A stretch of 64,000 nt of DNA from Candidatus Sphingomonas phytovorans (lineage in GTDB: Bacteria; Pseudomonadota; Alphaproteobacteria; Sphingomonadales; Sphingomonadaceae). The notes beneath the pieces are model-generated. The model was not told the origin of the DNA. It saw nothing but the letters and a program-made list of their open reading frames with translations, and did no database searches. The translations under genes and the position numbers were made by a program. This document shows positions 1 to 64,000 of the stretch, piece by piece (position 1 is the stretch's first letter; each line of letters opens with the position of its first letter). The DNA is taken from assembly GCA_029202385.1 (NCBI GenBank), contig CP119314.1, positions 684,501-748,500 on the forward strand, given 5' to 3'.

Positions 1-292
1 AGGGCATGCCCTCCACCACGTCGCCGACCAGGCGACCGACGCGCTCGCGCATCTCGCGCGCTGCCTTGTTGGTGAAGGTGACCGACAGGATCTCCGATGG
101 CCAGGCTTTCCGCGTGAACAGCAGATGCGCAAGGCGCGCGGTGAGCGCGGCTGTCTTGCCCGTGCCGGCGCCGGCCAGGACAAGCACGGGTCCCTCGGTG
201 GTGAGCACTGCCTCGCGCTGCGGCGCGTTGAGGCCCGAAAGATAGGGCGGGTCCTGTGGGCTTGGCGGACTCTGGGGTACGGGGAGACTCAT
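1..292 (-). CDS. ATP-dependent DNA helicase, UvrD/PcrA type (N-terminal part)
   Basis: The first 97 residues of a superfamily 1 helicase; the rest lies beyond the left edge. The sequence shows the Q motif (LNAPQREAV), Walker A (AGAGTGKT) and motif Ia ([16 protein letters not shown]), the order found at the start of UvrD, PcrA and Rep. These enzymes unwind DNA with 3'-to-5' polarity in nucleotide excision repair, mismatch repair or replication restart. The ATG at 292 is followed by a Pro/Ser-rich leader of about 17 residues before the Q motif, normal for alphaproteobacterial members. It is divergent from the phosphate permease gene at 491. PcrA and UvrD cannot be told apart from this fragment. 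Confidence 0.9.
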
Positions 293-449
293 CGGTGAAC
301 AGGTAGGGAACGCGGCCGATTTGGGCAACCACGCTTTCCGTCAGGCGGCATTGCCAGGCGGAGAAGGTGGGAGGACGGGCTTTCGATACCGGGCGACAAC
401 TATCTTTGTGGGTAGGCCGCGAGCTGAAGCAGGGTTATAGGGCGGGCAG

Positions 450-467
450 CAGTCATCAACCTGTCAC
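450..467 (+). promoter_or_regulatory. Pho-box-like PhoB site
   Basis: Two 7-bp direct repeats, CAGTCAT and CTGTCAC, are separated by 4 bp (CAAC). This is the architecture of the PhoB site (CTGTCAT-N4-CTGTCA[CT]), with 13 of 14 specified bases matching. It ends 23 bp before the ATG of a PiT phosphate permease. The proximity to the start codon would suit repression, as known for the Sinorhizobium pit operon, as well as activation. The regulator itself is not in the window. Confidence 0.6.
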
Positions 468-490
468 ATAAGCGCGCAAAGCGGTTCACC

Positions 491-2140
491 ATGGCAACGA
501 CATTCTCCACGCTCTCCGAATCGGTGGAGCGACCGTCCGGCGGGCCCAGGCTCGACCAGGCGATTCATCCTGCTGGCCGCTGGCTGTTCCTCGCCGCGCT
601 GGTGGGGGGGCTTGCCTATGCCGGGATCAGCATCTTCACTGATACCGCTCAGGTCGGCGAGCAGATGGCGACGGGGGTCTTCCTGTTCCTCGGGCTCGCG
701 CTGCTGATCGCGCTCGGCTTCGAGTTCGTGAACGGATTCCACGACACCGCCAATGCGGTCGCGACGGTGATCTACACCAATTCCATGCCTGCCTCGGTCG
801 CGGTGGTGTGGTCGGGCTTCTTCAATTTCCTCGGCGTGATGTTCTCCAGCGGGGCGGTTGCCTATTCGATCATCACCCTGTTGCCGGTCGACCTGATCCT
901 TCATGTCGGCAGCAATGCCGGCTTCGCGATGATCTTCGCGCTGCTGCTCGCGGCGGTGCTGTGGAACCTCGGTACCTGGTATGTCGGCCTGCCCAATTCC
1001 TCCAGCCACGCGCTGATCGGGTCGATCCTCGGCGTCGGTTTCGCCAACCAACTCCTGTCGTCGGGCAAGGGCGGCACCTCGGGCGTCGACTGGGGTCAGG
1101 CGGAAAAGGTCCTGTCGGCGCTGCTGTTCAGCCCGATGATCGGGTTCATCGGCGCGTTGCTGCTGCTGTTCGCGATGAAGCTCGTGCTGCGCAATCCCAA
1201 GCTCTACACTGAACCGGAAGCCAACACGCCACCGCCGCGGGGCATCCGCGCGCTGCTGATCGCGACCTGCACCGCCGTCTCCTTCGCTCATGGCGGGAAT
1301 GACGGGCAGAAGGGCATGGGCCTCATCATGCTGATCCTGATCGGCTGCGCCCCGACCGCCTATGCGCTCAACCGGACGATGCCCGAAAGCGCGACGCCGG
1401 CCTTTATCGCTAGCGCCACCAATGCCGCCAGCGCCTTTGCCGCGAAGAGCGGCGGCGCGGGCAGCGGTGTCGAGGCGGCCCGCGCGACGCTGACCGTCGC
1501 GTTGCAGACCAAGCAGGCGGCCAGCCCGGCCGTCTATGGCGCGGTCGACACGCTCTCGCGCGATGTGAGCCAGCGGATCGGCGGCTATGGCTCGCTTGAG
1601 AAGGTGCCGGCAACCGCGACGCCGAATCTGCGCAACGACATGTATCTGGTGCTCGACACCACGCGCCTGGTGACCAAGGATGCGGCCGCTGCCAAGGCGT
1701 TCTCCGAACCCGAGCTCAAGGCGATCGGCGACTATCAGGCCAATCTGGAACGCGGCACGCGCTATATCCCGCTCTGGGTGAAGATTACCGTCGCGCTGGC
1801 GCTTGGGCTTGGCACGATGGTCGGCTGGAAAAGGATCGTCGTTACGGTCGGCGAGCGGATCGGCAAGACTCACCTGACCTATGGCATGGGCGCATCGGCC
1901 GAGCTGATGGCGGCTGGTACGATCCTGCTGGCGCAGAATTACGGCCTGCCGGTGTCGACCACTCATATCCTCACCAGCGGCGTCGCCGGCGCCTCGGTCG
2001 CGAACGGCGCCGGGCTTCGGGCGAAGACGGTGGGCAGCATGGCGCTTGCCTGGGTGATGACCCTGCCGGTCGCGATGGCGCTGTCCGGCGGGCTCTACTG
2101 GCTGTTGCTGACCCTGCTCGACGCTTTCGGCGCGCGCTGA
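491..2140 (+). CDS. pit: Inorganic phosphate permease, PiT family
   Basis: A 549-residue polytopic inner-membrane transporter that couples phosphate (usually metal-phosphate) uptake to a cation gradient. Both PiT signature repeats are visible: an N-terminal copy with FEFVNGFHDTANAVATVIYT and GLPNSSSHALIGSILG, and a C-terminal copy with SFAHGGNDGQKGMG and GLPVSTTHILTSGVAGASV. A hydrophilic loop of about 130 residues (roughly 295-425) separates the halves, as in the longer members of the family. No strong ribosome binding site precedes the ATG. A Pho-box-like element lies just upstream. The gene is monocistronic; a hairpin repeat follows. Confidence 0.93.
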   Translation: MATTFSTLSESVERPSGGPRLDQAIHPAGRWLFLAALVGGLAYAGISIFTDTAQVGEQMATGVFLFLGLALLIALGFEFVNGFHDTANAVATVIYTNSMPASVAVVWSGFFNFLGVMFSSGAVAYSIITLLPVDLILHVGSNAGFAMIFALLLAAVLWNLGTWYVGLPNSSSHALIGSILGVGFANQLLSSGKGGTSGVDWGQAEKVLSALLFSPMIGFIGALLLLFAMKLVLRNPKLYTEPEANTPPPRGIRALLIATCTAVSFAHGGNDGQKGMGLIMLILIGCAPTAYALNRTMPESATPAFIASATNAASAFAAKSGGAGSGVEAARATLTVALQTKQAASPAVYGAVDTLSRDVSQRIGGYGSLEKVPATATPNLRNDMYLVLDTTRLVTKDAAAAKAFSEPELKAIGDYQANLERGTRYIPLWVKITVALALGLGTMVGWKRIVVTVGERIGKTHLTYGMGASAELMAAGTILLAQNYGLPVSTTHILTSGVAGASVANGAGLRAKTVGSMALAWVMTLPVAMALSGGLYWLLLTLLDAFGAR

Positions 2141-2160
2141 TCGGATTTCCCTCCAAAATC

Positions 2161-2220
2161 TCCCTCTCCCCTTGTGGGAGAGGGAAGGAGGAGCGAAGCG
2201 ACGGAAGGGTGAGGGGGAGG
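2161..2220. repeat. Dispersed extragenic hairpin repeat
   Basis: A 60-bp element begins with a perfect 9-bp stem (2162-2170 with 2176-2184, CCCTCTCCC/GGGAGAGGG, loop CTTGT). It continues through GAGCGAAGCGACGG into GGGTGAGGGGGA. Elements of this composition are scattered between genes in many proteobacterial genomes. Here it separates the phosphate permease from the next transporter and may also act as a transcription terminator. No second copy was seen in the window. Confidence 0.6.
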
Positions 2221-2335
2221 TTCGGAACAATAGCGAGTGTCCCCTCAGTCCGACCCAATGCTCATTTCCCGACGGGAAAGGGAGTGAAGGGACTCAGCGC
2301 TTGACCGCGATCCGCCCGCGCGCGAACCAGCGGGC

Positions 2336-3598
2336 ATGAATCCCGTCCCCATGACGGCGCACAAGCGCGTCCTGCTCGCCAGCCTGATCGGTACCTCGGT
2401 CGAGTTCTACGATTTCTACATTTACGCGACCGCCGCCGCCTTGGTGTTCGGGCCGCTGTTCTTTCCGGCTGAGGACAAGGCGGCGCAATTGCTGCTGTCC
2501 TATGCCAGTTTCGGGCTTGCCTTCATCGCGCGGCCGGTGGGCGCGGCGATCTTCGGGCATTTCGGCGACAGGATCGGGCGCAAGTCGACGCTGGTCGCCT
2601 CGCTGATGCTGATGGGCGGGTCGACCGTCGCCATCGCCTTCCTGCCGACCTATGCGCAGATCGGCTGGGTCGCCCCGCTGATCCTGTGCCTCCTCCGCTT
2701 TGGCCAGGGGCTCGGGCTGGGCGGCGAATGGGGCGGGGCCGCATTGCTGGCGGTGGAGAATGCGCCGCCGGGCTGGCGCAATCGCTACGGCATGTTCCCG
2801 CCGCTTGGCGCGCCCGTCGGGTTCATCGCGGCGAACGGGTTCTTCCTGCTCCTCGGCGCCACGCTGACTGATGCGCAGTTCCGCGAGTGGGGTTGGCGGC
2901 TGCCTTTCCTGGCGAGCGCGGTGCTGGTTGCGCTCGGCCTGTGGGTTCGGTTGAAGTTGACCGAGACGCCGGCCTTTCTCGAGGCGGCGGCGCAGGAGAA
3001 ACTGCCCAAGGTGCCCCTCGTCGTGTTGTTCCGCGATCATCTCCGCCCGACCATGGCCGGCATCTTCGGCGTGGTGGCGTGCTTCGCGCTCTTCTATCTC
3101 GCGACCGCCTTCGCGCTTGGGTACGGCACCACCGTGCTCGGCCATGGGCGGCAGGCCTTTCTCGCGATCGAGCTGGCCGCCATCCTGTTCCTCGCGCTGG
3201 GCGTGGTTGTGGCGAGCGTGCTGGCGGACAGGCGCGGGGCGATGCCGATGCTGCGCTGGGGCTTTGCCGGTTGCGCGGTGGCCGGGCTGCTGATGGGGCC
3301 GATGCTTGGCGCCGTGTCGCTGGCGGTCGTCTTCCTGTGGCTTGCCTTCGCCCTGTTCGTGATGGGCTTCGCCTATGGCCCGCTCGGCGGCTGGCTGCCG
3401 GAGCTGTTCCCGGCCGAGGTGCGCTACACCGGCGTGTCGATGACCTTCAACATCGGGGGAATCCTGGGCGGGGCGATGGCGCCGATCGTCGCGTCCTGGC
3501 TGGCGGAAAAGGGCGGGCTCGACCTGGTCGGCGGATACCTGCTCGTGGCGGGATTGCTGAGCTTTGGCGGGCTGGCGTTGCTGCGCACGAGGCGCTGA
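2336..3598 (+). CDS. MFS transporter, metabolite:H+ symporter (MHS) type
   Basis: A 420-residue, 12-helix secondary transporter. The opening LIGTSVEFYDFYIYATAAAL and the loop 2-3 motif FGHFGDRIGRKSTLV are hallmarks of the MHS family, which takes up dicarboxylates, shikimate, citrate, proline or betaine with protons. RFGQGLGLGGEWGGAALL in helix 4 and YTGVSMTFNIGGILGGAMAP in the second half fit the same family. The substrate cannot be assigned. Met1 and Met6 are both possible starts. It stands alone between a repeat and a convergent rRNA-modification pair. Confidence 0.88.
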   Translation: MNPVPMTAHKRVLLASLIGTSVEFYDFYIYATAAALVFGPLFFPAEDKAAQLLLSYASFGLAFIARPVGAAIFGHFGDRIGRKSTLVASLMLMGGSTVAIAFLPTYAQIGWVAPLILCLLRFGQGLGLGGEWGGAALLAVENAPPGWRNRYGMFPPLGAPVGFIAANGFFLLLGATLTDAQFREWGWRLPFLASAVLVALGLWVRLKLTETPAFLEAAAQEKLPKVPLVVLFRDHLRPTMAGIFGVVACFALFYLATAFALGYGTTVLGHGRQAFLAIELAAILFLALGVVVASVLADRRGAMPMLRWGFAGCAVAGLLMGPMLGAVSLAVVFLWLAFALFVMGFAYGPLGGWLPELFPAEVRYTGVSMTFNIGGILGGAMAPIVASWLAEKGGLDLVGGYLLVAGLLSFGGLALLRTRR

Positions 3599-3947
3599 CC
3601 GCGCCATCGCCGCGACGATTCAACCTTGCTCCGTCGGCGCCTAGACCCTCGCAGGCGTATGAGGCGAGGGGTCTCAAGTATCGTCGGAAGAAATACCGAT
3701 ACCCCTCGCGAAATTCGGCAAGTCGAACGGCTGAATTGGTGTTGGAGGGATCCGAATATTGGCCACTATGACGAGCGGCACTGTCCTGAACAGCCGAAGC
3801 TTCCGTCGCTGGGCAGCGCGCAGCTGTCAAGAAACGCCTGAATCCGCCTCCCTCGTCAATGGGTCGCGAAAATCAGCGATGACTTGCGATGGCCCCGTCC
3901 GCTTCCAACACCAATTCGGCCTGAGGCCCGCACCGCGTGGCCTGATA
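3599..3947. other. Gene-free convergent gap with imperfect hairpin
   Basis: No credible gene lies between the convergent MFS and rsmD genes. An imperfect hairpin is present at 3665-3708: the right arm CGATACCCCTCG pairs with CGAGGGGT...ATCG on the left, which has a 6-7 nt bulge. It has no T-run, so it is at best a weak terminator. The rest looks unstructured, with no promoter or RNA gene recognised. Confidence 0.4.
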
Positions 3948-4487
3948 TCAGGCGATCCGGCGCAGCAGGGTGATCTTCATCTTGCCGTGCGTGCGTTCGG
4001 CATCGGTCTCGAACCCGTCGACCGCGACCGCCTCGGTCTTGGCTGTCTCGATGCTGATCCAGGTCGCGTCGCTCACCCAGCCGAGCCGGTTGAGACGGTC
4101 GAGCGCGACCATGCCCGCGCCGGTGCCATAGGGCGGGTCCATCAGGATCAGGTCGAGCGGCTGCGTCGCCGGGGGGAGCGCCAGCACGGATTGGGCGCGG
4201 ATATCGGCTTTCGTGCCGAGTTTCGCGATATTGGCCTTCAGCGCGTCGATTGCTGCCCGGTCCTGCTCGACGAAGATGCACGATCCGGCGCCGCGCGACA
4301 GCGCCTCGAGCCCGAGCGCGCCCGAGCCGGCGAAGAGGTCGGCGACGGCCAGCCCCTCGAAGCTGCCGAGGCGGCTGGTCAGCATGGAGAACAGCGCCTC
4401 GCGCGTGCGGTCGGCGGTGGGCCGGGTGGCGTCGCCCTTCGGGGCGATGATGGGGCGGCCGCGCCATTGGCCGGCGATGATGCGCAT
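3948..4487 (-). CDS. rsmD: 16S rRNA (guanine(966)-N(2))-methyltransferase RsmD
   Basis: A 179-residue class I SAM methyltransferase that modifies G966 of 16S rRNA during 30S assembly. It starts with the RsmD signature MRIIAGQWRGRPI and TRPTADRTREALFSML. These are followed by the SAM motif ADLFAGSGALGLEALSRGA and the catalytic LILMDPPYGTG tetrad typical of N2-guanine methyltransferases. Its length is standard for the family. The ATG lies 3 bp after the stop of the upstream pseudouridine synthase gene, so the two rRNA-modification genes form an operon. Confidence 0.95.
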   Translation of the reverse strand: MRIIAGQWRGRPIIAPKGDATRPTADRTREALFSMLTSRLGSFEGLAVADLFAGSGALGLEALSRGAGSCIFVEQDRAAIDALKANIAKLGTKADIRAQSVLALPPATQPLDLILMDPPYGTGAGMVALDRLNRLGWVSDATWISIETAKTEAVAVDGFETDAERTHGKMKITLLRRIA

Positions 4488-4490
4488 GAT

Positions 4491-5831
4491 TTATTTCCGG
4501 GTGCGGGGCTTGGGCTTGGGTTTCGCCCAACCGGTTTTGGAACGGGGCTTGCCGGCCGGCTTGGCCGGGCGGGCGTCGGAGGGAGCATCCTCACGCGGGG
4601 GACGCGGGGTCTTGGCGCGGACGTTGCGGCCGAGCTCCGGGTTGAAGACTCGGGCCGGGCGGCTCTCGGCCTGAGGGGCGGCCTTGCCGCCTGCCTTTGG
4701 CTTCGCGTCGTAGAAACGCTTGGGTTTCACGCCCGCGGGGGCTGGGCGGGCGGCGCGTTCCTCCGCCGGGCGGCTGTCGCGCGGGGACCAGGTCGATGCC
4801 TTGTCGCCGTCGCGTGGCACGCGGCGGGTCGGGCGGATGTCGAAGGCGGCGCGATCGGCCTTCGCCGCGTCTTCGCGGGTGATGCGCGCCGCCGGGCGGA
4901 CGGCACGTTTCGGGGTGTCCTGCGCCACCCGCGCATCGCGGGCGGCGGCGGGCCGCTCCTCATGGCGCGGCGGGGCGGCCCGACGTTGCGGCGCGACGCC
5001 GCGGGGCTGTTTCGGGCGGTCGTCGGCGACCGGGGCGGGCGCCGGCGCCCGGCGCTTCAGTTCGGGTGGCGTGTATTCGGGGGTGATGTTCTTGGTCGGG
5101 TTCTTGCGGAAGGCGATGACGTCGACCTGGCGCACTTCGCCGACCTCGCCCACCGGCAGGTCGCCCAGCACGAACGGGCCGTAGCGGGTGCGGATCAGGC
5201 GGGAGACGCGCAGGCCGAGATATTCGAGGACCCGGCGGACCTCGCGGTTCTTGCCCTCGGTCAGGATCATCTCGATCCAGACGTTCGCGCCGGTGCGGCG
5301 TTCGAGATTGGCGTTGATCGATCCATAGCGCACGCCTTCGATCTCGACGCCGTGGATCAGCTCCTCGAGCTGCGCCTGGGTCACCATGCCATAGGCGCGG
5401 GCGCGATAGGCGCGCTCGACACCGGTCGCGGGCAGTTCGAGCTGGCGCTTCAGCTCGCCGTCGGTGGTGAGGAGCAGCAGCCCCTCGGTGTTGAGGTCGA
5501 GCCGGCCGACGGGGACGAGACGGGGCAGGTCCTTCGGCAGCCTGTCGTAGATGGTCGGGCGCCCGCCGGGATCGCGTTCGGTGACGAGCAGGCCGTTGGG
5601 CTTGTGATAGAGGAACAGCCGCGCCGGGGCTGCCGCCTGGACCGGATTGCCGTCGACCGTCACGCCGTGGAGCGAGGTGAGGATGGTGGCTGGCGTATCG
5701 ATGACGGTGCCGTTGAGCGCGACGCGCCCTTCGGCGATCATGCGTTCGACTTCGCGGCGCGATGCGACGCCCGCGCGGGCGAGCAGCTTGGCGATCCGCT
5801 GCTGCTCCCTGGATTCTCTGAAAATGGACAC
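4491..5831 (-). CDS. RluB/RsuA-type pseudouridine synthase with long basic tail
   Basis: A 446-residue protein if it begins at the GTG at 5831, the only reasonable start, because upstream in-frame ATGs lie over the divergent response regulator gene. Residues about 10-70 form an S4 RNA-binding domain (IAKLLARAGVASRREVERMI). The catalytic domain follows with VGRLDLNTEGLLLLTTDGEL, which contains the active-site Asp, and EGKNREVRRVLEYLGLRVSR. These match enzymes that make pseudouridine in 23S rRNA (RluB/RluE). From about residue 255 to the end the protein is low-complexity Pro/Arg/Lys/Ala, likely disordered and strongly basic, probably aiding RNA binding. It is upstream of rsmD in the same transcript. 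Confidence 0.9.
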   Translation of the reverse strand: MSIFRESREQQRIAKLLARAGVASRREVERMIAEGRVALNGTVIDTPATILTSLHGVTVDGNPVQAAAPARLFLYHKPNGLLVTERDPGGRPTIYDRLPKDLPRLVPVGRLDLNTEGLLLLTTDGELKRQLELPATGVERAYRARAYGMVTQAQLEELIHGVEIEGVRYGSINANLERRTGANVWIEMILTEGKNREVRRVLEYLGLRVSRLIRTRYGPFVLGDLPVGEVGEVRQVDVIAFRKNPTKNITPEYTPPELKRRAPAPAPVADDRPKQPRGVAPQRRAAPPRHEERPAAARDARVAQDTPKRAVRPAARITREDAAKADRAAFDIRPTRRVPRDGDKASTWSPRDSRPAEERAARPAPAGVKPKRFYDAKPKAGGKAAPQAESRPARVFNPELGRNVRAKTPRPPREDAPSDARPAKPAGKPRSKTGWAKPKPKPRTRK

Positions 5832-5975
5832 AGGCGCGCTGATACCCCTTTTCTTCGCGACGACATGAAAAAAATGTTGCGGCCTATCTCGTAGCCGCGC
5901 GTTAAGGGACGGATGCGTAACAAGGCCGGGGGAAGATGCTTCCCGCGGCCCAGTAACAAAGGCGGGTACCGGACC

Positions 5976-6407
5976 ATGCTGTTCGGCAGGAAGAAACGGC
6001 AGATTTGCAGGTTGCTGATCGTCGAGGACGAGCCGCTGGTCGCGTTCGATACGGAACATTTCCTGCGCGAGGCTGAATTCGAGATCGTCGCGACCGTCGA
6101 CCGTGTCGCCACCGCGCTCGAGGTGATTCGTACCGAAAGGGAGCTCGACCTCGTGCTGGTCGACATCAGCCTGGCCGATGGCAGCGGTTTCGACGTGGCG
6201 CATGCGGCGCATGGTGCGGGCATTCCAGTGCTGTTCGTGACCGGTGCCTGCCCGGAAGGCGCGCGCGACGTCGCGGCCGGATGCCTGTCCAAACCCTATG
6301 CCCAGCGCGACCTGCTGGCGGCGATCGATGCAATCGAGGCAGTGATCGTAGGCAAGAAGCCCAGGCGTCTGCCGGACGGGTTCAGCCTGTTCGACAAGGC
6401 AGCTTGA
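5976..6407 (+). CDS. Single-domain response regulator
   Basis: A 143-residue protein made of one CheY-like receiver domain with no output domain. The acidic pocket is E17-D18, the predicted phospho-acceptor is D63 (LVLVDISL), and the switch residues T89 (FVTG) and K106 (LSKPY) are present. A basic leader (MLFGRKKRQ) precedes it. I chose the ATG at 5976 because receiver homology begins 12 residues later; an upstream in-frame ATG at 5913 adds a non-homologous leader. LFVTGACP loosely resembles the FATGUY region of sphingomonad stress regulators such as SdrG, but the match is too partial to name it. No kinase is nearby. Confidence 0.85.
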   Translation: MLFGRKKRQICRLLIVEDEPLVAFDTEHFLREAEFEIVATVDRVATALEVIRTERELDLVLVDISLADGSGFDVAHAAHGAGIPVLFVTGACPEGARDVAAGCLSKPYAQRDLLAAIDAIEAVIVGKKPRRLPDGFSLFDKAA

Positions 6408-6458
6408 TTCAAGCCGTCCTCGCTCCGCGCTACAGGAGCATCGGGAGGAACACGGGAA

Positions 6459-7598
6459 TCAGAGGCGGGCTTCGACCTGGTCGTGAAAAGCGCGGATGCC
6501 GGTTTCAAGCGTGCCGAGCGTGACTCGCTCGATGGCGCCCGAGGCAAGCCCTTCCTGGCCGAGCGCAGCGGCCCGGAAGTCCTCGGACGCGAAGACGCCG
6601 CCATCGAGAAGGTTCCAGCTCTTCTCCCAATGGGCCAGCGCCTTTTCGGTCGTCGGCGCCTCGGGGATCAGCATGAAATCCTCCACCAGCACGCGGCCCT
6701 CGGACTGCGGCATCAGCACCATCAGGTTCATATAGTCCGGGCTGACGATCAGCACCGTGCCGGGGAACATCTGATAGGTATAGGTGATCGCCGAGCGCAG
6801 CGTCGGCCAATCCTCGGCCGAGCAGGCGGCGAGCGCAGCCTCGCGACCCACGGCGGAGCGCTGGTGCGGCCCGATATGGTCGCCGGTGGAGACGCCGTCC
6901 TTGAAGAACGGGCCGATCGTCTGCGCGTGGAGCCGCTGGACGTGATAGCTTTCGAGGAAGGCGTCCATGATCAGTTTCCAGTTCGCCGGCACGTCATGAG
7001 TCCGCCTGCGGAAGAGATGCTGGCCGGCCATGTCGAACGCGTCGAAATCATGGCCGAGCGCCTCGGCTTCGGCGAAGTCGGCGCTGTCGTCGAACGCGAA
7101 CCAGATCAGGCCGCCGGCCTCGCGGGTCGGCAGGCGCTTCAGGCCGAAGCCGCTCTTGTCGAGGCCGGGGAAGCTATCCGGACGGGGAAGGCCCGCCAGC
7201 GCGCCGTCGAGCGTGTAGCTCCAGGCGTGATAGGGGCAGATCAGGCGCGGCGCGCAGACCGGCTCGCTGCCCTCGACTAGGCGGGTGCCGCGATGCTGGC
7301 AGACATTGAGGAAGACCTGGGCCTTTCCTTCCTTGTCGCGGGCAATGAGCAGTGGCTTGCCGAAGCCGTCATGCGGGACGGCCATGTTGTTCTGCGGCAG
7401 CAGTGCGGACGGGGCGATGACCAGCGGGACGCGCGAGAAGATCCGGGCCTGTTCGGCCGCATGGCGTTCTGGCGCGGTATAGGCCGCGGCGTCGACATGG
7501 GTGATGCCCATGGTCGGCCGCGTGCCGCCGGCCGCGAGCTGCGCGGCGAGCGCGAGCTGGCCGGGCGTGGGCACTGCAATCTTGGCGGGGGCGTTCAT
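6459..7598 (-). CDS. Rieske [2Fe-2S] aromatic-ring-type oxygenase, alpha subunit
   Basis: 379 residues. The Rieske cluster ligands are visible as CQHRG and CPYHAW, CxH-x17-CxxH in spacing. The catalytic domain follows with NWKLIMDAFLESYHVQRLH, which carries the two iron-binding histidines. Such enzymes oxygenate aromatic or quaternary-ammonium substrates using electrons from a separate reductase. No reductase or beta subunit is adjacent, so the substrate is unknown. The ATG at 7598 is preceded by GGGAGAGGAAGCGAG, a good ribosome binding site, which argues against the longer reading from 7655. The gene is divergent from an AmpG-like permease. Confidence 0.9.
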   Translation of the reverse strand: MNAPAKIAVPTPGQLALAAQLAAGGTRPTMGITHVDAAAYTAPERHAAEQARIFSRVPLVIAPSALLPQNNMAVPHDGFGKPLLIARDKEGKAQVFLNVCQHRGTRLVEGSEPVCAPRLICPYHAWSYTLDGALAGLPRPDSFPGLDKSGFGLKRLPTREAGGLIWFAFDDSADFAEAEALGHDFDAFDMAGQHLFRRRTHDVPANWKLIMDAFLESYHVQRLHAQTIGPFFKDGVSTGDHIGPHQRSAVGREAALAACSAEDWPTLRSAITYTYQMFPGTVLIVSPDYMNLMVLMPQSEGRVLVEDFMLIPEAPTTEKALAHWEKSWNLLDGGVFASEDFRAAALGQEGLASGAIERVTLGTLETGIRAFHDQVEARL

Positions 7599-7620
7599 CT
7601 CGCTTCCTCTCCCGATTTTA

Positions 7621-7632
7621 GACGCTAGTGTC
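7621..7632. promoter_or_regulatory. Small imperfect palindrome in divergent promoter
   Basis: GACGCTAGTGTC, a 12-bp near-palindrome containing CTAG, sits in the 64-bp gap between the divergent Rieske oxygenase and permease genes. It could be an operator for both, but a chance occurrence is equally plausible. Confidence 0.2.
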
Positions 7633-7662
7633 TGCCGGATAAGGCCGGGGAGCAAGAGTGCG

Positions 7663-8994
7663 ATGAGCGAACTGGAAATCGAGCGGCCGGAAGGCTGGAT
7701 GGACAGCGTCCGGCCCTATTTCGAGAAAGCGCCGCTGGCGGCACTCGCGCTCGGCATCTCGTCCGGCTTTCCTTATGCGATGATCGGCGCCACGCTGACG
7801 ACTCGGCTCGCCCAGGACGGGATCGACAAGAAGACGGTGACGGCGTTCAGCCTGGCCTTTCTCGTCTACAACCTCAAATGGATATGGGCCTGGGCGGTCG
7901 ACGGGGTGAAGCTGCCGGTCATCGGCCGATTGGGGCAGCGTGTGTCCTGGCTGATCTTCGCAGGCGTGCTGGTGATAGCGGCGGTCGCCAATCTCGCGCT
8001 GATCGATCCCAAGGCGGATATCATGGCGGCGGCGATCGCCGCGATCCTGGTCGGCGCGGCCGGCGCGACCTTCGATATCGTGATCGACGCCTATCGAATC
8101 GAGATCCTCGAACCGCGCCAGCTCGGCGTCGGCTCGGGCATGTCGCAATATGGCTGGCGCATCGGGTCGGCGGGTGCCGGCGCGCTGGCGCTGGTGATCG
8201 CGGCGCGGGGCGGCTGGGAATGGGCCTATCTCGCCTGCGCCATGCTCGCGCTGCCGGCGATGCTGGCGGGGCTGATCGTCGGCGAGCCGGCGCGCCATCA
8301 GCAGGTCGCCGTGCGGCGCGGTCTCGGCGCGATGCTCGCCTCGATCTGGGGTCCGTTCGCGCAATTCTTCACGCGCGAGGGCGCCGAGATCGTGCTGGCA
8401 TTCATCCTGATCCACAAGGTCGGCGACACACTGGCGAACCTCACCTTCCGCCTGCTGTTCGACGATCTCAAATTCACCAATGACGAGATCGCGTTCTACG
8501 ACGTGGGCATCGGATTCTGGGCCTATCTGATCGGCATCTTCGTCGGCGGCGTACTCTACGCCAAAATGGGGATGAAGCGATCGGTGCTGCTGGCATTGGT
8601 GCTGATGGCGGTGTCGAACCTGAGCTTCGCGGCGCTCGCCCAGGCCGGGCATTCGAACATCGGCATGGCGGGCGCGATCGGCTTCGAGAATTTCTCGAGC
8701 GGCTTCGGCGGCGTCGCTGTGGTCGCCTATTTCTCGGCTCTGACCGACCTGCGTTTCACCGCAGCGCAATATGCGCTGATCTCCGCCGCGGCGAGCATCG
8801 TCGGGCGGTTCGTGACCGGCACCACGGCTGGCGGGCTGATCGAGACCTTCGGTTATGTGAACTTTTATCTGCTCACCACGGTGATCGCGCTGCCTGGCGT
8901 CTTCCTGTTCTGGTGGATGATCCGGACGGGCCTGGTCGACCGATCGATCGGCAGCGCCGGCGGGGGCGAGGAGCCGGAGCGACCTGTCCTATGA
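7663..8994 (+). CDS. AmpG-like MFS permease
   Basis: A 443-residue, multi-helix inner-membrane protein of the MFS/PAT type. LALGISSGFPYAMIGATLTTRLAQDGIDKKTVTAF, read in its two halves, and the helix-1/2 loop resemble AmpG, which imports GlcNAc-anhydromuropeptides released from the cell wall. GATFDIVIDAYRIEIL and GMSQYGWRIGSAGAGALAL are also typical of that group. The ATG at 7663 follows a GGGGAG ribosome binding site; a longer in-frame reading from 7501 would run across the divergent gene. Its stop overlaps the next gene's start by 4 bp. A role in peptidoglycan recycling is plausible, but no other recycling gene is present. Confidence 0.82.
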   Translation: MSELEIERPEGWMDSVRPYFEKAPLAALALGISSGFPYAMIGATLTTRLAQDGIDKKTVTAFSLAFLVYNLKWIWAWAVDGVKLPVIGRLGQRVSWLIFAGVLVIAAVANLALIDPKADIMAAAIAAILVGAAGATFDIVIDAYRIEILEPRQLGVGSGMSQYGWRIGSAGAGALALVIAARGGWEWAYLACAMLALPAMLAGLIVGEPARHQQVAVRRGLGAMLASIWGPFAQFFTREGAEIVLAFILIHKVGDTLANLTFRLLFDDLKFTNDEIAFYDVGIGFWAYLIGIFVGGVLYAKMGMKRSVLLALVLMAVSNLSFAALAQAGHSNIGMAGAIGFENFSSGFGGVAVVAYFSALTDLRFTAAQYALISAAASIVGRFVTGTTAGGLIETFGYVNFYLLTTVIALPGVFLFWWMIRTGLVDRSIGSAGGGEEPERPVL

Positions 8995-9740
8995 TCCTCT
9001 ATCTCGCGATCCTGGCGATCCAGGTGATGCTGGTCATCGATGTGATCCGCAACGGGCGCAACCAGTTGTGGATCATGGCGCTGATGTTCCTGCCGGGGCC
9101 CAGCACGATCGCCTATCTGGTGATCGAGGTCTATCCGCGGCTGCGCGGTAACCGGCATGTGCGCACCGCGCGGGCGAAAGCGGTCGCGGCGATCGATCCG
9201 GAGCGGGAGGTGCGGGCCGCGCGCGACGCGCTGGATCTGGCCGATACCGCCGCCAACCGCATCAGGCTGGCCGACGCGCTGACCGGGCTCGGGCGCCATG
9301 GCCAGGCGCTGCCGCTGCTGCGCGAGGCAATCGAGCGCGGACCAGCGGATATGCGGACAGGCGAGAAGCTGGCGCGGGCGCTATTCGAGACGGGCGACGC
9401 GGCGGAGGCACTGGCGACGCTGGACAGCAACGATCCGGCGAGCGCCCAGAGCGATCGCGACCGGCAGGGCCTGCTTCGCGCGCGTATCCTGGAAGCGCTC
9501 GGGCGCAAGGAGGAGGCGATGGCGCTCTACGCCGATCTCGTCACACGCCTGCCCGGCGAGGAGGGGCGGTGCCGCTATGCCGCGCTCCTGCTCGACCAGG
9601 GGTGGGACAAGAAGGCGCGCACCGTGCTTGAGGAGGTGGAGGCACGGATGAAGCGGCTCGACCGGCAGCAGCGTGCGGCAGAGGCCGACATGTATCGCTG
9701 GGCGATCGACCGGCTGGGCGAGTTGCGCGCCGCACGTTGA
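8991..9740 (+). CDS. Membrane-anchored TPR-repeat protein
   Basis: 249 residues. Two N-terminal hydrophobic helices (MILYLAILAIQVMLVIDVI and LWIMALMFLPGPSTIAYLVI) resemble the PLDc_N-type membrane segment. They are followed by a cytoplasmic alpha-helical domain of tetratricopeptide-like repeats from about residue 75 to the end (GRHGQALPLLREAIERGP and GRKEEAMALYADLVTRLP). TPRs bind protein partners. The ATG overlaps the stop of the AmpG-like permease (ATGA), so translation is likely coupled. It has no enzymatic motif. It ends 7 bp from a convergent gene. Confidence 0.8.
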   Translation: MILYLAILAIQVMLVIDVIRNGRNQLWIMALMFLPGPSTIAYLVIEVYPRLRGNRHVRTARAKAVAAIDPEREVRAARDALDLADTAANRIRLADALTGLGRHGQALPLLREAIERGPADMRTGEKLARALFETGDAAEALATLDSNDPASAQSDRDRQGLLRARILEALGRKEEAMALYADLVTRLPGEEGRCRYAALLLDQGWDKKARTVLEEVEARMKRLDRQQRAAEADMYRWAIDRLGELRAAR

Positions 9741-9747
9741 ACTGAGC

Positions 9748-10182
9748 TCATACGGAGATCGGGCGCCCCGCATCGACAAAGGCGGCGGCAAGGGCGGTAG
9801 CGCTGGCGAGAACGCCGTCGATGCGGCGGATGCCGAGCAGGTCGGCGAGCAGCAATCGGGCTATCTCCGGAGCGGTCTCGGCGCGGGCGAGCACGGTCAA
9901 CACTGCGCTTTCCGCCGCGGTCATGCGCATGCAGCAGCAGGGCGCGATCGAGATATGTCCGTTCGCACTGGTCGCGAGATCGGCCATCAGCGCACGCATC
10001 AGGATGAGCGGACGGCGAAACCCCTCTCCGAAGCCGTTGAGCATGGCATGCGCCGCATGAGCGTCTGCCAGGCCGTGCGCGCCGATCCGCCGGATCGCGA
10101 ACAGCGCCAGCCGCCCGTTGGGGCAAAGCGGCATGGTATGCGGCAACATCTGCGCGGGGGCGGGGGCTGGGGTGACCGTCAT
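9748..10182 (-). CDS. Conserved sphingomonad protein, DUF6628-like
   Basis: 144 residues from the ATG at 10182 (MTVTPAPAPAQMLPHTMP); the open frame continues to 10296 but the extension overlaps folC. Conserved-looking blocks are NGRLALFAIRRIGAHGLAD, FGEGFRRPLILMRALMAD and the unusual IAPCCCMRMT with three consecutive cysteines. I recall this family as DUF6628 of sphingomonads; its function is unknown. No signal peptide or membrane helix is clear. A Fur-like palindrome lies 44 bp upstream, so iron control is possible, and the CCC motif could bind metal. Both of those are inference. Confidence 0.72.
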   Translation of the reverse strand: MTVTPAPAPAQMLPHTMPLCPNGRLALFAIRRIGAHGLADAHAAHAMLNGFGEGFRRPLILMRALMADLATSANGHISIAPCCCMRMTAAESAVLTVLARAETAPEIARLLLADLLGIRRIDGVLASATALAAAFVDAGRPISV

Positions 10183-10225
10183 GATACGCGACTCCGTCTG
10201 CTGGAAGTGCAGGGTCGCTTTTAGG

Positions 10226-10248
10226 TTATTGCAAGTCAATAGCAATAA
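10226..10248 (-). promoter_or_regulatory. Fur-like palindrome
   Basis: TTATTGC-N9-GCAATAA is a perfect 7-bp inverted repeat with a 9-nt centre. The inner TTGC-N9-GCAA spacing equals that of the much stronger Fur box at 36939-36957. It sits in the 70-bp gap between folC and the DUF6628-like gene and overlaps a possible -35 hexamer (TTGACT on the minus strand). The centre departs from the Fur consensus, so the regulator is not certain. Confidence 0.4.
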
Positions 10249-10252
10249 GAAG

Positions 10253-11590
10253 TCAGTCTGGCGCTTCATCGTTTGCGGCGAGCACTTCACCCGCAAGATA
10301 GAGCGAGCCGAGGATCAGGATGATCGGCGGCTCGGCCGGATCGGCTGCGGCGGTAATGTCAGCGAGGGCTGACGGCACGTCGGTCGCGGTGTTAGCGGCG
10401 ATGTGTAGACCGCGCGCGATCGCAACCAGAGCCTCGGGGCTGTGATGCTCGTGGCTGGGTACCGGAACCGCATGCAGGGTAGTGGCAAGATCGGCGAAGG
10501 GGGCGAGCAGCCCGGCGGGATCCTTGTTGGACAACATGCCCAGGATAAGGTGCACCTCGCTTCGGCCGGTGCCGGGAAAGGCGATCTGGCGCAGCGTCGC
10601 GGCGACCGTCGCGGCGGCGGCGGGGTTGTGGCCGCCGTCAAGCCACAGCTCGCTCCCGGCCGGCAACAGGCCGGCGAGCGGGCCCTTGCCCAGCCGCTGC
10701 ATGCGGGCCGGCCAGCGGGCTGTTCCGGCGGCCGTGCGCAATGCCTCTGGCGGGATGGCCAGCCGGTCCTGATGGCGGAGCATCGCGATGGCGAGGGCGA
10801 GATTCTCCGGCTGGTGCGGGCCGGCAAGGTTGGGCAGGGGAGTCTCGATACGGCCGGCAGCGTCCCGATAGACGAGCTTGCTGTCGTCGGCGGAGAAGAA
10901 CCAGGTGTCCCCGGCAGCGGATATGCGCGCCCGCGCGGCGCGCGCCACCGTCTCTACACGATCCGCGACGGACGCGGGGTAGCGCATGGTGACGAGGGGG
11001 ATGCCCTGCTTCGCGATGCCGGCCTTCTCGCCGGCGATCTCCTCGGCGGTATCACCGAGGAAGCTCTGATGATCGACGCCAAGTTGGGCGATGCCGGTGA
11101 CGAGTGGGCGGGCAATGACGTTGGTCGCGTCGAGTCGGCCGCCCAAGCCGACCTCGACAATGCAGGCGTCGGCGGGGGTACGGGAGAAGGCCAGGAAGGC
11201 GGCTGCGGTAGTGACTTCGAAGAAGCTTGCGCCGATATCGCCTGCGATATCGAGTACTTCCCCGAGCAGGGCAGCGAGGGCGTCGTTATCGATCAGGCTG
11301 CCGGCGATGCGGATTCGCTCGTTGAAGCGGACGAGATGCGGGCTGGTATAGACATGCGCGGTGAGGCCGGCAGCCTCGATCGCGGAGCGGAGAAAGGCGC
11401 AGGTCGAGCCTTTGCCGTTGGTACCGGCGACATGGAGGACCGGCGGCAGGTTGTCCTGTGGGTTGCCGAGACGGGCAAGCAGCGCCGTGATGCGCTCGAG
11501 GCCGAGGATGTCGGCACCGGGGGAGAGCGACCAGAGGCGGTCGAGCTGGTGCTGGACGGCGGGTGAGGCAGAGGTGGCGAAGTCGGGCAT
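10253..11590 (-). CDS. folC: Bifunctional dihydrofolate synthase/folylpolyglutamate synthase
   Basis: A 445-residue cytoplasmic Mur-ligase-superfamily enzyme. It attaches glutamate to dihydropteroate and then extends the polyglutamate chain of folates using ATP. The P-loop is VLHVAGTNGKGSTC, followed by YTSPHLVRFNERIRI and the conserved VEVGLGGRLDATN. The C-terminal ligase domain contains ELWLDGGHNPAAAA. Length and domain order are standard. It is the last gene of the trpF-trpB-trpA-accD-folC run, the order found in many alphaproteobacteria, and is separated from accD by a dispersed inverted repeat. Confidence 0.95.
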   Translation of the reverse strand: MPDFATSASPAVQHQLDRLWSLSPGADILGLERITALLARLGNPQDNLPPVLHVAGTNGKGSTCAFLRSAIEAAGLTAHVYTSPHLVRFNERIRIAGSLIDNDALAALLGEVLDIAGDIGASFFEVTTAAAFLAFSRTPADACIVEVGLGGRLDATNVIARPLVTGIAQLGVDHQSFLGDTAEEIAGEKAGIAKQGIPLVTMRYPASVADRVETVARAARARISAAGDTWFFSADDSKLVYRDAAGRIETPLPNLAGPHQPENLALAIAMLRHQDRLAIPPEALRTAAGTARWPARMQRLGKGPLAGLLPAGSELWLDGGHNPAAAATVAATLRQIAFPGTGRSEVHLILGMLSNKDPAGLLAPFADLATTLHAVPVPSHEHHSPEALVAIARGLHIAANTATDVPSALADITAAADPAEPPIILILGSLYLAGEVLAANDEAPD

Positions 11591-11630
11591 CAGGCATGCA
11601 CCTTCGTGAGGGGGATGCCACTCCCCCTTC

Positions 11631-11690
11631 GTGTCAAGCGAAGTCGAGACACTTGGCGCTCCATCAGGGTTTCTCGACGACGCTCGAAAC
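11631..11690. repeat. Dispersed inverted repeat (two 22-bp arms)
   Basis: A left arm at 11631-11652 (beginning GTGTCAAGCGAAGTCGAGAC) and a right arm at 11669-11690 (beginning GTTTCTCGACGACGCTCGAA) are imperfect inverted copies, about 17 of 22 bases. They flank a 16-nt spacer, and each arm also folds on itself. The composition matches a short element I associate with intergenic regions of Sphingomonas genomes. It sits between accD and folC inside the putative operon, where it could modulate or terminate read-through. Confidence 0.6.
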
Positions 11691-11715
11691 GAACGGGTTT
11701 CTTTCCTTCTCGATC

Positions 11716-12570
11716 TTACGCGGCCTTCTTGGCGGACAGATAGTCGATCACGCTCGCAAGCGTCGTGCGGAGGTCGCGGCGGTGCTTCACCATGTCGAGC
11801 ATACCATGTTCCAGCAGATATTCTGCGCGCTGGAAGCCCTCGGGCAGCTTTTCGCGGATGGTCTGCTCGATCACGCGTTGGCCGGCAAAGCCGATCAGGG
11901 CGCCGGGCTCGGCGATCTGGACGTCGCCGAGCATCGCATAGCTAGCCGTGACGCCGCCGGTCGTCGGATCGGTCAGCACGACGATATAGGGCAAGCCCGC
12001 ATCGTGCAGCATCTGGATCGCCACGGTGGCGCGCGGCATCTGCATCAGGCTGAGAATGCCCTCCTGCATCCGTGCGCCGCCGGCTGCGGTGAAGATGACG
12101 TACGGGCAATTGTCCTCGATCGCGTTCTCGACGCCGCGCACGAACGCCTCGCCGACCGCCAGGCCCATCGATCCGCCCATGAAGGCGAAATCCTGCACGC
12201 CGACCACGGCGCGATGTCCTTTGATCGTGCCGCGGGCGTTGATCAGCGCATCGCCTTCCGACGTCGCGGCGCGGGCGGCCTTGATTCGGTCGACATAACG
12301 CTTGGTATCGCGGAACTTGAGCGGATCGTCCTGCACCTTGGGGAGCGGGATGATGGTGTAGCTGCCGGCATCGAAGACATATTTGAAGCGCAGGACCGGG
12401 CCGATGCGATCATGATGCTGGCAGTTCGGGCAGACATGAAGATTGTCCTCCAGTTCCTTCACGAACACCATCTGCCCGCATCCCTTGCACTTGTGCCAAA
12501 GGTTGTCGGGCGAATCCTTCTTGGGGACGACGAACGACAGCGCGTTCCTGACGCTGGTGAGCCAGCTCAT
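11716..12570 (-). CDS. accD: Acetyl-CoA carboxylase carboxyltransferase subunit beta
   Basis: 284 residues. With AccA it forms the carboxyltransferase that moves CO2 from carboxybiotin to acetyl-CoA, the committed step of fatty acid synthesis. The N-terminal zinc ribbon is CKGCGQ...CPNCQHH (residues about 27-50). The crotonase-like core has [36 protein letters not shown] and [19 protein letters not shown]. The start codon overlaps the trpA stop by 4 bp (ATGA), so the two are translationally coupled. Confidence 0.96.
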
Positions 12571-13379
12571 ACTGTTTCCTTTCGGGCCGCGGCGATCGCC
12601 GTGGACAGGGAACGGATATAGGCCTCGACCGGCGCGCTTGCACCTTCGGCGTGCTGGCCGACCAACTCGACGATCGCCGAGCCGACCACGACGCCGTCGG
12701 CGACACGGGCGATCGCGGCGGCCTGGTCGGGCGTACGGACACCGAAGCCCACCGCGACGGGAATGTCGGTGGCAGCCTTGAGGCGAGCGACGGCATCCTC
12801 GATGGAAGCCTGCGCCGCCTGTTGCAGGCCGGTGATGCCGGCGACGGAGACATAGTAGAGGAAGCCGCTGGCGTTATCGAGCACGGTCGGCAGGCGCGCA
12901 ACGTCAGTGGTTGGCGTGGCGAGACGAATCAGGTCGATACCGGCGGCGCGCAGGTTCGGGCCGAGTTCGTCATCCTCCTCGGGTGGCAGATCGACGCAGA
13001 TCACGCCATCGACACCAGCATCGCGCGCGGCACTGGCGAACCAGTCGGCGCCGCGGCGGAGCATCGGGTTGGCATAGCCCATCAGCACGACCGGCACACC
13101 GGGATGGCGCTCGCGGAAAGCCCTGGCGATGGCGAGGATATCGGCGGTGGTGGTGCCGGCGGCGAGGCTGCGGAGGTTCGCTGCCTGGATCGCGGGACCG
13201 TCGGCCATCGGATCGGTAAAGGGCATGCCCAGCTCGATCACGTCAGTCCCGCCCGCGACCAGGGCATCGAGGATCGCGCCGGTGGCCCAGGGCGCCGGAT
13301 CGCCGGCGGTGATAAAGGTGACGAGCGCGGCGCGATGCTGTTCGCGGGCGTGGTCGAAGGCGGCGGAGAGACGGGTCAT
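12567..13379 (-). CDS. trpA: Tryptophan synthase alpha subunit
   Basis: A 270-residue TIM barrel that cleaves indole-3-glycerol phosphate to indole and glyceraldehyde 3-phosphate. The catalytic Glu and Asp are in [19 protein letters not shown]. The GYANPML and GVRTPDQA segments and [11 protein letters not shown] (phosphate binding) are also typical. The start at 13379 overlaps the trpB stop (ATGA), matching the partnership of the two subunits, which channel indole directly. The in-frame extension to 13619 lies inside trpB and is not used. Confidence 0.96.
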
Positions 13380-14605
13380 ATCTCTACCCCCAGCGCTTCG
13401 GCGACGGTGAAGATGTCCTTGTCGCCCCGGCCGCACAGGTTGCACAGGATGATCTGGTCGCGGTCCATCTCGCGCGCCACCCGGGCGACGGCGGCGATGG
13501 CATGGCTCGGCTCGAGCGCTGGGATGATGCCTTCGGTGCGGCAGAGCAGCTGAAAGGCGTCGAGCGCTTCGGTGTCCGTTGCGCTGGTATATTGGACGCG
13601 GCCGATCGAGTGGAGCCATGAATGCTCCGGGCCGATGCCGGGATAGTCGAGCCCGGCCGAGATCGAATGCGCCTCCGCGATCTGGCCGTCCTCGTCCTGC
13701 AGCAGGTAGGTCTTGTTGCCGTGAAGCACGCCGGGCGATCCGCCGGCGAGGCTGGCCGCATGCTGCTTGTCCAGACCGTGGCCGGCTGCTTCGACGCCGA
13801 GCATGGCGACATCGGCGTCGTCCAGGAACGGATGGAACAGGCCGATCGCGTTCGATCCGCCGCCGATCGCCGCGACCAGCAGGTCGGGCAGGCGGTCGAT
13901 GCGGCTCAACATCTGGGCGCGGGCTTCCTTGCCGATCACGCTCTGGAAATCGCGGACCAGTTCAGGATAGGGGTGCGGGCCGGCGGCGGTGCCGATGATG
14001 TAGAAGGTGTCATGGACGTTCGCGACCCAGTCGCGCAGGCCTTCGTTCATCGCATCTTTCAGCGTCATCGCGCCCGAGGTGACGGGACGGACCTCGGCGC
14101 CGAGCAGCTTCATGCGGAACACGTTGGGTTGCTGCCGCTCGATATCGCGCGCGCCCATATAGATGACGCAGGGCAGGCCGAAGCGCGCGCAGACGGTCGC
14201 GGTGGCGACGCCGTGCTGGCCGGCGCCCGTTTCCGCGATGATCCGCGTCTTCCCCATGCGCATCGCAAGCAGGATCTGGCCGATGCAATTGTTGATCTTG
14301 TGCGCGCCGGTGTGGTTCAGTTCGTCGCGCTTGAACCAGACCTGCGCACCTTTGCCCTCGGGGGCTGACTCGCGAAGCGCCTCGGTCAGCCGCTCAGCAT
14401 AATAAAGCGGGCTGGGGCGGCCGACATAATGTTCGAGCAGATCCTCGAACTCGGCGGTGAAGGCGGGATCGGCCTTGGCGGCGCGATAGGCCTCATCAAG
14501 CTCGAGGATCAGCGGCATCAGCGTCTCGGCGACGTAGCGGCCGCCGAATTCGCCGAAATGCCCGCGATCGTCGGGCTGGGCGCGGAAGGAATTGGGCACG
14601 TTCAT
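13376..14605 (-). CDS. trpB: Tryptophan synthase beta subunit
   Basis: A 409-residue PLP enzyme that condenses indole with serine to give tryptophan. The PLP-binding lysine is in [14 protein letters not shown], the phosphate-binding glycine loop is [15 protein letters not shown], and [14 protein letters not shown] is the conserved active-site loop with the catalytic Glu. The N-terminus [17 protein letters not shown] is characteristic of the TrpB1 class that pairs with TrpA. It is followed by trpA with a 4-bp overlap and preceded by trpF. Confidence 0.97.
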
Positions 14606-14677
14606 GGTGCGGGCGCTTTAGCACCTCGTGAGAAGGTGTCGAGTTGCCTAAAACTGTTCCGCGAAGAAGCGCGAATT

Positions 14678-15316
14678 CTACAGCGCTTTCACCGTGTCGA
14701 GGAAGGTCGTGATCTTCGTCACGTCCTTGATGCCCGGGGCCGATTCCACGCCCGAAGATACATCCACCATCCGCGCGCCGGTGATCGTCACCGCCTCGGC
14801 GACATTGAGCGGATCGAGCCCCCCCGACAGCGCCCAGGGGAGAGGGTGGCGGAAGCCCTGGAGCAGGCTCCAGTCGAAGCGCACGCCCATGCCGCCGGGC
14901 AGGGTCGCACCCGGTGGTGTCTTGGCGTCGTATAGGATTCGATCAGTGGCACCGTTGAAGGTCTCGGCCATGGTAAGGTCGGCGCGGGTCTTCACCGCCA
15001 CGGCTGCCCACACATCGAGGCCGGTGCGTGCCCTGATCGTGGCAGCGCGGGCCGGGCTGGTATTGTGGAGCTGGAGCGTCTGGAGCTCGCCTGCACCGAT
15101 CGAGGCTTCGAGCAGGGCATCGTCGGGATCGACAAACACGCCGACACGGATGACCCGGCCGGGCACTCGGGCAGCGAGTTGCGCGGCACGCTCGCGGCTC
15201 AGGCTGCGCGGGGAGGGTGGGAAGAAGACAAAGCCGACATGGCTCGCCCCGCCCCGGATCGCGGCGTCGAGGGTTTCAGGCGTCGAAAGGCCACAGATCT
15301 TCGCGGTGACGGACAT
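14678..15316 (-). CDS. trpF: Phosphoribosylanthranilate isomerase
   Basis: A 212-residue TIM-barrel enzyme performing the Amadori rearrangement in tryptophan synthesis. The catalytic cysteine is in the opening KICGLSTPETLDAAI and the general-acid Asp in the C-terminal third. GASHVGFVFFPPSPR and LSGGLDPLNVAEA (phosphate site) are family signatures. It lies 72 bp upstream of trpB and 16 bp downstream of a GNAT gene; all are co-oriented. trpC and trpD are not in the window. Confidence 0.95.
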   Translation of the reverse strand: MSVTAKICGLSTPETLDAAIRGGASHVGFVFFPPSPRSLSRERAAQLAARVPGRVIRVGVFVDPDDALLEASIGAGELQTLQLHNTSPARAATIRARTGLDVWAAVAVKTRADLTMAETFNGATDRILYDAKTPPGATLPGGMGVRFDWSLLQGFRHPLPWALSGGLDPLNVAEAVTITGARMVDVSSGVESAPGIKDVTKITTFLDTVKAL

Positions 15317-15332
15317 GGCGCCGCCATAGGCG

Positions 15333-15842
15333 TCAGGCGAGGGGCTTGACCAGTACCGTCATGTAGAATGGCGGTATGACGGCGACCGGGAAGTCCCGCC
15401 GTTCCCCTGTGCGGACATAGCCACGGCGCTCGTAATAGGCGATCAGCTCGACCCGGTTCTCAATGACGGTCATTTCCATCGCCGACGTACCGAACGTGCC
15501 GCGCGCGAAGGTCTCCGCCGCATCGATCAGGCGCTTGCCGAGGCCTGCCGTCTGCAGGGTGGGTTCGATGCACAACAGGCCGAGATAGGTGAGGCCGTCA
15601 CCGCGATCGGTGACCTGGACACAACCGATCGGCGTATCGCCGTTCAGGGCGACCAGCAGTCGTTCGGCGGGATTCGCCAGCGATGCTTCGAGCGTTGCGA
15701 TGTCGGTACGCGTTCCGTCGAGCAGGTCAGCCTCATGGGTCCAGCCGGCGCGGGCTGAATCGCCACGATAGGCCCGCTCGATCACAGGATGCAGGCGCGG
15801 CAGATCGTCTCCGGCAGCGAGGCGGATCGTCACGTCGGACAT
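15333..15842 (-). CDS. GNAT family N-acetyltransferase
   Basis: 169 residues with a single GNAT fold. The acetyl-CoA-binding motif A is TYLGLLCIEPTLQTAGLGKRLIDAAE, read as beta4-alpha3 with the QTAGLGKRL loop. The C-terminal motif ELIAYYERRGYVRTGER is typical of the family. The acceptor is unknown. It is inserted between pyrF (6 bp away) and trpF (16 bp away), so it is co-transcribed with pyrimidine and tryptophan genes, but nothing in its sequence ties it to either pathway. Confidence 0.88.
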   Translation of the reverse strand: MSDVTIRLAAGDDLPRLHPVIERAYRGDSARAGWTHEADLLDGTRTDIATLEASLANPAERLLVALNGDTPIGCVQVTDRGDGLTYLGLLCIEPTLQTAGLGKRLIDAAETFARGTFGTSAMEMTVIENRVELIAYYERRGYVRTGERRDFPVAVIPPFYMTVLVKPLA

Positions 15843-15848
15843 CGTGGG

Positions 15849-16523
15849 TTACAGCGTCGCGCCGATTTCGCGGGCGGCCGTATCGGGGTCCTCGGCCTGG
15901 GTGATCGGACGGCCCACCACCAGGATGGAGGCACCGGAGTCGAGGGCCTGACGCGGCGTGACCACGCGCTTCTGGTCGCCGACCGCGCCATTGGCGGGGC
16001 GCACGCCGGGAACGACGAAGAAGCCCTTGGGCCAGAGCGCCTTGGCGGCTGCTACCTCGGCACCGGAGCAGACGACGCCGTCGACGCCTGCCTTCATCGC
16101 CAGCTCGGTCAGGCGAAGCACCTGATCGTGCGGATCATCCGGGCAGCCGATCGAGGCGAGATCGCGCGCGTCGAGGCTGGTAAGCGTAGTGACCGCAACG
16201 ACCTTGGTGCCGGTCGGTGCGGCTGCCTTGGCGTCTTCAAGCATCGAGCGCCCGCCGGCGGCGTGCACCGTCAGGATAGCCGGTTCGAGTGGACGTAGCG
16301 CCATGATCGCCTTGGCGACGGTGTTGGGGATGTCGTGGAACTTCAGGTCGAGAAAGATCGGCAAGCCGAGTTCCGCCATCTCGCGCACGCCGGCGCGACC
16401 ATTGGCCATGAAGAATTCGAGGCCGAGCTTGATGCCGCCGACATGGTGATGGACTCGCTGCGCGATCGCCTTGGCTTTTTCCAGGTCGGGCGTGTCGAGG
16501 GCGACGAAGATTCGGCTGCTCAT
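15849..16523 (-). CDS. pyrF: Orotidine 5'-phosphate decarboxylase
   Basis: 224 residues. The enzyme decarboxylates OMP to UMP in pyrimidine synthesis. The catalytic D-K-D array is in FLDLKFHDIPNTVAKA. The start MSSRIFVALDTPDLEKA and the phosphate-binding end VVPGVRPANGAVGDQKR plus GASILVVGRPITQAEDP are typical. The ATG at 16523 overlaps the stop of the upstream LapA-domain gene (ATGA). A longer frame to 16784 only reads through that gene. Confidence 0.95.
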   Translation of the reverse strand: MSSRIFVALDTPDLEKAKAIAQRVHHHVGGIKLGLEFFMANGRAGVREMAELGLPIFLDLKFHDIPNTVAKAIMALRPLEPAILTVHAAGGRSMLEDAKAAAPTGTKVVAVTTLTSLDARDLASIGCPDDPHDQVLRLTELAMKAGVDGVVCSGAEVAAAKALWPKGFFVVPGVRPANGAVGDQKRVVTPRQALDSGASILVVGRPITQAEDPDTAAREIGATL

Positions 16524-16876
16524 GCGCCACCCGGCGGAACGGCGGTGGGGATGGCTGCCGGGGCAGGCGCGGGCTGGATTGCCGGCGGCTCGGGCTCGAT
16601 CGGTGTCGCCGCGGTCGGCGCAAGTACGCCGCGCAGATCCGCCAGGGTACGCTCCGACGTGGCAAGTCGGTTGCGCAGCCGCCAGCGGATGGCGTTGTAG
16701 TAGAGCATCGTCGGCACGAGGCCGATCAGGAAGGTGATGAACAGCAGCAGGGGCAGGTTCACCTCGGCGATCAGGCCGCCCCACAGCTTGAGCGGCACCG
16801 TCGTCCAGTTACCCAGGGTGAACACCGCGGCGACGAAGGCGAGCAGGCACCAGAACAGGATCTTCAGGAACTGCAT
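16520..16876 (-). CDS. LapA-domain (DUF1049) inner-membrane protein
   Basis: 118 residues. There are two hydrophobic helices (FLKILFWCLLAFVAAVFTLG and NLPLLLFITFLIGLVPTMLYY) with a short periplasmic loop. A basic helix follows (RWRLRNRLATSERTLADL), then a Pro/Ala-rich tail. This is the layout of LapA/YciS proteins, which in E. coli work with LapB in controlling lipopolysaccharide synthesis through LpxC turnover. No lapB is adjacent. Its stop overlaps the pyrF start, making it the first gene of the pyrF-trp run. Confidence 0.82.
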   Translation of the reverse strand: MQFLKILFWCLLAFVAAVFTLGNWTTVPLKLWGGLIAEVNLPLLLFITFLIGLVPTMLYYNAIRWRLRNRLATSERTLADLRGVLAPTAATPIEPEPPAIQPAPAPAAIPTAVPPGGA

Positions 16877-16977
16877 CGAGCGGTATGGCCTCCGAAACTA
16901 CCCAGACTGGGCATTTCTACGTCCGCGATGGCGCTTTGACCAGCCTAGCAGCCAAGTTCGTCACGCCGGGCTTGGAC

Positions 16978-19272
16978 CTAGCCGATTTCCTTGCGAAGCG
17001 AGGCCACCAGCCCGGGGATTGCTTCAAGCTTCGGTTCTTCCTCGTCAAGGATCGCGAGGAAGGCGGCGCGCTTGATCGCTGCGACGCGCCCGGGTTTCAG
17101 GCGCGCATTGCCGGTGAGCGATGACAGCACGATGTCGATCATCCGCTCGGCGCCGTGGAGGCGGCCCCAGAGATAGTCGTTCTCGCGATAGGCACGGCTG
17201 AAAAAGGCGCCGAAGCTGTTGAACTGGACTCCCTTGAGCGTCGCCTCGGCGCCGCCCGCGCGGATCGACTTGGCGTCGTCGGGAGAGATGCGGTCGACCT
17301 TGATCGGATCGAATTCGTCGAGCCCCTCGCCTTGGAGCAGCGGCAGCGTGGCGACATCGAAATAGGGGAAGCCGAGATAGGTGAGCAGGATCGGCCGCTT
17401 CAGCCCGCGCGCCAGGCCGGTGAAGGCGGCGGCAAGCCGCTCCTCGGTTGCGGTGTCGAGCCGTTTCAGGTCGAGCGATTCGGCAAGCTTGTCGAGCAGC
17501 GGCCCGGCATCGCCGCGCAACAGGCGCACTTCCTTGCGCAGATGCGCATGCCGGTCGGTGCGCTTGCATTCCAGATAGTCCGCGAGCGAGGCGTAGACTG
17601 CCTCGCGGATCGGCTCCAGCTCAGCTTCCTCATGGTCGTTTTCCAGCTCGGTCAGGCGACGGGCAAGCAGGCGCAGGCGGCGAATGCGAAAACCGAGATC
17701 GTAGGAGCGCAGAAAGCTGATCGTCGTCGCACCCGCCCCGTCGGAGAAGCTCGGCTTCATGTCGTCGAAGCCACGGTCGCGCACGGCATCGGCGATATGG
17801 CCGCGGATTCTTTCCCAGCGCTGCGGCCCCGGCTCGCCGCCGGCATGGTAAAGCAGGGAGGTGAGCGCCTCGATCACGCCGGCGATCTTGAGATGCCCGT
17901 AAGCGGCATAGCCATAGCCTGCCGCCTTGGCGGCGGCTGACTGGGCGCGGGCTCGCCAGGTGGCGAGCCGTGAGACCGTCGGGGAATCGAGGAACAGGGT
18001 ATAGCCGAACAGAGCCTCGACGCGTGCTTCCACCTCGGGCCGGATGCTGGCGACGATGCCGCGCATCCGCTCGATCGTGCGCGAGCGTTCGGCGATATCC
18101 TCGAGATTGTCGCGGATCGGCTGCTGGCGCGGCAGCTCCGACACGGCGCCGATGATCGTCTGGAAGAAGCCGGGCGCGTTGGGATTGTGCGGGCCGAAGC
18201 GAAGCTTCACGCCGGGGGAGGGATCGATATAGACGAAGCGCCGGTCGATCTCGCGCCGGGCGGGGCGCTCGCGCAGGGCCTCGATCGCGGGACGGAACGG
18301 GGCATTGGCGAGGACCGAGCCGTCGATCAGCACCGCCTGGTCGGCCGCGTTGGCGGCGAACTGGCGGGGCAGCACTCGCTTGAGGAAGTCGTCGCGTTCG
18401 GGCCAGTCGACCTTGCGATGCTTCAGTACCTTGTCGAGCTCGCCGACCATGAAGGGCGGGAAGGCACCGGGAAAGCTCGACGTCGACCGCGCGGCGAAGG
18501 CGAGTTCGGCCGGATGGGCGAGGGTTTCGCTGGCCACGCCGTGATCGGTGAAGGGGACGACGAGGCGATGCTCGGTTTCGAGCACTTCGGGCGGCGAGTT
18601 GAGCATCAGCCGCTCGGGATGGCCGCGAAAATCGGTGACGGTGACGAACAGGTCGAGCGGTTGGCCCTCAGGCAACAGGCGCGCACCGCGTGGCGCTGAC
18701 GCCATGGCGTTGAGCGCGTCGAGGATCAGTCCGGTGAACAGGGCGCCACCAAAGGGTGGTTCGAACCAGCGCGAACGGATGAAGTGGGAGAGCTTGCTGC
18801 GCACCTCGGTCCGCGCGCCGGCCTCGACCAGTTCGTCGATATTGTCGCCGCTGCGCTTCTCGGCGAACCAGGCGATCGGCAGGGCCCACATCTTGGAGTA
18901 GCGCGAAGCCGGGGCCTGGTGCGTATCGATCAGCGCCTCGATGTCGGCGGAGTCGAGCCAGAGCTGCGTCAGCGGTTCGAGCGACTGGCCGGTGGAGATC
19001 GCCTGGGCAAGGAAAACGCCGTTGATGCCGCCAGCGCTTGCGCCCGCGACGATGTCGACCAGCACGCGCATGCGCAGGCCGGTCTCTTCCTCTATCTCCT
19101 GGAACAGATCGCGATACACGCCCTGGCTGCCATGGTCGGAGGTCTCGCCCTTGTGAAAAGCCTGGCTTGCGCGGGCGAGGCGCCAGATCTCCTTGGTGAT
19201 GCCGTGCATGTAGACAGCGAGGCTGATGCCGCCATAGCAGACTAGGGCGAGCCGGAGTTCCTTCTGGCGCAT
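16978..19272 (-). CDS. Patatin-like phospholipase, large form
   Basis: 764 residues, much longer than simple bacterial patatins. The catalytic Ser is in VDIVAGASAGGINGVFLA (GxSxG), the catalytic Asp in LIDGSVLANAPF, and an oxyanion-hole glycine motif is near the start (VCYGGISLAVYMHGI). Enzymes with this dyad hydrolyse acyl esters of lipids. The C-terminal half (from about residue 400) is a helical, charged region seen in the TIGR03607-like patatin family; its function is unknown. There is no signal peptide, so a cytoplasmic or membrane-associated location is likely. It runs in the same direction as the EEP gene upstream, 139 bp away. Confidence 0.88.
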   Translation of the reverse strand: MRQKELRLALVCYGGISLAVYMHGITKEIWRLARASQAFHKGETSDHGSQGVYRDLFQEIEEETGLRMRVLVDIVAGASAGGINGVFLAQAISTGQSLEPLTQLWLDSADIEALIDTHQAPASRYSKMWALPIAWFAEKRSGDNIDELVEAGARTEVRSKLSHFIRSRWFEPPFGGALFTGLILDALNAMASAPRGARLLPEGQPLDLFVTVTDFRGHPERLMLNSPPEVLETEHRLVVPFTDHGVASETLAHPAELAFAARSTSSFPGAFPPFMVGELDKVLKHRKVDWPERDDFLKRVLPRQFAANAADQAVLIDGSVLANAPFRPAIEALRERPARREIDRRFVYIDPSPGVKLRFGPHNPNAPGFFQTIIGAVSELPRQQPIRDNLEDIAERSRTIERMRGIVASIRPEVEARVEALFGYTLFLDSPTVSRLATWRARAQSAAAKAAGYGYAAYGHLKIAGVIEALTSLLYHAGGEPGPQRWERIRGHIADAVRDRGFDDMKPSFSDGAGATTISFLRSYDLGFRIRRLRLLARRLTELENDHEEAELEPIREAVYASLADYLECKRTDRHAHLRKEVRLLRGDAGPLLDKLAESLDLKRLDTATEERLAAAFTGLARGLKRPILLTYLGFPYFDVATLPLLQGEGLDEFDPIKVDRISPDDAKSIRAGGAEATLKGVQFNSFGAFFSRAYRENDYLWGRLHGAERMIDIVLSSLTGNARLKPGRVAAIKRAAFLAILDEEEPKLEAIPGLVASLRKEIG

Positions 19273-19411
19273 CAGACTATCCTGGCCTCAAACTCGTTCA
19301 CGTGGAGTAGATGTCGCACCTGTCGCGGCGTCATGCTGGCACAAAGGCCTCTCGATCCGCGCTCTCGGCGTTCGATCGCTGCCCGGGGCGAGCTGAAGGA
19401 GACGGACAGGC

Positions 19412-20107
19412 TCATTTTGCTTCTATCATGGCCCAGATGGGAAAATGATCCGATGCCTTGCGCGCGGTCGCGCTGTGATGGACCCCGCAATCGGCGACCC
19501 GGAGATCGGAGGAAACCATGATCCGGTCGAGCCGGGCGACCGGCCGGCGGACATGGAAGCTCGGGCCGGTCGTGGCGAAGCTGTAGGCGTGGCCGAAATC
19601 GCGCAGGCAGCCGGCCTGCGCGCTCCATTCGTTGAGATCGCCCATCAGCACGGTCGGGCGGCGCGTCGTGCTCGAATCGACATGCGTCAGGATCGCATGC
19701 GCCTGGCGCCGACGCCACAGCCCGGACAGGTCCAGATGCATGCCCACGATGCGGATCGGCACACCGTCCGCCCGAACATCGGCCATGACCGCGCCACGTG
19801 GTTCCAGCGCGGGGAGATGGATCGGCTCGCAGTCGATCACCACGGAATCCTTGCGGATCAGCAGGACATTGCCGTGCCAGCCCATGCTGCCGGCGCGCGC
19901 ACCGAACGGCACTGCCTTCCAGGGGCTATGTTCCTCTAGTGCGTGAAGCGGGATCACTCCCGCTTTGGCTCCGAAGCGTCGATCCGCCTCCTGCAGGGCG
20001 ATGATGTCCGCATCGATCTCGCGCAGGACATCGAGGATCCGGTTGGGATCGCGGCGGCGATCGAGGCCGATGCCCTTGTGGATATTGTAGCTGGCGACCT
20101 TGATCAT
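19412..20107 (-). CDS. Endonuclease/exonuclease/phosphatase (EEP) family protein
   Basis: 231 residues with the full EEP metal site: YNIHKGIG at the N-terminus, IIALQEADRR (metal-binding Glu), GMHLDLS, VLMGDLNEW (Asp/Asn) and the terminal ASDHFPIWA (Asp/His). The family includes nucleases, sphingomyelinase-like phosphodiesterases and phosphatases; the substrate cannot be chosen from sequence. No signal peptide is evident. Its neighbour is a lipid-acting patatin, which makes a lipid phosphodiesterase role possible, though speculative. Confidence 0.87.
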   Translation of the reverse strand: MIKVASYNIHKGIGLDRRRDPNRILDVLREIDADIIALQEADRRFGAKAGVIPLHALEEHSPWKAVPFGARAGSMGWHGNVLLIRKDSVVIDCEPIHLPALEPRGAVMADVRADGVPIRIVGMHLDLSGLWRRRQAHAILTHVDSSTTRRPTVLMGDLNEWSAQAGCLRDFGHAYSFATTGPSFHVRRPVARLDRIMVSSDLRVADCGVHHSATARKASDHFPIWAMIEAK

Positions 20108-20225
20108 GTGCGTGATGGAACGCCGATCGGCAAAGATGGTTCGCCGCGCGTTGGAATACGCCCGACTTTCCCGTCGTATATGCCCAGTTTCGCGTCAGGC
20201 CAGTGCGAAAATCACATCAGACCTG

Positions 20226-21713
20226 TCACGCCGGGGTGCGGCAGTGAAGCTGCAGGAAGTCCTGGTGACTTGGCATCCTTGCGACAGCGCCGGCGATACC
20301 GGCCTTCAGGTCGCCGAGCGCCTGCCGCAACTGGCCCGGCGGCATGAGGCGGGCGACCTGATGATAGCCATTGGGGCGGATTCCCTGGCCGAGCATGACC
20401 TGAACCCAGGAATCCACGCGGAACAGCTCGTCCGATGCCTGATAGGCCCGGGCGTTCTCGCGGAACAGCGCGATGCGGCGGGCGAGCGAGTCGGGGATGT
20501 CCATGGTCCGGCAACGCCGCCAGAAGGCGCTGTCGTCGCGTTCGGTGAGGAAATAATGGAGGACGACAAAGTCCCGGACGCCCTCAAGCTCGGTGCGCGA
20601 CAACTGGTTGTAACGGTCGATCAGCGCCGAGTCGAAGCCATTGAAGGGGAAATACTGCATCAGCCGCGTGACCGCGATCATGATGAGATGGATGCTGGTC
20701 GATTCGAGCGGTTCGATGAAACCGCTCGCCAGGCCCAGGGCGACGCAGTTCCTGTTCCAGACCTTGCGGCGGGTGCCGGTGCGGTACCGGATCAGGCGTG
20801 GGTCGAACAACGGCTCGCCCTCGATCTGGTCGAGCAACAGCGCTTTCGCTGCATCGTCCGTCATGTGCCTGCTTGAGAAGACGAGCCCGTTGCCAATGCG
20901 GTGCTGGAGCGGGATTTGCCAGCGCCAGCCTGCCTCATGCGCGATGGCGCGGGTATAGGGAACGGCGGGGCCGACCGATTCAGTCTGAACCGCATAGGCG
21001 CTGTCGGTGGCGAGCCAATCGCCCCAATCTTCATACCCGGTCTCAAGAGTTCGTTCGATCAGCAGGGCACGAAAACCGGTGCAATCGATGAACAGATCAC
21101 CTGAGATCGTTTGACCAGATTCAAGGACAAGTGATTGAATAAATCCAGTTTCTGATTCCAGTTTGACGCTGGCGATCGTGCCCTCGACGCGCTTTACCCC
21201 GTCTGCTTCGCTTCGCGCGCGCAGGAAGCGGGCGTAAAGCGTCGCGTCGAGATGATAGGCGTAGTTGATCTGGCTGTTGTCGTCCTTGGCAAACCTGCTC
21301 GCCTCGGCGGCCTGCAATTCGAAGCAATAATCGCCGATGTCGCCGGCGAAGCCCTCGGCCCGGGCTTGGAGCCAGAAATGATGGAAGTCGGCCATCCAGG
21401 TCGATTTGCCGAGCATCCCGAAGGAGTGGAGATAGCGATCGCCGATCCTGCCCCAATTCTCGAACGCGATGCCCAGCTTGAAGCTCGACTGGGTGGCGCG
21501 CATGAATTCCTGCTCGTCGATGCCGAGGAGGGAATGGAAGGCGCGGACGGTGGGAATGGTGGACTCGCCGACGCCGATCGTACCGATCTCATCGGATTCG
21601 ACCAACGTGATGTCGAGCAGCCCGCCCAGTTGCTTGGCCAGCGCCGCGGCGGCGAGCCAGCCGGCGGTGCCGCCACCCGCAATGACGACCTTGCGCACGA
21701 TCTGTCCGTCCAT
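20226..21713 (-). CDS. Flavin-dependent tryptophan-halogenase-family protein (locus 1)
   Basis: 495 residues from the ATG at 21713. That start has GGGAGAAG seven bases upstream; an ATG five codons earlier is less well placed. The FAD-binding GGGTAGW is at residues 13-19, and the catalytic Lys is at exactly position 79 (SSFKLGIAFENW), the number it has in PrnA. The WxWxIP motif (GWRWQIPLQHRIGNG) that excludes monooxygenase activity is present, and EPLEST supplies the Glu-Ser pair. Family knowledge predicts chloride-dependent halogenation. In sphingomonad and Caulobacter TonB loci the real substrate is usually unknown. It is last in the operon TonB receptor-SapC-cupin-halogenase. Confidence 0.9.
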   Translation of the reverse strand: MDGQIVRKVVIAGGGTAGWLAAAALAKQLGGLLDITLVESDEIGTIGVGESTIPTVRAFHSLLGIDEQEFMRATQSSFKLGIAFENWGRIGDRYLHSFGMLGKSTWMADFHHFWLQARAEGFAGDIGDYCFELQAAEASRFAKDDNSQINYAYHLDATLYARFLRARSEADGVKRVEGTIASVKLESETGFIQSLVLESGQTISGDLFIDCTGFRALLIERTLETGYEDWGDWLATDSAYAVQTESVGPAVPYTRAIAHEAGWRWQIPLQHRIGNGLVFSSRHMTDDAAKALLLDQIEGEPLFDPRLIRYRTGTRRKVWNRNCVALGLASGFIEPLESTSIHLIMIAVTRLMQYFPFNGFDSALIDRYNQLSRTELEGVRDFVVLHYFLTERDDSAFWRRCRTMDIPDSLARRIALFRENARAYQASDELFRVDSWVQVMLGQGIRPNGYHQVARLMPPGQLRQALGDLKAGIAGAVARMPSHQDFLQLHCRTPA

Positions 21714-21733
21714 GCCGGCTTCTCCCATGTCCC

Positions 21734-22765
21734 TCAGCGATTCAGGCGGTTGAGCAGCATGGCGCGCAGGCGGCGCGCCCTGATCTCGTCGAGTGGGGCG
21801 AGATTACCCCGCGCTGCTTCCGGCAGGTGGGCGCCCGCCTGGTCGGCGGGGCCGAAGACATAATAGTCGAACAGCGCGCGCCACGCCCGCTTCTCCGGCT
21901 CGGGACGATCGCGCAGACTGAGCATCGCGTGCAGCAGCGTGTTCTGCGGCGTGTCCATGAAGGCCGGGGATGCGTTCCACCAATAGTTGATAAGCACGTT
22001 GAAGCGGTCAAGCGCCTCGACATGATGCCACCAGAGCGCCGGGTAGAAGAGCACGTCGCCCGGTTCCAGATCAGCGATCTCCCCGGCTGCAAGTGCCTCG
22101 GCGAAACGCGGATGGAGGTCGAGATCGGGGTTGCGGAAATCCACCATGCTGACGACCTGTCCCCCGGGGGTCGGTTCAAGCGGGCCGGGATAGAGATTGC
22201 ATACCTGTTCGGGTGGGAACAGCGTGAAGCGGCGACGCCCGACCATGCAGCAGGCGATGTTGTTCGACATGTCGTAATGGGCAGACGCGATCGTGCGGTT
22301 GCCGATCCAGATGCTGACGACTGGCGGCGCGTCGCCGACCACGGCCGGGTCCAGCGCGAGGTCATTCTCCCGGCGCAGGCCCGGCAGATAGGTGTCGAGA
22401 TCAGTGGAACCGACATAATAGGAGGGCCGCCGATCGTCGTTCCATTCCGCCTGGAGCCGATCGAGCAGTTCGCCGAGCAGCATGCGACCGGCCTCGAAGT
22501 TCATGGCCGTCACATCGTCGTTGTAGAAGAAGCGCCCTTCGATCTCGGGGCGGCCGACAAAGCCGACGACCGGCTTCCCTGCGTAAAAGGATTTGAGATA
22601 GGCGATCGCTTCTTCCGGTGAGGACAGCCCTGCGCGCGCCAGCGGCCAGTCGCGCACGACGCCCTTCAGGATGACGGGTTGCTGGGCCTCCATGAGGGCG
22701 TCGAGCGGGATCGCATCGGGCGCGACGCCGTCGATCACCCTGGTCCTGCGCGCGATGGCGATCAT
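21734..22765 (-). CDS. Cupin_8/JmjC-like protein (locus 1)
   Basis: 343 residues with a double-stranded beta-helix fold of the FIH/JmjC-like type. The iron facial triad is visible as SAHYDMSNNIACCMVG (HxD) and YPALWWHHVEALDRF (distal His). GRRRFTLFPPEQVCNLYPGPLEP is the typical linking segment. Related enzymes are Fe(II)/2-oxoglutarate hydroxylases of proteins or small molecules. It lies between SapC and the halogenase with 16-20 bp gaps, and an equivalent gene occurs in the second locus at 57653-58693. An oxidative tailoring role beside the halogenase is inferred. Confidence 0.86.
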   Translation of the reverse strand: MIAIARRTRVIDGVAPDAIPLDALMEAQQPVILKGVVRDWPLARAGLSSPEEAIAYLKSFYAGKPVVGFVGRPEIEGRFFYNDDVTAMNFEAGRMLLGELLDRLQAEWNDDRRPSYYVGSTDLDTYLPGLRRENDLALDPAVVGDAPPVVSIWIGNRTIASAHYDMSNNIACCMVGRRRFTLFPPEQVCNLYPGPLEPTPGGQVVSMVDFRNPDLDLHPRFAEALAAGEIADLEPGDVLFYPALWWHHVEALDRFNVLINYWWNASPAFMDTPQNTLLHAMLSLRDRPEPEKRAWRALFDYYVFGPADQAGAHLPEAARGNLAPLDEIRARRLRAMLLNRLNR

Positions 22766-22781
22766 CTGTTCGTGCTGCCGG

Positions 22782-23498
22782 TCACGCGGCTTTCGCCTTT
22801 CGGTTCTTGAGGTCGATCAGACGCCCCATATTGCCCATCGAGGCGATCACGAGGAAGGCGAGGGGCAGGAAGCCGCTTGTGTTGAGCCGTTCGAGGCGAG
22901 AGCCATCGAGCTGCGCCAACGCGCCGCGAGCGATGGTGAAGAGGTCGGGCAGCACATATTTACGCGCCTCGTCGAGTTCGATTTCGACGGCGACCGGCTC
23001 GATAAGGCCGGCTTGGTCAAGCGCCTCGAACATTGGCTGATTCGCCTCGATCCCGGTGTAGATGGTTCGTAAAATTCCAGCAATATGTTCTAGATATGGC
23101 GTATTTCCACCATGCGGTAGGAAGAGTGGGAGCCCTTCGGTTCGGCTGACGCGAGGATGGTGCTGGTCGATATGGATCATCGGCTCGCCCTCTGTCCCGC
23201 CATCCTTGAAGCCGATCAGGAACGGGCCGCGCTGCAATATGGCTGGGACGTAGCGGCCCTCCCAGCCGTTCTCGCCAAGGAAGAGATTTTCGTCCCGGTC
23301 GAGCCCGAGCAGCGCGACGGCCTGCAGCGCACCGCTTTCCTCCCGCCGGAAGAAGATCGGATATTCGCGCTGGATCTCCTCGAACTCAGTGGGAAAAACC
23401 AGCACCTGGTTGACGCTGTCGCCGAACTCGGCGCGGTGACCGGCAATCACCCGCAGATCCGGGTGATCGACATTGTTCAACGGTACCCGGTTGGTCAT
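22782..23498 (-). CDS. SapC family protein
   Basis: 238 residues beginning MTNRVPLNNVDHPDLRV. RREESGALQAVALLGLDRDENLFLGENGW and the central GLPLFLPHGGNTPYLEHIAGIL segment are recognisable as the SapC domain. The name comes from a Campylobacter surface-array locus; biochemical function is unknown. In Caulobacter and sphingomonads SapC genes regularly follow TonB receptors for plant polysaccharides together with halogenase-like genes, as here. No signal peptide is visible. The start is chosen by homology because the ribosome binding site is weak. The 178-bp gap to the receptor gene contains a TTGTCG-N2-CGACAA palindrome. Confidence 0.85.
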   Translation of the reverse strand: MTNRVPLNNVDHPDLRVIAGHRAEFGDSVNQVLVFPTEFEEIQREYPIFFRREESGALQAVALLGLDRDENLFLGENGWEGRYVPAILQRGPFLIGFKDGGTEGEPMIHIDQHHPRVSRTEGLPLFLPHGGNTPYLEHIAGILRTIYTGIEANQPMFEALDQAGLIEPVAVEIELDEARKYVLPDLFTIARGALAQLDGSRLERLNTSGFLPLAFLVIASMGNMGRLIDLKNRKAKAA

Positions 23499-23676
23499 GC
23501 GATGGTATCCAGCCCTTTGAAGCGTGCGGTCAGACGGATTTTCGGCGCTCTCCACCGCCGGACGGGCGTTGCCGGTCATGATGGGGCAAAGACCGGCGAA
23601 GCTCAATTTCGAACGGGAAAAAGGCGGCTGCAAAACGGCGGCCTTCCTCCCCAATATTGTCGATCGACAAGACGGA

Positions 23677-26600
23677 TCAGAACTTGAAGCGTGCACCCAG
23701 CATGAAGCGGCGATCGAGTTCCTGCGCAAACCACAGCTCGGACTTGTCCCGGGCATAGGTACGGACGCTTTCCTCGAGCAGGTTGATACCCTCCAGCGTG
23801 ACCGCCACGTTCCTGGTGACGTCATAGCTGATGTTCATGTCGAGCTGACCGAACGGCGCCGTGAACTCAGGATTGCGCGATCCCTGGCGATTGATCCCGG
23901 AAAGGAACTTGTCGCGCCAGTTATAGGCAAGCCGGGCAGAGAGGCCGTTCTTGTCGTAGATCAGCGTCGCGTTGAACGTGTCGCTCAACCCAAGCAGCGC
24001 GAACTGATCTTCCGCCGGGCTCGCCCCGATGTCGAAACCGACATCGCCCCGGACCATCGTATAGGCGGCCGATACGCCGAAGCCGGTATTGCCAAGGAAA
24101 TACTGGCCGGCAACTTCGATGCCCCAGATCTTCGCATCCTTGTTGTTGATCGGGCGCGAAACCTGGAACTGGTACAGCGGATCACTTGTGTTCGCGTTCA
24201 CGTCCAGCGTGTTGTTGATCGTCTTGACATATTCATCATCCAGCGAATGCGTGGCGGGATTGAAATGGGCGGCGAATTGCGCCGTCGCTGCCGCCACGGA
24301 TCCGGTCGACTGGATCAATGCCGTCATCGCGAACAGGTTCACGTCGCTGGTATCGGCGCCAAGGCCCGCGAGCGCCGTTTTGGCAGCGCCGGAACGGCTT
24401 CCAGGCGCACCGGAACTTGGATCACGCAGGCCGAACAGGTCGCTGGTGAACTGGCCTCGGCCGATGAAGTTGTGCACCCGCTTGTCGAACAGGCCGACCG
24501 ATATGTAGCTGTCCGGCTTGAAATAATATTCGAGGGAGACGTCGAAATTATCGGACGTGATCGGCGATAGTCGGGCATTGCCTCTCAACGCCGACGCAAT
24601 GCCGCCATTGTTGATCGGGCGCGGCGGGCCGGCCACCGTCGTCGCGGTGAACAGATCGCTGTAGTTCGGACGGGCGATCGACTTGCTGAACGAGAAACGC
24701 GCGACGAGGTTGTGCATCGGCTCGATCCGGAAATCGAATGACGGCAACAGATTATTGTAGCTGCCCTTGTCGGTTATGAAGTTGCTCTGATTGGAAATGA
24801 CGACGGTGAAATCGTTGTCCGACACCCAGTTTATCGCGCCCGGCACAGCTTCCAGCGACGTCGTGGTCGATTTGGTGCTCTCATACCGGACGCCGGCGAC
24901 CATGCTGGCTTTGCGCCCGGCGATCTCGCCGTTCCAGGTCATCTGGCCATAGGCTGCCCAGATGGTTTCCTTGACCCGATTATCCTGGTTGCTGGTGATG
25001 CCAACGGCATTGCCCGCCTTGGCGTAATAAGGGGAAAGAATGGAATATAGATTGGCCGCGTTGCCGCGGAAGGCGAGTTGCGAGGCAGGGTCGCCGCCCG
25101 GATTATACTGGTTGAACTTGCATTCGAGGCAGAACGCCTGGAGCGCGCCCGGCGCGAGCTTGTTCACGTCGCCGGGATTGGTGATGCCCCAATCACCCAG
25201 CGTTTGCTGCGTGGAAACGAAGGTCTGGCGCATATCCGCGGTCCGGTAGTTACCGCCAAAGTCGAAACGACTGCCGCCTCCAAGGTCCCAGCCGAAGTCA
25301 GCCCGGATTTCCTTCACGGTCTGTTTCTGGGTCGAAGCGTTGGTACGACCGACCTGCGATCCGACGTCGTTAACGTCGAGCGCGCCATTGCCGGCACTGC
25401 TGATGGTGACCTTCTGCTGCGGGATGTCCCCACTGCCATAGTCGACCGAATGCGCCGAAACGACGTTGGCACCCATGCCCACCAGGGTCGAGCTCTGGCC
25501 GTTGGCGTTGTCCGGCCGGCTGTCCGATTTGCTGATATGACCATCGAGATTCAGCGAGAAATTCTCGGCAAAGTCCCATTTGGCGTTAAGGCCGTAGTCC
25601 TGAAGCGTGCTCTTCTGGGCGCGCGATTGCGCTTCGAAGCCTTCGTCCTTCGCGCCGTTGATCGTCTCGTGAAGATAGGTCGCGGTGGCGACCGTGGGGT
25701 TGCCGTCGAAGGTGACGACGTCGAACGGCCGGCTGAACCAGTTGGACAAATCCGAACGGGTCTCGCGCTGCGTGTTCTGCGCATACAGGGCGTCGGCGGT
25801 CAGGGTTAGGGACTCGGTCGGGCGGAATTGCAGGACGGCCTGGCCGTTGAAGCGCTCGCGCGTGCCTTCGGCATAGTGATATCGGCTGTCATTCGGGATC
25901 GCGACGAGTTGATTGGGGTTCTTCGGCGCGTTGTTGACGACGGTGCAATTTGAAGCAGGTGTGCTGGTGGGGCAGATCTGCGGTATCGCATCGGCGCCCG
26001 GAATCGGGCCCGGCACATTTCGCGCGAATCCACCCGTAAGGAACGTGCTGTATGGGATGATATTCCAGTCGTTCGACGTCGCGCTGATCGAGGTATAATT
26101 GCGCTTCTGGTAGCTGCCGAACAGGGAGATGCCGAACGTCTCCGACGGACTGGCCCAGTTAAGCACGCCGGAGACTTCGGGTGTGACTTTGGAGCCGCAG
26201 TCGAGGCAGCCATTCACGCTGGTGTCATAGACAGCCTTGGCACCGATGCTGCCGGACAGGCCGGAGGCGCCGTCGAGCGGATGGCGCGAGACGACGTTGA
26301 TCGTGGCGCCGATGCCACCGGACGGGATCGCAGCCCTGCCGGTCTTGTAAACTTCCAGTGTTTTCACACCCTCGGAGGCTAGATTTGAGAAATCGAATGA
26401 ACGACTCGTTCCCTGCGCGCCATCGGCATTCTGGTCACCGCCGACCACGGACACGATCGAGGTCGCCAGGGTGCGGCCGTTGAGCGTGACGAGGTTGTAG
26501 TTCGGGCCGAAGCCGCGCACCGTGACCAGCGCGCCCTCGCCGTTCGTGCGGTTGATCGACACGCCGGTGATGCGCTGCAGCGACTCGGCCAGGTTGGTGT

Positions 26601-26877
26601 CGGGAAATTTGCCGATGTCTTCGGCGGAGATCGCATCGACCACGCCGGAAGAGTTACGTTTGATCGCGATGGAACGTTCAAGGCTGGCGCGGATGCCGGT
26701 GACGACGATATCCGCCTCGGCATCGCCTGCCTGTCCGTCGGCTGCGTTGACTGTCTTTTCCGGATCGGCCTGCGCCAATGCCGCATCAGGCATCATAAGG
26801 CACGCGGCCACAGCGATCACGGATGTGGAGCGCGCAAGCGCCGACGAACGTCCAAAGCCCTTCCCAAAGCTTTTCAT
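23677..26877 (-). CDS. TonB-dependent receptor (locus 1)
   Basis: 1066 residues. A signal peptide (MKSFGKGFGRSS...DAALAQ) is followed by a TonB-box-like DIVVTGIRASLERSIA. The plug domain contains DAISAEDIGKFPDTNLAESL, RITGVSINR and VTVRGFGPNYNLVTLNGR. A long 22-strand barrel ends in RRFMLGARFKF, with the terminal Phe needed for outer-membrane insertion. The size and the ASLERSIA...IGKFPD block place it among the carbohydrate-type receptors of Caulobacter and sphingomonads. The ATG at 26877 follows AGGAGGGG; a GTG two codons upstream is less likely. It is first gene of an operon with SapC, cupin_8 and halogenase genes, behind a LacI-type operator. Confidence 0.95.
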   Translation of the reverse strand: MKSFGKGFGRSSALARSTSVIAVAACLMMPDAALAQADPEKTVNAADGQAGDAEADIVVTGIRASLERSIAIKRNSSGVVDAISAEDIGKFPDTNLAESLQRITGVSINRTNGEGALVTVRGFGPNYNLVTLNGRTLATSIVSVVGGDQNADGAQGTSRSFDFSNLASEGVKTLEVYKTGRAAIPSGGIGATINVVSRHPLDGASGLSGSIGAKAVYDTSVNGCLDCGSKVTPEVSGVLNWASPSETFGISLFGSYQKRNYTSISATSNDWNIIPYSTFLTGGFARNVPGPIPGADAIPQICPTSTPASNCTVVNNAPKNPNQLVAIPNDSRYHYAEGTRERFNGQAVLQFRPTESLTLTADALYAQNTQRETRSDLSNWFSRPFDVVTFDGNPTVATATYLHETINGAKDEGFEAQSRAQKSTLQDYGLNAKWDFAENFSLNLDGHISKSDSRPDNANGQSSTLVGMGANVVSAHSVDYGSGDIPQQKVTISSAGNGALDVNDVGSQVGRTNASTQKQTVKEIRADFGWDLGGGSRFDFGGNYRTADMRQTFVSTQQTLGDWGITNPGDVNKLAPGALQAFCLECKFNQYNPGGDPASQLAFRGNAANLYSILSPYYAKAGNAVGITSNQDNRVKETIWAAYGQMTWNGEIAGRKASMVAGVRYESTKSTTTSLEAVPGAINWVSDNDFTVVISNQSNFITDKGSYNNLLPSFDFRIEPMHNLVARFSFSKSIARPNYSDLFTATTVAGPPRPINNGGIASALRGNARLSPITSDNFDVSLEYYFKPDSYISVGLFDKRVHNFIGRGQFTSDLFGLRDPSSGAPGSRSGAAKTALAGLGADTSDVNLFAMTALIQSTGSVAAATAQFAAHFNPATHSLDDEYVKTINNTLDVNANTSDPLYQFQVSRPINNKDAKIWGIEVAGQYFLGNTGFGVSAAYTMVRGDVGFDIGASPAEDQFALLGLSDTFNATLIYDKNGLSARLAYNWRDKFLSGINRQGSRNPEFTAPFGQLDMNISYDVTRNVAVTLEGINLLEESVRTYARDKSELWFAQELDRRFMLGARFKF

Positions 26878-26883
26878 AATCAC

Positions 26884-27206
26884 CCCTCCTCAACGACGCT
26901 CTCCGACAGGCGCCGACATTGTTTTTGACGAGCAGGCTTCGTGCCTCTCGATGGTAACGCTACCAAAATGTCTGACGTTGTCAATTGGGGTTGAGTGCAA
27001 TCCGAAGGGGTGATTGAACCGAAATGGCTTGATTTATCATGGTTTTGGAGGGAGGTTGTTGGTGTTAACGTTCACAATTCAGCTGACGCTCTCGCGCCGC
27101 CGAGGAAGTCCGGGTCAAATGTAGCGACTGACTCGATATCAGTTGCCGGGATCGGAGAGTCTGATCGGCGTTGCTACGGGCGAGGCGCCCGCATTATCCC
27201 ACGCGC
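26884..27206. other. Promoter region of TonB receptor locus 1 (no gene)
   Basis: A gene-free stretch of 323 bp. It contains the receptor's Shine-Dalgarno sequence, the LacI-type operator and -35 element described separately, and a small GC hairpin at 27177-27191 (CGGGCG-AGG-CGCCCG) just past the stop of the response regulator gene that may terminate it. Nothing else was recognised. Confidence 0.5.
26952..26984 (-). promoter_or_regulatory. LacI-type operator with -35 element
   Basis: TGGTAACGCTACCA (26952-26965) is an inverted repeat with the central CG typical of LacI/GalR-family operators; the arms TGGTA/TACCA are perfect. On the minus strand a consensus -35 TTGACA lies at 26979-26984. A -10 placed 16-17 bp further on would fall inside the operator, a geometry for repression until a sugar inducer is present. 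No LacI-family gene is in the window. Confidence 0.6.
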
Positions 27207-27893
27207 TCAGCCCGCGGGCAGTTTACGATCGTGCAGCAGGGGTTGCATTGCCAACAGCGCCTGGGCGCGATTCTGCACGCCCAGTTTTCTGAAGCTCGCG
27301 GAGAGGTGAGCCTTGATGGTCGCCTCGGTAACGCCGAGATCGCCTGCAATCTGTTTGTTCGAGCGGCCGTCCGCCAGGGCGAGCAATACGCGAAGCTGCG
27401 CATCGGACAGTTTCCGCAAGTCCCGCTGCGCGTCCTGGGCTCGCCCGTCCGCCATGGCTCCAGGCAGGGGGAATACCGCGATCCCCTCAAGTACCCGGCG
27501 CAAGGCAGCCGTCAGTTCGTCGACCGGCCATGTCTTCAGGAAATAGCCAACGGCGCCCAGCGCGCGGGCGGTCTCCACCGTTTCCAGGCCAGCGCTTGCG
27601 GAAAGAATCACAATCGGGACCGGGCCGAGCTGCCGTTGGATCTGGAGGAAGCCGGAGAAGCCGAATGAGCCCGGAAGCGCTGAGTCGAGGATAGCTAGAC
27701 GATAGCTGCGGTGGAGGCGTGCCAGCGCCTCAGCCTCGATGACGGTGCCGGCCGTGTCGATAACGATGGAAGGCGCAACTGACCGCGCCACCAGGACCAG
27801 CCCCTCCCGCACAAGCGGATGGCCGTCCGCTATCAAGATTCGGGCTGCAAACGCCACCGGATACTCAAGGCAACATTCAACATATGTCGACAT
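27207..27893 (-). CDS. NarL/FixJ-type response regulator with LuxR helix-turn-helix
   Basis: 228 residues. The receiver domain (about 17-135) has the acidic pair in LIADGHPLVREGLV, the phospho-acceptor Asp in LAILDSALPG, and the conserved Lys in GYFLKTWP. The LuxR_C DNA-binding domain covers about 160-220 (LSDAQLRVLLALADGRSNKQIAGDLGVTEATIKAHL, read in parts). No cognate histidine kinase is nearby. It is divergent from the DUF11/outer-membrane operon at 28146 across a 252-bp AT-rich gap, so it is the natural candidate regulator of that operon; this is inferred from position only. Confidence 0.9.
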   Translation of the reverse strand: MSTYVECCLEYPVAFAARILIADGHPLVREGLVLVARSVAPSIVIDTAGTVIEAEALARLHRSYRLAILDSALPGSFGFSGFLQIQRQLGPVPIVILSASAGLETVETARALGAVGYFLKTWPVDELTAALRRVLEGIAVFPLPGAMADGRAQDAQRDLRKLSDAQLRVLLALADGRSNKQIAGDLGVTEATIKAHLSASFRKLGVQNRAQALLAMQPLLHDRKLPAG

Positions 27894-28021
27894 CTTTACG
27901 TGAATTCCGGCCTACGGTCTAGGGAATGTGAGTTCGAAATGGAGTAGTGTCGTATAAAAACTCATACAATCTCAGGATAAGAAGGTGGTGGTATCTGTGA
28001 TGAAGAGAAAATGACTAAAAG

Positions 28022-28037
28022 TACGTACAATTACGTA
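28022..28037 (+). promoter_or_regulatory. Helical-phased TACGTA repeats in AT-rich divergent region
   Basis: Two palindromic TACGTA hexamers (28022-28027 and 28032-28037) repeat with a 10-bp period, one DNA turn, in the AT-rich gap between the LuxR-type regulator and the DUF11 operon. Nearby runs such as TATAAC and TTATACC could serve as -10 elements. The phasing suggests a dimeric regulator binding one DNA face, possibly the adjacent response regulator. Confidence 0.35.
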
Positions 28038-28145
28038 TAACATTATACCTTAGTCTAATCATCGCACATTTCGCGAATCACTTTAAATCGATGGTAACCA
28101 GAAAAATCGCTCTTCTTGTGCATGGAGATGCATGGGGACTGTAGG

Positions 28146-29114
28146 ATGCCGAAAGGCCCCGGTGGTTCAAAATCTGCAGCGATGCTGGGTGTCGGTGGCA
28201 TCTTGTTTGCCGGCATGCCTGCTTACGCTGCTACGCCTGCCTGCATATCTGTTTCCAATATTGCCTCTACCGCCTTCACTCTTGGTGGAGCTGGCGGGTC
28301 GCTCAATTCCAACGTTGCAACGATCCGCATCGACGAGCTGCTCGACCTGACGCTGTCGCCAGGATCTGGCGCTGTCTCCATTCCCACCAATGAACTGGCC
28401 GCGGTGCCGTTCGTGCTGGTCAATACCGGCAATGGTCATGAGGCCTTTCTGCTCGGCGGCCGGATCGACGGGCCCCAGGCCGTGGTCGAGGGCTTTGCCG
28501 TGGACCGGGACGGTGACGGCCATTTCGATGCCGCGACCGATCTGGCGATCGATCCTGCCTCCGCGACGCCGCCGCTCGCGCCCGGTGCATCGCTGCGGCT
28601 GCTCGCGCTGGTTCGGGGTGGCGCTGCGGCTGCCAGTGCCACGCTCGTCGTAACCGCGCGCGCGGCGACCGGATCGGGTCGCCCGGGCAGCGACTTTCCG
28701 GGCCAAGGGGACACCGGGTGCGACGCCGTGGTTGGAGCCTCAAGCGGGCTTGCCACGGCCACGGTTGCGCTCAGCGTCGCGCCTGGCACTGACACGGGCC
28801 AGATCGCACTGGTCAAGTCGCAGCGCATCGATGCGCCGGGCGGCGGCGCCGATCCTGTGCGTGGCGCGACGGTCACCTACACCATCGAATCCCGCTTCGG
28901 CGGGACCGGTGTCGTCCGGGCGGCGCGCGTCGCCGATCCCATCCCTCCCGGCACGGCTTACGTGCCCGGCAGCCTCCGCCTGGACGGCACCGCACTGACT
29001 GACGCCGCCGACGCCGATACCGGCGATTTCGACGGCTCCGCCATCCACGTCGCGCTCGGTGACGTGCCCGCGCCGGTGACGCGCACGATCCAGTTCCAGG
29101 TCACCATCCAATGA
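28146..29114 (+). CDS. Secreted DUF11-like surface/periplasmic protein 1
   Basis: 322 residues from the ATG at 28146, which has GGGGA seven bases upstream; earlier in-frame ATGs at 28122 and 28128 lack one. The signal peptide reads MPKGPGGSKSAAML...AYA. After a beta-rich region with a Ca-binding-like DRDGDGHFDAATD, the C-terminal about 100 residues form a DUF11-type (TIGR01451) beta-sandwich with GATVTYTIESRFGG, ADPIPPGTAYVPGSL and TRTIQFQVTI. DUF11 domains occur in cell-surface proteins. It is the first of four co-oriented genes that end with a giant outer-membrane protein. Exact function is unknown. Confidence 0.8.
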   Translation: MPKGPGGSKSAAMLGVGGILFAGMPAYAATPACISVSNIASTAFTLGGAGGSLNSNVATIRIDELLDLTLSPGSGAVSIPTNELAAVPFVLVNTGNGHEAFLLGGRIDGPQAVVEGFAVDRDGDGHFDAATDLAIDPASATPPLAPGASLRLLALVRGGAAAASATLVVTARAATGSGRPGSDFPGQGDTGCDAVVGASSGLATATVALSVAPGTDTGQIALVKSQRIDAPGGGADPVRGATVTYTIESRFGGTGVVRAARVADPIPPGTAYVPGSLRLDGTALTDAADADTGDFDGSAIHVALGDVPAPVTRTIQFQVTIQ

Positions 29115-29125
29115 GGAGTAGCATC

Positions 29126-29599
29126 ATGTCCCACCTTATGAAGTTAGGCGGCGCCGTGGCGCTGCTCGCGATTCCGGCGGCCGCACTGGCCCAGCCGGTC
29201 GATCTCACGGCGCGCGCGATGGTCGAGCAGCGCAAGGCGGCGCCTGACGGCACCACGAAGATCACCCTGGCACCGGCTGCCCGGGTCACGCCCGGCGACC
29301 GGATCGTCTACCAGCTCAGCTATCGCAATACCGGCCGCGAACCGGCGCTCGACCTGGTGATCGCCAATCCGGTGCCGGCAAACCTGGTTTATGCCGGGAC
29401 GGCGGAGGGTTCCGCCGAGCCAGAGCTGTCGGTCGACGGCACCCGCTTCGGTCGCCTCCAGCAACTCAGCGTCCGCACTGCCGACGGCAAGGTCCGTCCT
29501 GCCCTGTCCGCGGATGTTCGGGTGGTCCGCTGGCGCCTCAACGATCCTGTTCCCGCTGGCGGCTCTGGGCAGGTCGCATTCAGGGCAATTCTGAAGTGA
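29126..29599 (+). CDS. Small secreted DUF11-like protein 2
   Basis: 157 residues from the ATG at 29126, chosen because GAGGAG stands seven bases upstream; the ATG at 29111 overlaps the previous stop but has no such site. The signal peptide is MSHLMKLGGAVALLAIPAAALA. The rest is a single DUF11-like sandwich: GDRIVYQLSYRNTGREPALDLVI, NPVPANLVYAGTA and VRWRLNDPVPAGGSGQVAF. It sits 11 bp after the first DUF11 gene and precedes the third. Likely an envelope protein working with them. Confidence 0.8.
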   Translation: MSHLMKLGGAVALLAIPAAALAQPVDLTARAMVEQRKAAPDGTTKITLAPAARVTPGDRIVYQLSYRNTGREPALDLVIANPVPANLVYAGTAEGSAEPELSVDGTRFGRLQQLSVRTADGKVRPALSADVRVVRWRLNDPVPAGGSGQVAFRAILK

Positions 29600-29636
29600 T
29601 TATATTTAACTGACTATTATAACAGGGAGTATTTCC

Positions 29637-30728
29637 ATGAAACTCATCCATAGATTGGAACTGCTGGGCGGGGCAGCCATCACTGCCCTGATCGGAACTC
29701 CAGCCTTTGCACAGGAGACGCCGGCCGGCACGAGCATCGCCAACCAGGCAAGCGTCACCTATTCGGTCGGCGGTACGCCGCAGACCAGCACGTCCAACAC
29801 CGCGACGTTCCTGGTCGATAAAAAGGTCAATCTGGCGGTTGCCGAAGTCGGTGGCGCGGCCACGCGCGTGGCGATCGGTTCAACCGATCAGGTGACGACC
29901 TTCACCGTGACAAATCTGACCAACTCGGTGCAGGATTTCCGCCTCGTCCCCGGGCAGCAGACCGTATCGATCCCCTTGCTCGGTACCGATGACTTCAACG
30001 TCAATAACATGCGCGTGTTCGTCGATTCCAACGGCAACGGCACCTATGACGCGGGTGTCGATACGGCGACCTTCATCGACGAATTGGCGCCCGATGCGAC
30101 CGTCACGGTGTTCATCGTCGCCAACATTCCCAACACGCAGGGTATCCATACCGCGATCGTCAGCCTGGACGCGATCGTCGCGGCCGGCGGTGGCGCGGGC
30201 ACGCTCGGCGCCGATCTGGTCGCCACGTCGTTGCTGACGCCGGATTCGCCGAACACTGTCGACATCGTCTTCGCCGACGGCGCGAACGTGCTCGACCTGC
30301 CGCGCGACGGCCAGCTCTTCGCGTTCGACGCCTATACGATCGATACGGCGGCGGTCACCATCAGCAAGACCTCGCGGGTAGTAAGCGATCCGTACAATCT
30401 GCTGGTGAATCCCAAGGCGATTCCGGGTGCCACGGTGGAATATTGCATCACGGTCAGCAACGCCGGCCCCGGCATTGCCACCGGGGTGAGCATGTCCGAC
30501 GCGGTGCCGGCCAACACGACCTATGTGTCCAACTCGCTGACCGTAGGCGGCCTCGGGGTCGGTGGCCAATGCGTGTTGAACGGCACGATCGAGGACGACG
30601 ATACCACCGGGCCCGACGAATCGGACCCTTATGGCGGCTCGTTCGACGGCACCACGGTTCGCGCGACTTTCGGCAGCGTGCTGCCGTTGATCCCGCTCAC
30701 CGCCTCGTTCCGCGTGGTTCTCAACTAG
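29637..30728 (+). CDS. Secreted DUF11-like protein 3
   Basis: 363 residues. The signal peptide is MKLIHRLELLGG...TPAFAQ. Residues about 25-70 (GTSIANQASVTYSVGG) resemble the N-terminus of the giant protein downstream (TISNTASLTRTVNG). A central beta domain carries FVDSNGNGTYDAGVD, a Ca-binding-like loop, and the C-terminal DUF11 domain has GATVEYCITVSNAGPGIATG and SDAVPANTTYVSNSL. The 37-bp gap upstream is very AT-rich (TTATATTTAACTG) and may hold a secondary promoter. CAGGGAG precedes the ATG. Probably secreted to the periplasm or cell surface. Confidence 0.82.
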   Translation: MKLIHRLELLGGAAITALIGTPAFAQETPAGTSIANQASVTYSVGGTPQTSTSNTATFLVDKKVNLAVAEVGGAATRVAIGSTDQVTTFTVTNLTNSVQDFRLVPGQQTVSIPLLGTDDFNVNNMRVFVDSNGNGTYDAGVDTATFIDELAPDATVTVFIVANIPNTQGIHTAIVSLDAIVAAGGGAGTLGADLVATSLLTPDSPNTVDIVFADGANVLDLPRDGQLFAFDAYTIDTAAVTISKTSRVVSDPYNLLVNPKAIPGATVEYCITVSNAGPGIATGVSMSDAVPANTTYVSNSLTVGGLGVGGQCVLNGTIEDDDTTGPDESDPYGGSFDGTTVRATFGSVLPLIPLTASFRVVLN

Positions 30729-30795
30729 CCCACGCGGGTCGGGTCTTCCTCTCCGGCACGCGGCCCCCTCCTGCGTGTCGGGGAGGATTAAGCCC

Positions 30796-33700
30796 ATGGC
30801 GATCTTCCGCTTCCTCGCCCCGATCGCGCGCGCGGTCGCGATGGTCGTCATCCTGACGCTCGCCATTTGCGGCGCGACCGCACGGGCGCAGACGATCAGC
30901 AACACTGCCTCGCTTACCCGCACCGTGAATGGCGCCGACAGTGTCGTGTTGTCCAATACCGTATCCTTCACTGTCCTCGGCAAGCTGTCCACGCGGTTCG
31001 ATTTCCGCCAGTTGCCACCCGGCTTCGCATTGCAGGGCATGGCATGCGGCGCTGGCTCCAACTTCACCCCGGCTCCGGTTTCAGCCAGCGAACTGGCGGC
31101 AGCCAGGCCGCTCGACGTGCTCGATATCGACAGCCCGCTGATCCTGGTGCTCGAGGCGTCGGGCGAGAACCGCGATCCGCTGACACGGGAGACCGTCCGG
31201 ATCACCGAGCATACCGCGAGCCGTCAGGGCACCGTCGTGCTGCTCGAGACTGGTCCGAACACGGGCGTCTTTGCCGGCGGCATGCCCGCGACGGGCCAAT
31301 ATGGCGCGCTCGCCGCCTGCGACCTCGGCCTTCACCGCGCCGACGGCAATCTCGTGCTCGACTTCGCTGGCAGCGACTATAGCCTGGCCTCGACCGCCTC
31401 GCTGCTGCTCGATCCCGAAGGCTATGTGTTCGATTCACGTAGCGGCGACCTGGTCGACGGCGCGACCGTGACCCTGATCGACGATTCAACCGGTGCGCCG
31501 GCGGCGCGGGTCTTCGGCGACGACGGAGTCAGCGCCTATCCCGCGACCGTGATCAGTGGCGGGACGGTGACTGATGCTGGAGGCAAGGTCTATCGTTTTC
31601 GTCGCGGCAATTTCCGTTTCCCGCTTGGGCCGCCGGGACGCTACCGGCTGCGCATCGTGCCGCCGGATGGCTATACCGCGCCGTCTGTGGTGACGCCTGC
31701 TGTGATCGCGTCGCTGCCCAATTCGGTCGGTGGTTTCATCATCGAGGACGCATCCTATGGCGGCGTGCTCGTCCTTCAGGGCACGGCGCCGATCCGGGTC
31801 GACATCCCGCTCGACCGGGCGACGTCGGGCGCGCTGGTGCTCGACAAGACGGCGTCGGTGCGTGAGGCCGAGCCGGGCGATTTCGTGCAGTACCGGCTTG
31901 AATTGCGCAACACCGGCGTCGCCGCGGTGACCAAGGTCGGCCTCACCGATACCTTGCCGCGGGGACTGCGCTATCACGCAGGGTCGACACGCGGCGTATC
32001 CGAGCCTGTCGTCTCCGCCGATGGGCGGACGCTCAGCTTCACCCTGGCGTCGCTCGCCAGTGGAGCAACCGCGCAGATGACCTATCTCGTCGAGATCGTG
32101 CCGGGGGCTCCCCAGGGCGAGGCGGTCAACAGCGCGGCGGCAAGCGCACCGGGCTCAGCCGCGAGCAATCTCGCCAGCGCCTCGGTGCGGATCCGTGCGC
32201 CACTGTTCACCGATGCCTTCACCGTGATCGGACGGGTCACCGAGGGCGGCTGTCATGATCCCGAGCGCGGCCGCAAGGGCGTCCCGGGCATCCGGCTGCT
32301 GATGGAAGACGGCACCTATGTGGTTACTGATGCCGACGGGCTCTATCATTTCGAGGGCGTTTCCCCGGGCACCCATATCGTCCAGATGGATCTGGCCAGT
32401 GTGCCCGCGACGCACGCGCCGGTGGTGTGCGACGCCGACACGCGGGCCGCGCAGAGCCCGATCTCGCGCTACGTCGAGGGCGGCGGCGGAAGCTTGCAGC
32501 GGGTCGATTTCCAGCTTCGCCCGACCGGCAAGGCTGCCGCCGCTGCTGACCTGCTGCCGATCACCCCGCTCGGCGACGCGCAGGCGGCGGGCAATCGCGA
32601 CGACTGGCTCGCGGTCGCCACGCCTGGCGTCGGGTGGCTGTTCCCGGACGAGAACCACAATCCCCGCGCGCCCGCCGTCCGCGTGGTGATCCGTCATGAC
32701 GTCACTCAGCGCGTGGCGCTGACGCTGAACGGCAAACCGGTCGATCCGCTGAGCTTCGACGGGACCGATAGCGACAAAGCGCGCAACGTCGCCATATCGC
32801 GCTGGACCGGCCTGGCGCTGATCGATGGTGACAACCGGCTCGAGGCGCGGGTGCTTGGGGCTGACGGCAGCGTGGCCGCCACGCTGACCCGTATCGTCCA
32901 CTACGCCAACACCCCGGCCCGGGCGACCTATGTGGCCGAAAAGTCCCGGCTGATCGCTGACGGCCTGACTCGCCCGTTGATCGCGGTGCGCGTGACCGAC
33001 AGCGAGGGGCGGCCAGTGCGTGCGGGGACGATTGTCCCGTTTCGCGTCGATCAGCCTTATCGTGCTGCCCAGCAGGTTGCCGCCGAGCAGGGCCGCCAAC
33101 TCGCGGGGCTCGAACGCACCCAGGCGACCGCGCAGGTGGTGGGTGACGAAGGGCTTGCCTTCATCGCGCTTCAGCCGACGCGTCAGGCGGGCTTGGTGCG
33201 GATCGCCGTCACGCTGGCCGATCGCGAGCGCGAACTGGTCAGTGAGGTCAAGGCGCGTCTCGCCGCGCCGGCGCAGGACTGGGTCGTGGTCGGCTTCGGC
33301 AAGGGAACGCTTGGCTACGACATTCTCTCCGGTGCTGAGCGGACCGCGAGAGGGAAGCGCGGCGAGGTCGTCACCGATGGTCAGCTTTCGCTTTATGCCA
33401 AGGGCCGGATCAAGGGATCGTGGCTGATGACCATCGCCTATGACAGCGACAAGGACGAGCAGCGGCTGCGCGACCGCGGTGTGCTCGGGACGATCGATCC
33501 GAACCGCTATTACACCGTCTATGGTGACGGAACCCTGCAGGGCTATGACGCGCAGAGCCGACGTAAGCTCTACCTTCGGCTGGAACGGCGCGATTTCTAT
33601 GCGCTGTACGGCGATTTCGAGACTGGCCTCGTCGATACCAAGCTCGGTCGCTACAGCCGGACGATGAACGGCGTGAAGGCGGAGTTCGCCAGCAATCGGG

Positions 33701-35787
33701 TCCAGTTCACCGCCTTCGCGGCGAATGACGACAGCCGTTACGGGCGCGACGAAATCCAGGGCAACGGCCTGTCCGGCCCATACCGTCTGTCAGCGCAGAA
33801 TCTTGTACCCAACAGCGACAAGCTGCGGCTGGAGACGCGCGACCGGTTCCGGCCTGATCGTGTGCTCAACAGCCAGATGCTGACTCGCCACATCGACTAT
33901 GACATCGATCCCGTCGCGGGCACGCTGCGGTTCCGCGAGCCGGTCCTGAGCCGTGATTCCGATCTGAATCCCATCTTCATCGTCGCCGACTATGAAACCT
34001 ATGGTGGCAGCAAGAAGCTTGCCGCAGGTGGCCGCGCCGCGGTGAAGGTCGGCCGTGCCGAGATCGGCGCAACGCTGTTGCGGGACGAGACAAGTGGGAA
34101 CGGCACCGTTGCCGGCATCGACCTGCGTTTCAAGGCGACCGCGAACACGGAGATTCGGGCCGAGGCAGCGACCGGCGGGAGAGACGGGATCGGCAAGGGC
34201 CAGGCCTGGCTCGCCGAGGTCGAGCATCATGGCCCCCGGGCTGACATGCTCGCTTATGTCCGCCAGCAGGATCGCGTCTTTGGGCTGGGCCAGCAAAATC
34301 TCGGCGAGGCGGGGACGCGCAAGATCGGTCTCGACGGCAGGCTCAAGCTGGGCGGCCGCTGGTCGCTGGCCGGCTCCGCCTGGTATCAGAGCGACCTTGA
34401 CGAGGCGGCGCGGCGCATCGCGGGTGAGCTAAAGGTCGAATATCGCCGCCAGACCGGCACGCTATATGCGGGCATGCAGGTGGCGTCCGATCGCGGGATC
34501 GGCGGCACGGCGCTCGACTCGCGGCTGCTGACGCTGGGCGGCACGCAGAACCTGTTTAAGAACAAGCTCGAGCTGAATGCGGAATCGCAGGTCCCGCTCG
34601 GCGACAAGGATGCGAGCGTCGATTTCCCGGCACGCCAGCGGATCGGCGCTTCATGGCGTTTCAACGACTGGCTGAAGCTGATCGGCGGCTTCGAATATGC
34701 CAAGGGAGACAAGTTCACCGCCCAGACCGGCCGTTTGGGGTTCGACGTCGCGCCCTGGGGCGGCGCCCGCCTGCTGACCACGCTCAACCAGGGCGCGATC
34801 GGCGAAAATGGCTCGCGGACCTACGCTCAATATGGCCTCAGCCAGTCGCTGCCGCTCGGCAAGCGCTGGACGATCGACGCAACGGTTGATTCGAGCGGTA
34901 CGCTGTCCGGCCACATCCCGCGCGGTGACATCGTCAATCCGTTTCATCCGCTCGCGTCCGGCGGGTCGTTGAGCAGTGACGGGATCAACGGCGATTTCGT
35001 CGCTGCCACGCTGGGCGCAACCTATCGCGGTGCGCTGTGGAGCTGGAATGGGCGGGCCGAGTACCGTACCGGCACGCGCGAGCGGCGTTGGGGCGTGACC
35101 AGCAACCTGCTGCGGACGCTTGGTCAGGGAAGCACGATCGCCTCCAGCATCCGGGCTTATCGAGTCCGCGAGGCGAGCGGCGCGGTCGCTTCCTCGATCG
35201 ACGCGGATGTCGCGCTGGCGGTGCGTCCGCTCGATAGCCGCTGGTCATTGCTGGAACGCTTCCAGCTCCGCCAGGAAGGCGCAGGCGCCGGCATCAGCGC
35301 CAGCAACGCGCTGGCCGTGCCGACCTTCGCGGAGGGGACGAACACCACGTTTCGGGCAATCAACAATGTCGCGGTCAATTATCGCACCGGCAGCGAAGGA
35401 GGACGTCATGGCTTCGAGGCGAGCGTCTATTACGGCGCGAAATATGTCCGCGGGCGCTACGCCGACGAACGGGTCGATGGGTTCCTCGACGTGGTCGGGG
35501 TAGAGATCCGCAAGGACGTGACCGCGCACCTCGATATCGGTGGCAATGCGAGCATGCAGCATAGCTGGACCAGCGGCACGGCGCAGCTGTCGCTCGGCGC
35601 ATCGGTCGGTGTGTCGCCGGGCAAGAATCTCTGGTTCACGGCTGGCTACAACATCACCGGCTATCGCGACCGTGATTTCGAGGAGGCGCGCTGGACGCGG
35701 CAGGGGCCGTACCTCACGGCGCGGGTGAAGTTCGACCAGCTCTCTTTGCGCGACATGGCACGACCGATCCTGGGGCGGGGGCGATAA
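30796..35787 (+). CDS. Giant DUF11/CNA-B-like protein with probable outer-membrane barrel
   Basis: 1663 residues from the ATG at 30796, which follows GGGGAGGA. It has a signal peptide ending ARAQ. The N-terminal NTASLTRTVNG block resembles the preceding gene product. A DUF11 domain (about 345-465: GDFVQYRLELRNTGVAAV, DTLPRGLRYHAGS) is followed by a carboxypeptidase-regulatory/SdrD-B-like domain (about 475-560: VPGIRLLMEDGTYVVTDADG, YHFEGVSPGTH). From about residue 820 to the end are alternating amphipathic strands with aromatic girdles typical of an outer-membrane beta-barrel (LYLRLERRDFYALYGDFETG, GLVDTKLGRYSRTMNG). It ends ...ILGRGR rather than in Phe. A surface assembly or secretion platform for the three small partners is inferred. 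Confidence 0.8.
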   Translation: MAIFRFLAPIARAVAMVVILTLAICGATARAQTISNTASLTRTVNGADSVVLSNTVSFTVLGKLSTRFDFRQLPPGFALQGMACGAGSNFTPAPVSASELAAARPLDVLDIDSPLILVLEASGENRDPLTRETVRITEHTASRQGTVVLLETGPNTGVFAGGMPATGQYGALAACDLGLHRADGNLVLDFAGSDYSLASTASLLLDPEGYVFDSRSGDLVDGATVTLIDDSTGAPAARVFGDDGVSAYPATVISGGTVTDAGGKVYRFRRGNFRFPLGPPGRYRLRIVPPDGYTAPSVVTPAVIASLPNSVGGFIIEDASYGGVLVLQGTAPIRVDIPLDRATSGALVLDKTASVREAEPGDFVQYRLELRNTGVAAVTKVGLTDTLPRGLRYHAGSTRGVSEPVVSADGRTLSFTLASLASGATAQMTYLVEIVPGAPQGEAVNSAAASAPGSAASNLASASVRIRAPLFTDAFTVIGRVTEGGCHDPERGRKGVPGIRLLMEDGTYVVTDADGLYHFEGVSPGTHIVQMDLASVPATHAPVVCDADTRAAQSPISRYVEGGGGSLQRVDFQLRPTGKAAAAADLLPITPLGDAQAAGNRDDWLAVATPGVGWLFPDENHNPRAPAVRVVIRHDVTQRVALTLNGKPVDPLSFDGTDSDKARNVAISRWTGLALIDGDNRLEARVLGADGSVAATLTRIVHYANTPARATYVAEKSRLIADGLTRPLIAVRVTDSEGRPVRAGTIVPFRVDQPYRAAQQVAAEQGRQLAGLERTQATAQVVGDEGLAFIALQPTRQAGLVRIAVTLADRERELVSEVKARLAAPAQDWVVVGFGKGTLGYDILSGAERTARGKRGEVVTDGQLSLYAKGRIKGSWLMTIAYDSDKDEQRLRDRGVLGTIDPNRYYTVYGDGTLQGYDAQSRRKLYLRLERRDFYALYGDFETGLVDTKLGRYSRTMNGVKAEFASNRVQFTAFAANDDSRYGRDEIQGNGLSGPYRLSAQNLVPNSDKLRLETRDRFRPDRVLNSQMLTRHIDYDIDPVAGTLRFREPVLSRDSDLNPIFIVADYETYGGSKKLAAGGRAAVKVGRAEIGATLLRDETSGNGTVAGIDLRFKATANTEIRAEAATGGRDGIGKGQAWLAEVEHHGPRADMLAYVRQQDRVFGLGQQNLGEAGTRKIGLDGRLKLGGRWSLAGSAWYQSDLDEAARRIAGELKVEYRRQTGTLYAGMQVASDRGIGGTALDSRLLTLGGTQNLFKNKLELNAESQVPLGDKDASVDFPARQRIGASWRFNDWLKLIGGFEYAKGDKFTAQTGRLGFDVAPWGGARLLTTLNQGAIGENGSRTYAQYGLSQSLPLGKRWTIDATVDSSGTLSGHIPRGDIVNPFHPLASGGSLSSDGINGDFVAATLGATYRGALWSWNGRAEYRTGTRERRWGVTSNLLRTLGQGSTIASSIRAYRVREASGAVASSIDADVALAVRPLDSRWSLLERFQLRQEGAGAGISASNALAVPTFAEGTNTTFRAINNVAVNYRTGSEGGRHGFEASVYYGAKYVRGRYADERVDGFLDVVGVEIRKDVTAHLDIGGNASMQHSWTSGTAQLSLGASVGVSPGKNLWFTAGYNITGYRDRDFEEARWTRQGPYLTARVKFDQLSLRDMARPILGRGR

Positions 35788-35849
35788 TGGGCATTCCCGC
35801 ACGATCCGTTTCAGGGCCGTTGCACCTCGACGACATCTCCGGCAGGCAG

Positions 35850-35876
35850 CGCGCGGTCGACTCGGGAGACCGCGCG
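35850..35876 (+). terminator. Hairpin after the DUF11 operon
   Basis: CGCGCGGTC and GACCGCGCG form a perfect 9-bp stem around a 9-nt loop, 62 bp after the stop of the giant protein gene. No T-run follows, so it may be a Rho-assisted end or an RNA-stabilising element. Confidence 0.4.
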
Positions 35877-35927
35877 ATCAACCGTTTCACAAGGCAAGCG
35901 CGCCCCAGGCGCCGGGAGATTTGAAGC

Positions 35928-36272
35928 ATGACCATCACTCGCATCGACGCAGGCGCCCGCATGAGCCAGGCCGTGGTCCATGGCGATACCGTGTATCTCG
36001 CAGGGCAGGTCGGCGCACCTGGCGAGAGCGTGACCGCGCAGACCAGGGCGATCCTCGCCCAGGTGGAAGACCTGTTGGCGCGCGCTGGAAGCAGCAAGTC
36101 GAAGATCCTCGCGGCGACGATCTGGCTCGCTGACATGAGCGATTTCGGCGAGATGAATGCCGTGTGGGATGCGTGGGTCGATGGGCAGGACGCCCCCGCG
36201 CGTGCCACCGGCGAAGCGAAGCTCGCGACGCCCGACTACAAGGTTGAGATCATCATCACCGCTGCTCGCTGA
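35928..36272 (+). CDS. RidA (YjgF/YER057c/UK114) family protein
   Basis: 114 residues, the usual length. RidA proteins form trimers that hydrolyse reactive enamine/imine intermediates released by PLP enzymes. GDTVYLAGQVG, TRAILAQVEDLLARAGSSKSKIL and the C-terminal ARATGEAKLATPDYKVEI are recognisable; the Arg in PARATGEA is at the place of the substrate-binding arginine. Members of this subgroup differ from archetypal RidA at several pocket residues, so deaminase activity is not certain. It ends at a bidirectional terminator. Confidence 0.9.
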   Translation: MTITRIDAGARMSQAVVHGDTVYLAGQVGAPGESVTAQTRAILAQVEDLLARAGSSKSKILAATIWLADMSDFGEMNAVWDAWVDGQDAPARATGEAKLATPDYKVEIIITAAR

Positions 36273-36286
36273 GCCGGCAATCGGGA

Positions 36287-36313
36287 AGCACGGGACCAGC
36301 CTGGTCCCGTGCT
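36287..36313. terminator. Bidirectional terminator between ridA-like and GNAT genes
   Basis: AGCACGGGACCAG (36287-36299) pairs perfectly with CTGGTCCCGTGCT (36301-36313) around a single base; the realistic stem is about 9-10 bp. It lies between convergent genes and reaches into the stop codon of the minus-strand GNAT gene. Confidence 0.65.
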
Positions 36314-36788
36314 ACTCCGCCAATATCTTGCGCTGGGTCACCACTGCGGCGCCGCGCGTATCGATCTCGAAACCCGTGACATGGAAGCCATGGCGCAGGT
36401 TGAGCAGGATCATCGGGTTGTTCTCCGCGCGCGTGCGCGTCTCGACATGGTGATAGCCAAGCACCCTGATTTCCTCATGCTGGCGCTCCATCAGCCGTGC
36501 AGCGAGACCGATGCGCCGCGCTTCCGGTGCGACTCCACCAAGCCAGCTGTAGAACAGCCCGGCCCCGCGCCGATAGCCGAGCTTGAACCCCATGGGCGTA
36601 TCATTCGCGTGCCGCGCGAGCAGTAGATGCGGATCGGCGACGTGCGGCAACCGGCCGGTGAGATAGGCCGGATCGAAGGTGGCGAATACCACCCCGCAGA
36701 GCGGGAGGAGCAGCGCGAGCGCTTCGGTTGCGCTGCCTGAGAAGGTTTCGATGCGCAGTCCGTCGGACGGAAGGGGGATTGGCGACAT
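36312..36788 (-). CDS. GNAT family N-acetyltransferase
   Basis: 158 residues from the ATG at 36788 (AGAAGG just upstream); the open frame to 36956 is not supported. The acetyl-CoA motif reads LGGVAPEARRIGLAARLMERQHE and is followed by NNPMILLNLRHGFHVTGFEID, the usual GNAT C-terminal strand-helix pair. The substrate is unknown. It is divergent from a Fur-box-controlled operon; the box lies about 150 bp upstream of this start, so shared iron control is possible but weaker than for the other side. Confidence 0.8.
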   Translation of the reverse strand: MSPIPLPSDGLRIETFSGSATEALALLLPLCGVVFATFDPAYLTGRLPHVADPHLLLARHANDTPMGFKLGYRRGAGLFYSWLGGVAPEARRIGLAARLMERQHEEIRVLGYHHVETRTRAENNPMILLNLRHGFHVTGFEIDTRGAAVVTQRKILAE

Positions 36789-36938
36789 CGGCCTTCTCTG
36801 CCGCGCATCGTGGTCTTTCGCCAGTCCTGAGCGGCCTTGGCCGGATTTCATGGCGCTGGACGTCGAGCGTGAAGATGCCTTCCTTGCCTCCGCGCCACTC
36901 GATGGCGGGTGATAGTTCGCTGATCTGATTTTATCGCG

Positions 36939-36957
36939 ATTGAGAATCATTCGCAAT
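36939..36957 (+). promoter_or_regulatory. Fur box
   Basis: ATTGAGAATCATTCGCAAT is a 19-bp palindrome with 8 of 9 base pairs symmetric, fitting the alphaproteobacterial Fur consensus (TTGC-GAAT-N-ATTC-GCAA type). It is centred 51 bp upstream of the start codon at 36999, where it would overlap the promoter. It predicts iron-repressed expression of the operon ending in a siderophore-interacting flavoprotein, which fits that gene's function. Confidence 0.75.
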
Positions 36958-36998
36958 TATGCAAAGACTTCTCCTCGGACCATCGACAGGAGAGTCTC

Positions 36999-37676
36999 AT
37001 GCGTCGACAGAGTGGAGCAGCCGCTGGTGCAACGGCGACTGTGTTGACGATCCTCGCCTTCCCGCTGCTCGTTCTCGCCGCAACACGCTGGACCGAAAAC
37101 GGATGGGGCTCGGCCGCATGGCTTGCGGTTTTTGTGGCGATGTGCGTGATTCGCACGCCTCACTCGCTCCGTAACCGGGCGAATATCGTCGTGGATGCTC
37201 GCAGGGACATCTCCGAGATCGTCCTTCTCGCGATGATGTTCGCCACGATGATGCTGCTGCCGCTGCTGCATCTCGCAACCGGTGTTTTTTCGTTCGCGGC
37301 GTATCGTCTGCCCGACTGGGCAACCTGGATCGGCGTCCTGGCGCAGCTTCCGTTCCTCTGGCTGTTCTGGTGCAGCCATGCCGATCTCGGACGCAACTGG
37401 AGTGCGGGGCTTGAGGTGCGCGAGGATCACATATTGGTGATGGACGGTGTGTATGCCCGCATCCGTCATCCGATGTATCTGGCGATCTGGATTTCGGTGC
37501 TCGCGCAACCTTTGCTGGTGCATAACTGGATCGCCGGTTTCCTCGTCATTCCCGCCTTTGCCGCGATGTGGTTCATTCGTGTGCCCAGGGAGGAGGCGCT
37601 CATGCGCGCGCGCTTCGGCGCGGCGTATGACGATTATTGCGGCAAGGCCGGCCGGCTGATGCCGAGGGCGTCATGA
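36999..37676 (+). CDS. Isoprenylcysteine carboxyl methyltransferase (ICMT)-like membrane protein
   Basis: 225 residues with about five hydrophobic helices. The C-terminal SAM-binding signature of the ICMT/PEMT superfamily is present: MDGVYARIRHPMYLAIW and REEALMRARFGAAYDDYC. Family members methylate small lipophilic or cysteine carboxyl groups; bacterial substrates are mostly unknown. AGGAGAG precedes the ATG closely. It is the first gene after the Fur box, and its stop overlaps the next gene (ATGA), so it belongs to an iron-regulated operon with a Cys-rich protein and a siderophore-interacting protein. A role in iron or siderophore metabolism is inferred. Confidence 0.82.
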   Translation: MRRQSGAAAGATATVLTILAFPLLVLAATRWTENGWGSAAWLAVFVAMCVIRTPHSLRNRANIVVDARRDISEIVLLAMMFATMMLLPLLHLATGVFSFAAYRLPDWATWIGVLAQLPFLWLFWCSHADLGRNWSAGLEVREDHILVMDGVYARIRHPMYLAIWISVLAQPLLVHNWIAGFLVIPAFAAMWFIRVPREEALMRARFGAAYDDYCGKAGRLMPRAS

Positions 37677-38080
37677 TGTATATGCCCATTGCCGGCGCGG
37701 TAGCATCGCCCGTCCTGCCCGAGGCGATGGTGATGCAGGCGGCGCGACTCTGGCGTGAGGCGAGGAACGCCGGTGATCCGGTGCAACCCGTATTGCACGC
37801 CTTGTTCGCATCCCATGGTTACGACATGCTCGCGCCGACCTTCGACAGCGTGATGACGTTGTGCGAAAGCCGGTTCGACCGATCGCTTTGTACAGGATGT
37901 CCGCTCGCGCCTTCGGCAGACGAGCGCCTGCTGTGCCGGCTGCTGGCATCTCCGGAAGACCTGCCCCGCATGGCACCATGCCGAAATTCCGGTTCCGGAG
38001 GAATCGAGGCGGCGCTCGGGTGCGCACTCGTCTCGGCGCGCATCATGGCAATGGCTGCAATGGAAGGACGACCGCAATGA
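37673..38080 (+). CDS. Cys-rich protein of unknown function in iron operon
   Basis: 135 residues, not recognised as a named family. It has cysteines in LCESRFDRSLCTGCPLAPS, LLCRLLA, MAPCRNSG and ALGCALV, spaced in a way that could bind an Fe-S cluster or metal. The start at 37673 overlaps the upstream stop (ATGA) and the stop overlaps the next start (ATGA), so all three genes are translationally coupled. Being wedged between an ICMT-like enzyme and a siderophore-interacting flavoprotein under a Fur box points to iron handling. Confidence 0.75.
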   Translation: MMYMPIAGAVASPVLPEAMVMQAARLWREARNAGDPVQPVLHALFASHGYDMLAPTFDSVMTLCESRFDRSLCTGCPLAPSADERLLCRLLASPEDLPRMAPCRNSGSGGIEAALGCALVSARIMAMAAMEGRPQ

Positions 38081-38838
38081 CTGACTCCCCGTTTGCGTCA
38101 GATACCGCTTCGCGCCGTTTTCGCGCGACGCGGCCGAACCGGATCGAGAAGGCACTGACTCAATGGCTGACCCGCACGGCGGCGGTCACCGCGGTCGAGC
38201 CCTTGTCGCCGCGTTTTCGGTTGATCGACCTTGAGGGCGAGGCATTCAGGCATGTGGCCTGGACCGCTGGCGACAAGATCCAGGTGATACTCGGCGGTCT
38301 CCTTACCGCGCGGACCTTTACGCCGATGTCATGGGATGCGGGGCAGGGGCGTACACGCCTTCTCGTCTGGTCGCATGGCGAGGGGCCGGGCAGCGAATGG
38401 GTAACGGGATTGGCGCCCGGCGATACCTGCCAATTTTTCGGACCGCGGCGTTCGCTCGACGCCGGGGATCCTGCCACGCCGCTCGTCGTGTTTGGCGACG
38501 AGACATCGTTCGGTGTGGCTACTGCGCTGGCCGGACGTCCGGGGGCGGAGCCTCCCAGGCTGTTTTTCGAAGTCTCCGAGCCGGACGAATGTCGGCACGT
38601 GCTGCGGCGGATCGGCGGGGAGGAGGCCATGCTGGCTCAGCGAACCAAGGACGACGCCCATCTGGAAGCGATGGCCCTGCAGCTTGCGGCTCTCGATACC
38701 GGGGCCTCGCTATTCGTGCTGACGGGGCGGGCACCGGCGATCAGGCGGATCGCCACCGTCCTGAAGGCAAGCGGTGTATCTTCCTCGCGACTTCGCACCA
38801 AGGCGTATTGGGCACCGGGCAAGGTCGGGCTGGATTGA
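38077..38838 (+). CDS. Siderophore-interacting protein (ViuB/SIP family ferric reductase)
   Basis: 253 residues. These cytoplasmic flavoproteins reduce Fe(III)-siderophores to release iron, using FAD and NAD(P)H or ferredoxin. The FAD-binding signature is ARTFTPMSWD (RxYTxR-like), and the second domain starts PLVVFGDETSFGVATALAGRP, typical of SIP. The C-terminal AYWAPGKVGLD is close to the family's YWRxG end. The last gene of the Fur-box operon, it is followed by a terminator hairpin and a convergent gene. Confidence 0.88.
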   Translation: MTDSPFASDTASRRFRATRPNRIEKALTQWLTRTAAVTAVEPLSPRFRLIDLEGEAFRHVAWTAGDKIQVILGGLLTARTFTPMSWDAGQGRTRLLVWSHGEGPGSEWVTGLAPGDTCQFFGPRRSLDAGDPATPLVVFGDETSFGVATALAGRPGAEPPRLFFEVSEPDECRHVLRRIGGEEAMLAQRTKDDAHLEAMALQLAALDTGASLFVLTGRAPAIRRIATVLKASGVSSSRLRTKAYWAPGKVGLD

Positions 38839-38874
38839 GGTTGCGGCGTTGATCGTCGCCGATCCGCCCGGAGG

Positions 38875-38902
38875 CGAAGGCCGCGGAAACCCGCAGCCTT
38901 CG
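38875..38902. terminator. Hairpin between convergent iron and dehydrogenase operons
   Basis: CGAAGGCCGCGG pairs with CCGCAGCCTTCG (one mismatch) around a 4-nt loop AAAC. It sits between the SIP stop (38838) and the stop of the ACT-like gene (38922), so it can serve both strands. There is no clear T-run. Confidence 0.5.
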
Positions 38903-38921
38903 GATATTCCGGAGAGACCTG

Positions 38922-39179
38922 CTATCCCGGCGTCTCGAAATCCAGCGTCACCTCCTCGATCAGGAACTGGGCGCGCAAGGTTTCAGCCAGAATGCGCGCA
39001 CCATAGGCATCGACGTCGATTGCTTCGATCTGGATCCTGATCAGGCCGGCGGAGCGCCGGATCAGTGCGAAGGCAGGGACCAGTCCGCGCCGCGCGAACT
39101 GGCCGAACACGCGTGGGATCAGTTCGGGATCGTCGACACCCTGGACCCGGTATCGCGCGACGGGACGTGGCGGCTCCAT
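38922..39179 (-). CDS. Small ACT-like domain protein
   Basis: 85 residues. The pattern (ARYRVQGVDDPELIPRVFGQFARRGLVP, AFALIRRSAGLIRIQIEA, ARILAETLRAQFLIEEVTLDF) follows the beta-alpha-beta-beta-alpha-beta order of ACT domains such as the small subunit of acetolactate synthase. ACT domains bind amino acids. The ATG at 39179 overlaps the dehydrogenase stop (TGATG), so translation is coupled; a GTG one codon earlier is possible. A regulatory subunit sensing branched-chain amino acids for the enzyme upstream is an attractive inference. Confidence 0.7.
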   Translation of the reverse strand: MEPPRPVARYRVQGVDDPELIPRVFGQFARRGLVPAFALIRRSAGLIRIQIEAIDVDAYGARILAETLRAQFLIEEVTLDFETPG

Positions 39180-40243
39180 CACGGCGCTGCCATCGCCGGT
39201 GCCCTGCCGCGCGCGATCGTCGCGCGGGCGAGCCGGTCTGCCGCCAGGTTGACCGCGATGCCGGCCTGCTCGGCATCCGCCCAGACCTGGTGGAGGCGAT
39301 CCGGGATCGCGTCGATCCGGGCGGCGACCTCGTCGCTATCCCAGCCGAGATACTCGGCGCAGACGTTGATGATCCCGCCGGCATTGACGACATAGTCGGG
39401 CGCATAGAGCACGCCGCGCTCAGCCAGAGCGGTGCCGTCCTCCTCGCATCCGAGCTGGTTGTTCGCCGCACCGCAGACGATGGCGGCGCGCAGTTTCGGG
39501 ATGGACCGCGCGTTGAGGACGCCGCCCAGCGCGCAGGGAGCGAAGATGTCGCAACGCGTCTCGAGTACGGCGCCAAGCGAGGCGACTTCAGCGCCCGTCC
39601 GCGTCGCGACCGCTGCGGCGACGGCTGACCGCGGTTCGGCGACGATCAGCCGTGCACCGGCCTGATGGAGCAAATCGGCAAGAGACGCGCCGACCGAGCC
39701 GAGGCCCTGGATTGCGACGGTGCAATCGCCAACCGGGCGCCCGAGGCGATGTTCGGCCGCCGCCTGCATGGCGCGGAAGACGCCCAACGCGGTCCAGGGC
39801 GACGGATCGCCGCCTGGCCGCCCGTCACGGGGCGGCAGGCCCGCGACGTGGCGGGTGTGCCGCGCCACCTCGGTCATGTCGCCGACGGTGGTGCCGACAT
39901 CCTCGGCGGTGACGTAGCGGCCGCCCAGTTCCTCCACTGCCTCACCAAAGGCACGGAACAATGCGGCGCGATCGAAATCGCCCTCAGGACGGCGTAACAC
40001 TGCCTTGCCGCCGCCGAGCGGCAGGCCGGCAAGCGCGTTCTTGTAGCTCATCCCTTCGGCGAGGCGGAGCGCGTCCTGGGTCGCCTCGGTGAAATCGGGG
40101 TAGGTCCATAGCCGGCATCCGCCGGCCGCCGGGCCGAGCAGGGTGGAATGAAGCGCGATGACGCCGTCCAGTCCGCTGGCGGAATCCTGCAGGCGCACGA
40201 CCTGCTCGGGCGGATGCGCATCATGCGCACGAGAAAAATCCAT
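39179..40243 (-). CDS. Glu/Leu/Phe/Val dehydrogenase, leucine-dehydrogenase type
   Basis: 354 residues, the length of leucine dehydrogenase. These enzymes reversibly deaminate branched-chain amino acids with NAD+. The substrate and catalytic lysines are in GMSYKNALAGLPLGGGKAVL and the catalytic Asp in RYVTAEDVGTTVGDM. The NAD-binding Rossmann motif is VAIQGLGSVGASLADLL, and VNAGGIINVCAEYLGW is the conserved substrate-pocket segment. The ATG at 40243 has GGAG nine bases upstream and the N-terminus then matches the family; the open frame to 40495 is not credible. It is coupled to an ACT-like protein. Confidence 0.9.
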   Translation of the reverse strand: MDFSRAHDAHPPEQVVRLQDSASGLDGVIALHSTLLGPAAGGCRLWTYPDFTEATQDALRLAEGMSYKNALAGLPLGGGKAVLRRPEGDFDRAALFRAFGEAVEELGGRYVTAEDVGTTVGDMTEVARHTRHVAGLPPRDGRPGGDPSPWTALGVFRAMQAAAEHRLGRPVGDCTVAIQGLGSVGASLADLLHQAGARLIVAEPRSAVAAAVATRTGAEVASLGAVLETRCDIFAPCALGGVLNARSIPKLRAAIVCGAANNQLGCEEDGTALAERGVLYAPDYVVNAGGIINVCAEYLGWDSDEVAARIDAIPDRLHQVWADAEQAGIAVNLAADRLARATIARGRAPAMAAP

Positions 40244-41216
40244 GTGGGGTAGCTCCGGAAAACACTGAATTACGTATGCGGCGTGGCGGATGCGTCCCGC
40301 GCCAGCGCCTGAGACCGATGGGATCAGATCGCGGAGATCTGCCCGGTCGTAATTCGGGTCCGGGTAATAAGTCGGATCGAGGCGCAGGCGGGGACGCCAG
40401 GCATTCGGGCGCACGAAGACAGGGCGTGAGCCGCTGTTTTCTTCGACACTGCCATCATGGCCTGCACGGTCTTGCGATTCCTCGGACGACAACACGATTC
40501 TTCATCGCTGTGGCACCGATAGCTGGCCCAGAATGAAAAATCCGCAACTTTTTTCGCGATCGTCGTAAAAATCGCCCCCGCATCAGTATCGTGCATCAAG
40601 GAAGAGTTGCCCCGAGGACTGGCGGATTTGAACGCCGCAAGCGTGATGCGGTGTGGCTAGCCCCAGTTAACAAAATGCTCAGGACGAAATGGCTCCGCGC
40701 TTTCCATCGGCGGTGACTTTAAAATTCGCGGCGTAAAGGGATTAAGCCGGAACGGTACCAGTTCAGGTTGACACCAATGTCGAAGAAAGATCGTTTCTGG
40801 ATGTTGCGCATGCGAATGAATCCGGAGTTTCATTCTAAAATGGTTGCAACACTTCTTCCTACCTATTCTCCTTATGCTATTCACCTTTCGCGCGGTGGAG
40901 GGATGTCTAATGCACATCGTCGGCGCTGTCGCAGCGCATGGATTCAGGTGGATTGCCCGTCATGCATCTGTGGCGGGGGTATGCCGGGTGGCTGGTGGAG
41001 CAGTTCTTCGCAGGCGGCACCATCCACGCTCGATCGCCGCCGCGTCACCTGTGCCTGACTTCGCGCGGACTGCCAGGTCGGGTTCTAAACCTGGGAAGCG
41101 CTTCCGGCTTCAAGTCATGCCCGGGTCCAGTCTCTTGTCGTTGCCGAACCCCGTTCTCCTTGGAATCGAACTCTCACCGGTGAGTGGTTCCGGGCAGAAA
41201 AGCACTGGAGAAGCGA
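40244..41216. other. Long gene-free region at the edge of the accessory cluster
   Basis: About 970 bp with no convincing gene on either strand: the open frames here lack ribosome binding sites, codon bias or recognisable domains. It is more AT-rich than its surroundings, around 40540-40900. One notable site is a perfect 12-bp palindrome GGAAGCGCTTCC at 41094-41105 with central CG, a possible LacI-family-type operator about 110 bp before the next start codon. A consensus -35-like TTGACA lies at 40769-40774 without a clear -10. It could hold promoters, an sRNA or remnants of a lost gene. Confidence 0.45.
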
Positions 41217-41843
41217 ATGCGGCGACCTTTCATCCATATTAATTTCGCCACGGAAGACGTTTGCAGCGTTCGGCAACCGCAAGGAATTTCGGGCAATATT
41301 TCCTGTGGGGACGACTGGCACAGGGTCCATATCCTGAGGGAGCGCTACGACGCCATCGCGGTGGGCGGGAAGACATGGAACATCGATCGCCCGCGCCTCA
41401 CCGTTCGTCCCGAAAAGCTGGGTCGAGAGCCGCGCAGGCAACCGAACCGGGTGATCTTCGCCGGATCGCACCCCTGCGCGATGTCGCATCCCGGAGCGCC
41501 GGCCTTCGTCATCAGCTCGCACAATCATGTCGACCCGAGCGCGGTTGCCCTGGCGATGACGGGGCATGACCTGCACGGTCCGCTGGAATCCCTTTATGAC
41601 CACGGCATCGAAAGCCTGCTGGTGGAGGGTGGCCCGACGCTGCTGCGATCATTCTTCAGCCAGGGGTTCGCCGACAGAGTGACGATCTACGTCCGCGCCG
41701 GCACGGTCGAAGCAGCTGACCGCGGCGCCCGCGATACCCTGGGCGCCCTGCCTGCCACATTGCACGCGAGCGCCTTTGGCGAAGGATTTCTGCTTGAATC
41801 CGGGGTGCCGAGAATGGGGGGCGAGATGAGGGCGAACGGATGA
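41217..41843 (+). CDS. RibD C-terminal-domain (dihydrofolate reductase-fold) protein
   Basis: 208 residues from the ATG at 41217 (GGAG six bases upstream). Its segments follow the RibD_C order: RPFIHINFATED, LRERYDAIAVGGKTWNIDRP with LTVRP (the LRxxxDAVlVGxxTxxxDxPxLxVR block), IESLLVEGGPTLLRSFF and DRVTIYVRAG. RibD_C proteins are NADPH-dependent reductases, in riboflavin synthesis or in secondary metabolism. The usual Ser-x-Asp-Gly near the N-terminus is replaced by TEDVCS, so the active site is atypical. It lacks the deaminase domain of RibD, so it is a lone reductase. It overlaps the sulfotransferase gene by 4 bp. Confidence 0.78.
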   Translation: MRRPFIHINFATEDVCSVRQPQGISGNISCGDDWHRVHILRERYDAIAVGGKTWNIDRPRLTVRPEKLGREPRRQPNRVIFAGSHPCAMSHPGAPAFVISSHNHVDPSAVALAMTGHDLHGPLESLYDHGIESLLVEGGPTLLRSFFSQGFADRVTIYVRAGTVEAADRGARDTLGALPATLHASAFGEGFLLESGVPRMGGEMRANG

Positions 41844-42607
41844 AGGACGATGAGGTCGCCCGGTTCGTCGTTTTCGCGGCGCCAAGGACGGGCAGCAACC
41901 TGTTGTGCAGCCTGCTGAACGCGCATTCCGAGATCCTGTGTCATCACGGCCTGTTCAACCCGGGCGGAATCCATTGGGCAAGGGACTGGCATGGACGGGG
42001 TGGCCTCTCCGACAGCGTTGCCGCACGCGATCACGATCCGGCGGGGTTTATCGATTCCGTCTGGGCTGCCGGTGGCGGCGCGCGGGCAGTCGGCTTCAAG
42101 ATGAACCGGGACGAGAATGACGACGCCGTCGATCTGCTGCTGCGCGATCCTTCGGTCCGAAAAATCCTGCTGAGGCGGCGCAACCGCGTGCGGACCTATG
42201 TATCCGAAGAGATCGCGCGCCTTACCGGCATCTGGGAGAGTTTCGCGGCGCGGGCCGAGGCGGCGGTCCCGGCGCTTCATGTCGAGGCGGCCGACCTGAT
42301 CCGGCACAGCGGGCTGAATGCAGCCTATTATGCGGCGCTCGAAACCGTTCTCCGTGGGACGGGCCAGACATGGCTCGACACCCAGTATGAAGCGCTCGGG
42401 GACCGGCGGGAGATGGGCAGGATAATCTCCTTTCTCGGGGTCGAGGCGCCTTTGTCGCTGCCGGCGGCGAGCCACAAGCGCGGCCCGGCCGAACTGGGCG
42501 CGGTGGTCGAGAATTTCGACGAACTGGCCGGAGCCCTGCGGGGAACCGCGCTTCTGGACGATCTCTATCGCCGGGACGCTCCCGAACTCCGTTTCCTCCG
42601 ATTCTAG
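41840..42607 (+). CDS. Sulfotransferase family protein A
   Basis: 255 residues. The PAPS 5'-phosphosulfate loop is FAAPRTGSNLLCSLLNAHSE, the 3'-phosphate motif is RKILLRRRNRVRTYVSEEIAR, and CHHGLFNPGGI is shared with the paralogue at 48704-49468. Such enzymes transfer sulfate from PAPS to hydroxyl or amino groups of carbohydrates, lipids or small molecules; the Stf0 trehalose sulfotransferase group is the nearest relative I recognise. It overlaps the RibD-like gene (ATGA) and is followed 17 bp later by a WD40 gene. No PAPS-synthesis gene is in the window. Confidence 0.83.
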   Translation: MKDDEVARFVVFAAPRTGSNLLCSLLNAHSEILCHHGLFNPGGIHWARDWHGRGGLSDSVAARDHDPAGFIDSVWAAGGGARAVGFKMNRDENDDAVDLLLRDPSVRKILLRRRNRVRTYVSEEIARLTGIWESFAARAEAAVPALHVEAADLIRHSGLNAAYYAALETVLRGTGQTWLDTQYEALGDRREMGRIISFLGVEAPLSLPAASHKRGPAELGAVVENFDELAGALRGTALLDDLYRRDAPELRFLRF

Positions 42608-42624
42608 CTGCTGGAGCGACACCG

Positions 42625-44472
42625 ATGCTCAATGCCCATCTCTCCCCGATCGTCGCCGACAGCTTCACCCGCCATCGCGGCCCGGTGACTTCTGTCGCCG
42701 CGATCCCGGGTCGCGCGGCCGTGGTTGCCGTCGCCTATGACGGGGCGGTCGCGCTGTTCGATCTCGAGGCCGCCACCGTCGATCTGCTCGGTTACCACCG
42801 GCACCTAGCCAATCATGTGACGGTCGATGAGGGAGGGAGCAGAGCAGCTTCCTCCTCCTCCGACTATGACATCTACATCTGGGACCTGACCGGTCGTAAG
42901 CTGGCCCTGGTGCTGCGCGGGCATAGCGACGACGTGGAGGGCTTCGCTTTCGTTGACGACACCACCGGCGTTTCCGCCTCGCGCGACCGGAGAATCATCG
43001 TCTGGGATCTCGTCACCGGCGCGATCCGGCGGACGATCGAGGGGCATGAGAAGGACGTGCTGTCGGTCGCCTGCCGCGAGGGACTGATCTATTCGTCGGG
43101 CGACGACATGACCCTGCGGCAATGGGATCTTGCCACGGGCGCGCTGATCCGCATCTGGGGACCGTTCGAGACCGAGACTGACACCTGCGCCATCGACATG
43201 CTGAACCACCGGGTGGTGCTTGGGTGCGACGACGGTGTCATCCGCGTGTTCGACAGCCGCGACGGTACGGCGCTGGCCTCGATCGAGGCACATGGTTCGG
43301 GCATCAAGAAGGTCGCGGTCTCCCCCGTCAACGGCGACATCCTGTCCTGCGCGTATGACCAGCGCATCACCATCTGGGATGCGTCGTCCTTTAGCCCGAA
43401 GGTAAACCTGGAGAACCATCCCTCGAAATGGGAGCGGTCGTTCGGCTGGTCGCCCGACGGCGCGGCGATCCTGGCGGGAACCTTCGATGGCACCGTCGTG
43501 CAATGGGATGCCGCGTCGGGCCTGATCGTCCGGGAGGTGGGCGGTGCCCCGGGCGACCAGGGCAATGCCTGTTTCAACGAAGCTGCCGCCGCGCCGGACG
43601 GCAGCGTCGCGCTGGTCGCTGACGACGGGATGGTTCGGCTGATCCGCCTGACTGACCGCGAAGCCAGTCTTGCCGCCCGCACTGAGCCCCCTGGCGGGCG
43701 CCGGCTGATGAACGCGGTGACGCGCGATCCGGACACTGGACGGGTCGTTGCCGGCGCGCATGACCACAAGCTGCATATTTTCGGCGCCAACCTGGAAAGC
43801 ACCGTCGAAGTGGCGCTGGGGCAGGGGCCGATCAACTCGATCCGGGTGGCGCAGTGCGAGGGCCATGAGGGTGCGCTGTTTGCCGCATGCTATAGCGGGG
43901 CGATCGTCCGCGTATCCCCTGACGGGAGGGACGTGCTGGCCCACCCGCTGCACGACGGTGCGGTGAAGGCGCTGCGCCTGCATCCTCGCGAACCGCTGGG
44001 TGTCAGTTGCAGCGCCGATGGGGGACTCCTGTCCTGGACTTTGGACGGCGAGATCCTGCATCGCTTTCCCGGGCACACCGCCATCGTTGACGATGTCGAT
44101 CTTTCCCCCACAGGCGACCGTATCGCCAGTGCATCGCGCGATTTCACGCTGAACGTCTATGATGTGGCGGACGGCCGGCTGGCCCATTCGATCGAGCTTG
44201 GTCGCCGTTCCCCCAAATCGCTCTGCTTCTGGGATGCGGATACGGTGATCGTCGGCGACTATTGGGGAGCGTTGATCAAGGCCGACCTGCGCACGGGCCG
44301 GGTCGCGCGCAGCACGATCGCCGCGAACGGCATCAGTTCGCTGTCGCGCTCCGGAGAGAGGCTGGTCGCCTCTTCCTATGACGGCGGGGTCTATCTTGTG
44401 TCGGTCGAGGATCTGTCGGTGCGCAACGTCTATCGCGCGATGACTCAGCGGGTCGGTGACGGAGGTTCATAG
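42625..44472 (+). CDS. Large WD40-repeat protein
   Basis: 615 residues consisting almost entirely of WD40 repeats, probably two seven-bladed propellers. Clear blade ends include DIYIWDL, RIIVWDLVTG, LRQWDLATGAL, IRVFDSRDG, RITIWDASS and VVQWDAASG; later blades are more degenerate (LTLNVYDVADG-like, FTLNVYD). There is no signal peptide, so it is expected in the cytoplasm. WD40 propellers are protein-interaction platforms and are uncommon as cassette genes in Alphaproteobacteria. GGAG precedes the ATG by 8 bases. It may scaffold the biosynthetic enzymes of this cluster (inference). Confidence 0.9.
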   Translation: MLNAHLSPIVADSFTRHRGPVTSVAAIPGRAAVVAVAYDGAVALFDLEAATVDLLGYHRHLANHVTVDEGGSRAASSSSDYDIYIWDLTGRKLALVLRGHSDDVEGFAFVDDTTGVSASRDRRIIVWDLVTGAIRRTIEGHEKDVLSVACREGLIYSSGDDMTLRQWDLATGALIRIWGPFETETDTCAIDMLNHRVVLGCDDGVIRVFDSRDGTALASIEAHGSGIKKVAVSPVNGDILSCAYDQRITIWDASSFSPKVNLENHPSKWERSFGWSPDGAAILAGTFDGTVVQWDAASGLIVREVGGAPGDQGNACFNEAAAAPDGSVALVADDGMVRLIRLTDREASLAARTEPPGGRRLMNAVTRDPDTGRVVAGAHDHKLHIFGANLESTVEVALGQGPINSIRVAQCEGHEGALFAACYSGAIVRVSPDGRDVLAHPLHDGAVKALRLHPREPLGVSCSADGGLLSWTLDGEILHRFPGHTAIVDDVDLSPTGDRIASASRDFTLNVYDVADGRLAHSIELGRRSPKSLCFWDADTVIVGDYWGALIKADLRTGRVARSTIAANGISSLSRSGERLVASSYDGGVYLVSVEDLSVRNVYRAMTQRVGDGGS

Positions 44473-44541
44473 CCCGACCCGGCAATTGCCCAATGTTGTT
44501 GGCGTTCCTGGTATTTTTCGATCCTTGAAGGAGCATGCGAA

Positions 44542-46143
44542 ATGACACCGAGCAAATGGCTATTGTCGGGGTGCCTGTTTCTGTTTGCAGGCGTCGCGGC
44601 CAAATCCTCAGTCCAGTCCCAGATACCCGTCGGGCCGGCACCGCTATGCGCGGTCACCAGCGCTGAATTCGCCACCTGGAAGGTGGGCAGCAATTTCGCA
44701 CCGCCGGATAGCGCGAGCTTCGATCCCTCGTCCGACTGTGCATTCTACAAATGGTCGTCGCAGATGTTCCTCTGGTTGACGACCAAGGATGTGCGCGGGA
44801 ACCTGCTGATGTTCTCGCCCAAGTTCGACAACGCGGTCGAGGACACCAGCACGGGCGCCTTCCAACTGGTCAACAGCACTGGCCTGGACGCACAGAACAA
44901 GACCAATGTGTCGTTCCGGGTCCGCGTCAACAAGCCCAAGGTGTTGCTGCTCAAGTCAGCCGGCAGCACCAATAATGTCGTAGGCGGTCCGGCGGGGGAC
45001 ACCGGGTCGACCGGCCAGGCGGGCGGCGGCGTGCTGATCGTCAATGGCAAGCCGATCCCGGTATCCGGCAAGACCGGGCTGTCGACCTATCCGGTCGTCT
45101 ATTACGCGATCCAGGAGAACGACGTCTTCACCGCGCTCAAGGAGCATTGGCGCAAGGTGCCCTATTATAATGCCGGCCCGAACAAGACGAATTTCCCGAT
45201 CACGCTCGACCAGGCGAAGGAAATCCAGAAGGCCTCGGGCACGACTCTTCCCAATCTGAGCCAGCTCGCGATCGAGGTGAAGACCGCCTGGATCGATACG
45301 GCGTATATCACGCCAGCGCAGGCCAGCAGCCTTATCCAGATCAAGTCGGATGTGCCTGCCTTCACGCAAGCACTCAACGCCAAGAACCAGCTGGTGCTGA
45401 GCTGGGACGGCACGACCATGGTCACGCGCACGCTGGCGATGGTCGGCATGCATGTGGTGGGATCAGTCAACCATCATCCGGAGATGGTCTGGGCGACGTT
45501 CGAATCGAACTTCAACAGCCCGGATGCGACCTATTCCTACCTCAACCAGAATTACGACCCGGCCACCAAGGCGTGCAAGGGTGGGACGACCTGCCTCAAC
45601 ACCGTCACTTTCAGCACGACGAGCAGCCAGCCGTCGATCTTCTACAATGGGCAGAAGGGAGCCTCCACCGCGCCTGACGTGATCGTCGAGACGGCATCGT
45701 CGGGCGACGACAGCAGCATTGTCGCGGCAGGGAAGACGTTGACGGCGACCAGCGTGGCGCGCCTCAATCCATGGGGAAGCCAGCAGCCGGCAACACCGTC
45801 ACTCAGCGATCCGGCCGTGCTCAACAACACGCTGCTCGTCTCGCTGATGAACTCGCTTCAGCCGAAGCTGGCTGCGTCGGGCGGCACCGGCAAGGCGCTG
45901 GCCAATTATTTCCTGGTCGGCGCGATCTGGAGCAACCGCATCATCCCGCCGCAGCCGGGTTACCAACTGATCGGGTCGCAGTTCGCCGCGAACACCACCA
46001 TGGAGACTTTCCAGCAAGTGCGGCCGGGCAACCCCGATCCGAACGCCACGGCGAACAATTGCTTCAGTTGCCATGGCGACTTCGATGGTACCCAGGGCAC
46101 CAGTGTCAGCCATGTCTTCCCCAACACGGTGGTGTTCCGCTGA
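44542..46143 (+). CDS. Secreted protein with single CxxCH heme motif, paralogue A
   Basis: 533 residues with a cleavable signal region (MTPSKWLLSGCLFLFAGVAA; LSGC could also be read as a lipobox, but the hydrophobic stretch continues past it). There is one c-type heme motif near the end, NNCFSCHGDF. The body is a large beta-rich domain I do not recognise. It shares landmarks in order with the product of 53397-55064: VEVKTAWID, HVVGSVNHHPEMVWATFE, ANYFLVGAIWSN and the terminal CxxCH. A periplasmic or surface electron-transfer or oxidase-like role is possible. GAAGGAG precedes the start; a strong terminator follows. Confidence 0.8.
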   Translation: MTPSKWLLSGCLFLFAGVAAKSSVQSQIPVGPAPLCAVTSAEFATWKVGSNFAPPDSASFDPSSDCAFYKWSSQMFLWLTTKDVRGNLLMFSPKFDNAVEDTSTGAFQLVNSTGLDAQNKTNVSFRVRVNKPKVLLLKSAGSTNNVVGGPAGDTGSTGQAGGGVLIVNGKPIPVSGKTGLSTYPVVYYAIQENDVFTALKEHWRKVPYYNAGPNKTNFPITLDQAKEIQKASGTTLPNLSQLAIEVKTAWIDTAYITPAQASSLIQIKSDVPAFTQALNAKNQLVLSWDGTTMVTRTLAMVGMHVVGSVNHHPEMVWATFESNFNSPDATYSYLNQNYDPATKACKGGTTCLNTVTFSTTSSQPSIFYNGQKGASTAPDVIVETASSGDDSSIVAAGKTLTATSVARLNPWGSQQPATPSLSDPAVLNNTLLVSLMNSLQPKLAASGGTGKALANYFLVGAIWSNRIIPPQPGYQLIGSQFAANTTMETFQQVRPGNPDPNATANNCFSCHGDFDGTQGTSVSHVFPNTVVFR

Positions 46144-46159
46144 TCGCCGCCTGACCTTG

Positions 46160-46188
46160 CCCCGCCGCGAACCCGGTTCGCGGCGGGG
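46160..46188 (+). terminator. Rho-independent terminator
   Basis: CCCCGCCGCGAAC and GTTCGCGGCGGGG form a perfect 13-bp stem with loop CCG, followed by TTTTATT. It lies 16 bp after the CxxCH gene and just before the stop of the convergent unknown gene. Confidence 0.9.
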
Positions 46189-46197
46189 TTTTATTCA

Positions 46198-47421
46198 TCA
46201 GAACCGGATCGAGTGCCGGTGGAAGGCGCGGGCGAGAAGCGGATCGCCGCCATGCGCGAAATAGCGATCGCGATAGTCTCGCGCGGTGATGGCGTTCACG
46301 CTGCTGTTGCTATGGTCCGACCCGTACAGAAAAATGCCCGGCGCCGCTTCGGAGAGGCGGATGATCCAGTCCTCATAGATCCGGCGTTTCTGTTCGAGAC
46401 TGTAGTGTGTCGCGCTGAAGATGGTGCAGAAGGCGTTGCTCCACCAGATCAGCGAGCCGGGTTCGTCCTGGATTCGTTCGAGCAGGGGATCGGCCTCCAG
46501 GATGTTGCAGAGCAGATAGTCGCGTCGCAAATCGCGGAACTGCCGCCAATGGTCCTCGAACCTGTCAGCGCCACCCCAGCGCGCCAGTTCTGCCGACCAC
46601 AGGCGCTCCAGCTCGGCCCATTCCATGTTGTCCGGCGAGGCGCCGGGCCACAGATAATAATGGGCGCCATTCTGCTGTTCGAACAGGCTGCGCAGGAAGC
46701 CGGGATAGTCGCGACCGTTCCATTCGGCGTCGAGCCGCCGCCTGAAATCCAGCGCCTGCGTGCTATAGTCGAAAAAGACGACGCTGCTGTCCGCGTCGAT
46801 CCCATGCGTGGCCAGGATACGGTTCGGCTTGAGGCCCGCGGCGACGCAATACAAGGTGGAGACGGGCGCGACAAAGCCCGGAGGCGGGTCGGCGACATCG
46901 TCATAGGATTCATAGTTCAGGACGAACACGCCGCGACCGGCTTTTTCCGACATGTCGTCGAGAAAGGTCAGGAATTCCGCGGCGTTGCCGAGGTCGGATC
47001 GCAGATCGATCAGATGGCCTTCGAGGTCGGGCCCGAAAGGAATCGCGATTGAGCCGGTTGGTTCGCCGTGCCGCGTCCAGGCATTGAGGTCGACCAGCAG
47101 GCAGCGACCGGGGACGCCGGCGATGATGAAATCGCGGTTCTCCGTCCATTCCTCCAGCGCGTCGAAGAAACTGCGGGCCTTGCCGCCATTGGGGCCGGCA
47201 TGTTCGGCGACGACGTGCCCATAGCCCTGCACGAGGCAGTAGCGGGCGCCGGCCTCTCTTGCCCGTAAGAGAAGCCGGCCGAGGTCGGCTTCTTCGATGA
47301 TCTCGCCGAAATAATGCCAGCGCAGCCATGAAACGGTCAGATCGCGAGCCCGACCGTTTGCCTCCTTTGTGCCTGTCGTTTCCAGTGGTGAACCGAGCAA
47401 TCCGCAGATCAGGTCGCGCAC
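46198..47421 (-). CDS. Protein of unknown function, 407 residues
   Basis: Not recognised. I place the start at the GTG at 47421, which has GGGAG six bases upstream; the frame opens at a TTG at 47436. It is soluble, with no signal peptide or helix bundle. Distinctive blocks are YCLVQGYGHVVAEHAGPNGG, FFDALEEWTENRDFIIAGVPG, CLLVDLNAWTRHG, FFDYSTQALDFRRRL, HYYLWPGASPDNMEW and LIWWSNAFCTIFSATHYS. The aromatic, Asp-rich strands near 185-260 recall nucleotide-sugar or SAM-binding folds, but no P-loop or glycine motif is clear. It lies on the opposite strand within the sulfotransferase/glycosyltransferase cluster and is divergent from a GT4 gene. Confidence 0.7.
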   Translation of the reverse strand: MRDLICGLLGSPLETTGTKEANGRARDLTVSWLRWHYFGEIIEEADLGRLLLRAREAGARYCLVQGYGHVVAEHAGPNGGKARSFFDALEEWTENRDFIIAGVPGRCLLVDLNAWTRHGEPTGSIAIPFGPDLEGHLIDLRSDLGNAAEFLTFLDDMSEKAGRGVFVLNYESYDDVADPPPGFVAPVSTLYCVAAGLKPNRILATHGIDADSSVVFFDYSTQALDFRRRLDAEWNGRDYPGFLRSLFEQQNGAHYYLWPGASPDNMEWAELERLWSAELARWGGADRFEDHWRQFRDLRRDYLLCNILEADPLLERIQDEPGSLIWWSNAFCTIFSATHYSLEQKRRIYEDWIIRLSEAAPGIFLYGSDHSNSSVNAITARDYRDRYFAHGGDPLLARAFHRHSIRF

Positions 47422-47542
47422 ACGCCTCTCCCTCAACTGTCGATGCTAAAGTGTATCCGGGGAAGGAACATAGTCGATGTCCCCATTTTGACCGCTAAAC
47501 ATGGCTTGACCGCAATGCTCGCACTGCGGCGTACTGGAGGGA

Positions 47543-48697
47543 ATGAGCACCAGAATACTCCTGTTGCAGGATGCCGTGTATTTTCCGTCCTATGGCGGAG
47601 GCAACAAGGCCAATCGGCTTTTGCTGACAGCGCTGGCAGCGCGGGGCTTCGAATGCCATGCGGTGTCCCGGATGCCTCGCGAGCGCCGGATTCTCGCTGG
47701 CAGATTCAGCGCGGAAGCGCTGACCGAGCGCGGTATCGCCGTCGAGCGTCACGCGGCGGGAAGCATGTCCTATCGCCACGAGGGCGTCAGGGTCGAGGCG
47801 CTGGATCTCGACGATCCCGAAGCTGCGGCGCGGATCGGCGCGGTGATCCGCGATACGCGACCCGACTGGATCCTCGTTTCCGACGACCGTCCTGCGATAC
47901 TGCTCGATATCGCGCTGGCCTATGCGCCCGACCGGGTGGTTGCGCTGGTTCATACGCACTTCCATCTGCCGTTCGGTCCGGAGGCTGAGGCCGGGAATGA
48001 AGAACAGCACGCCCGGTTAAGACGCGTCCGGAGCATCGTCGCGGTGAGCGAGCATAGCCGCGCCTATCTTCGGGAATATGGCGGGCTGGATTCTGTCCTG
48101 CTGCGCTTTCCGGTATTCGGAGACGGGCCGTTCGAACCCCCGGACCGGGCCGCCGCCGGCTCAGTGACGATGATCAACCCTTGCCTGCTCAAGGGACTGC
48201 CGATCTTCCTCGACCTGGCGAGACTGTTCCCCGAAACGCCTTTCGCCGCGGTGCCGACCTGGGGCGTGGACGAGACGGTGCTGCGCGACCTGTCGCTGTT
48301 ACCGAACATGACGGTGCTCGAACCCGCCGACGATGTCGGCATCGTCCTTCGCGACGCGCGTATCCTCGTGGCGCCGTCACTGATTCCGGAAACCTTCGGC
48401 TATGTGGCGATTGATGCCATGCTGCGCGGTATCCCGGTTCTTGCCGGCAATCTCGGCGGCCAGCCCGAAGCGAAGCTCGGTATCGACTTCACCCTGCCGG
48501 TCGAACCTGCCCAGCGAACCGGGGCAGGCCATGTCGCGCCGCCCCAGGATATCGCGCCCTGGCAGGCTGCTCTGGGCACGCTGTTGTCCGATGAAGAGGC
48601 GTATCGGTGCTGCTCGCTCGCGTCCCGCGCGGCTGCGCTCAGCTTCCTGCCGCAGACCGATGCCGGACATTTCTCCCGGTATCTCGCCTCTCTTTAG
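47543..48697 (+). CDS. Glycosyltransferase, GT4-like
   Basis: 384 residues with a GT-B fold. The N-terminal Rossmann half has YFPSYGGGNKANRLLLTALAARGFE. The C-terminal half has the donor-site region RILVAPSLIPETFGYVAIDAM followed by LRGIPVLAGNLGGQPE, in which the two acidic/aromatic positions match the GT4 E-x7-E area only loosely (the second Glu is Asp). It lacks membrane helices, as expected of a cytoplasmic or peripheral enzyme. Sugar donor and acceptor are unknown. GGAGG lies just before the ATG. It is convergent, 6 bp apart, with sulfotransferase B. Confidence 0.83.
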   Translation: MSTRILLLQDAVYFPSYGGGNKANRLLLTALAARGFECHAVSRMPRERRILAGRFSAEALTERGIAVERHAAGSMSYRHEGVRVEALDLDDPEAAARIGAVIRDTRPDWILVSDDRPAILLDIALAYAPDRVVALVHTHFHLPFGPEAEAGNEEQHARLRRVRSIVAVSEHSRAYLREYGGLDSVLLRFPVFGDGPFEPPDRAAAGSVTMINPCLLKGLPIFLDLARLFPETPFAAVPTWGVDETVLRDLSLLPNMTVLEPADDVGIVLRDARILVAPSLIPETFGYVAIDAMLRGIPVLAGNLGGQPEAKLGIDFTLPVEPAQRTGAGHVAPPQDIAPWQAALGTLLSDEEAYRCCSLASRAAALSFLPQTDAGHFSRYLASL

Positions 48698-48703
48698 TCT
48701 CGC

Positions 48704-49468
48704 TCAGCGCCCCAGCTCATGGAGTTCGGCCTCGAGGTCACTGCCCCGCAATTCTTCGCTCAGCGTGTCGAAATTCGAAATCGTTTCGCGCAGGGCGACC
48801 GGAGTCAGTTTCCAGGTCTGGCCGTTCGGCTGGACCGGTCGGCCGGCGGCGCCGAGAAAGGCGAGGGCAGGCTCGATCCCCCGTGGGGAAAACAGATCCT
48901 CATACCAGAGAAGGACGTGATCCTGCGCAGTCTCGTTCAGGCCGCGCTCGGTCTCGGCATAGAAGCGCTCATGCAGCGCGATATTCTCTGCTAGGGCCGC
49001 GCGGTCGACATGGACCCGGGGGCGAGGTGCTGGTGCGCCGCGATCGTCATAGACCACCCATTCCCCGGTCTGCCGGGCCAACAGCAGGGACACGAAGCTT
49101 TTGACCCGGTTGCGCCGCTTCAGGAGGATCTTCCGCACCCCGTGATCGGGCAGCACCGCCCGATAGGCAGCCTCATGCTGCCACAGGCACATTTTGAAGC
49201 CGACCGCTGCCCGGCCGAGATTGGTGCGCCAGACGCGATCGAGGAATTCCACCGGGTTGCTTTCCCGCTCCTCCATGCTGCCCAGCCGGAAATCGCTGTC
49301 CTGAAGGTGTCGCGCCACACCGATCACGTGCGGATTGAAGATTTCATGGTGACAAAGAATGTCGGGATGAGAGTTCAGCACCGTGCACAGGAAATTACTG
49401 CCGGTTCTGGTTGCATTGAGAATGATGAATCGAACCGGAATGGGGAGTTCTGTCACTGTCCGATCCAT
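48704..49468 (-). CDS. Sulfotransferase family protein B
   Basis: 254 residues from the ATG at 49468 (GGAG nine bases upstream). It is closely related to sulfotransferase A: NATRTGSNFLCTVLNSHPD aligns with APRTGSNLLCSLLNAHSE, DILCHHEIFNP with EILCHHGLFNP, VGFKM with VGFKM, and RKILLKRRNRVKSFVSLLLAR with RKILLRRRNRVRTYVSEEIAR. These are the PAPS-binding loops. Two related but distinct enzymes suggest sulfation at two positions or on two intermediates. It is divergent from the methyltransferase gene across 84 bp. Confidence 0.83.
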   Translation of the reverse strand: MDRTVTELPIPVRFIILNATRTGSNFLCTVLNSHPDILCHHEIFNPHVIGVARHLQDSDFRLGSMEERESNPVEFLDRVWRTNLGRAAVGFKMCLWQHEAAYRAVLPDHGVRKILLKRRNRVKSFVSLLLARQTGEWVVYDDRGAPAPRPRVHVDRAALAENIALHERFYAETERGLNETAQDHVLLWYEDLFSPRGIEPALAFLGAAGRPVQPNGQTWKLTPVALRETISNFDTLSEELRGSDLEAELHELGR

Positions 49469-49522
49469 TGAAGATTTCTCCGGCGGGCCGTAATTCGTTT
49501 GAACGGGAATGTAGCGCGGCTC

Positions 49523-49536
49523 TTGTCGACCGACAA
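49523..49536. promoter_or_regulatory. TTGTCG-N2-CGACAA inverted repeat
   Basis: A perfect 6-bp inverted repeat with a 2-bp centre (AC) lies in the 84-bp divergent gap between sulfotransferase B and the methyltransferase. The same arms with centre AT occur at 23657-23670, also between genes. A shared DNA-binding protein is possible; chance cannot be excluded. Confidence 0.3.
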
Positions 49537-49552
49537 AGGATCTTCGTTCATC

Positions 49553-50233
49553 ATGACGACTGACGAACGTTATGCGGTAGCGGAGGTATGGGACAGGCGG
49601 CATAGCGCGATCCTCGCCGTGGGAGATCCGGACCGGTCGAGCCAGTGGCTCGAACCATTCCTGCCGCTGCTGGAAAGCCATGGCTGCCGCGACGTGCTCG
49701 ATCTCGGGTGCGGCACGGGATATGACGCACTCGCGCTGGCGCGCCGCGGATATCGCGTCCAGGGCTTCGATTATGCCCAGGTCGCCATTGACGAGGCGAT
49801 CCGGCTCGCACAGGCGGAGGGCCTGACGGTCGATTTCCGCCAGGGCGATATCGGACTGCCCTTGCCCTGCAAGGACGGCAGTTTCGATGCGGTGATCAGC
49901 AACCTCGTCCTGCATTCTTTCGCCGATGCAGCGCTTCGGAGCATCGTCGGCGAGGTCGATCGCTGCCTCAGGCCGGGGGGGCTGTTTCTCTTCCACGCCA
50001 ATTCAACGGACGATCTCGAACGACGGCTTGCCGTGCAACCGCCCGAGCGCCAGCTGGGGCCGCGATCCTATGTCCTGGCCGGTGGCCAGACCATGCATTT
50101 CTTCAGTCGCGACTATTGCGAGACCCTGCTCGCCGACTGGCAGTCGATCGGGATCGAGGCGGTCACGCGGCTCGATCCGGAAGGCCAGCCGGTGAAGAGC
50201 GTCTGGCGGGTGGCCGTTCGGAAGCGCGGCTGA
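49553..50233 (+). CDS. Class I SAM-dependent methyltransferase
   Basis: 226 residues from the ATG at 49553. The frame opens at 49499 but the sequence before MTTDERYAVAEVW is unlike the family; the ribosome binding site AAAGGA is rather far, so the start is not certain. Motif I is VLDLGCGTGYDALALARRGY, motif II/III FRQGDIGLPLPCKDGSFDAV, and LRPGGLFLFHANS is the post-motif strand. The acceptor atom and substrate are unknown; this subfamily usually methylates small molecules. It begins a three-gene run with the ATP-grasp fusion (8-bp gap) and GINT1-like genes. Confidence 0.88.
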   Translation: MTTDERYAVAEVWDRRHSAILAVGDPDRSSQWLEPFLPLLESHGCRDVLDLGCGTGYDALALARRGYRVQGFDYAQVAIDEAIRLAQAEGLTVDFRQGDIGLPLPCKDGSFDAVISNLVLHSFADAALRSIVGEVDRCLRPGGLFLFHANSTDDLERRLAVQPPERQLGPRSYVLAGGQTMHFFSRDYCETLLADWQSIGIEAVTRLDPEGQPVKSVWRVAVRKRG

Positions 50234-50241
50234 TTCCGCCC

Positions 50242-52374
50242 ATGACTTGTCGCGTGGTGGCCATCGTCGATCCCTATGACGCAGGTTCGATGCTCGCGCC
50301 GGCTTTTGCCGAGCATGGCGTCGAGGCGCTGATGGTCCGGAGCACGTCGGCGATACCGAACGCGGAGGCTGCTTCCTTCGACCCGGCGCCGTTCAGCAAT
50401 GTGCTGCCCTGGCATGAGGATATCGCGCAGACCGTGGCCGCCCTGCGGGACCTTCAGGTCGATCATGTGATCGCCGGGTCGGAGCGGGGCGTGATGCTGG
50501 CCGATCGGCTGAGCGAGGCGCTGGGCCTGGCCGGCAACGGCACGCGTCTGAGCGAGGCGCGCCGCGACAAGGCGCGCATGATCGAGGAGGTCGGTGCGCG
50601 CGGTATCCGGGTGCCGCGGCAGATCCAGTCGGGCAGGCTGCATGATATCATGGCCTGGATCGACGAAGGTGGCGGATGGCCGGTCGTGCTCAAGCCGCGC
50701 TGGTCGAAGGGATCGGAGGGCGTGCGCCTGTGTACATCGCGAGAGGAGGTGTCGAGGGCGTTCCATGCCGTTCATGACCATGTCGACCAGATGGGCTTTC
50801 GCAACGACACCGTGCTGGCGCAGGAATTCCTGGCAGGGCGGGAATTTGTCATCGACACCGTCAGCCTTGACGGGCGCCATCGCCTCGCGGCCCTGTGGAT
50901 TTATGGCAAGCCGGTACCGGGCTTTGAATCGATCGGCGTGCTGTCCACCAAGGAATTGCTGCCGTCGGAGGGGCCGCTGGCCGAGATGTTGTTCGCCTTC
51001 GCGACGCGGGTTCTGGACGCGCTGGAGATTCGTCACGGGGCGGGGCATTGCGAGGTGATCGTCGACGCCGAAGGGCCGGCGCTGGTGGAAATCGGCGCGC
51101 GGCTGCATGGTGGTCCACCGGCTCATCTGATGAGTCGCGCCGCCGTCGGGACGAGCCAGCTCGACCTGCTGGTGCAATCCTGTCTCGATCCGTCCGGGTT
51201 TCTCGATAGTGTTTCCAGCCGCTATCGCCTGACCGGCGATGCGATGATGGCGTTGTTGCGGGACGCCGCGTTGAAGGGGGAGATCGAGACCCTGCCTTCC
51301 GCCCGATCCGTCGTCTGGAACGAGCGGGGAGGGGACCCTCCGCCAGCGGTGGCGGGCCTGGCTACGCTGATCCACGCGGAGCGGCAGGTGGTCGCGGCGG
51401 ATCTGGAGATCGTTACCGGCGCGCTCTCCTGCGAGATTCTCGACCGGCGCGACGCGGTCGAGGATATCGCGCCTGAATGGCGTGCATTGCTTGAGCGCTC
51501 GCGCTGCAATCGCGCCTTTGGTGGCCCGACCTGGTATCTGGCCGCGCTTGATGCCTGGCCGGACCTGTCGCCGCTGGTGATCGTTGCGCGGCGTGGCGGG
51601 CGTCTCGCCGGGATATTCCCGCTGACCCGACACGCTCAGGACGAAACGGTGCGCTTCGCCACGGTGTTGAGCGACTATAACGATCTGGTCGTGGCCGAGG
51701 GCGATGTGGCGGCCGCACGACGACTGATGACATTTGCGCGGCGCCGCTTTCCGCACCTCGATCTCACCTGCATCCGTGCTGATTCGAGCTGCGCCACGGC
51801 TGAAGCCCATGCGCCGGTACTGGTGGAGAAGAAGTTTATCTGCCCGACCGCCGATCTCTCTGTCGACTATGATGGCTGGTTCGCCGCGCGAAGCCCGGGC
51901 TTCCAGCGAGAGCTGGCACTGCTCACCCGCCGCGCGGCGCGCAACGGCGTTCGTGCCTGCCGGCTCGATCCGGTGCGCGATGCGGCGATCGATCCCGGCG
52001 CGTTCTTTCTCGAGATGCAGCAGGCGCGCTTTGGCGAACGCAGCCTGTTCCTGCGCGATCCGGCTGCCCGCGCTTTCGTCATCGCCGCGCTGCCAGCGCT
52101 GTGGCGCGAGGGTACAGCGCCGCTGTTCGGCCTTTGGGCCGGGGAGCAACTGATCGGATTGAACATCTGCATGCTGGGTGCCGACAGCCTGGGCAACTGG
52201 AATGCGGGTTTTCTCTCGGCTTTCGCCACTTTCTCTCCCGGCATGCTGATGGCCGATGCCGCGGTGCGCGAGGCGTGTGCGATGGGACTGGCGGAATTCG
52301 ACTATCTCCGCGGAACCGAGACTTACAAGCTTCGGTGGTGCTCCGGGCGTCGCGAGATCGGGCGGCTGGAATGA
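50242..52374 (+). CDS. ATP-grasp ligase fused to FemAB/BioF2-like acyltransferase
   Basis: 710 residues with two enzymes in one chain. Residues about 1-390 are an ATP-grasp ligase of the carnosine-synthase/BL00235 type: SEARRDKARMIEEVG, GGWPVVLKPRWSKGSEGVR (nucleotide Lys), VLAQEFLAGREFVIDTVS, and CEVIVDAEGPALVEIGARL (Mg-binding acids). Residues about 400-710 form a double-GNAT domain of the CelD/FemAB-like type (AFGGPTWYLAALDAWPDLSP, LFGLWAGEQLIGLNI, and EFDYLRGTETYKLRWC near the end). The first half would form an amide bond to an amino acid; the second would transfer an aminoacyl or acyl group. The stop overlaps the next start (ATGA). Confidence 0.85.
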   Translation: MTCRVVAIVDPYDAGSMLAPAFAEHGVEALMVRSTSAIPNAEAASFDPAPFSNVLPWHEDIAQTVAALRDLQVDHVIAGSERGVMLADRLSEALGLAGNGTRLSEARRDKARMIEEVGARGIRVPRQIQSGRLHDIMAWIDEGGGWPVVLKPRWSKGSEGVRLCTSREEVSRAFHAVHDHVDQMGFRNDTVLAQEFLAGREFVIDTVSLDGRHRLAALWIYGKPVPGFESIGVLSTKELLPSEGPLAEMLFAFATRVLDALEIRHGAGHCEVIVDAEGPALVEIGARLHGGPPAHLMSRAAVGTSQLDLLVQSCLDPSGFLDSVSSRYRLTGDAMMALLRDAALKGEIETLPSARSVVWNERGGDPPPAVAGLATLIHAERQVVAADLEIVTGALSCEILDRRDAVEDIAPEWRALLERSRCNRAFGGPTWYLAALDAWPDLSPLVIVARRGGRLAGIFPLTRHAQDETVRFATVLSDYNDLVVAEGDVAAARRLMTFARRRFPHLDLTCIRADSSCATAEAHAPVLVEKKFICPTADLSVDYDGWFAARSPGFQRELALLTRRAARNGVRACRLDPVRDAAIDPGAFFLEMQQARFGERSLFLRDPAARAFVIAALPALWREGTAPLFGLWAGEQLIGLNICMLGADSLGNWNAGFLSAFATFSPGMLMADAAVREACAMGLAEFDYLRGTETYKLRWCSGRREIGRLE

Positions 52375-53234
52375 CCGGGCCGCTTCCGGACGATCCATGG
52401 TCGATCGGCCTTTATGCCGGCCCCGACCCGCTCCATCTGGCCGCACCGCGGGGCCGCGCCAACCCGATCATGACGCGCGAGCAGGTGACTGATATTCCGG
52501 CGGCTTTCGTCGCCGACCCGTTCCTGCTGCGGCACAAGGGAGAGTGGCACCTCTTCTTCGAAGTGCTTCATCACGAACGCCGGCTGGGCGAGATCGGGTG
52601 GGCCAGCAGCCCCGATGCAGTCGCCTGGTCGTACCAGGGTATCGTCCTGCGCGAGCCTTTCCATCTATCCTACCCCGGCGTGTTCGAGCATGGGGGCGAG
52701 GTGTTCATGGTGCCGGAGACGCTCGATGCGGGCGCCGTTCGCCTCTACCGCGCCGACCCCTTTCCGATACGCTGGGTGCCGGTCGCCGACCTGCTCCAGG
52801 GCAGCCTCGCCGATCCGACGCCTTTCCGGTTCGAGGGACGCTGGTGGATGTTCGTGTGCCCGGCGCCGTCCAGCCATGACGCATTGTCGCTCTTCTTCGC
52901 CGATACGTTTGCCGGCCCCTGGCAGGAACATCCGGCGAGCCCGCTGATCGTCGGCGACAGGAGCAGGGCGCGGCCGGGCGGACGGGTCGTGTGCCGGGAC
53001 GGACGCCTCTATCGCTTCTCCCAGGATTGCGGGCCGCGCTACGGAAGCGGGGTGCGTGCTTTCGAGATCATCCGGCTGACGCGCGATGACTATGCGGAAC
53101 GGGAATGTGCTGAAAGCCCCATCCTCGGTCCGTCAGGCACGGGATGGAACGGCAAGGGCATGCACCATGTCGATGCCTGGCAGATCGCGCCCGATCATTG
53201 GATCGCGGCGGTTGACGGTATCAGGATCAAATGA
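52371..53234 (+). CDS. GINT1-like (glucosamine inositolphosphorylceramide transferase N-domain) protein
   Basis: 287 residues forming a five-bladed beta-propeller like GH43/GH32 enzymes. The landmarks are those of the GINT1 N-terminal family: AAFVADPFLLRHKGEWHLFF, HLSYPGVFEHGGEVFMVPET, SLADPTPFRFEGRWWMFV, RARPGGRVVCRDGRLYRFSQ and WNGKGMHHVDAWQI. In plants the full protein glycosylates inositolphosphorylceramide, with catalysis in another domain. Bacterial stand-alone copies sit in surface-glycan loci and their role is unproven. Sphingomonads make sphingolipids, so a glycolipid target is conceivable. Its start overlaps the ATP-grasp fusion by 4 bp. Confidence 0.75.
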   Translation: MTGPLPDDPWSIGLYAGPDPLHLAAPRGRANPIMTREQVTDIPAAFVADPFLLRHKGEWHLFFEVLHHERRLGEIGWASSPDAVAWSYQGIVLREPFHLSYPGVFEHGGEVFMVPETLDAGAVRLYRADPFPIRWVPVADLLQGSLADPTPFRFEGRWWMFVCPAPSSHDALSLFFADTFAGPWQEHPASPLIVGDRSRARPGGRVVCRDGRLYRFSQDCGPRYGSGVRAFEIIRLTRDDYAERECAESPILGPSGTGWNGKGMHHVDAWQIAPDHWIAAVDGIRIK

Positions 53235-53396
53235 TTTCTGTTCCGGTTACCATTGCGTAAGAGTTTCCTGTCTGGATGCAGCCATTCTGGCCTCTTCTTG
53301 GATTGATGGCATTTTGATGTGGCCATAGATTAAACAGGATCAATTTACCGTCATAATTTAAGGTGTTTGTCGATCTCTGCCAAAAAGGGGGCCGTT

Positions 53397-55064
53397 ATGA
53401 AGACCATTGCTTTGTTGCTTTGTGCCGGATCGGTGGCCGCCGCGGCTGCCGTAGCCCAGACATCCTCGACATCTTCAGCGCCGCCTCCACCACCCTTCGG
53501 GCCCTCAGTCACCGCGGGCCAGACGTTGCAGACGTCCGACATGACCAATGCCAATCCGCTGATCCCCGCGGATATCTATCGTACCAGCGCCGTCGCGCAC
53601 CAGGATCTGGCGACCTTCGCCTGGCTTGAATTCATCTCGGCGGTGGCGCCGAATGCGGCGGGGAGCCGGGGGGTGCCGGGCGGCAGCTTCGCCACTTCCG
53701 GCAGCGGTGGCACCGGGCCTTTGGTCTGGGAAACCTACCAGCACCGCACCGAGCTTTTCCCGTGCAATGTGAACGGGACGTCGTCGGCTCCCACCCCGCC
53801 CCAGCCCTGGGGGGCTTCCCCCAAATATGTGACGACCGTCACGAATTCCAATCCGCAGCTGTGCAGCACCATCACGCTGCCGGGCGGCGGGACACTGCCG
53901 TATAATAATCTGGATGAGGCCAACCAGATTGGACAGAATACCCTGTTCTTCCCGACCACGCCGGGAAACCCCCAACCGGCGACCGATGCGCAGGTGCTGT
54001 TCGAGGCCAAGGTCAACCAGTATGAATCCAATTATGTGAACCAGAATTATGCGAGCTTCACCCCGCTATATTCTCCCTTCCGCCTCCCTGCCGGGACCGT
54101 CAACCTGCCAACGACGACGGTCGAGGTGAAAGCCGCCTGGCGTCCGCTGTCCTCGATCCCGTCGAGTCAGCGCTATCGCTATCATGTTTCGAACGTCCTC
54201 ACTTACGGCGGCAGCGATTCCGCTCCGGTGCCGAGAGTGGTGCCGTATGCGCTGATCGCCCTGCATATCATCCACAAGACGCCCAACTATCCTGCATTCA
54301 TCTTCGCGACCTTCGAACAGGTCGACGATTTCAAGAACCAGGTCACGGGACAGCCAACGGGCGTCTATTATGTGCCAGCCTATGGATCGGTCGGATATAC
54401 GACCCCCACAAGCACCACCTTCCCGCCGAGCGGCAAGACGGCGCCCAATCCCAATATCAACTTCAGCACCTCGGCCCCCAAGGCGGTGCCCTATGGAACG
54501 AAGGGCGTGGCCTTGCCGCTCGGGAACGTCAGCAGCATTGCCGGCGCCAAGGTGCTGAAAAATGGAGCGGTTGCTATTCCCGTCACGTCGCCGGTGCCGG
54601 CCGTGCCGGAGATCACCGCGGTGAACAACCGGGCGCTGACCGCGATGAAGGGCATTCCGGGCTTCAACCAGAATTTCATCTGGCAATATTACAAATTGAC
54701 CGGCGTCCAGGCGATTCCGACCAATGATGAAACCACCAGGGATTTCTACCTGGCCAATATCGTCGTCGAAAGCAGCCAGCCGGGCATCCAGCTCTTCCGG
54801 GGTTTCCCGCCGATCACCAACGGCGTGCTGACCAATATCCGGAACCAGGTCAACGTCATCGACTATCACAATGGCCTCGGCACCCTGACGTCCAGCGGCG
54901 GTTGCCAGGGTTGCCATGGCATCGCCCAGACCCAGAACGGCTTCGATTTCAGCTTCCTGTTCTTCGGTGTGGCGGGCGGCGGATTCTCGCCCGAGACGGC
55001 GGGCCTGCCCAGCCCGCAGCTCGCGGCGGCGCGGCTTGCGAACAAGAAATACTTCACGAAATAG
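53397..55064 (+). CDS. Secreted protein with single CxxCH heme motif, paralogue B
   Basis: 555 residues from the ATG at 53397 (AGGGGG five bases upstream). The signal peptide is MKTIALLLCAGSVAAAAAVAQ, followed by a Pro/Ser-rich linker. The C-terminal heme motif is GGCQGCHGIAQ. Shared landmarks with paralogue A, in order, are VEVKAAWRPL, LIALHIIHKTPNYPAFIFATFE, NNRALTAMKGIPGFNQNFIWQYYKL and CxxCH. HQDLATFAWLEFISAVAP plus PLVWETYQHRTELF correspond to the aromatic N-terminal block. An AT-rich 162-bp gap upstream probably carries its own promoter. Periplasmic location is predicted; function is unknown. Confidence 0.8.
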   Translation: MKTIALLLCAGSVAAAAAVAQTSSTSSAPPPPPFGPSVTAGQTLQTSDMTNANPLIPADIYRTSAVAHQDLATFAWLEFISAVAPNAAGSRGVPGGSFATSGSGGTGPLVWETYQHRTELFPCNVNGTSSAPTPPQPWGASPKYVTTVTNSNPQLCSTITLPGGGTLPYNNLDEANQIGQNTLFFPTTPGNPQPATDAQVLFEAKVNQYESNYVNQNYASFTPLYSPFRLPAGTVNLPTTTVEVKAAWRPLSSIPSSQRYRYHVSNVLTYGGSDSAPVPRVVPYALIALHIIHKTPNYPAFIFATFEQVDDFKNQVTGQPTGVYYVPAYGSVGYTTPTSTTFPPSGKTAPNPNINFSTSAPKAVPYGTKGVALPLGNVSSIAGAKVLKNGAVAIPVTSPVPAVPEITAVNNRALTAMKGIPGFNQNFIWQYYKLTGVQAIPTNDETTRDFYLANIVVESSQPGIQLFRGFPPITNGVLTNIRNQVNVIDYHNGLGTLTSSGGCQGCHGIAQTQNGFDFSFLFFGVAGGGFSPETAGLPSPQLAAARLANKKYFTK

Positions 55065-55078
55065 GTGCCGAAACAAAA

Positions 55079-55108
55079 AGGGGAGGCGACGGGCACGTCG
55101 CCTCCCCT
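55079..55108 (-). terminator. Strong Rho-independent terminator of TonB locus 2
   Basis: AGGGGAGGCGACG and CGTCGCCTCCCCT form a perfect 13-bp stem with loop GGCA. Read on the minus strand the hairpin is followed by TTTTTGTTT (55071-55079), so it ends the operon finishing with the GH31 gene. It can also stop plus-strand transcription from the CxxCH gene. Confidence 0.92.
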
Positions 55109-55153
55109 GTCTTCATGCGGGCATAGTTACCAGTCCGTCAGGCGCGGGGCGGG

Positions 55154-57619
55154 CTACTTCACGCTGCCGATCATGATTTCGGACTGGTCGGGAGTATAGG
55201 GCAGCGAGAAGCCAAGCGTCTGTGCGGTGTCATCGTGACGCGCAGCGAGTACCTTGCCCCGATAGGATACGGGCGCGTCAGCCCGCATGCCATGGACCGT
55301 GACGACAAGCTCACGCCACCATGGGCGGAATGTGCCGTCGCCCGGTGCGAGGATGATGCGCATCTGGCCGGTTTCCGAAACCTCGCAGCGGATCGTCCGG
55401 CGCAGATAGGCCTTGCGCTGGAACGCGAGGCTGTGGCCGTCATCCGCATAGAGCGTGCCGGTGCAATCGGGGCCGGGATAGACGTCGAGCGAGAGCGGCC
55501 CTGACGGCGTCTCGGCGGTGCTCTGCACCAGCGGCTGGCGCGGGAGGATCGTGCCCGCACGGACATAGACCGGCAAGTGATCGAGCCTCGGCGTTTCCTT
55601 GATCTTGTCGATCGCTGCCGTGTCCGGCGCGACCTTCGTCACCGGCAGCCCGCCCCACAGATCATACCAGCCGCCCGAGGGCAGGCAGACGTCATATTCC
55701 TGCGGTGATTCAGGCCTGGGCGGCGGCGCGATCAGCAGGGCCTTGCCCAGGGTAAACGCCATCGACTGGTCGCAAGGGGCGGTGAGCGCCTGGGGATAAT
55801 CGTAGAAGACAGGGCGCATGATCGGATCGCCGGTGCGCGCGTTCAGGTCGGCGAGGCCGTAGAGATAGGGCATCAGGCGATACCGTTCCTCGACGAAGCG
55901 GCGGCGGATGGCGAGATGCTCGGTGCCGTCGAGCCAGGGCTCAGCGCGCGGGGTGTCTTTTGCGGAGTGGTTGCGGAAAACCGGCGTGAACGCGGCGATC
56001 TCGTACCACCGCGTCATCAGGTCAGGGCTCGGCCCGCCGGTGAACCCGCCGACGTCAGCCCCGGCATAGGAGAAGCCGGAAAGGCCGAGGTTGATCAGTT
56101 GGTGGACCGACAGCTTCAGATGATCCCAGGTCGCGCTGTTGTCGCCGGTCCAGGTCGCCGCATAGCGTTGCCCCCCGGCATAGCTGGCGCGGGTCATGAC
56201 GAAGGGACGTTCGTCCGGGCGCAAGGCGCTCAGGCCGTCAAAGGTCGCGCGGGTATTCTCCATGCCATAGACATTGTGGATCTCGGCATGGCTGGCTGAC
56301 CGACTGGCGAAATCGTCGCTGTCGATCTTGTGGACGACGTCGAGCGGCATGGTCGCGGTGGGCGTCTCGAACACCGACGGCTCGTTCATGTCGTTCCAGA
56401 TGCCGGCGACGCCATCGGCGATCAGCGGCGCGTGCAACTTGCCCCACCAGGCGCGGGTGCCGGCACTGGTGAAGTCGGGAAAGACCGAGGGGCCGGGCCA
56501 GACCTTGCCGACGAACATCGATCCGTCGGGGTTGTGCACGAAATGATTGCCCGCAGCGCCGCTGTCATAGGGGATATATCCGTCATTGGGTGCCGCGGCG
56601 ACGTGAAGGTCGGCGATCGTGACCAGCTTCAGACCCTGGGTGCCGAGCTCAGTCGCCAGCCCCTTCAGGTCCGGAAAGGCGGTGCGGTTGACGGTGAAGG
56701 GCCGGTTGCGATCCTGGAAGTCGATATCGAGCCAGATGACGTCGGTCGGGATCGCGTCCTTGCGCAGGCGCGCGGCGAGTCCCCGGACCTCGCCCGCGTC
56801 CATATAGCTGTAGCGTGATTGCTGGTAACCGAGCGACCAGAGCGGGGCGAGCGGTGCCTTGCCGGTCAGGTCGGTATAGCGGCGCACGACGTCGCCGGTG
56901 GTGGGGCCCGCGATGACATAATAGTCGATCGGGCCGTCGGGCGCGCCGAAGGCGGTGATATCGTCCTCGCGATGGCCGAAATCGAACCAGGCGCGCCATG
57001 TATTGTCGAACAGCACGCCATAGCTACCGCCCGCGCCGCCCGCGCTGACGAAGAAGGGAATCGACTTGTAGATTGGATCGGTCGAGCCGGTGAAGGCATA
57101 AGCGTCGGTGTTCCAGTCGACGAAGCTCTTGCCGCGGCGGTCGAGCCCGCCGGTCTTGTCGCCGAGCCCGAAGATGTGCTCGCTGCGCGGCAGTGCCTTG
57201 CGCAGGGTAAAGCCCTTGCCGTCGAGCTTGATCGGGTCGCTGTCGTCGGCGCTGATGAGGCGGCCGTCCCTGTCCTCGATCCTGAGGCGCAGGTCCGGGC
57301 CGACATGGACCCGCAGCCGGGCCGTCGCAAAGCCGTCCGCGAGACGCTGGACGGGCACCGATTGCGCGCGGCGATCCCTGGGCACGGCCCAACTCGCATC
57401 CTCCGGCAGGGTGCCGTTCCGCGCGATCCGTACCCGCAGGATGGAATCGGTGAGGGCCGTCACGTTAAGCATCATCGGACCGTGACGGGCCTCGATCCCG
57501 TTCGCCCGAGCGGTGAGGCTCGCGGGCGCCTGCTGGACGGCCTGCCCCATGGCAGGGGGCGCCAGGGCGATCGCGGTGCCGATCAGCAGGGAACGCAGGG
57601 ACAGGCTCGGTACTGACAT
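55154..57619 (-). CDS. Glycoside hydrolase family 31 alpha-glucosidase, secreted
   Basis: 821 residues from the ATG at 57619 (GGGAG six bases upstream). The signal peptide is MSVPSLSLRSLLIGTA...PAMGQ. The N-terminal beta domain is followed by the (beta/alpha)8 barrel: WLDIDFQDRNRPFTV, the nucleophile D410 in GIWNDMNEPSVF, the acid/base D493 in WTGDNSATWDH, and SGFSYAGADVGGFTGGPSPD. C-terminal beta domains follow. GH31 enzymes release glucose or xylose from non-reducing alpha-linked ends; alpha-glucosidase is the likeliest activity. As the last gene of the operon with the TonB receptor, it indicates an alpha-glucan or maltodextrin-like substrate for the locus. Confidence 0.93.
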   Translation of the reverse strand: MSVPSLSLRSLLIGTAIALAPPAMGQAVQQAPASLTARANGIEARHGPMMLNVTALTDSILRVRIARNGTLPEDASWAVPRDRRAQSVPVQRLADGFATARLRVHVGPDLRLRIEDRDGRLISADDSDPIKLDGKGFTLRKALPRSEHIFGLGDKTGGLDRRGKSFVDWNTDAYAFTGSTDPIYKSIPFFVSAGGAGGSYGVLFDNTWRAWFDFGHREDDITAFGAPDGPIDYYVIAGPTTGDVVRRYTDLTGKAPLAPLWSLGYQQSRYSYMDAGEVRGLAARLRKDAIPTDVIWLDIDFQDRNRPFTVNRTAFPDLKGLATELGTQGLKLVTIADLHVAAAPNDGYIPYDSGAAGNHFVHNPDGSMFVGKVWPGPSVFPDFTSAGTRAWWGKLHAPLIADGVAGIWNDMNEPSVFETPTATMPLDVVHKIDSDDFASRSASHAEIHNVYGMENTRATFDGLSALRPDERPFVMTRASYAGGQRYAATWTGDNSATWDHLKLSVHQLINLGLSGFSYAGADVGGFTGGPSPDLMTRWYEIAAFTPVFRNHSAKDTPRAEPWLDGTEHLAIRRRFVEERYRLMPYLYGLADLNARTGDPIMRPVFYDYPQALTAPCDQSMAFTLGKALLIAPPPRPESPQEYDVCLPSGGWYDLWGGLPVTKVAPDTAAIDKIKETPRLDHLPVYVRAGTILPRQPLVQSTAETPSGPLSLDVYPGPDCTGTLYADDGHSLAFQRKAYLRRTIRCEVSETGQMRIILAPGDGTFRPWWRELVVTVHGMRADAPVSYRGKVLAARHDDTAQTLGFSLPYTPDQSEIMIGSVK

Positions 57620-57652
57620 GTAGAACTCCCGGTTACGGACGCGCATTGGCGA

Positions 57653-58693
57653 TCACGAGGATTTGAGGATCGTCATACGGAGCTGGCGCCTGAGGTCGGC
57701 GCGCTGGTCGGGGCGCATCTCCCCGAGTTGGCCGCGCAAGGCAGGCGGAATATGGGCGACGGCATCACCGCTATCGTCGAAGACATGGGCCTCGAACATC
57801 GCGCGCCAGTATCGACGTTCGCCCGGCGGCAGTGCCTTGATCGCGAGCAGGGCGCTCAGAAAGGCGTCCTGGGCATGACCGAGCCCGCGCGGAACATCGC
57901 CCCACCAGTAATTGACCATCGCGTTCCAGGGAGAGCGCGAGGTGACGTGGTGCCACCAGTATCGCGGCATCAGCAGCGCGTCGCCGGGGTCGAGATGCGC
58001 GACCTGCGCCGCATCGAGCGCTTCGCGAAAACGCGGAAACCTGTCGAAATCGGGTGCCTCCGGATCGACCAGGGAGAGCGGGGGCGGATTGTCCAGGGGG
58101 CCGACATAGAGATTGGCCACCTGTTCCGGCGGGAATAGCAGGAAGCGGCGCTGGCCGGCTATCACGCAGGCCAGGTTGTGGTCGCGATCATTGTGGATCT
58201 GGGTCTTCACTGGTCCGCCGAGCCACAGCCGGGGTTCGGCGGCCGGCGGGACCAGCGGCATTGGGTTGTCGCGCGCGAAGTCCGGGAACTGCGTGCCGAG
58301 CGGCAGCATCTGGATCGCGATATAGGGCGCGCCGGGTGTGGTCGTCGCACGCTCGATCCGGTCGAGCGTTTCGCCCAGCGGCCGCTGCCGTTTGGTGAAG
58401 CTGAACTCGCGCAGGTCAGCGGCATAGCCGAACCGCCCGCTGCTGCCCGGCGACGCTTCCATTACCGGTACCGGCGCGCCGCGATCCATCGCCCGGAAAT
58501 AGGCGCCGAGCGCGGCCTGCGACCGACGTCCGGCGGCCAGCGCCGGCCAATGCTCCACCACCCCCTTCACGATCACTGGCATGCCGGCGGCGAGCAGCGC
58601 AGCGATATCGGCCGAAGACCGAGCGCTTGCAGTGGGGACTGGCGACAGCGCGTCCAGGCGATCGGAACGGGCGGCGACCGAGACGGCGGTCAC
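57653..58693 (-). CDS. Cupin_8/JmjC-like protein (locus 2)
   Basis: 346 residues, equivalent to the protein at 21734-22765. The fold's iron site is visible as TQIHNDRDHNLACVIAGQ (H-x-D) and MPRYWWHHVTSRSPW (distal His), with GQRRFLLFPPEQVANLYVGPL between. The N-terminal SADIAALLAAGMPVIVKGVVEHWPAL is the usual entry helix and strand. A 2-oxoglutarate/Fe(II) hydroxylase-like function is expected. Its start overlaps the degenerate halogenase stop by 4 bp, and it precedes the GH31 gene. Confidence 0.86.
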   Translation of the reverse strand: MTAVSVAARSDRLDALSPVPTASARSSADIAALLAAGMPVIVKGVVEHWPALAAGRRSQAALGAYFRAMDRGAPVPVMEASPGSSGRFGYAADLREFSFTKRQRPLGETLDRIERATTTPGAPYIAIQMLPLGTQFPDFARDNPMPLVPPAAEPRLWLGGPVKTQIHNDRDHNLACVIAGQRRFLLFPPEQVANLYVGPLDNPPPLSLVDPEAPDFDRFPRFREALDAAQVAHLDPGDALLMPRYWWHHVTSRSPWNAMVNYWWGDVPRGLGHAQDAFLSALLAIKALPPGERRYWRAMFEAHVFDDSGDAVAHIPPALRGQLGEMRPDQRADLRRQLRMTILKSS

Positions 58694-60192
58694 GCTGCCT
58701 CGCTCCTGCCCAGGCTCGCGAGATAGCCGTCATGGGTCGGCTGTTCGAGGACCTTGCGCTTGATGAAGTTGAGGATACGGCGAAAATCGTTCTTCATGCG
58801 CTCCGGCGCCGTGCGGTCGATCGCGGGCGGCCAGCTTTCCGGCGTCTCGCCCAAGCCGGTGAACAGCGCCTGCCAGAGATCGGGTGCGAAGCTTTCGTCC
58901 TCCATCGGCGCGATGTCGCCGCGCGCGCGGAAGATCGCGAGCTTGTGCCCGACCGTGGCAGGCGTTGTCGCGCCGCGCGCCGCCGCCCAGAACCCAGTCG
59001 GGCCAAAGCGATTGGCGGCGTAGAAGGCGGACTGGAAGTCACGCACGCGGTCGAAGGCGGAGCGGGTGATGCGGTTATATTCGCTCCGCTCGGCAGTGAA
59101 GGTCGCTCCCGCCGGGAACAGCGCAAGCAGGTGCACGATGCCAAGCTGGATTGCGTGCAGTTCGACGTCGAACAATGGATCGAAGCTGCAGGCCGCGCTG
59201 CCGATCGCCACGCAATTGGCTGACCATGGCTGATGTCTCATGCCCTGTTCGACGGAAGCGGCGACAGGGTCGGAAAGCGTCAGACCGGCAAGGTTTCCGG
59301 CTGCTGCCAGCGCTGACTCGTCGTCCTGCTCCGCCGAAGCAAAAGCGTAGCTGACGAAAGTTGCCGCCTGGGTGGCGTGGAGTGCCGTCCAGCCAGACGC
59401 GCCCGCCCTGATTTCGGCATAGGCAGGAAGCGAGGCGAAGCGTGCCGCCCGCGCCGTCAGGCGGCGGTCGGTAACGAAGGCAGGGTGCCAGTCGTCCCGG
59501 CCGAGGCCCGGCATCTGGCCGATCAATATTCCTTCCGGGCCGCTCGCGTCCACGAAGAGGTCGCCTTCGACGCGCCTCTCGTCGTCGAGCCGGATAGCGC
59601 TGATCGAGCCGGTCTCGTTCTGGCGTTCGATGTCGATCGTGCCGCTGTGATGCACGGCAATGCCGAGCTTCGCCGCGCGCGCCTTGAGGGTGGCGACATA
59701 GGGAAGGGAGGGGAGATGATAACCATAGTCGGTCCGGCCGAAGAGCTGGGTTTCCTCATCGGGCAACAGCATTCGGCCCTGACGGGCGGCCATTGCGGTG
59801 AGGCAGAAATCCTCGAACGCCGCTTCCAGCCCGAACCGCCTTGCCTTGAGCCAATAAGGGAAGAAGCCGCCGCCATCGATGGGCGCGCCATAGGACCCAT
59901 GGGCAAGGAGGAAAGGTGGCATGCCGGATGCAAGGCCCACCACATTGTGGCCGAGCGAGAAGCTTCCGCCGGTTGCGCGCAACAGTACGGATTCCTCAAG
60001 CCCCAGCTTGTTGTGCAGCGCCTCCAGCGGCGGGAGCGAGGCATAGGCGGAGGCTGGACCAAGATCGGTGGGAAGCTCGATCGCGACTACCGATATCCCT
60101 GCCGGCGCCAGTGCGCGCCGAAGGACGGTCGCGCTGAGCCAGAGCGCCGCGTCGCGCCCGACGATGACGATGCGGTTGGGTTGGCCGCTCAT
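58690..60192 (-). CDS. Degenerate tryptophan-halogenase-family paralogue
   Basis: 500 residues that align without gaps to the neighbouring halogenases over the first 80 positions, yet with the key residues lost. Position 79 is Ser (GGSFSLGHNVVG) instead of the catalytic Lys. The FAD glycine motif is VGRDAALWL rather than GGGTAGW. The WxWxIP motif is replaced by GWTALHATQA, and EPLEST by FDPLFDVE. Overall length and flanking segments are intact and the frame is open, so it is a divergent protein, not a pseudogene. Halogenation is very unlikely; a structural, substrate-binding or altered role is inferred. It overlaps the neighbours on both sides by 4 bp. Confidence 0.85.
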   Translation of the reverse strand: MSGQPNRIVIVGRDAALWLSATVLRRALAPAGISVVAIELPTDLGPASAYASLPPLEALHNKLGLEESVLLRATGGSFSLGHNVVGLASGMPPFLLAHGSYGAPIDGGGFFPYWLKARRFGLEAAFEDFCLTAMAARQGRMLLPDEETQLFGRTDYGYHLPSLPYVATLKARAAKLGIAVHHSGTIDIERQNETGSISAIRLDDERRVEGDLFVDASGPEGILIGQMPGLGRDDWHPAFVTDRRLTARAARFASLPAYAEIRAGASGWTALHATQAATFVSYAFASAEQDDESALAAAGNLAGLTLSDPVAASVEQGMRHQPWSANCVAIGSAACSFDPLFDVELHAIQLGIVHLLALFPAGATFTAERSEYNRITRSAFDRVRDFQSAFYAANRFGPTGFWAAARGATTPATVGHKLAIFRARGDIAPMEDESFAPDLWQALFTGLGETPESWPPAIDRTAPERMKNDFRRILNFIKRKVLEQPTHDGYLASLGRSEAA

Positions 60193-61721
60193 GCCGGGAC
60201 GCCCTCCGCCGCACAGTAGTTCGCGATGAAGTCGGCATGGGACGACATCGCAGCGACACTGCTTTCGATGCGGCCAGCAAAATCGTCCAGCCGGGCGACG
60301 GCCATGTCGAGATCGAAGGTATCGGCGAGGCGGTCATAGCCCGCTGGCATGATGCCCTGGCCGATCAGCACCGAGAGCCAGCTATCGCGCGCGAACAGGC
60401 CATATTGGTAATTGGGTGCCATGGCGCGGGCGCGGAAGAGTTCGAGCTTGTGCGTCAGGCTGTCCGGGACCGGCATGTGGCGCAGATAGTCCCAGAGCGG
60501 CTCGCCCTCGCGCCGGTTGGCGATGTAATGCAGCACGAGGAAGTCGCGTACGCGCTCATATTGCATCACGGTCAGTCGATTGAATTCGTCGGCCAGGCGT
60601 GGATCGATGCCGTCCCGCACGGCACGCGGGGTCGGCATCAGGTTGATCAGGTCGATCACCGCTGCCTGGATCAGATAGATGCTGGTCGATTCAAGTGGCT
60701 CGAGAAAACCGCTGGCAAGCCCGATCGCGACGCAGTTGCTGTGCCAGGAAAGGGCGCGCCGGCCGGGCGAGAAGCGCAGCAATCGCGGCTCGGCGAGCGC
60801 CGCGCCGTCGAGATTGGCGAGCAGCGTTTCCCGGGCTTCTTCCTGCGACAGGAAATTGCTCGAGAAGATATAGCCGTTGCCGATGCGATGTTGCAGCGGA
60901 ATGCGCCATTGCCACCCGGCTGGCCGCGCGGTCGAACGAGTATAGGGCGTGAAATTTCCGCCATGAACGCACGGCACCGCAAGCGCGCGGTCGCAAGGCA
61001 ACCACTGAGTCCAGTCCTCCCATCCGACATCGAACTGGCCGGCGAGCAGGAGCGAACGAAAACCGGTGCAGTCGACGAACAGATCGCCCTGAATGTACTG
61101 GCCCGATTTGAGCGTGACCCCGGAAATCGCGTCGGAGGTCTCGTTCCGGTCGATCGTTTCCACCTGGCCTTCGATACGCGTCACGCCGCGCGCGGTCGCC
61201 CAGCGCCGCAGGAAGGCGGCATAGAGCCCGGCATCGAAATGGTAGGCGTAGGAGTAAGTCGAGCGGATCGACTTGGGATCCTCGTCGGGCAGTTCGAACG
61301 CGTTGGCGCAGGCCGCGGCCACGGCGTAGGAATAGGCCTGAAGCGGGGCGACCGCTCGTCCATTGGCGTTGGCGCGAAGCCAGTGGTTCTGGAACTCGAC
61401 GCCGCCCCATGGTTCGCCGAACGCGCCGAACGGGTGGATATAGCGGTCGCCGTGGCGATCCCAGTCGCGGAATTCGATGCCCAGTTTGAAGGTTGCCTGG
61501 GTCTCGCGCATGAACCGGGCCTCGTCGAGCCCGAGCATGTCGTTGAAAAGCTTGATATGCGGCAGCGTCGCCTCGCCGACCCCCACCGTGCCGATCTCGT
61601 CGGATTCGACCAGGGTGATGGCATAATCCGCCCCCGGCAATTGCCGGACCAGCCCGGCGGCCGTCATCCAGCCGGCGGTACCGCCCCCGACGATGACGAT
61701 ATGGTATCGATCATCCTGCAT
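60189..61721 (-). CDS. Flavin-dependent tryptophan-halogenase-family protein (locus 2)
   Basis: 510 residues with all canonical features: GGGTAGW (12-18), catalytic Lys79 in ATFKLGIEFRDW, GWQWRIPLQHRIGNG (WxWxIP) and LEPLESTS. It is therefore a plausible reduced-flavin-dependent halogenase; no flavin reductase is adjacent. The indole-binding residues of PrnA cannot be judged here, and family members in TonB loci rarely have proven substrates. The stop overlaps the degenerate paralogue's start, so the two are made together. It follows the TonB receptor after a 67-bp gap containing a strong hairpin. Confidence 0.9.
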   Translation of the reverse strand: MQDDRYHIVIVGGGTAGWMTAAGLVRQLPGADYAITLVESDEIGTVGVGEATLPHIKLFNDMLGLDEARFMRETQATFKLGIEFRDWDRHGDRYIHPFGAFGEPWGGVEFQNHWLRANANGRAVAPLQAYSYAVAAACANAFELPDEDPKSIRSTYSYAYHFDAGLYAAFLRRWATARGVTRIEGQVETIDRNETSDAISGVTLKSGQYIQGDLFVDCTGFRSLLLAGQFDVGWEDWTQWLPCDRALAVPCVHGGNFTPYTRSTARPAGWQWRIPLQHRIGNGYIFSSNFLSQEEARETLLANLDGAALAEPRLLRFSPGRRALSWHSNCVAIGLASGFLEPLESTSIYLIQAAVIDLINLMPTPRAVRDGIDPRLADEFNRLTVMQYERVRDFLVLHYIANRREGEPLWDYLRHMPVPDSLTHKLELFRARAMAPNYQYGLFARDSWLSVLIGQGIMPAGYDRLADTFDLDMAVARLDDFAGRIESSVAAMSSHADFIANYCAAEGVPA

Positions 61722-61743
61722 CAGACTACCCTCTCACAAGGGC

Positions 61744-61772
61744 TGCGCTGCCGTCCATCGGACGGCAGCGCA
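61744..61772 (-). other. Intercistronic stem-loop
   Basis: TGCGCTGCCGTCC and GGACGGCAGCGCA form a perfect 13-bp stem with a 3-nt loop between the TonB receptor stop and the halogenase start. No T-run follows on the minus strand. This fits an RNA-stabilising or partial-attenuation element that would give the receptor more mRNA than the downstream enzymes. Confidence 0.7.
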
Positions 61773-61788
61773 ACTAGGGGGTGCCTCA

Positions 61789-64000
61789 TCAGAACTTCGC
61801 GCGGACCCCGAACTGGAAGCGGCGGTCGACCCTGCTCCAGGAGGAGTCGCGGAAGACCGGCTTCGCGCCCGGCGTGACGGGCGAGTCGCCGAAGATCTGC
61901 TGCTGGTAGACGCTGGTTGTGTTCAGCAGGTTGCTGCCTTCGACCGACAGCTCGATATAGCGATTGACCGAGAAGCGGATCGACCCGTCGAGGAACCCGG
62001 ATGCCTTCTGGAACACCGGCAGGCCGATGCAGCAGTCAAGGTTCTGGGTGAGATAGCGCGAGCGCCAGTTATAGGCGAGGCGGATACCCACCGGGCCCTT
62101 TTCGTACAGTCCAACGACGTTGAACGTGTGTTTCGAGATGCCGGCGAGCTGATGCGAGTCGATCACCGGACCTGAACCGCCGGCGGCGGGAATGCCGATG
62201 CCGACCGCGCCGACATCACCGCCTGAAGTCGCGTTGATCAGGTTCGAATTGTTGATCCCCGACTGCTGCACGAAGGTGTAGTTCAGCTGGGTTCCCAGGC
62301 CACTGAGCAGGCCGGGCAGGAAGGTGAAGAAGGTCTGGTACGAGGCTTCGAAGCCGTAAAGCTCGCCACCCTTGTCGACATTCTGCGGGCCGTTGACCTG
62401 AACGAGCTGGGTCGAGCCGTTATTGGTGAAATTGCGGAACGACTGGCCGTAGGAGATGCTGTTGCTCAGCTTCTTGTAGAAGGCGTCGATCGCGAAGGAC
62501 GAACTCGCGCCCATATAGCGTTCGAACGAGATATCGAACTGGTCGGCGATCATCGGCCGCAAGGCGGCGTTGCCGGCATTGGCCTGGAAGACGAAGTTAT
62601 AGCCAGTGACATTGGCCGGAATGTGCGCCGCCGTCGGCGAATTATAGACGACATAGGGCGAGTCAGCCGTGGTGTTGTACGTCGGCGCGTTGATCGCGAC
62701 ATAGTTGCGCAAGAAGCCGATATCTGGCCGGGAGAGTGCGCGCGAATAGGCGAAACGCACGAAGTTCTTGTCGTCGAGCCCGAAACGGACGTTGAAGCTC
62801 GGCAGCCAGTTGGTGAAGGAGCTCTTATAGGTATTGGGTGCCCCGCCGCCATTGGTGAAGTTGCGGAGCGCCTGGGTGACGTAGCAGCTCGGATTGACTA
62901 CGTTGTTGCCCGAGAGCGGCGTGTTGCACGGTACGAGCTGGTCAAAAAGGTTGCTTTGGGGAAAGCCCGCAGCGCCGTCGCTATGCTCGACCGTGCGGAT
63001 CACGCGGACGCCGATATTGCCGAGCACGCTGATTCCGCCGAAGATCGTCTTGTCGTTCCCGCCGAAGCGCAGCATCGCATAGGCCGCCTGCGTCTCCTCC
63101 CGAAGATGCATCACCTCTGAGGGCGTGAAGCAGTTGTCCACGGTAGCTTCGGGGCGATCGCAGATCGGGGTATAGCCGGTGCCGAGCGGCGAGTTGGTCG
63201 TCGCGCCGCTCAGGCCGTTCATCAGCGCCTGGTAGTTCGTCAGCATCGACTGGTTGACGAAGGCGAGCGACCCATTCGGGAAGACGTTGCCGTCGAACAG
63301 TCCGCCCATCGGATAGGGACCGAAGATGCCGGCGCCATAGCCCTTGAACGGGGCGTGCCCGGCGGCGCAGGCGGGATAAGCTCCGCCTGTCGTGTTGTCG
63401 GCGTTGAAGCCGGGGCCGTTGCAGTTCCAGTTCGCCGCGATTGGCGTCCAGTTGAACGTCGAATAGCGCACCGTCTGGCGACGATCGGCATAGCGCACGC
63501 CGACCTTGAGCGAGTCGAGCCAGCTGCCCTCGGCGAAATCATATTGTACGTCGCCACGGATCGCGAATTCGTCCGCGTCATTGTCCTCGACATGGCCCTG
63601 GATGAACGGGATCCAGTAATTGTGCGGGTTGGCGAGACCGCCGGCCGCATAGTTCACATTGGAGCCCGGCAGCAGCTTGACCTGCGGGGTGCCGTCCTTG
63701 TTCACGCTATAGTCGAAATTGGCGATCGAGCCGGTCGCGACGAGGATGTCGTTGTTGTAGGTCGACGCGGTGATGTGCTGGATGTCGAGATTGGCGTGGA
63801 GCCGGTCGCTGACATCCCACTGGATGTTGCCCGAAAAGTCCTTGGTGCCTTCACGATGATCGAAATCGCGCGATTCATTCTGCAGGTACAGGCCGTCGCG
63901 CAGCGTCGTGCAGTTCGATCCGGCGCCGCAATAGTTCACGAAAGGCATGCCGGGTACGGCCGAGCCTGTGTTGATCGCATCCTGGAGGCTTGAAAAGGAG
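61789..64000 (-). CDS. TonB-dependent receptor (locus 2), C-terminal part
   Basis: The C-terminal 736 residues; the open frame continues past the right edge, so the signal peptide, TonB box and plug are outside. The visible part is outer-membrane barrel: repeated amphipathic strands such as VRFAYSRALSRPDIGFLRNYV and QFDISFERYMGASSSFAID, and the end DRRFQFGVRAKF with terminal Phe. FVRFAYSRALSRPD parallels ARFSFSKSIARPNYSD of the locus 1 receptor, placing both in the same carbohydrate-receptor class. It is the upstream gene of an operon with two halogenase-like genes, a cupin_8 gene and GH31, which suggests uptake of alpha-glucosides. Confidence 0.92.
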   Translation of the reverse strand, partial: SFSSLQDAINTGSAVPGMPFVNYCGAGSNCTTLRDGLYLQNESRDFDHREGTKDFSGNIQWDVSDRLHANLDIQHITASTYNNDILVATGSIANFDYSVNKDGTPQVKLLPGSNVNYAAGGLANPHNYWIPFIQGHVEDNDADEFAIRGDVQYDFAEGSWLDSLKVGVRYADRRQTVRYSTFNWTPIAANWNCNGPGFNADNTTGGAYPACAAGHAPFKGYGAGIFGPYPMGGLFDGNVFPNGSLAFVNQSMLTNYQALMNGLSGATTNSPLGTGYTPICDRPEATVDNCFTPSEVMHLREETQAAYAMLRFGGNDKTIFGGISVLGNIGVRVIRTVEHSDGAAGFPQSNLFDQLVPCNTPLSGNNVVNPSCYVTQALRNFTNGGGAPNTYKSSFTNWLPSFNVRFGLDDKNFVRFAYSRALSRPDIGFLRNYVAINAPTYNTTADSPYVVYNSPTAAHIPANVTGYNFVFQANAGNAALRPMIADQFDISFERYMGASSSFAIDAFYKKLSNSISYGQSFRNFTNNGSTQLVQVNGPQNVDKGGELYGFEASYQTFFTFLPGLLSGLGTQLNYTFVQQSGINNSNLINATSGGDVGAVGIGIPAAGGSGPVIDSHQLAGISKHTFNVVGLYEKGPVGIRLAYNWRSRYLTQNLDCCIGLPVFQKASGFLDGSIRFSVNRYIELSVEGSNLLNTTSVYQQQIFGDSPVTPGAKPVFRDSSWSRVDRRFQFGVRAKF

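What the first reader, a model, noticed from the sequence alone, without database searches (positions are those of the whole stretch)
41217..55064. Candidate undescribed biosynthetic/surface-modification locus
Seen: eleven genes with an unusual mix. Two related PAPS sulfotransferases, a lone RibD-C reductase-like protein, a 615-residue WD40 propeller, a GT4 enzyme, a SAM methyltransferase, an ATP-grasp/FemAB fusion, a GINT1-like propeller, an unrecognised 407-residue protein, and two paralogous secreted CxxCH proteins. Known: these families respectively sulfate, glycosylate, methylate and aminoacylate sugars, lipids or small molecules. Inference: together they could make and export a sulfated, amino-acid-decorated glycolipid or glycan, or a metabolite, with the heme proteins acting outside the cell. 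I know no described pathway with this set.
Basis: partly seen in the sequence, partly recalled or inferred. Interest (0 to 1): 0.75.

Follow-up and report, generated by a model that had tools for sequence, protein, structure and literature searches.

The report
Sulfated pyrimidine-type metabolite gene cluster
These eleven genes belong to a gene cassette, kept in the same order in distantly related bacteria, that probably turns a riboflavin precursor made from GTP into a small molecule decorated with sugar, amino acid and sulfate, for which no description was found.

Summary
In detail: eleven real genes lie at 41217-55064. They form one cassette. Gene order and strands are kept in Sphingomonas sp. 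QA11, two Caulobacter and three Niveispirillum genomes, at 41-78% protein identity outside Sphingomonas. It is rare: 1 of 201 sampled genomes of the genus, the window's own.

The other loci explain the odd genes. In both Caulobacter and all three Niveispirillum loci a GTP cyclohydrolase II gene stands divergently beside the RibD_C gene; in Niveispirillum this copy is in 3 of 3 genomes with the cassette and 0 of 8 without. The RibD_C protein resembles reductases acting on that enzyme's product. The WD40 protein groups with ToxC-type WD40 proteins of toxoflavin-like clusters; the WD-40 protein PsdE is needed for pseudoiodinine (PMC9911603, passages). ToxD, the usual partner, was not found in any of the seven loci.

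Best reading: a GTP-derived, riboflavin-branch pyrimidine or azapteridine-like metabolite carrying sugar, amino acid and sulfate, with exported c-type haem proteins. Every reaction and the product are inferred. It shares a core with azapteridine clusters but is a new variant.

The parts
41217..41843 (+). RibD_C reductase-like protein (first possible start 41184)
   Evidence: Pfam RibD_C 73.9 bits; profile of 7 relatives best matches diaminopyrimidinone phosphate reductases 6p8c 5e-20 and 2azn 1.9e-17
41840..42607 (+). Stf1, NodH/Stf0-like sulfotransferase, core
   Evidence: profile match to NodH 9vki_A 3.4e-26; in 7 of 7 loci
42625..44472 (+). WD40 protein, 615 aa, ToxC-type, core
   Evidence: in 7 of 7 loci
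44542..46143 (+). CxxCH1, predicted exported protein with one C-terminal CxxCH, core
   Evidence: in 7 of 7 loci, in two pieces in L057
46198..47421 (-). P407, unnamed family, predicted GT-A-like half plus class I methyltransferase-like half, core
   Evidence: 306 homologues without Pfam in the listed rows; model pLDDT 92.0; fold comparison
47543..48697 (+). GT4 glycosyltransferase, core
   Evidence: Pfam; in 7 of 7 loci, in two pieces in L057
48704..49468 (-). Stf2, second NodH-like sulfotransferase (Sphingomonas and Caulobacter loci only)
49553..50233 (+). SAM-dependent methyltransferase (Sphingomonas loci only)
   Evidence: Pfam; absent in 5 of 7 loci
50242..52374 (+). ATP-grasp (L-amino-acid-ligase type) fused to Acetyltransf_6/FemAB-like domain, core
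52371..53234 (+). GINT1_N-type five-bladed propeller, sugar-active family, core
   Evidence: Pfam 190.7 bits; distant match to beta-fructofuranosidase 6num 3.7e-6; ATP-grasp+GINT1 fusion P0227
53397..55064 (+). CxxCH2, predicted exported protein with one CxxCH (Sphingomonas and Caulobacter loci only)

Best explanation
A patchily distributed biosynthetic cassette that makes a GTP-derived, riboflavin-branch small molecule. (1) GTP cyclohydrolase II opens GTP to 2,5-diamino-6-ribosylaminopyrimidinone 5'-phosphate; its gene is in the cassette in Caulobacter and Niveispirillum, and in the window strain the housekeeping enzyme would supply it. (2) The lone RibD_C protein reduces ribosyl to ribityl. 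(3) The ToxC-type WD40 protein acts on this pyrimidine, most likely oxidatively. (4) The L-amino-acid-ligase-type ATP-grasp/FemAB fusion adds an amino acid or acyl group. (5) GT4, GINT1 and perhaps the GT-A-like half of P407 add sugar. (6) The NodH-like enzymes sulfate it. The CxxCH proteins act on it, or exchange electrons with it, outside the cytoplasm. Shown: gene content, conserved order, linkage of GTP cyclohydrolase II, family relationships. Inferred: every reaction, their order, the product, its export and what it is for.
For: Seven collinear loci. A stand-alone GTP cyclohydrolase II divergent from RibD_C in 5 of 7 loci; in Niveispirillum that copy is in 3 of 3 genomes with and 0 of 8 without the cassette. 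RibD_C profile best matches reductases of the GTP cyclohydrolase II product. WD40: three tiers in a single-sequence comparison, tree, 70 near-invariant columns shared with ToxC-type proteins, best non-cassette plasmid relatives sit beside GTP cyclohydrolase II. In pseudoiodinine synthesis GTP cyclohydrolase, WD-40 protein, SUMF protein and RibD work together (PMC9911603, passages). ATP-grasp fused elsewhere to GINT1 or to GT4. PAPS supply: APS kinase in the genome.
Against: No GTP cyclohydrolase II beside the cassette in the two Sphingomonas loci. WD40 identity to ToxC-type proteins is only 28-35%; the sister relation has 96/73 support and the tree program warns of long branches; the Streptomyces cluster WD40, at 129 bits, does not beat generic WD40 proteins, best 151. 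Cassette GTP cyclohydrolase II is nearer to proteobacterial housekeeping copies (53-60%) than to those of the tox-like clusters (43-45%). No ToxD and no deaminase half of RibD. The Bacillus cluster's methyltransferase has no match in the window at E<=1e-3. No exporter among the eleven genes.
Confidence: 0.62

Rival explanations
1. Surface-glycan or glycolipid modification: GT4, GINT1, P407 and the sulfotransferases build and sulfate a cell-surface sugar, aminoacylated by the fusion protein; RibD_C and WD40 play side roles.
For: Sulfotransferase profile matches 'LPS sulfotransferase NodH'; GINT1 relatives lie in polysaccharide clusters of Nostoc and Pseudanabaena.
Against: No flippase, polymerase or ligase family among the eleven genes; leaves the linked extra GTP cyclohydrolase II, RibD_C and ToxC-type WD40 unexplained.
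Confidence: 0.15
2. A modified flavin-, deazaflavin- or pterin-like redox carrier, made from the same riboflavin precursor and used outside the cell with the CxxCH proteins.
For: GTP cyclohydrolase II plus RibD_C start; conserved exported CxxCH proteins.
Against: ToxC-type WD40 proteins are known to me only from azapteridine-type clusters; no lumazine- or riboflavin-synthase-like family among the eleven genes.
Confidence: 0.15
3. Two neighbouring pathways travelling together (a GTP-derived metabolite and a separate sulfated glycan), or chance neighbours.
For: Genes lie on both strands; Stf2, the methyltransferase and CxxCH2 come and go.
Against: Order and strands are kept in seven loci on chromosomes and on a Niveispirillum plasmid; ATP-grasp fusions to GINT1 and GT4 elsewhere.
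Confidence: 0.06

Closest known systems
Pseudoiodinine cluster psdABCDEFG, Pseudomonas mosselii 923 (PMC9911603, passages read)
   Same: GTP cyclohydrolase, WD-40 repeat protein, RibD, methyltransferase(s).
   Different: Has a SUMF protein (PsdC) and full RibD; no sulfotransferase, ATP-grasp, glycosyltransferase or CxxCH protein in the gene list seen.
Toxoflavin operon toxABCDE, Burkholderia glumae (PMC10708333 and PMC9040811, passages read; sequences not fetched)
   Same: GTP-derived; ToxC is listed as COG2319 (WD40 by my recall), ToxA is a SAM methyltransferase.
   Different: ToxD (COG1262, the SUMF/FGE group by my recall) has no counterpart here; no sulfation or glycosylation genes in the text seen.
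Tox-like plasmid clusters of Halobacillus litoralis and Bacillus arachidis and Streptomyces sp. BHT-5-2
   Same: GTP cyclohydrolase II next to a ToxC-type WD40 gene; Bacillus also has three ATP-grasp genes and a methyltransferase; a glycosyltransferase-like frame in Streptomyces (read by eye).
   Different: All three carry a SUMF1/FGE gene; Bacillus and Streptomyces a full RibD; none has the P407, GINT1, Stf or CxxCH genes at E<=1e-3.
L-amino acid ligases BL00235 (3vot), BacD, RizA, and dapdiamide A synthase DdaF
   Different: Fused to an Acetyltransf_6 domain; DdaF model 173.4 bits against cut-off 840.
NodH/LPS and Stf0 sulfotransferases
   Same: Profile match to 9vki_A over 216 of 250 positions.
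   Different: Below Pfam Stf0 and Sulfotransfer_3 cut-offs for the window's two proteins.

Membership tests
Azapteridine (toxoflavin/pseudoiodinine-type) cluster | GTP cyclohydrolase II gene in the locus | tested here: not met
   Absent from the window and from QA11's held stretch; present in 5 of the 7 loci
Azapteridine (toxoflavin/pseudoiodinine-type) cluster | ToxC/PsdE-type WD40 protein | tested here: met
   the published ToxC and PsdE sequences themselves were not in the comparison
Azapteridine (toxoflavin/pseudoiodinine-type) cluster | ToxD/PsdC (SUMF1/FGE-type) protein in the locus | tested here: not met
   No tblastn match in seven loci; positive control L085 matched at 112 and 288 bits. 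Whole genomes not searched
Azapteridine (toxoflavin/pseudoiodinine-type) cluster | Two-domain RibD (deaminase plus reductase) | tested here: not met
   Only the RibD_C half; Bacillus RibD aligns from residue 145 on
Azapteridine (toxoflavin/pseudoiodinine-type) cluster | Product with the pyrimidotriazine or pyrazolotriazine ring | not testable with these tools
   needs chemistry
Riboflavin-type diaminopyrimidinone phosphate reductase | RibD_C fold family and best kinship to that reductase | tested here: met
   Pfam cut-off passed; 6p8c 5e-20, 2azn 1.9e-17 are the best PDB matches of the profile; activity not tested
NodH/Stf0-type PAPS sulfotransferase | Curated Pfam cut-off (PF09037 or PF13469) | tested here: not met
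   18.2 against 22 and 18.9 against 27 for Stf1
NodH/Stf0-type PAPS sulfotransferase | Profile kinship to a solved member | tested here: met
   9vki_A 3.4e-26
L-amino acid ligase (ATP-grasp) | Sequence and fold of the ATP-grasp ligases | tested here: met
   ligation not tested
Wzx/Wzy-type surface polysaccharide locus | Flippase, polymerase or O-antigen ligase in the locus | tested here: not met
   None among the Pfam results of the eleven genes

The most novel reading that the evidence does not exclude
A ToxC-type pathway that works without ToxD: the WD40 protein alone oxidises a GTP-derived diaminopyrimidine (possibly forming an N-N bond), an ATP-grasp/FemAB enzyme takes over amino-acid attachment, and the product is an exported, glycosylated, sulfated azapteridine-like redox compound that works with dedicated exported c-type haem proteins.
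Probability: 0.3. Interest if true: 0.87.

Novelty: new variant of a known kind. Interest (0 to 1): 0.7.

Why it matters
How the WD-40 protein and the SUMF protein make 1,6-didesmethyltoxoflavin is called unclear in PMC9911603 (passage). A natural cassette that keeps a ToxC-type WD40 protein and the GTP cyclohydrolase II/RibD_C start, but in whose loci no ToxD was found, separates the two roles and makes the WD40 step testable on its own. It would also add sulfation, glycosylation and amino-acid ligation to a compound branch for which my searches found no such case, give a first context for the unnamed P407 family (306 homologues) and for this CxxCH family, and offer a query for genome mining.

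Tried and rejected
Chance neighbourhood: rejected by seven collinear loci.

Other ATP-grasp relatives in the class sample: six of the fourteen genomes with a match were opened (L048-L053); no other cassette gene in the 20 kb held of each. The fusion, not the ATP-grasp family, marks the cassette.

Known riboswitches or other RNA families: none at Rfam gathering cut-offs in the window or in L108, L111, L025, L026, L056.

Empty site: the upstream dehydrogenase gene is found at 61-69% protein identity in three relatives (L102-L104), but no other tested window gene lies in the 20 kb held, so no junction could be read.

That equal length means the same contig is an inference. By eye, WD40 relatives P0245, P0251 and P0277 share contig lengths with rows.

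Bias: alignment A3 mixed cassette and tox types, so the ranking favours both; I lean on the single-sequence comparison and the plasmid tblastn (25 of 42 records seen). Labels 'cassette-type' and 'ToxC-type' for database proteins rest on similarity; context was seen only for the loci named. For the tree I used 18 of 20 cassette-type rows (left out Niv698, P0277), 22 of 28 ToxC-type rows (left out P0241, which is the Halobacillus protein again, and P0242, P0243, P0274, P0275, P0281), and chose 12 of the rest.
Full report
Checking the observation. The 407-residue protein has no Pfam match but 306 database homologues, of which 120 are listed. The window lies in a 5.45-Mb genome held as one contig. 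Its near relative Sphingomonas sp. QA11 carries the same eleven genes at 89-99% identity with the same neighbours on both sides.

Is it one unit? The ATP-grasp/FemAB fusion found one relative covering 80% or more of it among 189 plasmid records, in Niveispirillum cyanobacteriorum. Around it stand eight of the eleven genes in the same order and on the same strands: RibD_C, Stf1, WD40, CxxCH1, P407 on the other strand, GT4, the fusion and GINT1. Two further Niveispirillum genomes repeat this. Both hold ten of the eleven genes in the same order, lacking the methyltransferase.

Counts. A full-length fusion is in 1 of 249 genomes of the family (14 others have partial matches), 1 of 201 of the genus, 3 of 82 of the Niveispirillum order, 2 of 385 of the class (12 others have partial matches) and 2 of 239 of the Caulobacter family. 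P407 is in 2 of 385 of the class and 2 of 398 of the phylum. The samples overlap, and each includes the genome at its centre or the window's own. In public protein clusters, 18 contig lengths are shared between relatives of P407 and of the ATP-grasp protein (partial tables), including a Gemmatimonadaceae genome where the two protein numbers are five apart. So the cassette is real, rare and patchy, which suggests horizontal transfer. Its GC content, 63.6%, is close to that of the rest of the window, about 65%.

What the other loci reveal. In all three Niveispirillum and both Caulobacter loci the gene divergent from RibD_C is a stand-alone GTP cyclohydrolase II. Over 11 Niveispirillum genomes this copy is in 3 of 3 with the cassette and 0 of 8 without; two of the three have three copies in all, the third (93% complete) has two, and the eight others have two each. 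The Caulobacter and Niveispirillum cassette copies are 72% identical, against 53-55% to Niveispirillum housekeeping copies. The window genome has two hits elsewhere: one has the intact cysteine motif, the other lacks it. I take the first to be the housekeeping enzyme. The RibD_C protein, whose best solved relatives are reductases acting on the GTP cyclohydrolase II product, thus has a natural substrate in view.

The WD40 protein. In plasmids its best non-cassette relatives, 239 and 217 bits against at most 146 for the other records among the 25 shown, are WD40 proteins next to GTP cyclohydrolase II and a SUMF1/FGE protein in Halobacillus litoralis and Bacillus arachidis. Among 130 WD40 proteins there are three tiers: 20 cassette-type rows (itself included) at 564-1227 bits, 28 ToxC-type rows at 205-311, and the rest at 151 or less, the Streptomyces cluster protein (129) among them. 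Two of the middle tier are named 'toxoflavin biosynthesis protein ToxC' by their source. In the tree the 18 cassette proteins are one clade (100/100), sister to 22 Firmicutes ToxC-type proteins (96/73); with the Streptomyces protein and two more they form a group at 100/100 apart from nine other WD40 proteins, with a warning about long branches. Seventy columns are identical in at least 39 of 40 cassette and Firmicutes proteins, and 50 of these also in all three distant ones. In print, ToxC is listed as COG2319 and ToxD as COG1262 (PMC9040811, passage). Pseudoiodinine needs a WD-40 protein PsdE and a SUMF protein PsdC to reach 1,6-didesmethyltoxoflavin, by an unclear mechanism (PMC9911603, passages). 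ToxC is mentioned as a new oxidase family proposed to help N-N bond formation (PMC12154649, passage, outline and half the reference list). The paper cited there is not held and I have not seen it. Passages of PMC10708333 gave the operon and the GTP origin of toxoflavin; passages of PMC5414355 were seen and not used.

Reading. The best-supported account is a pathway from GTP through a ribitylaminopyrimidine, acted on by the WD40 protein, then decorated with amino acid, sugar and sulfate, with exported haem proteins outside the cytoplasm. Gene content, order, linkage and kinship are shown; all reactions are inferred. It shares a core with toxoflavin/pseudoiodinine clusters and may work like them, but I do not file it as a member, because defining genes were tested and not met. 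A surface-glycan role (0.15) and a secreted redox carrier (0.15) remain possible. Ten paper searches found no description of this cassette; most subscription papers are not in that library.

Noticed in passing
55154-63948 (-): Directly downstream: GH31, Cupin_8, two tryptophan-halogenase-type flavoproteins and a TonB-dependent receptor; also downstream of the cassette in QA11. Looks like a separate uptake/degradation operon.
   Followed up: partly
20226-26883 (-): A further tryptophan-halogenase-type gene and a 1068-aa TonB-dependent receptor.
   Followed up: no
29637-35787 (+): DUF11 protein and a 1670-aa repeat protein with DUF11 and SdrD_B-like stretches, perhaps a large surface protein.
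   Followed up: no
16978-19272 (-): Patatin-like phospholipase with a DUF3376 region.
   Followed up: no
L033:7866-11097: In Xanthomonas sacchari a CxxCH-family relative stands beside a LodA/GoxA CTQ-dependent oxidase gene, a hint at an oxidase-linked role for this haem-motif family.
   Followed up: no
L086:3565-16022: Bacillus arachidis plasmid: tox-like set (FGE, GTP cyclohydrolase II, WD40, RibD, methyltransferase) with three ATP-grasp genes and an MFS transporter.
   Followed up: partly
L108:1545-4434 (-): In Caulobacter a response regulator and a histidine kinase stand next to the cassette's GTP cyclohydrolase II.
   Followed up: no
L057:5967-7116 and L057:8571-10135: In one fragmented Niveispirillum genome GT4 and CxxCH1 each match in two pieces: frameshifts or assembly errors; described only.
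   Followed up: no
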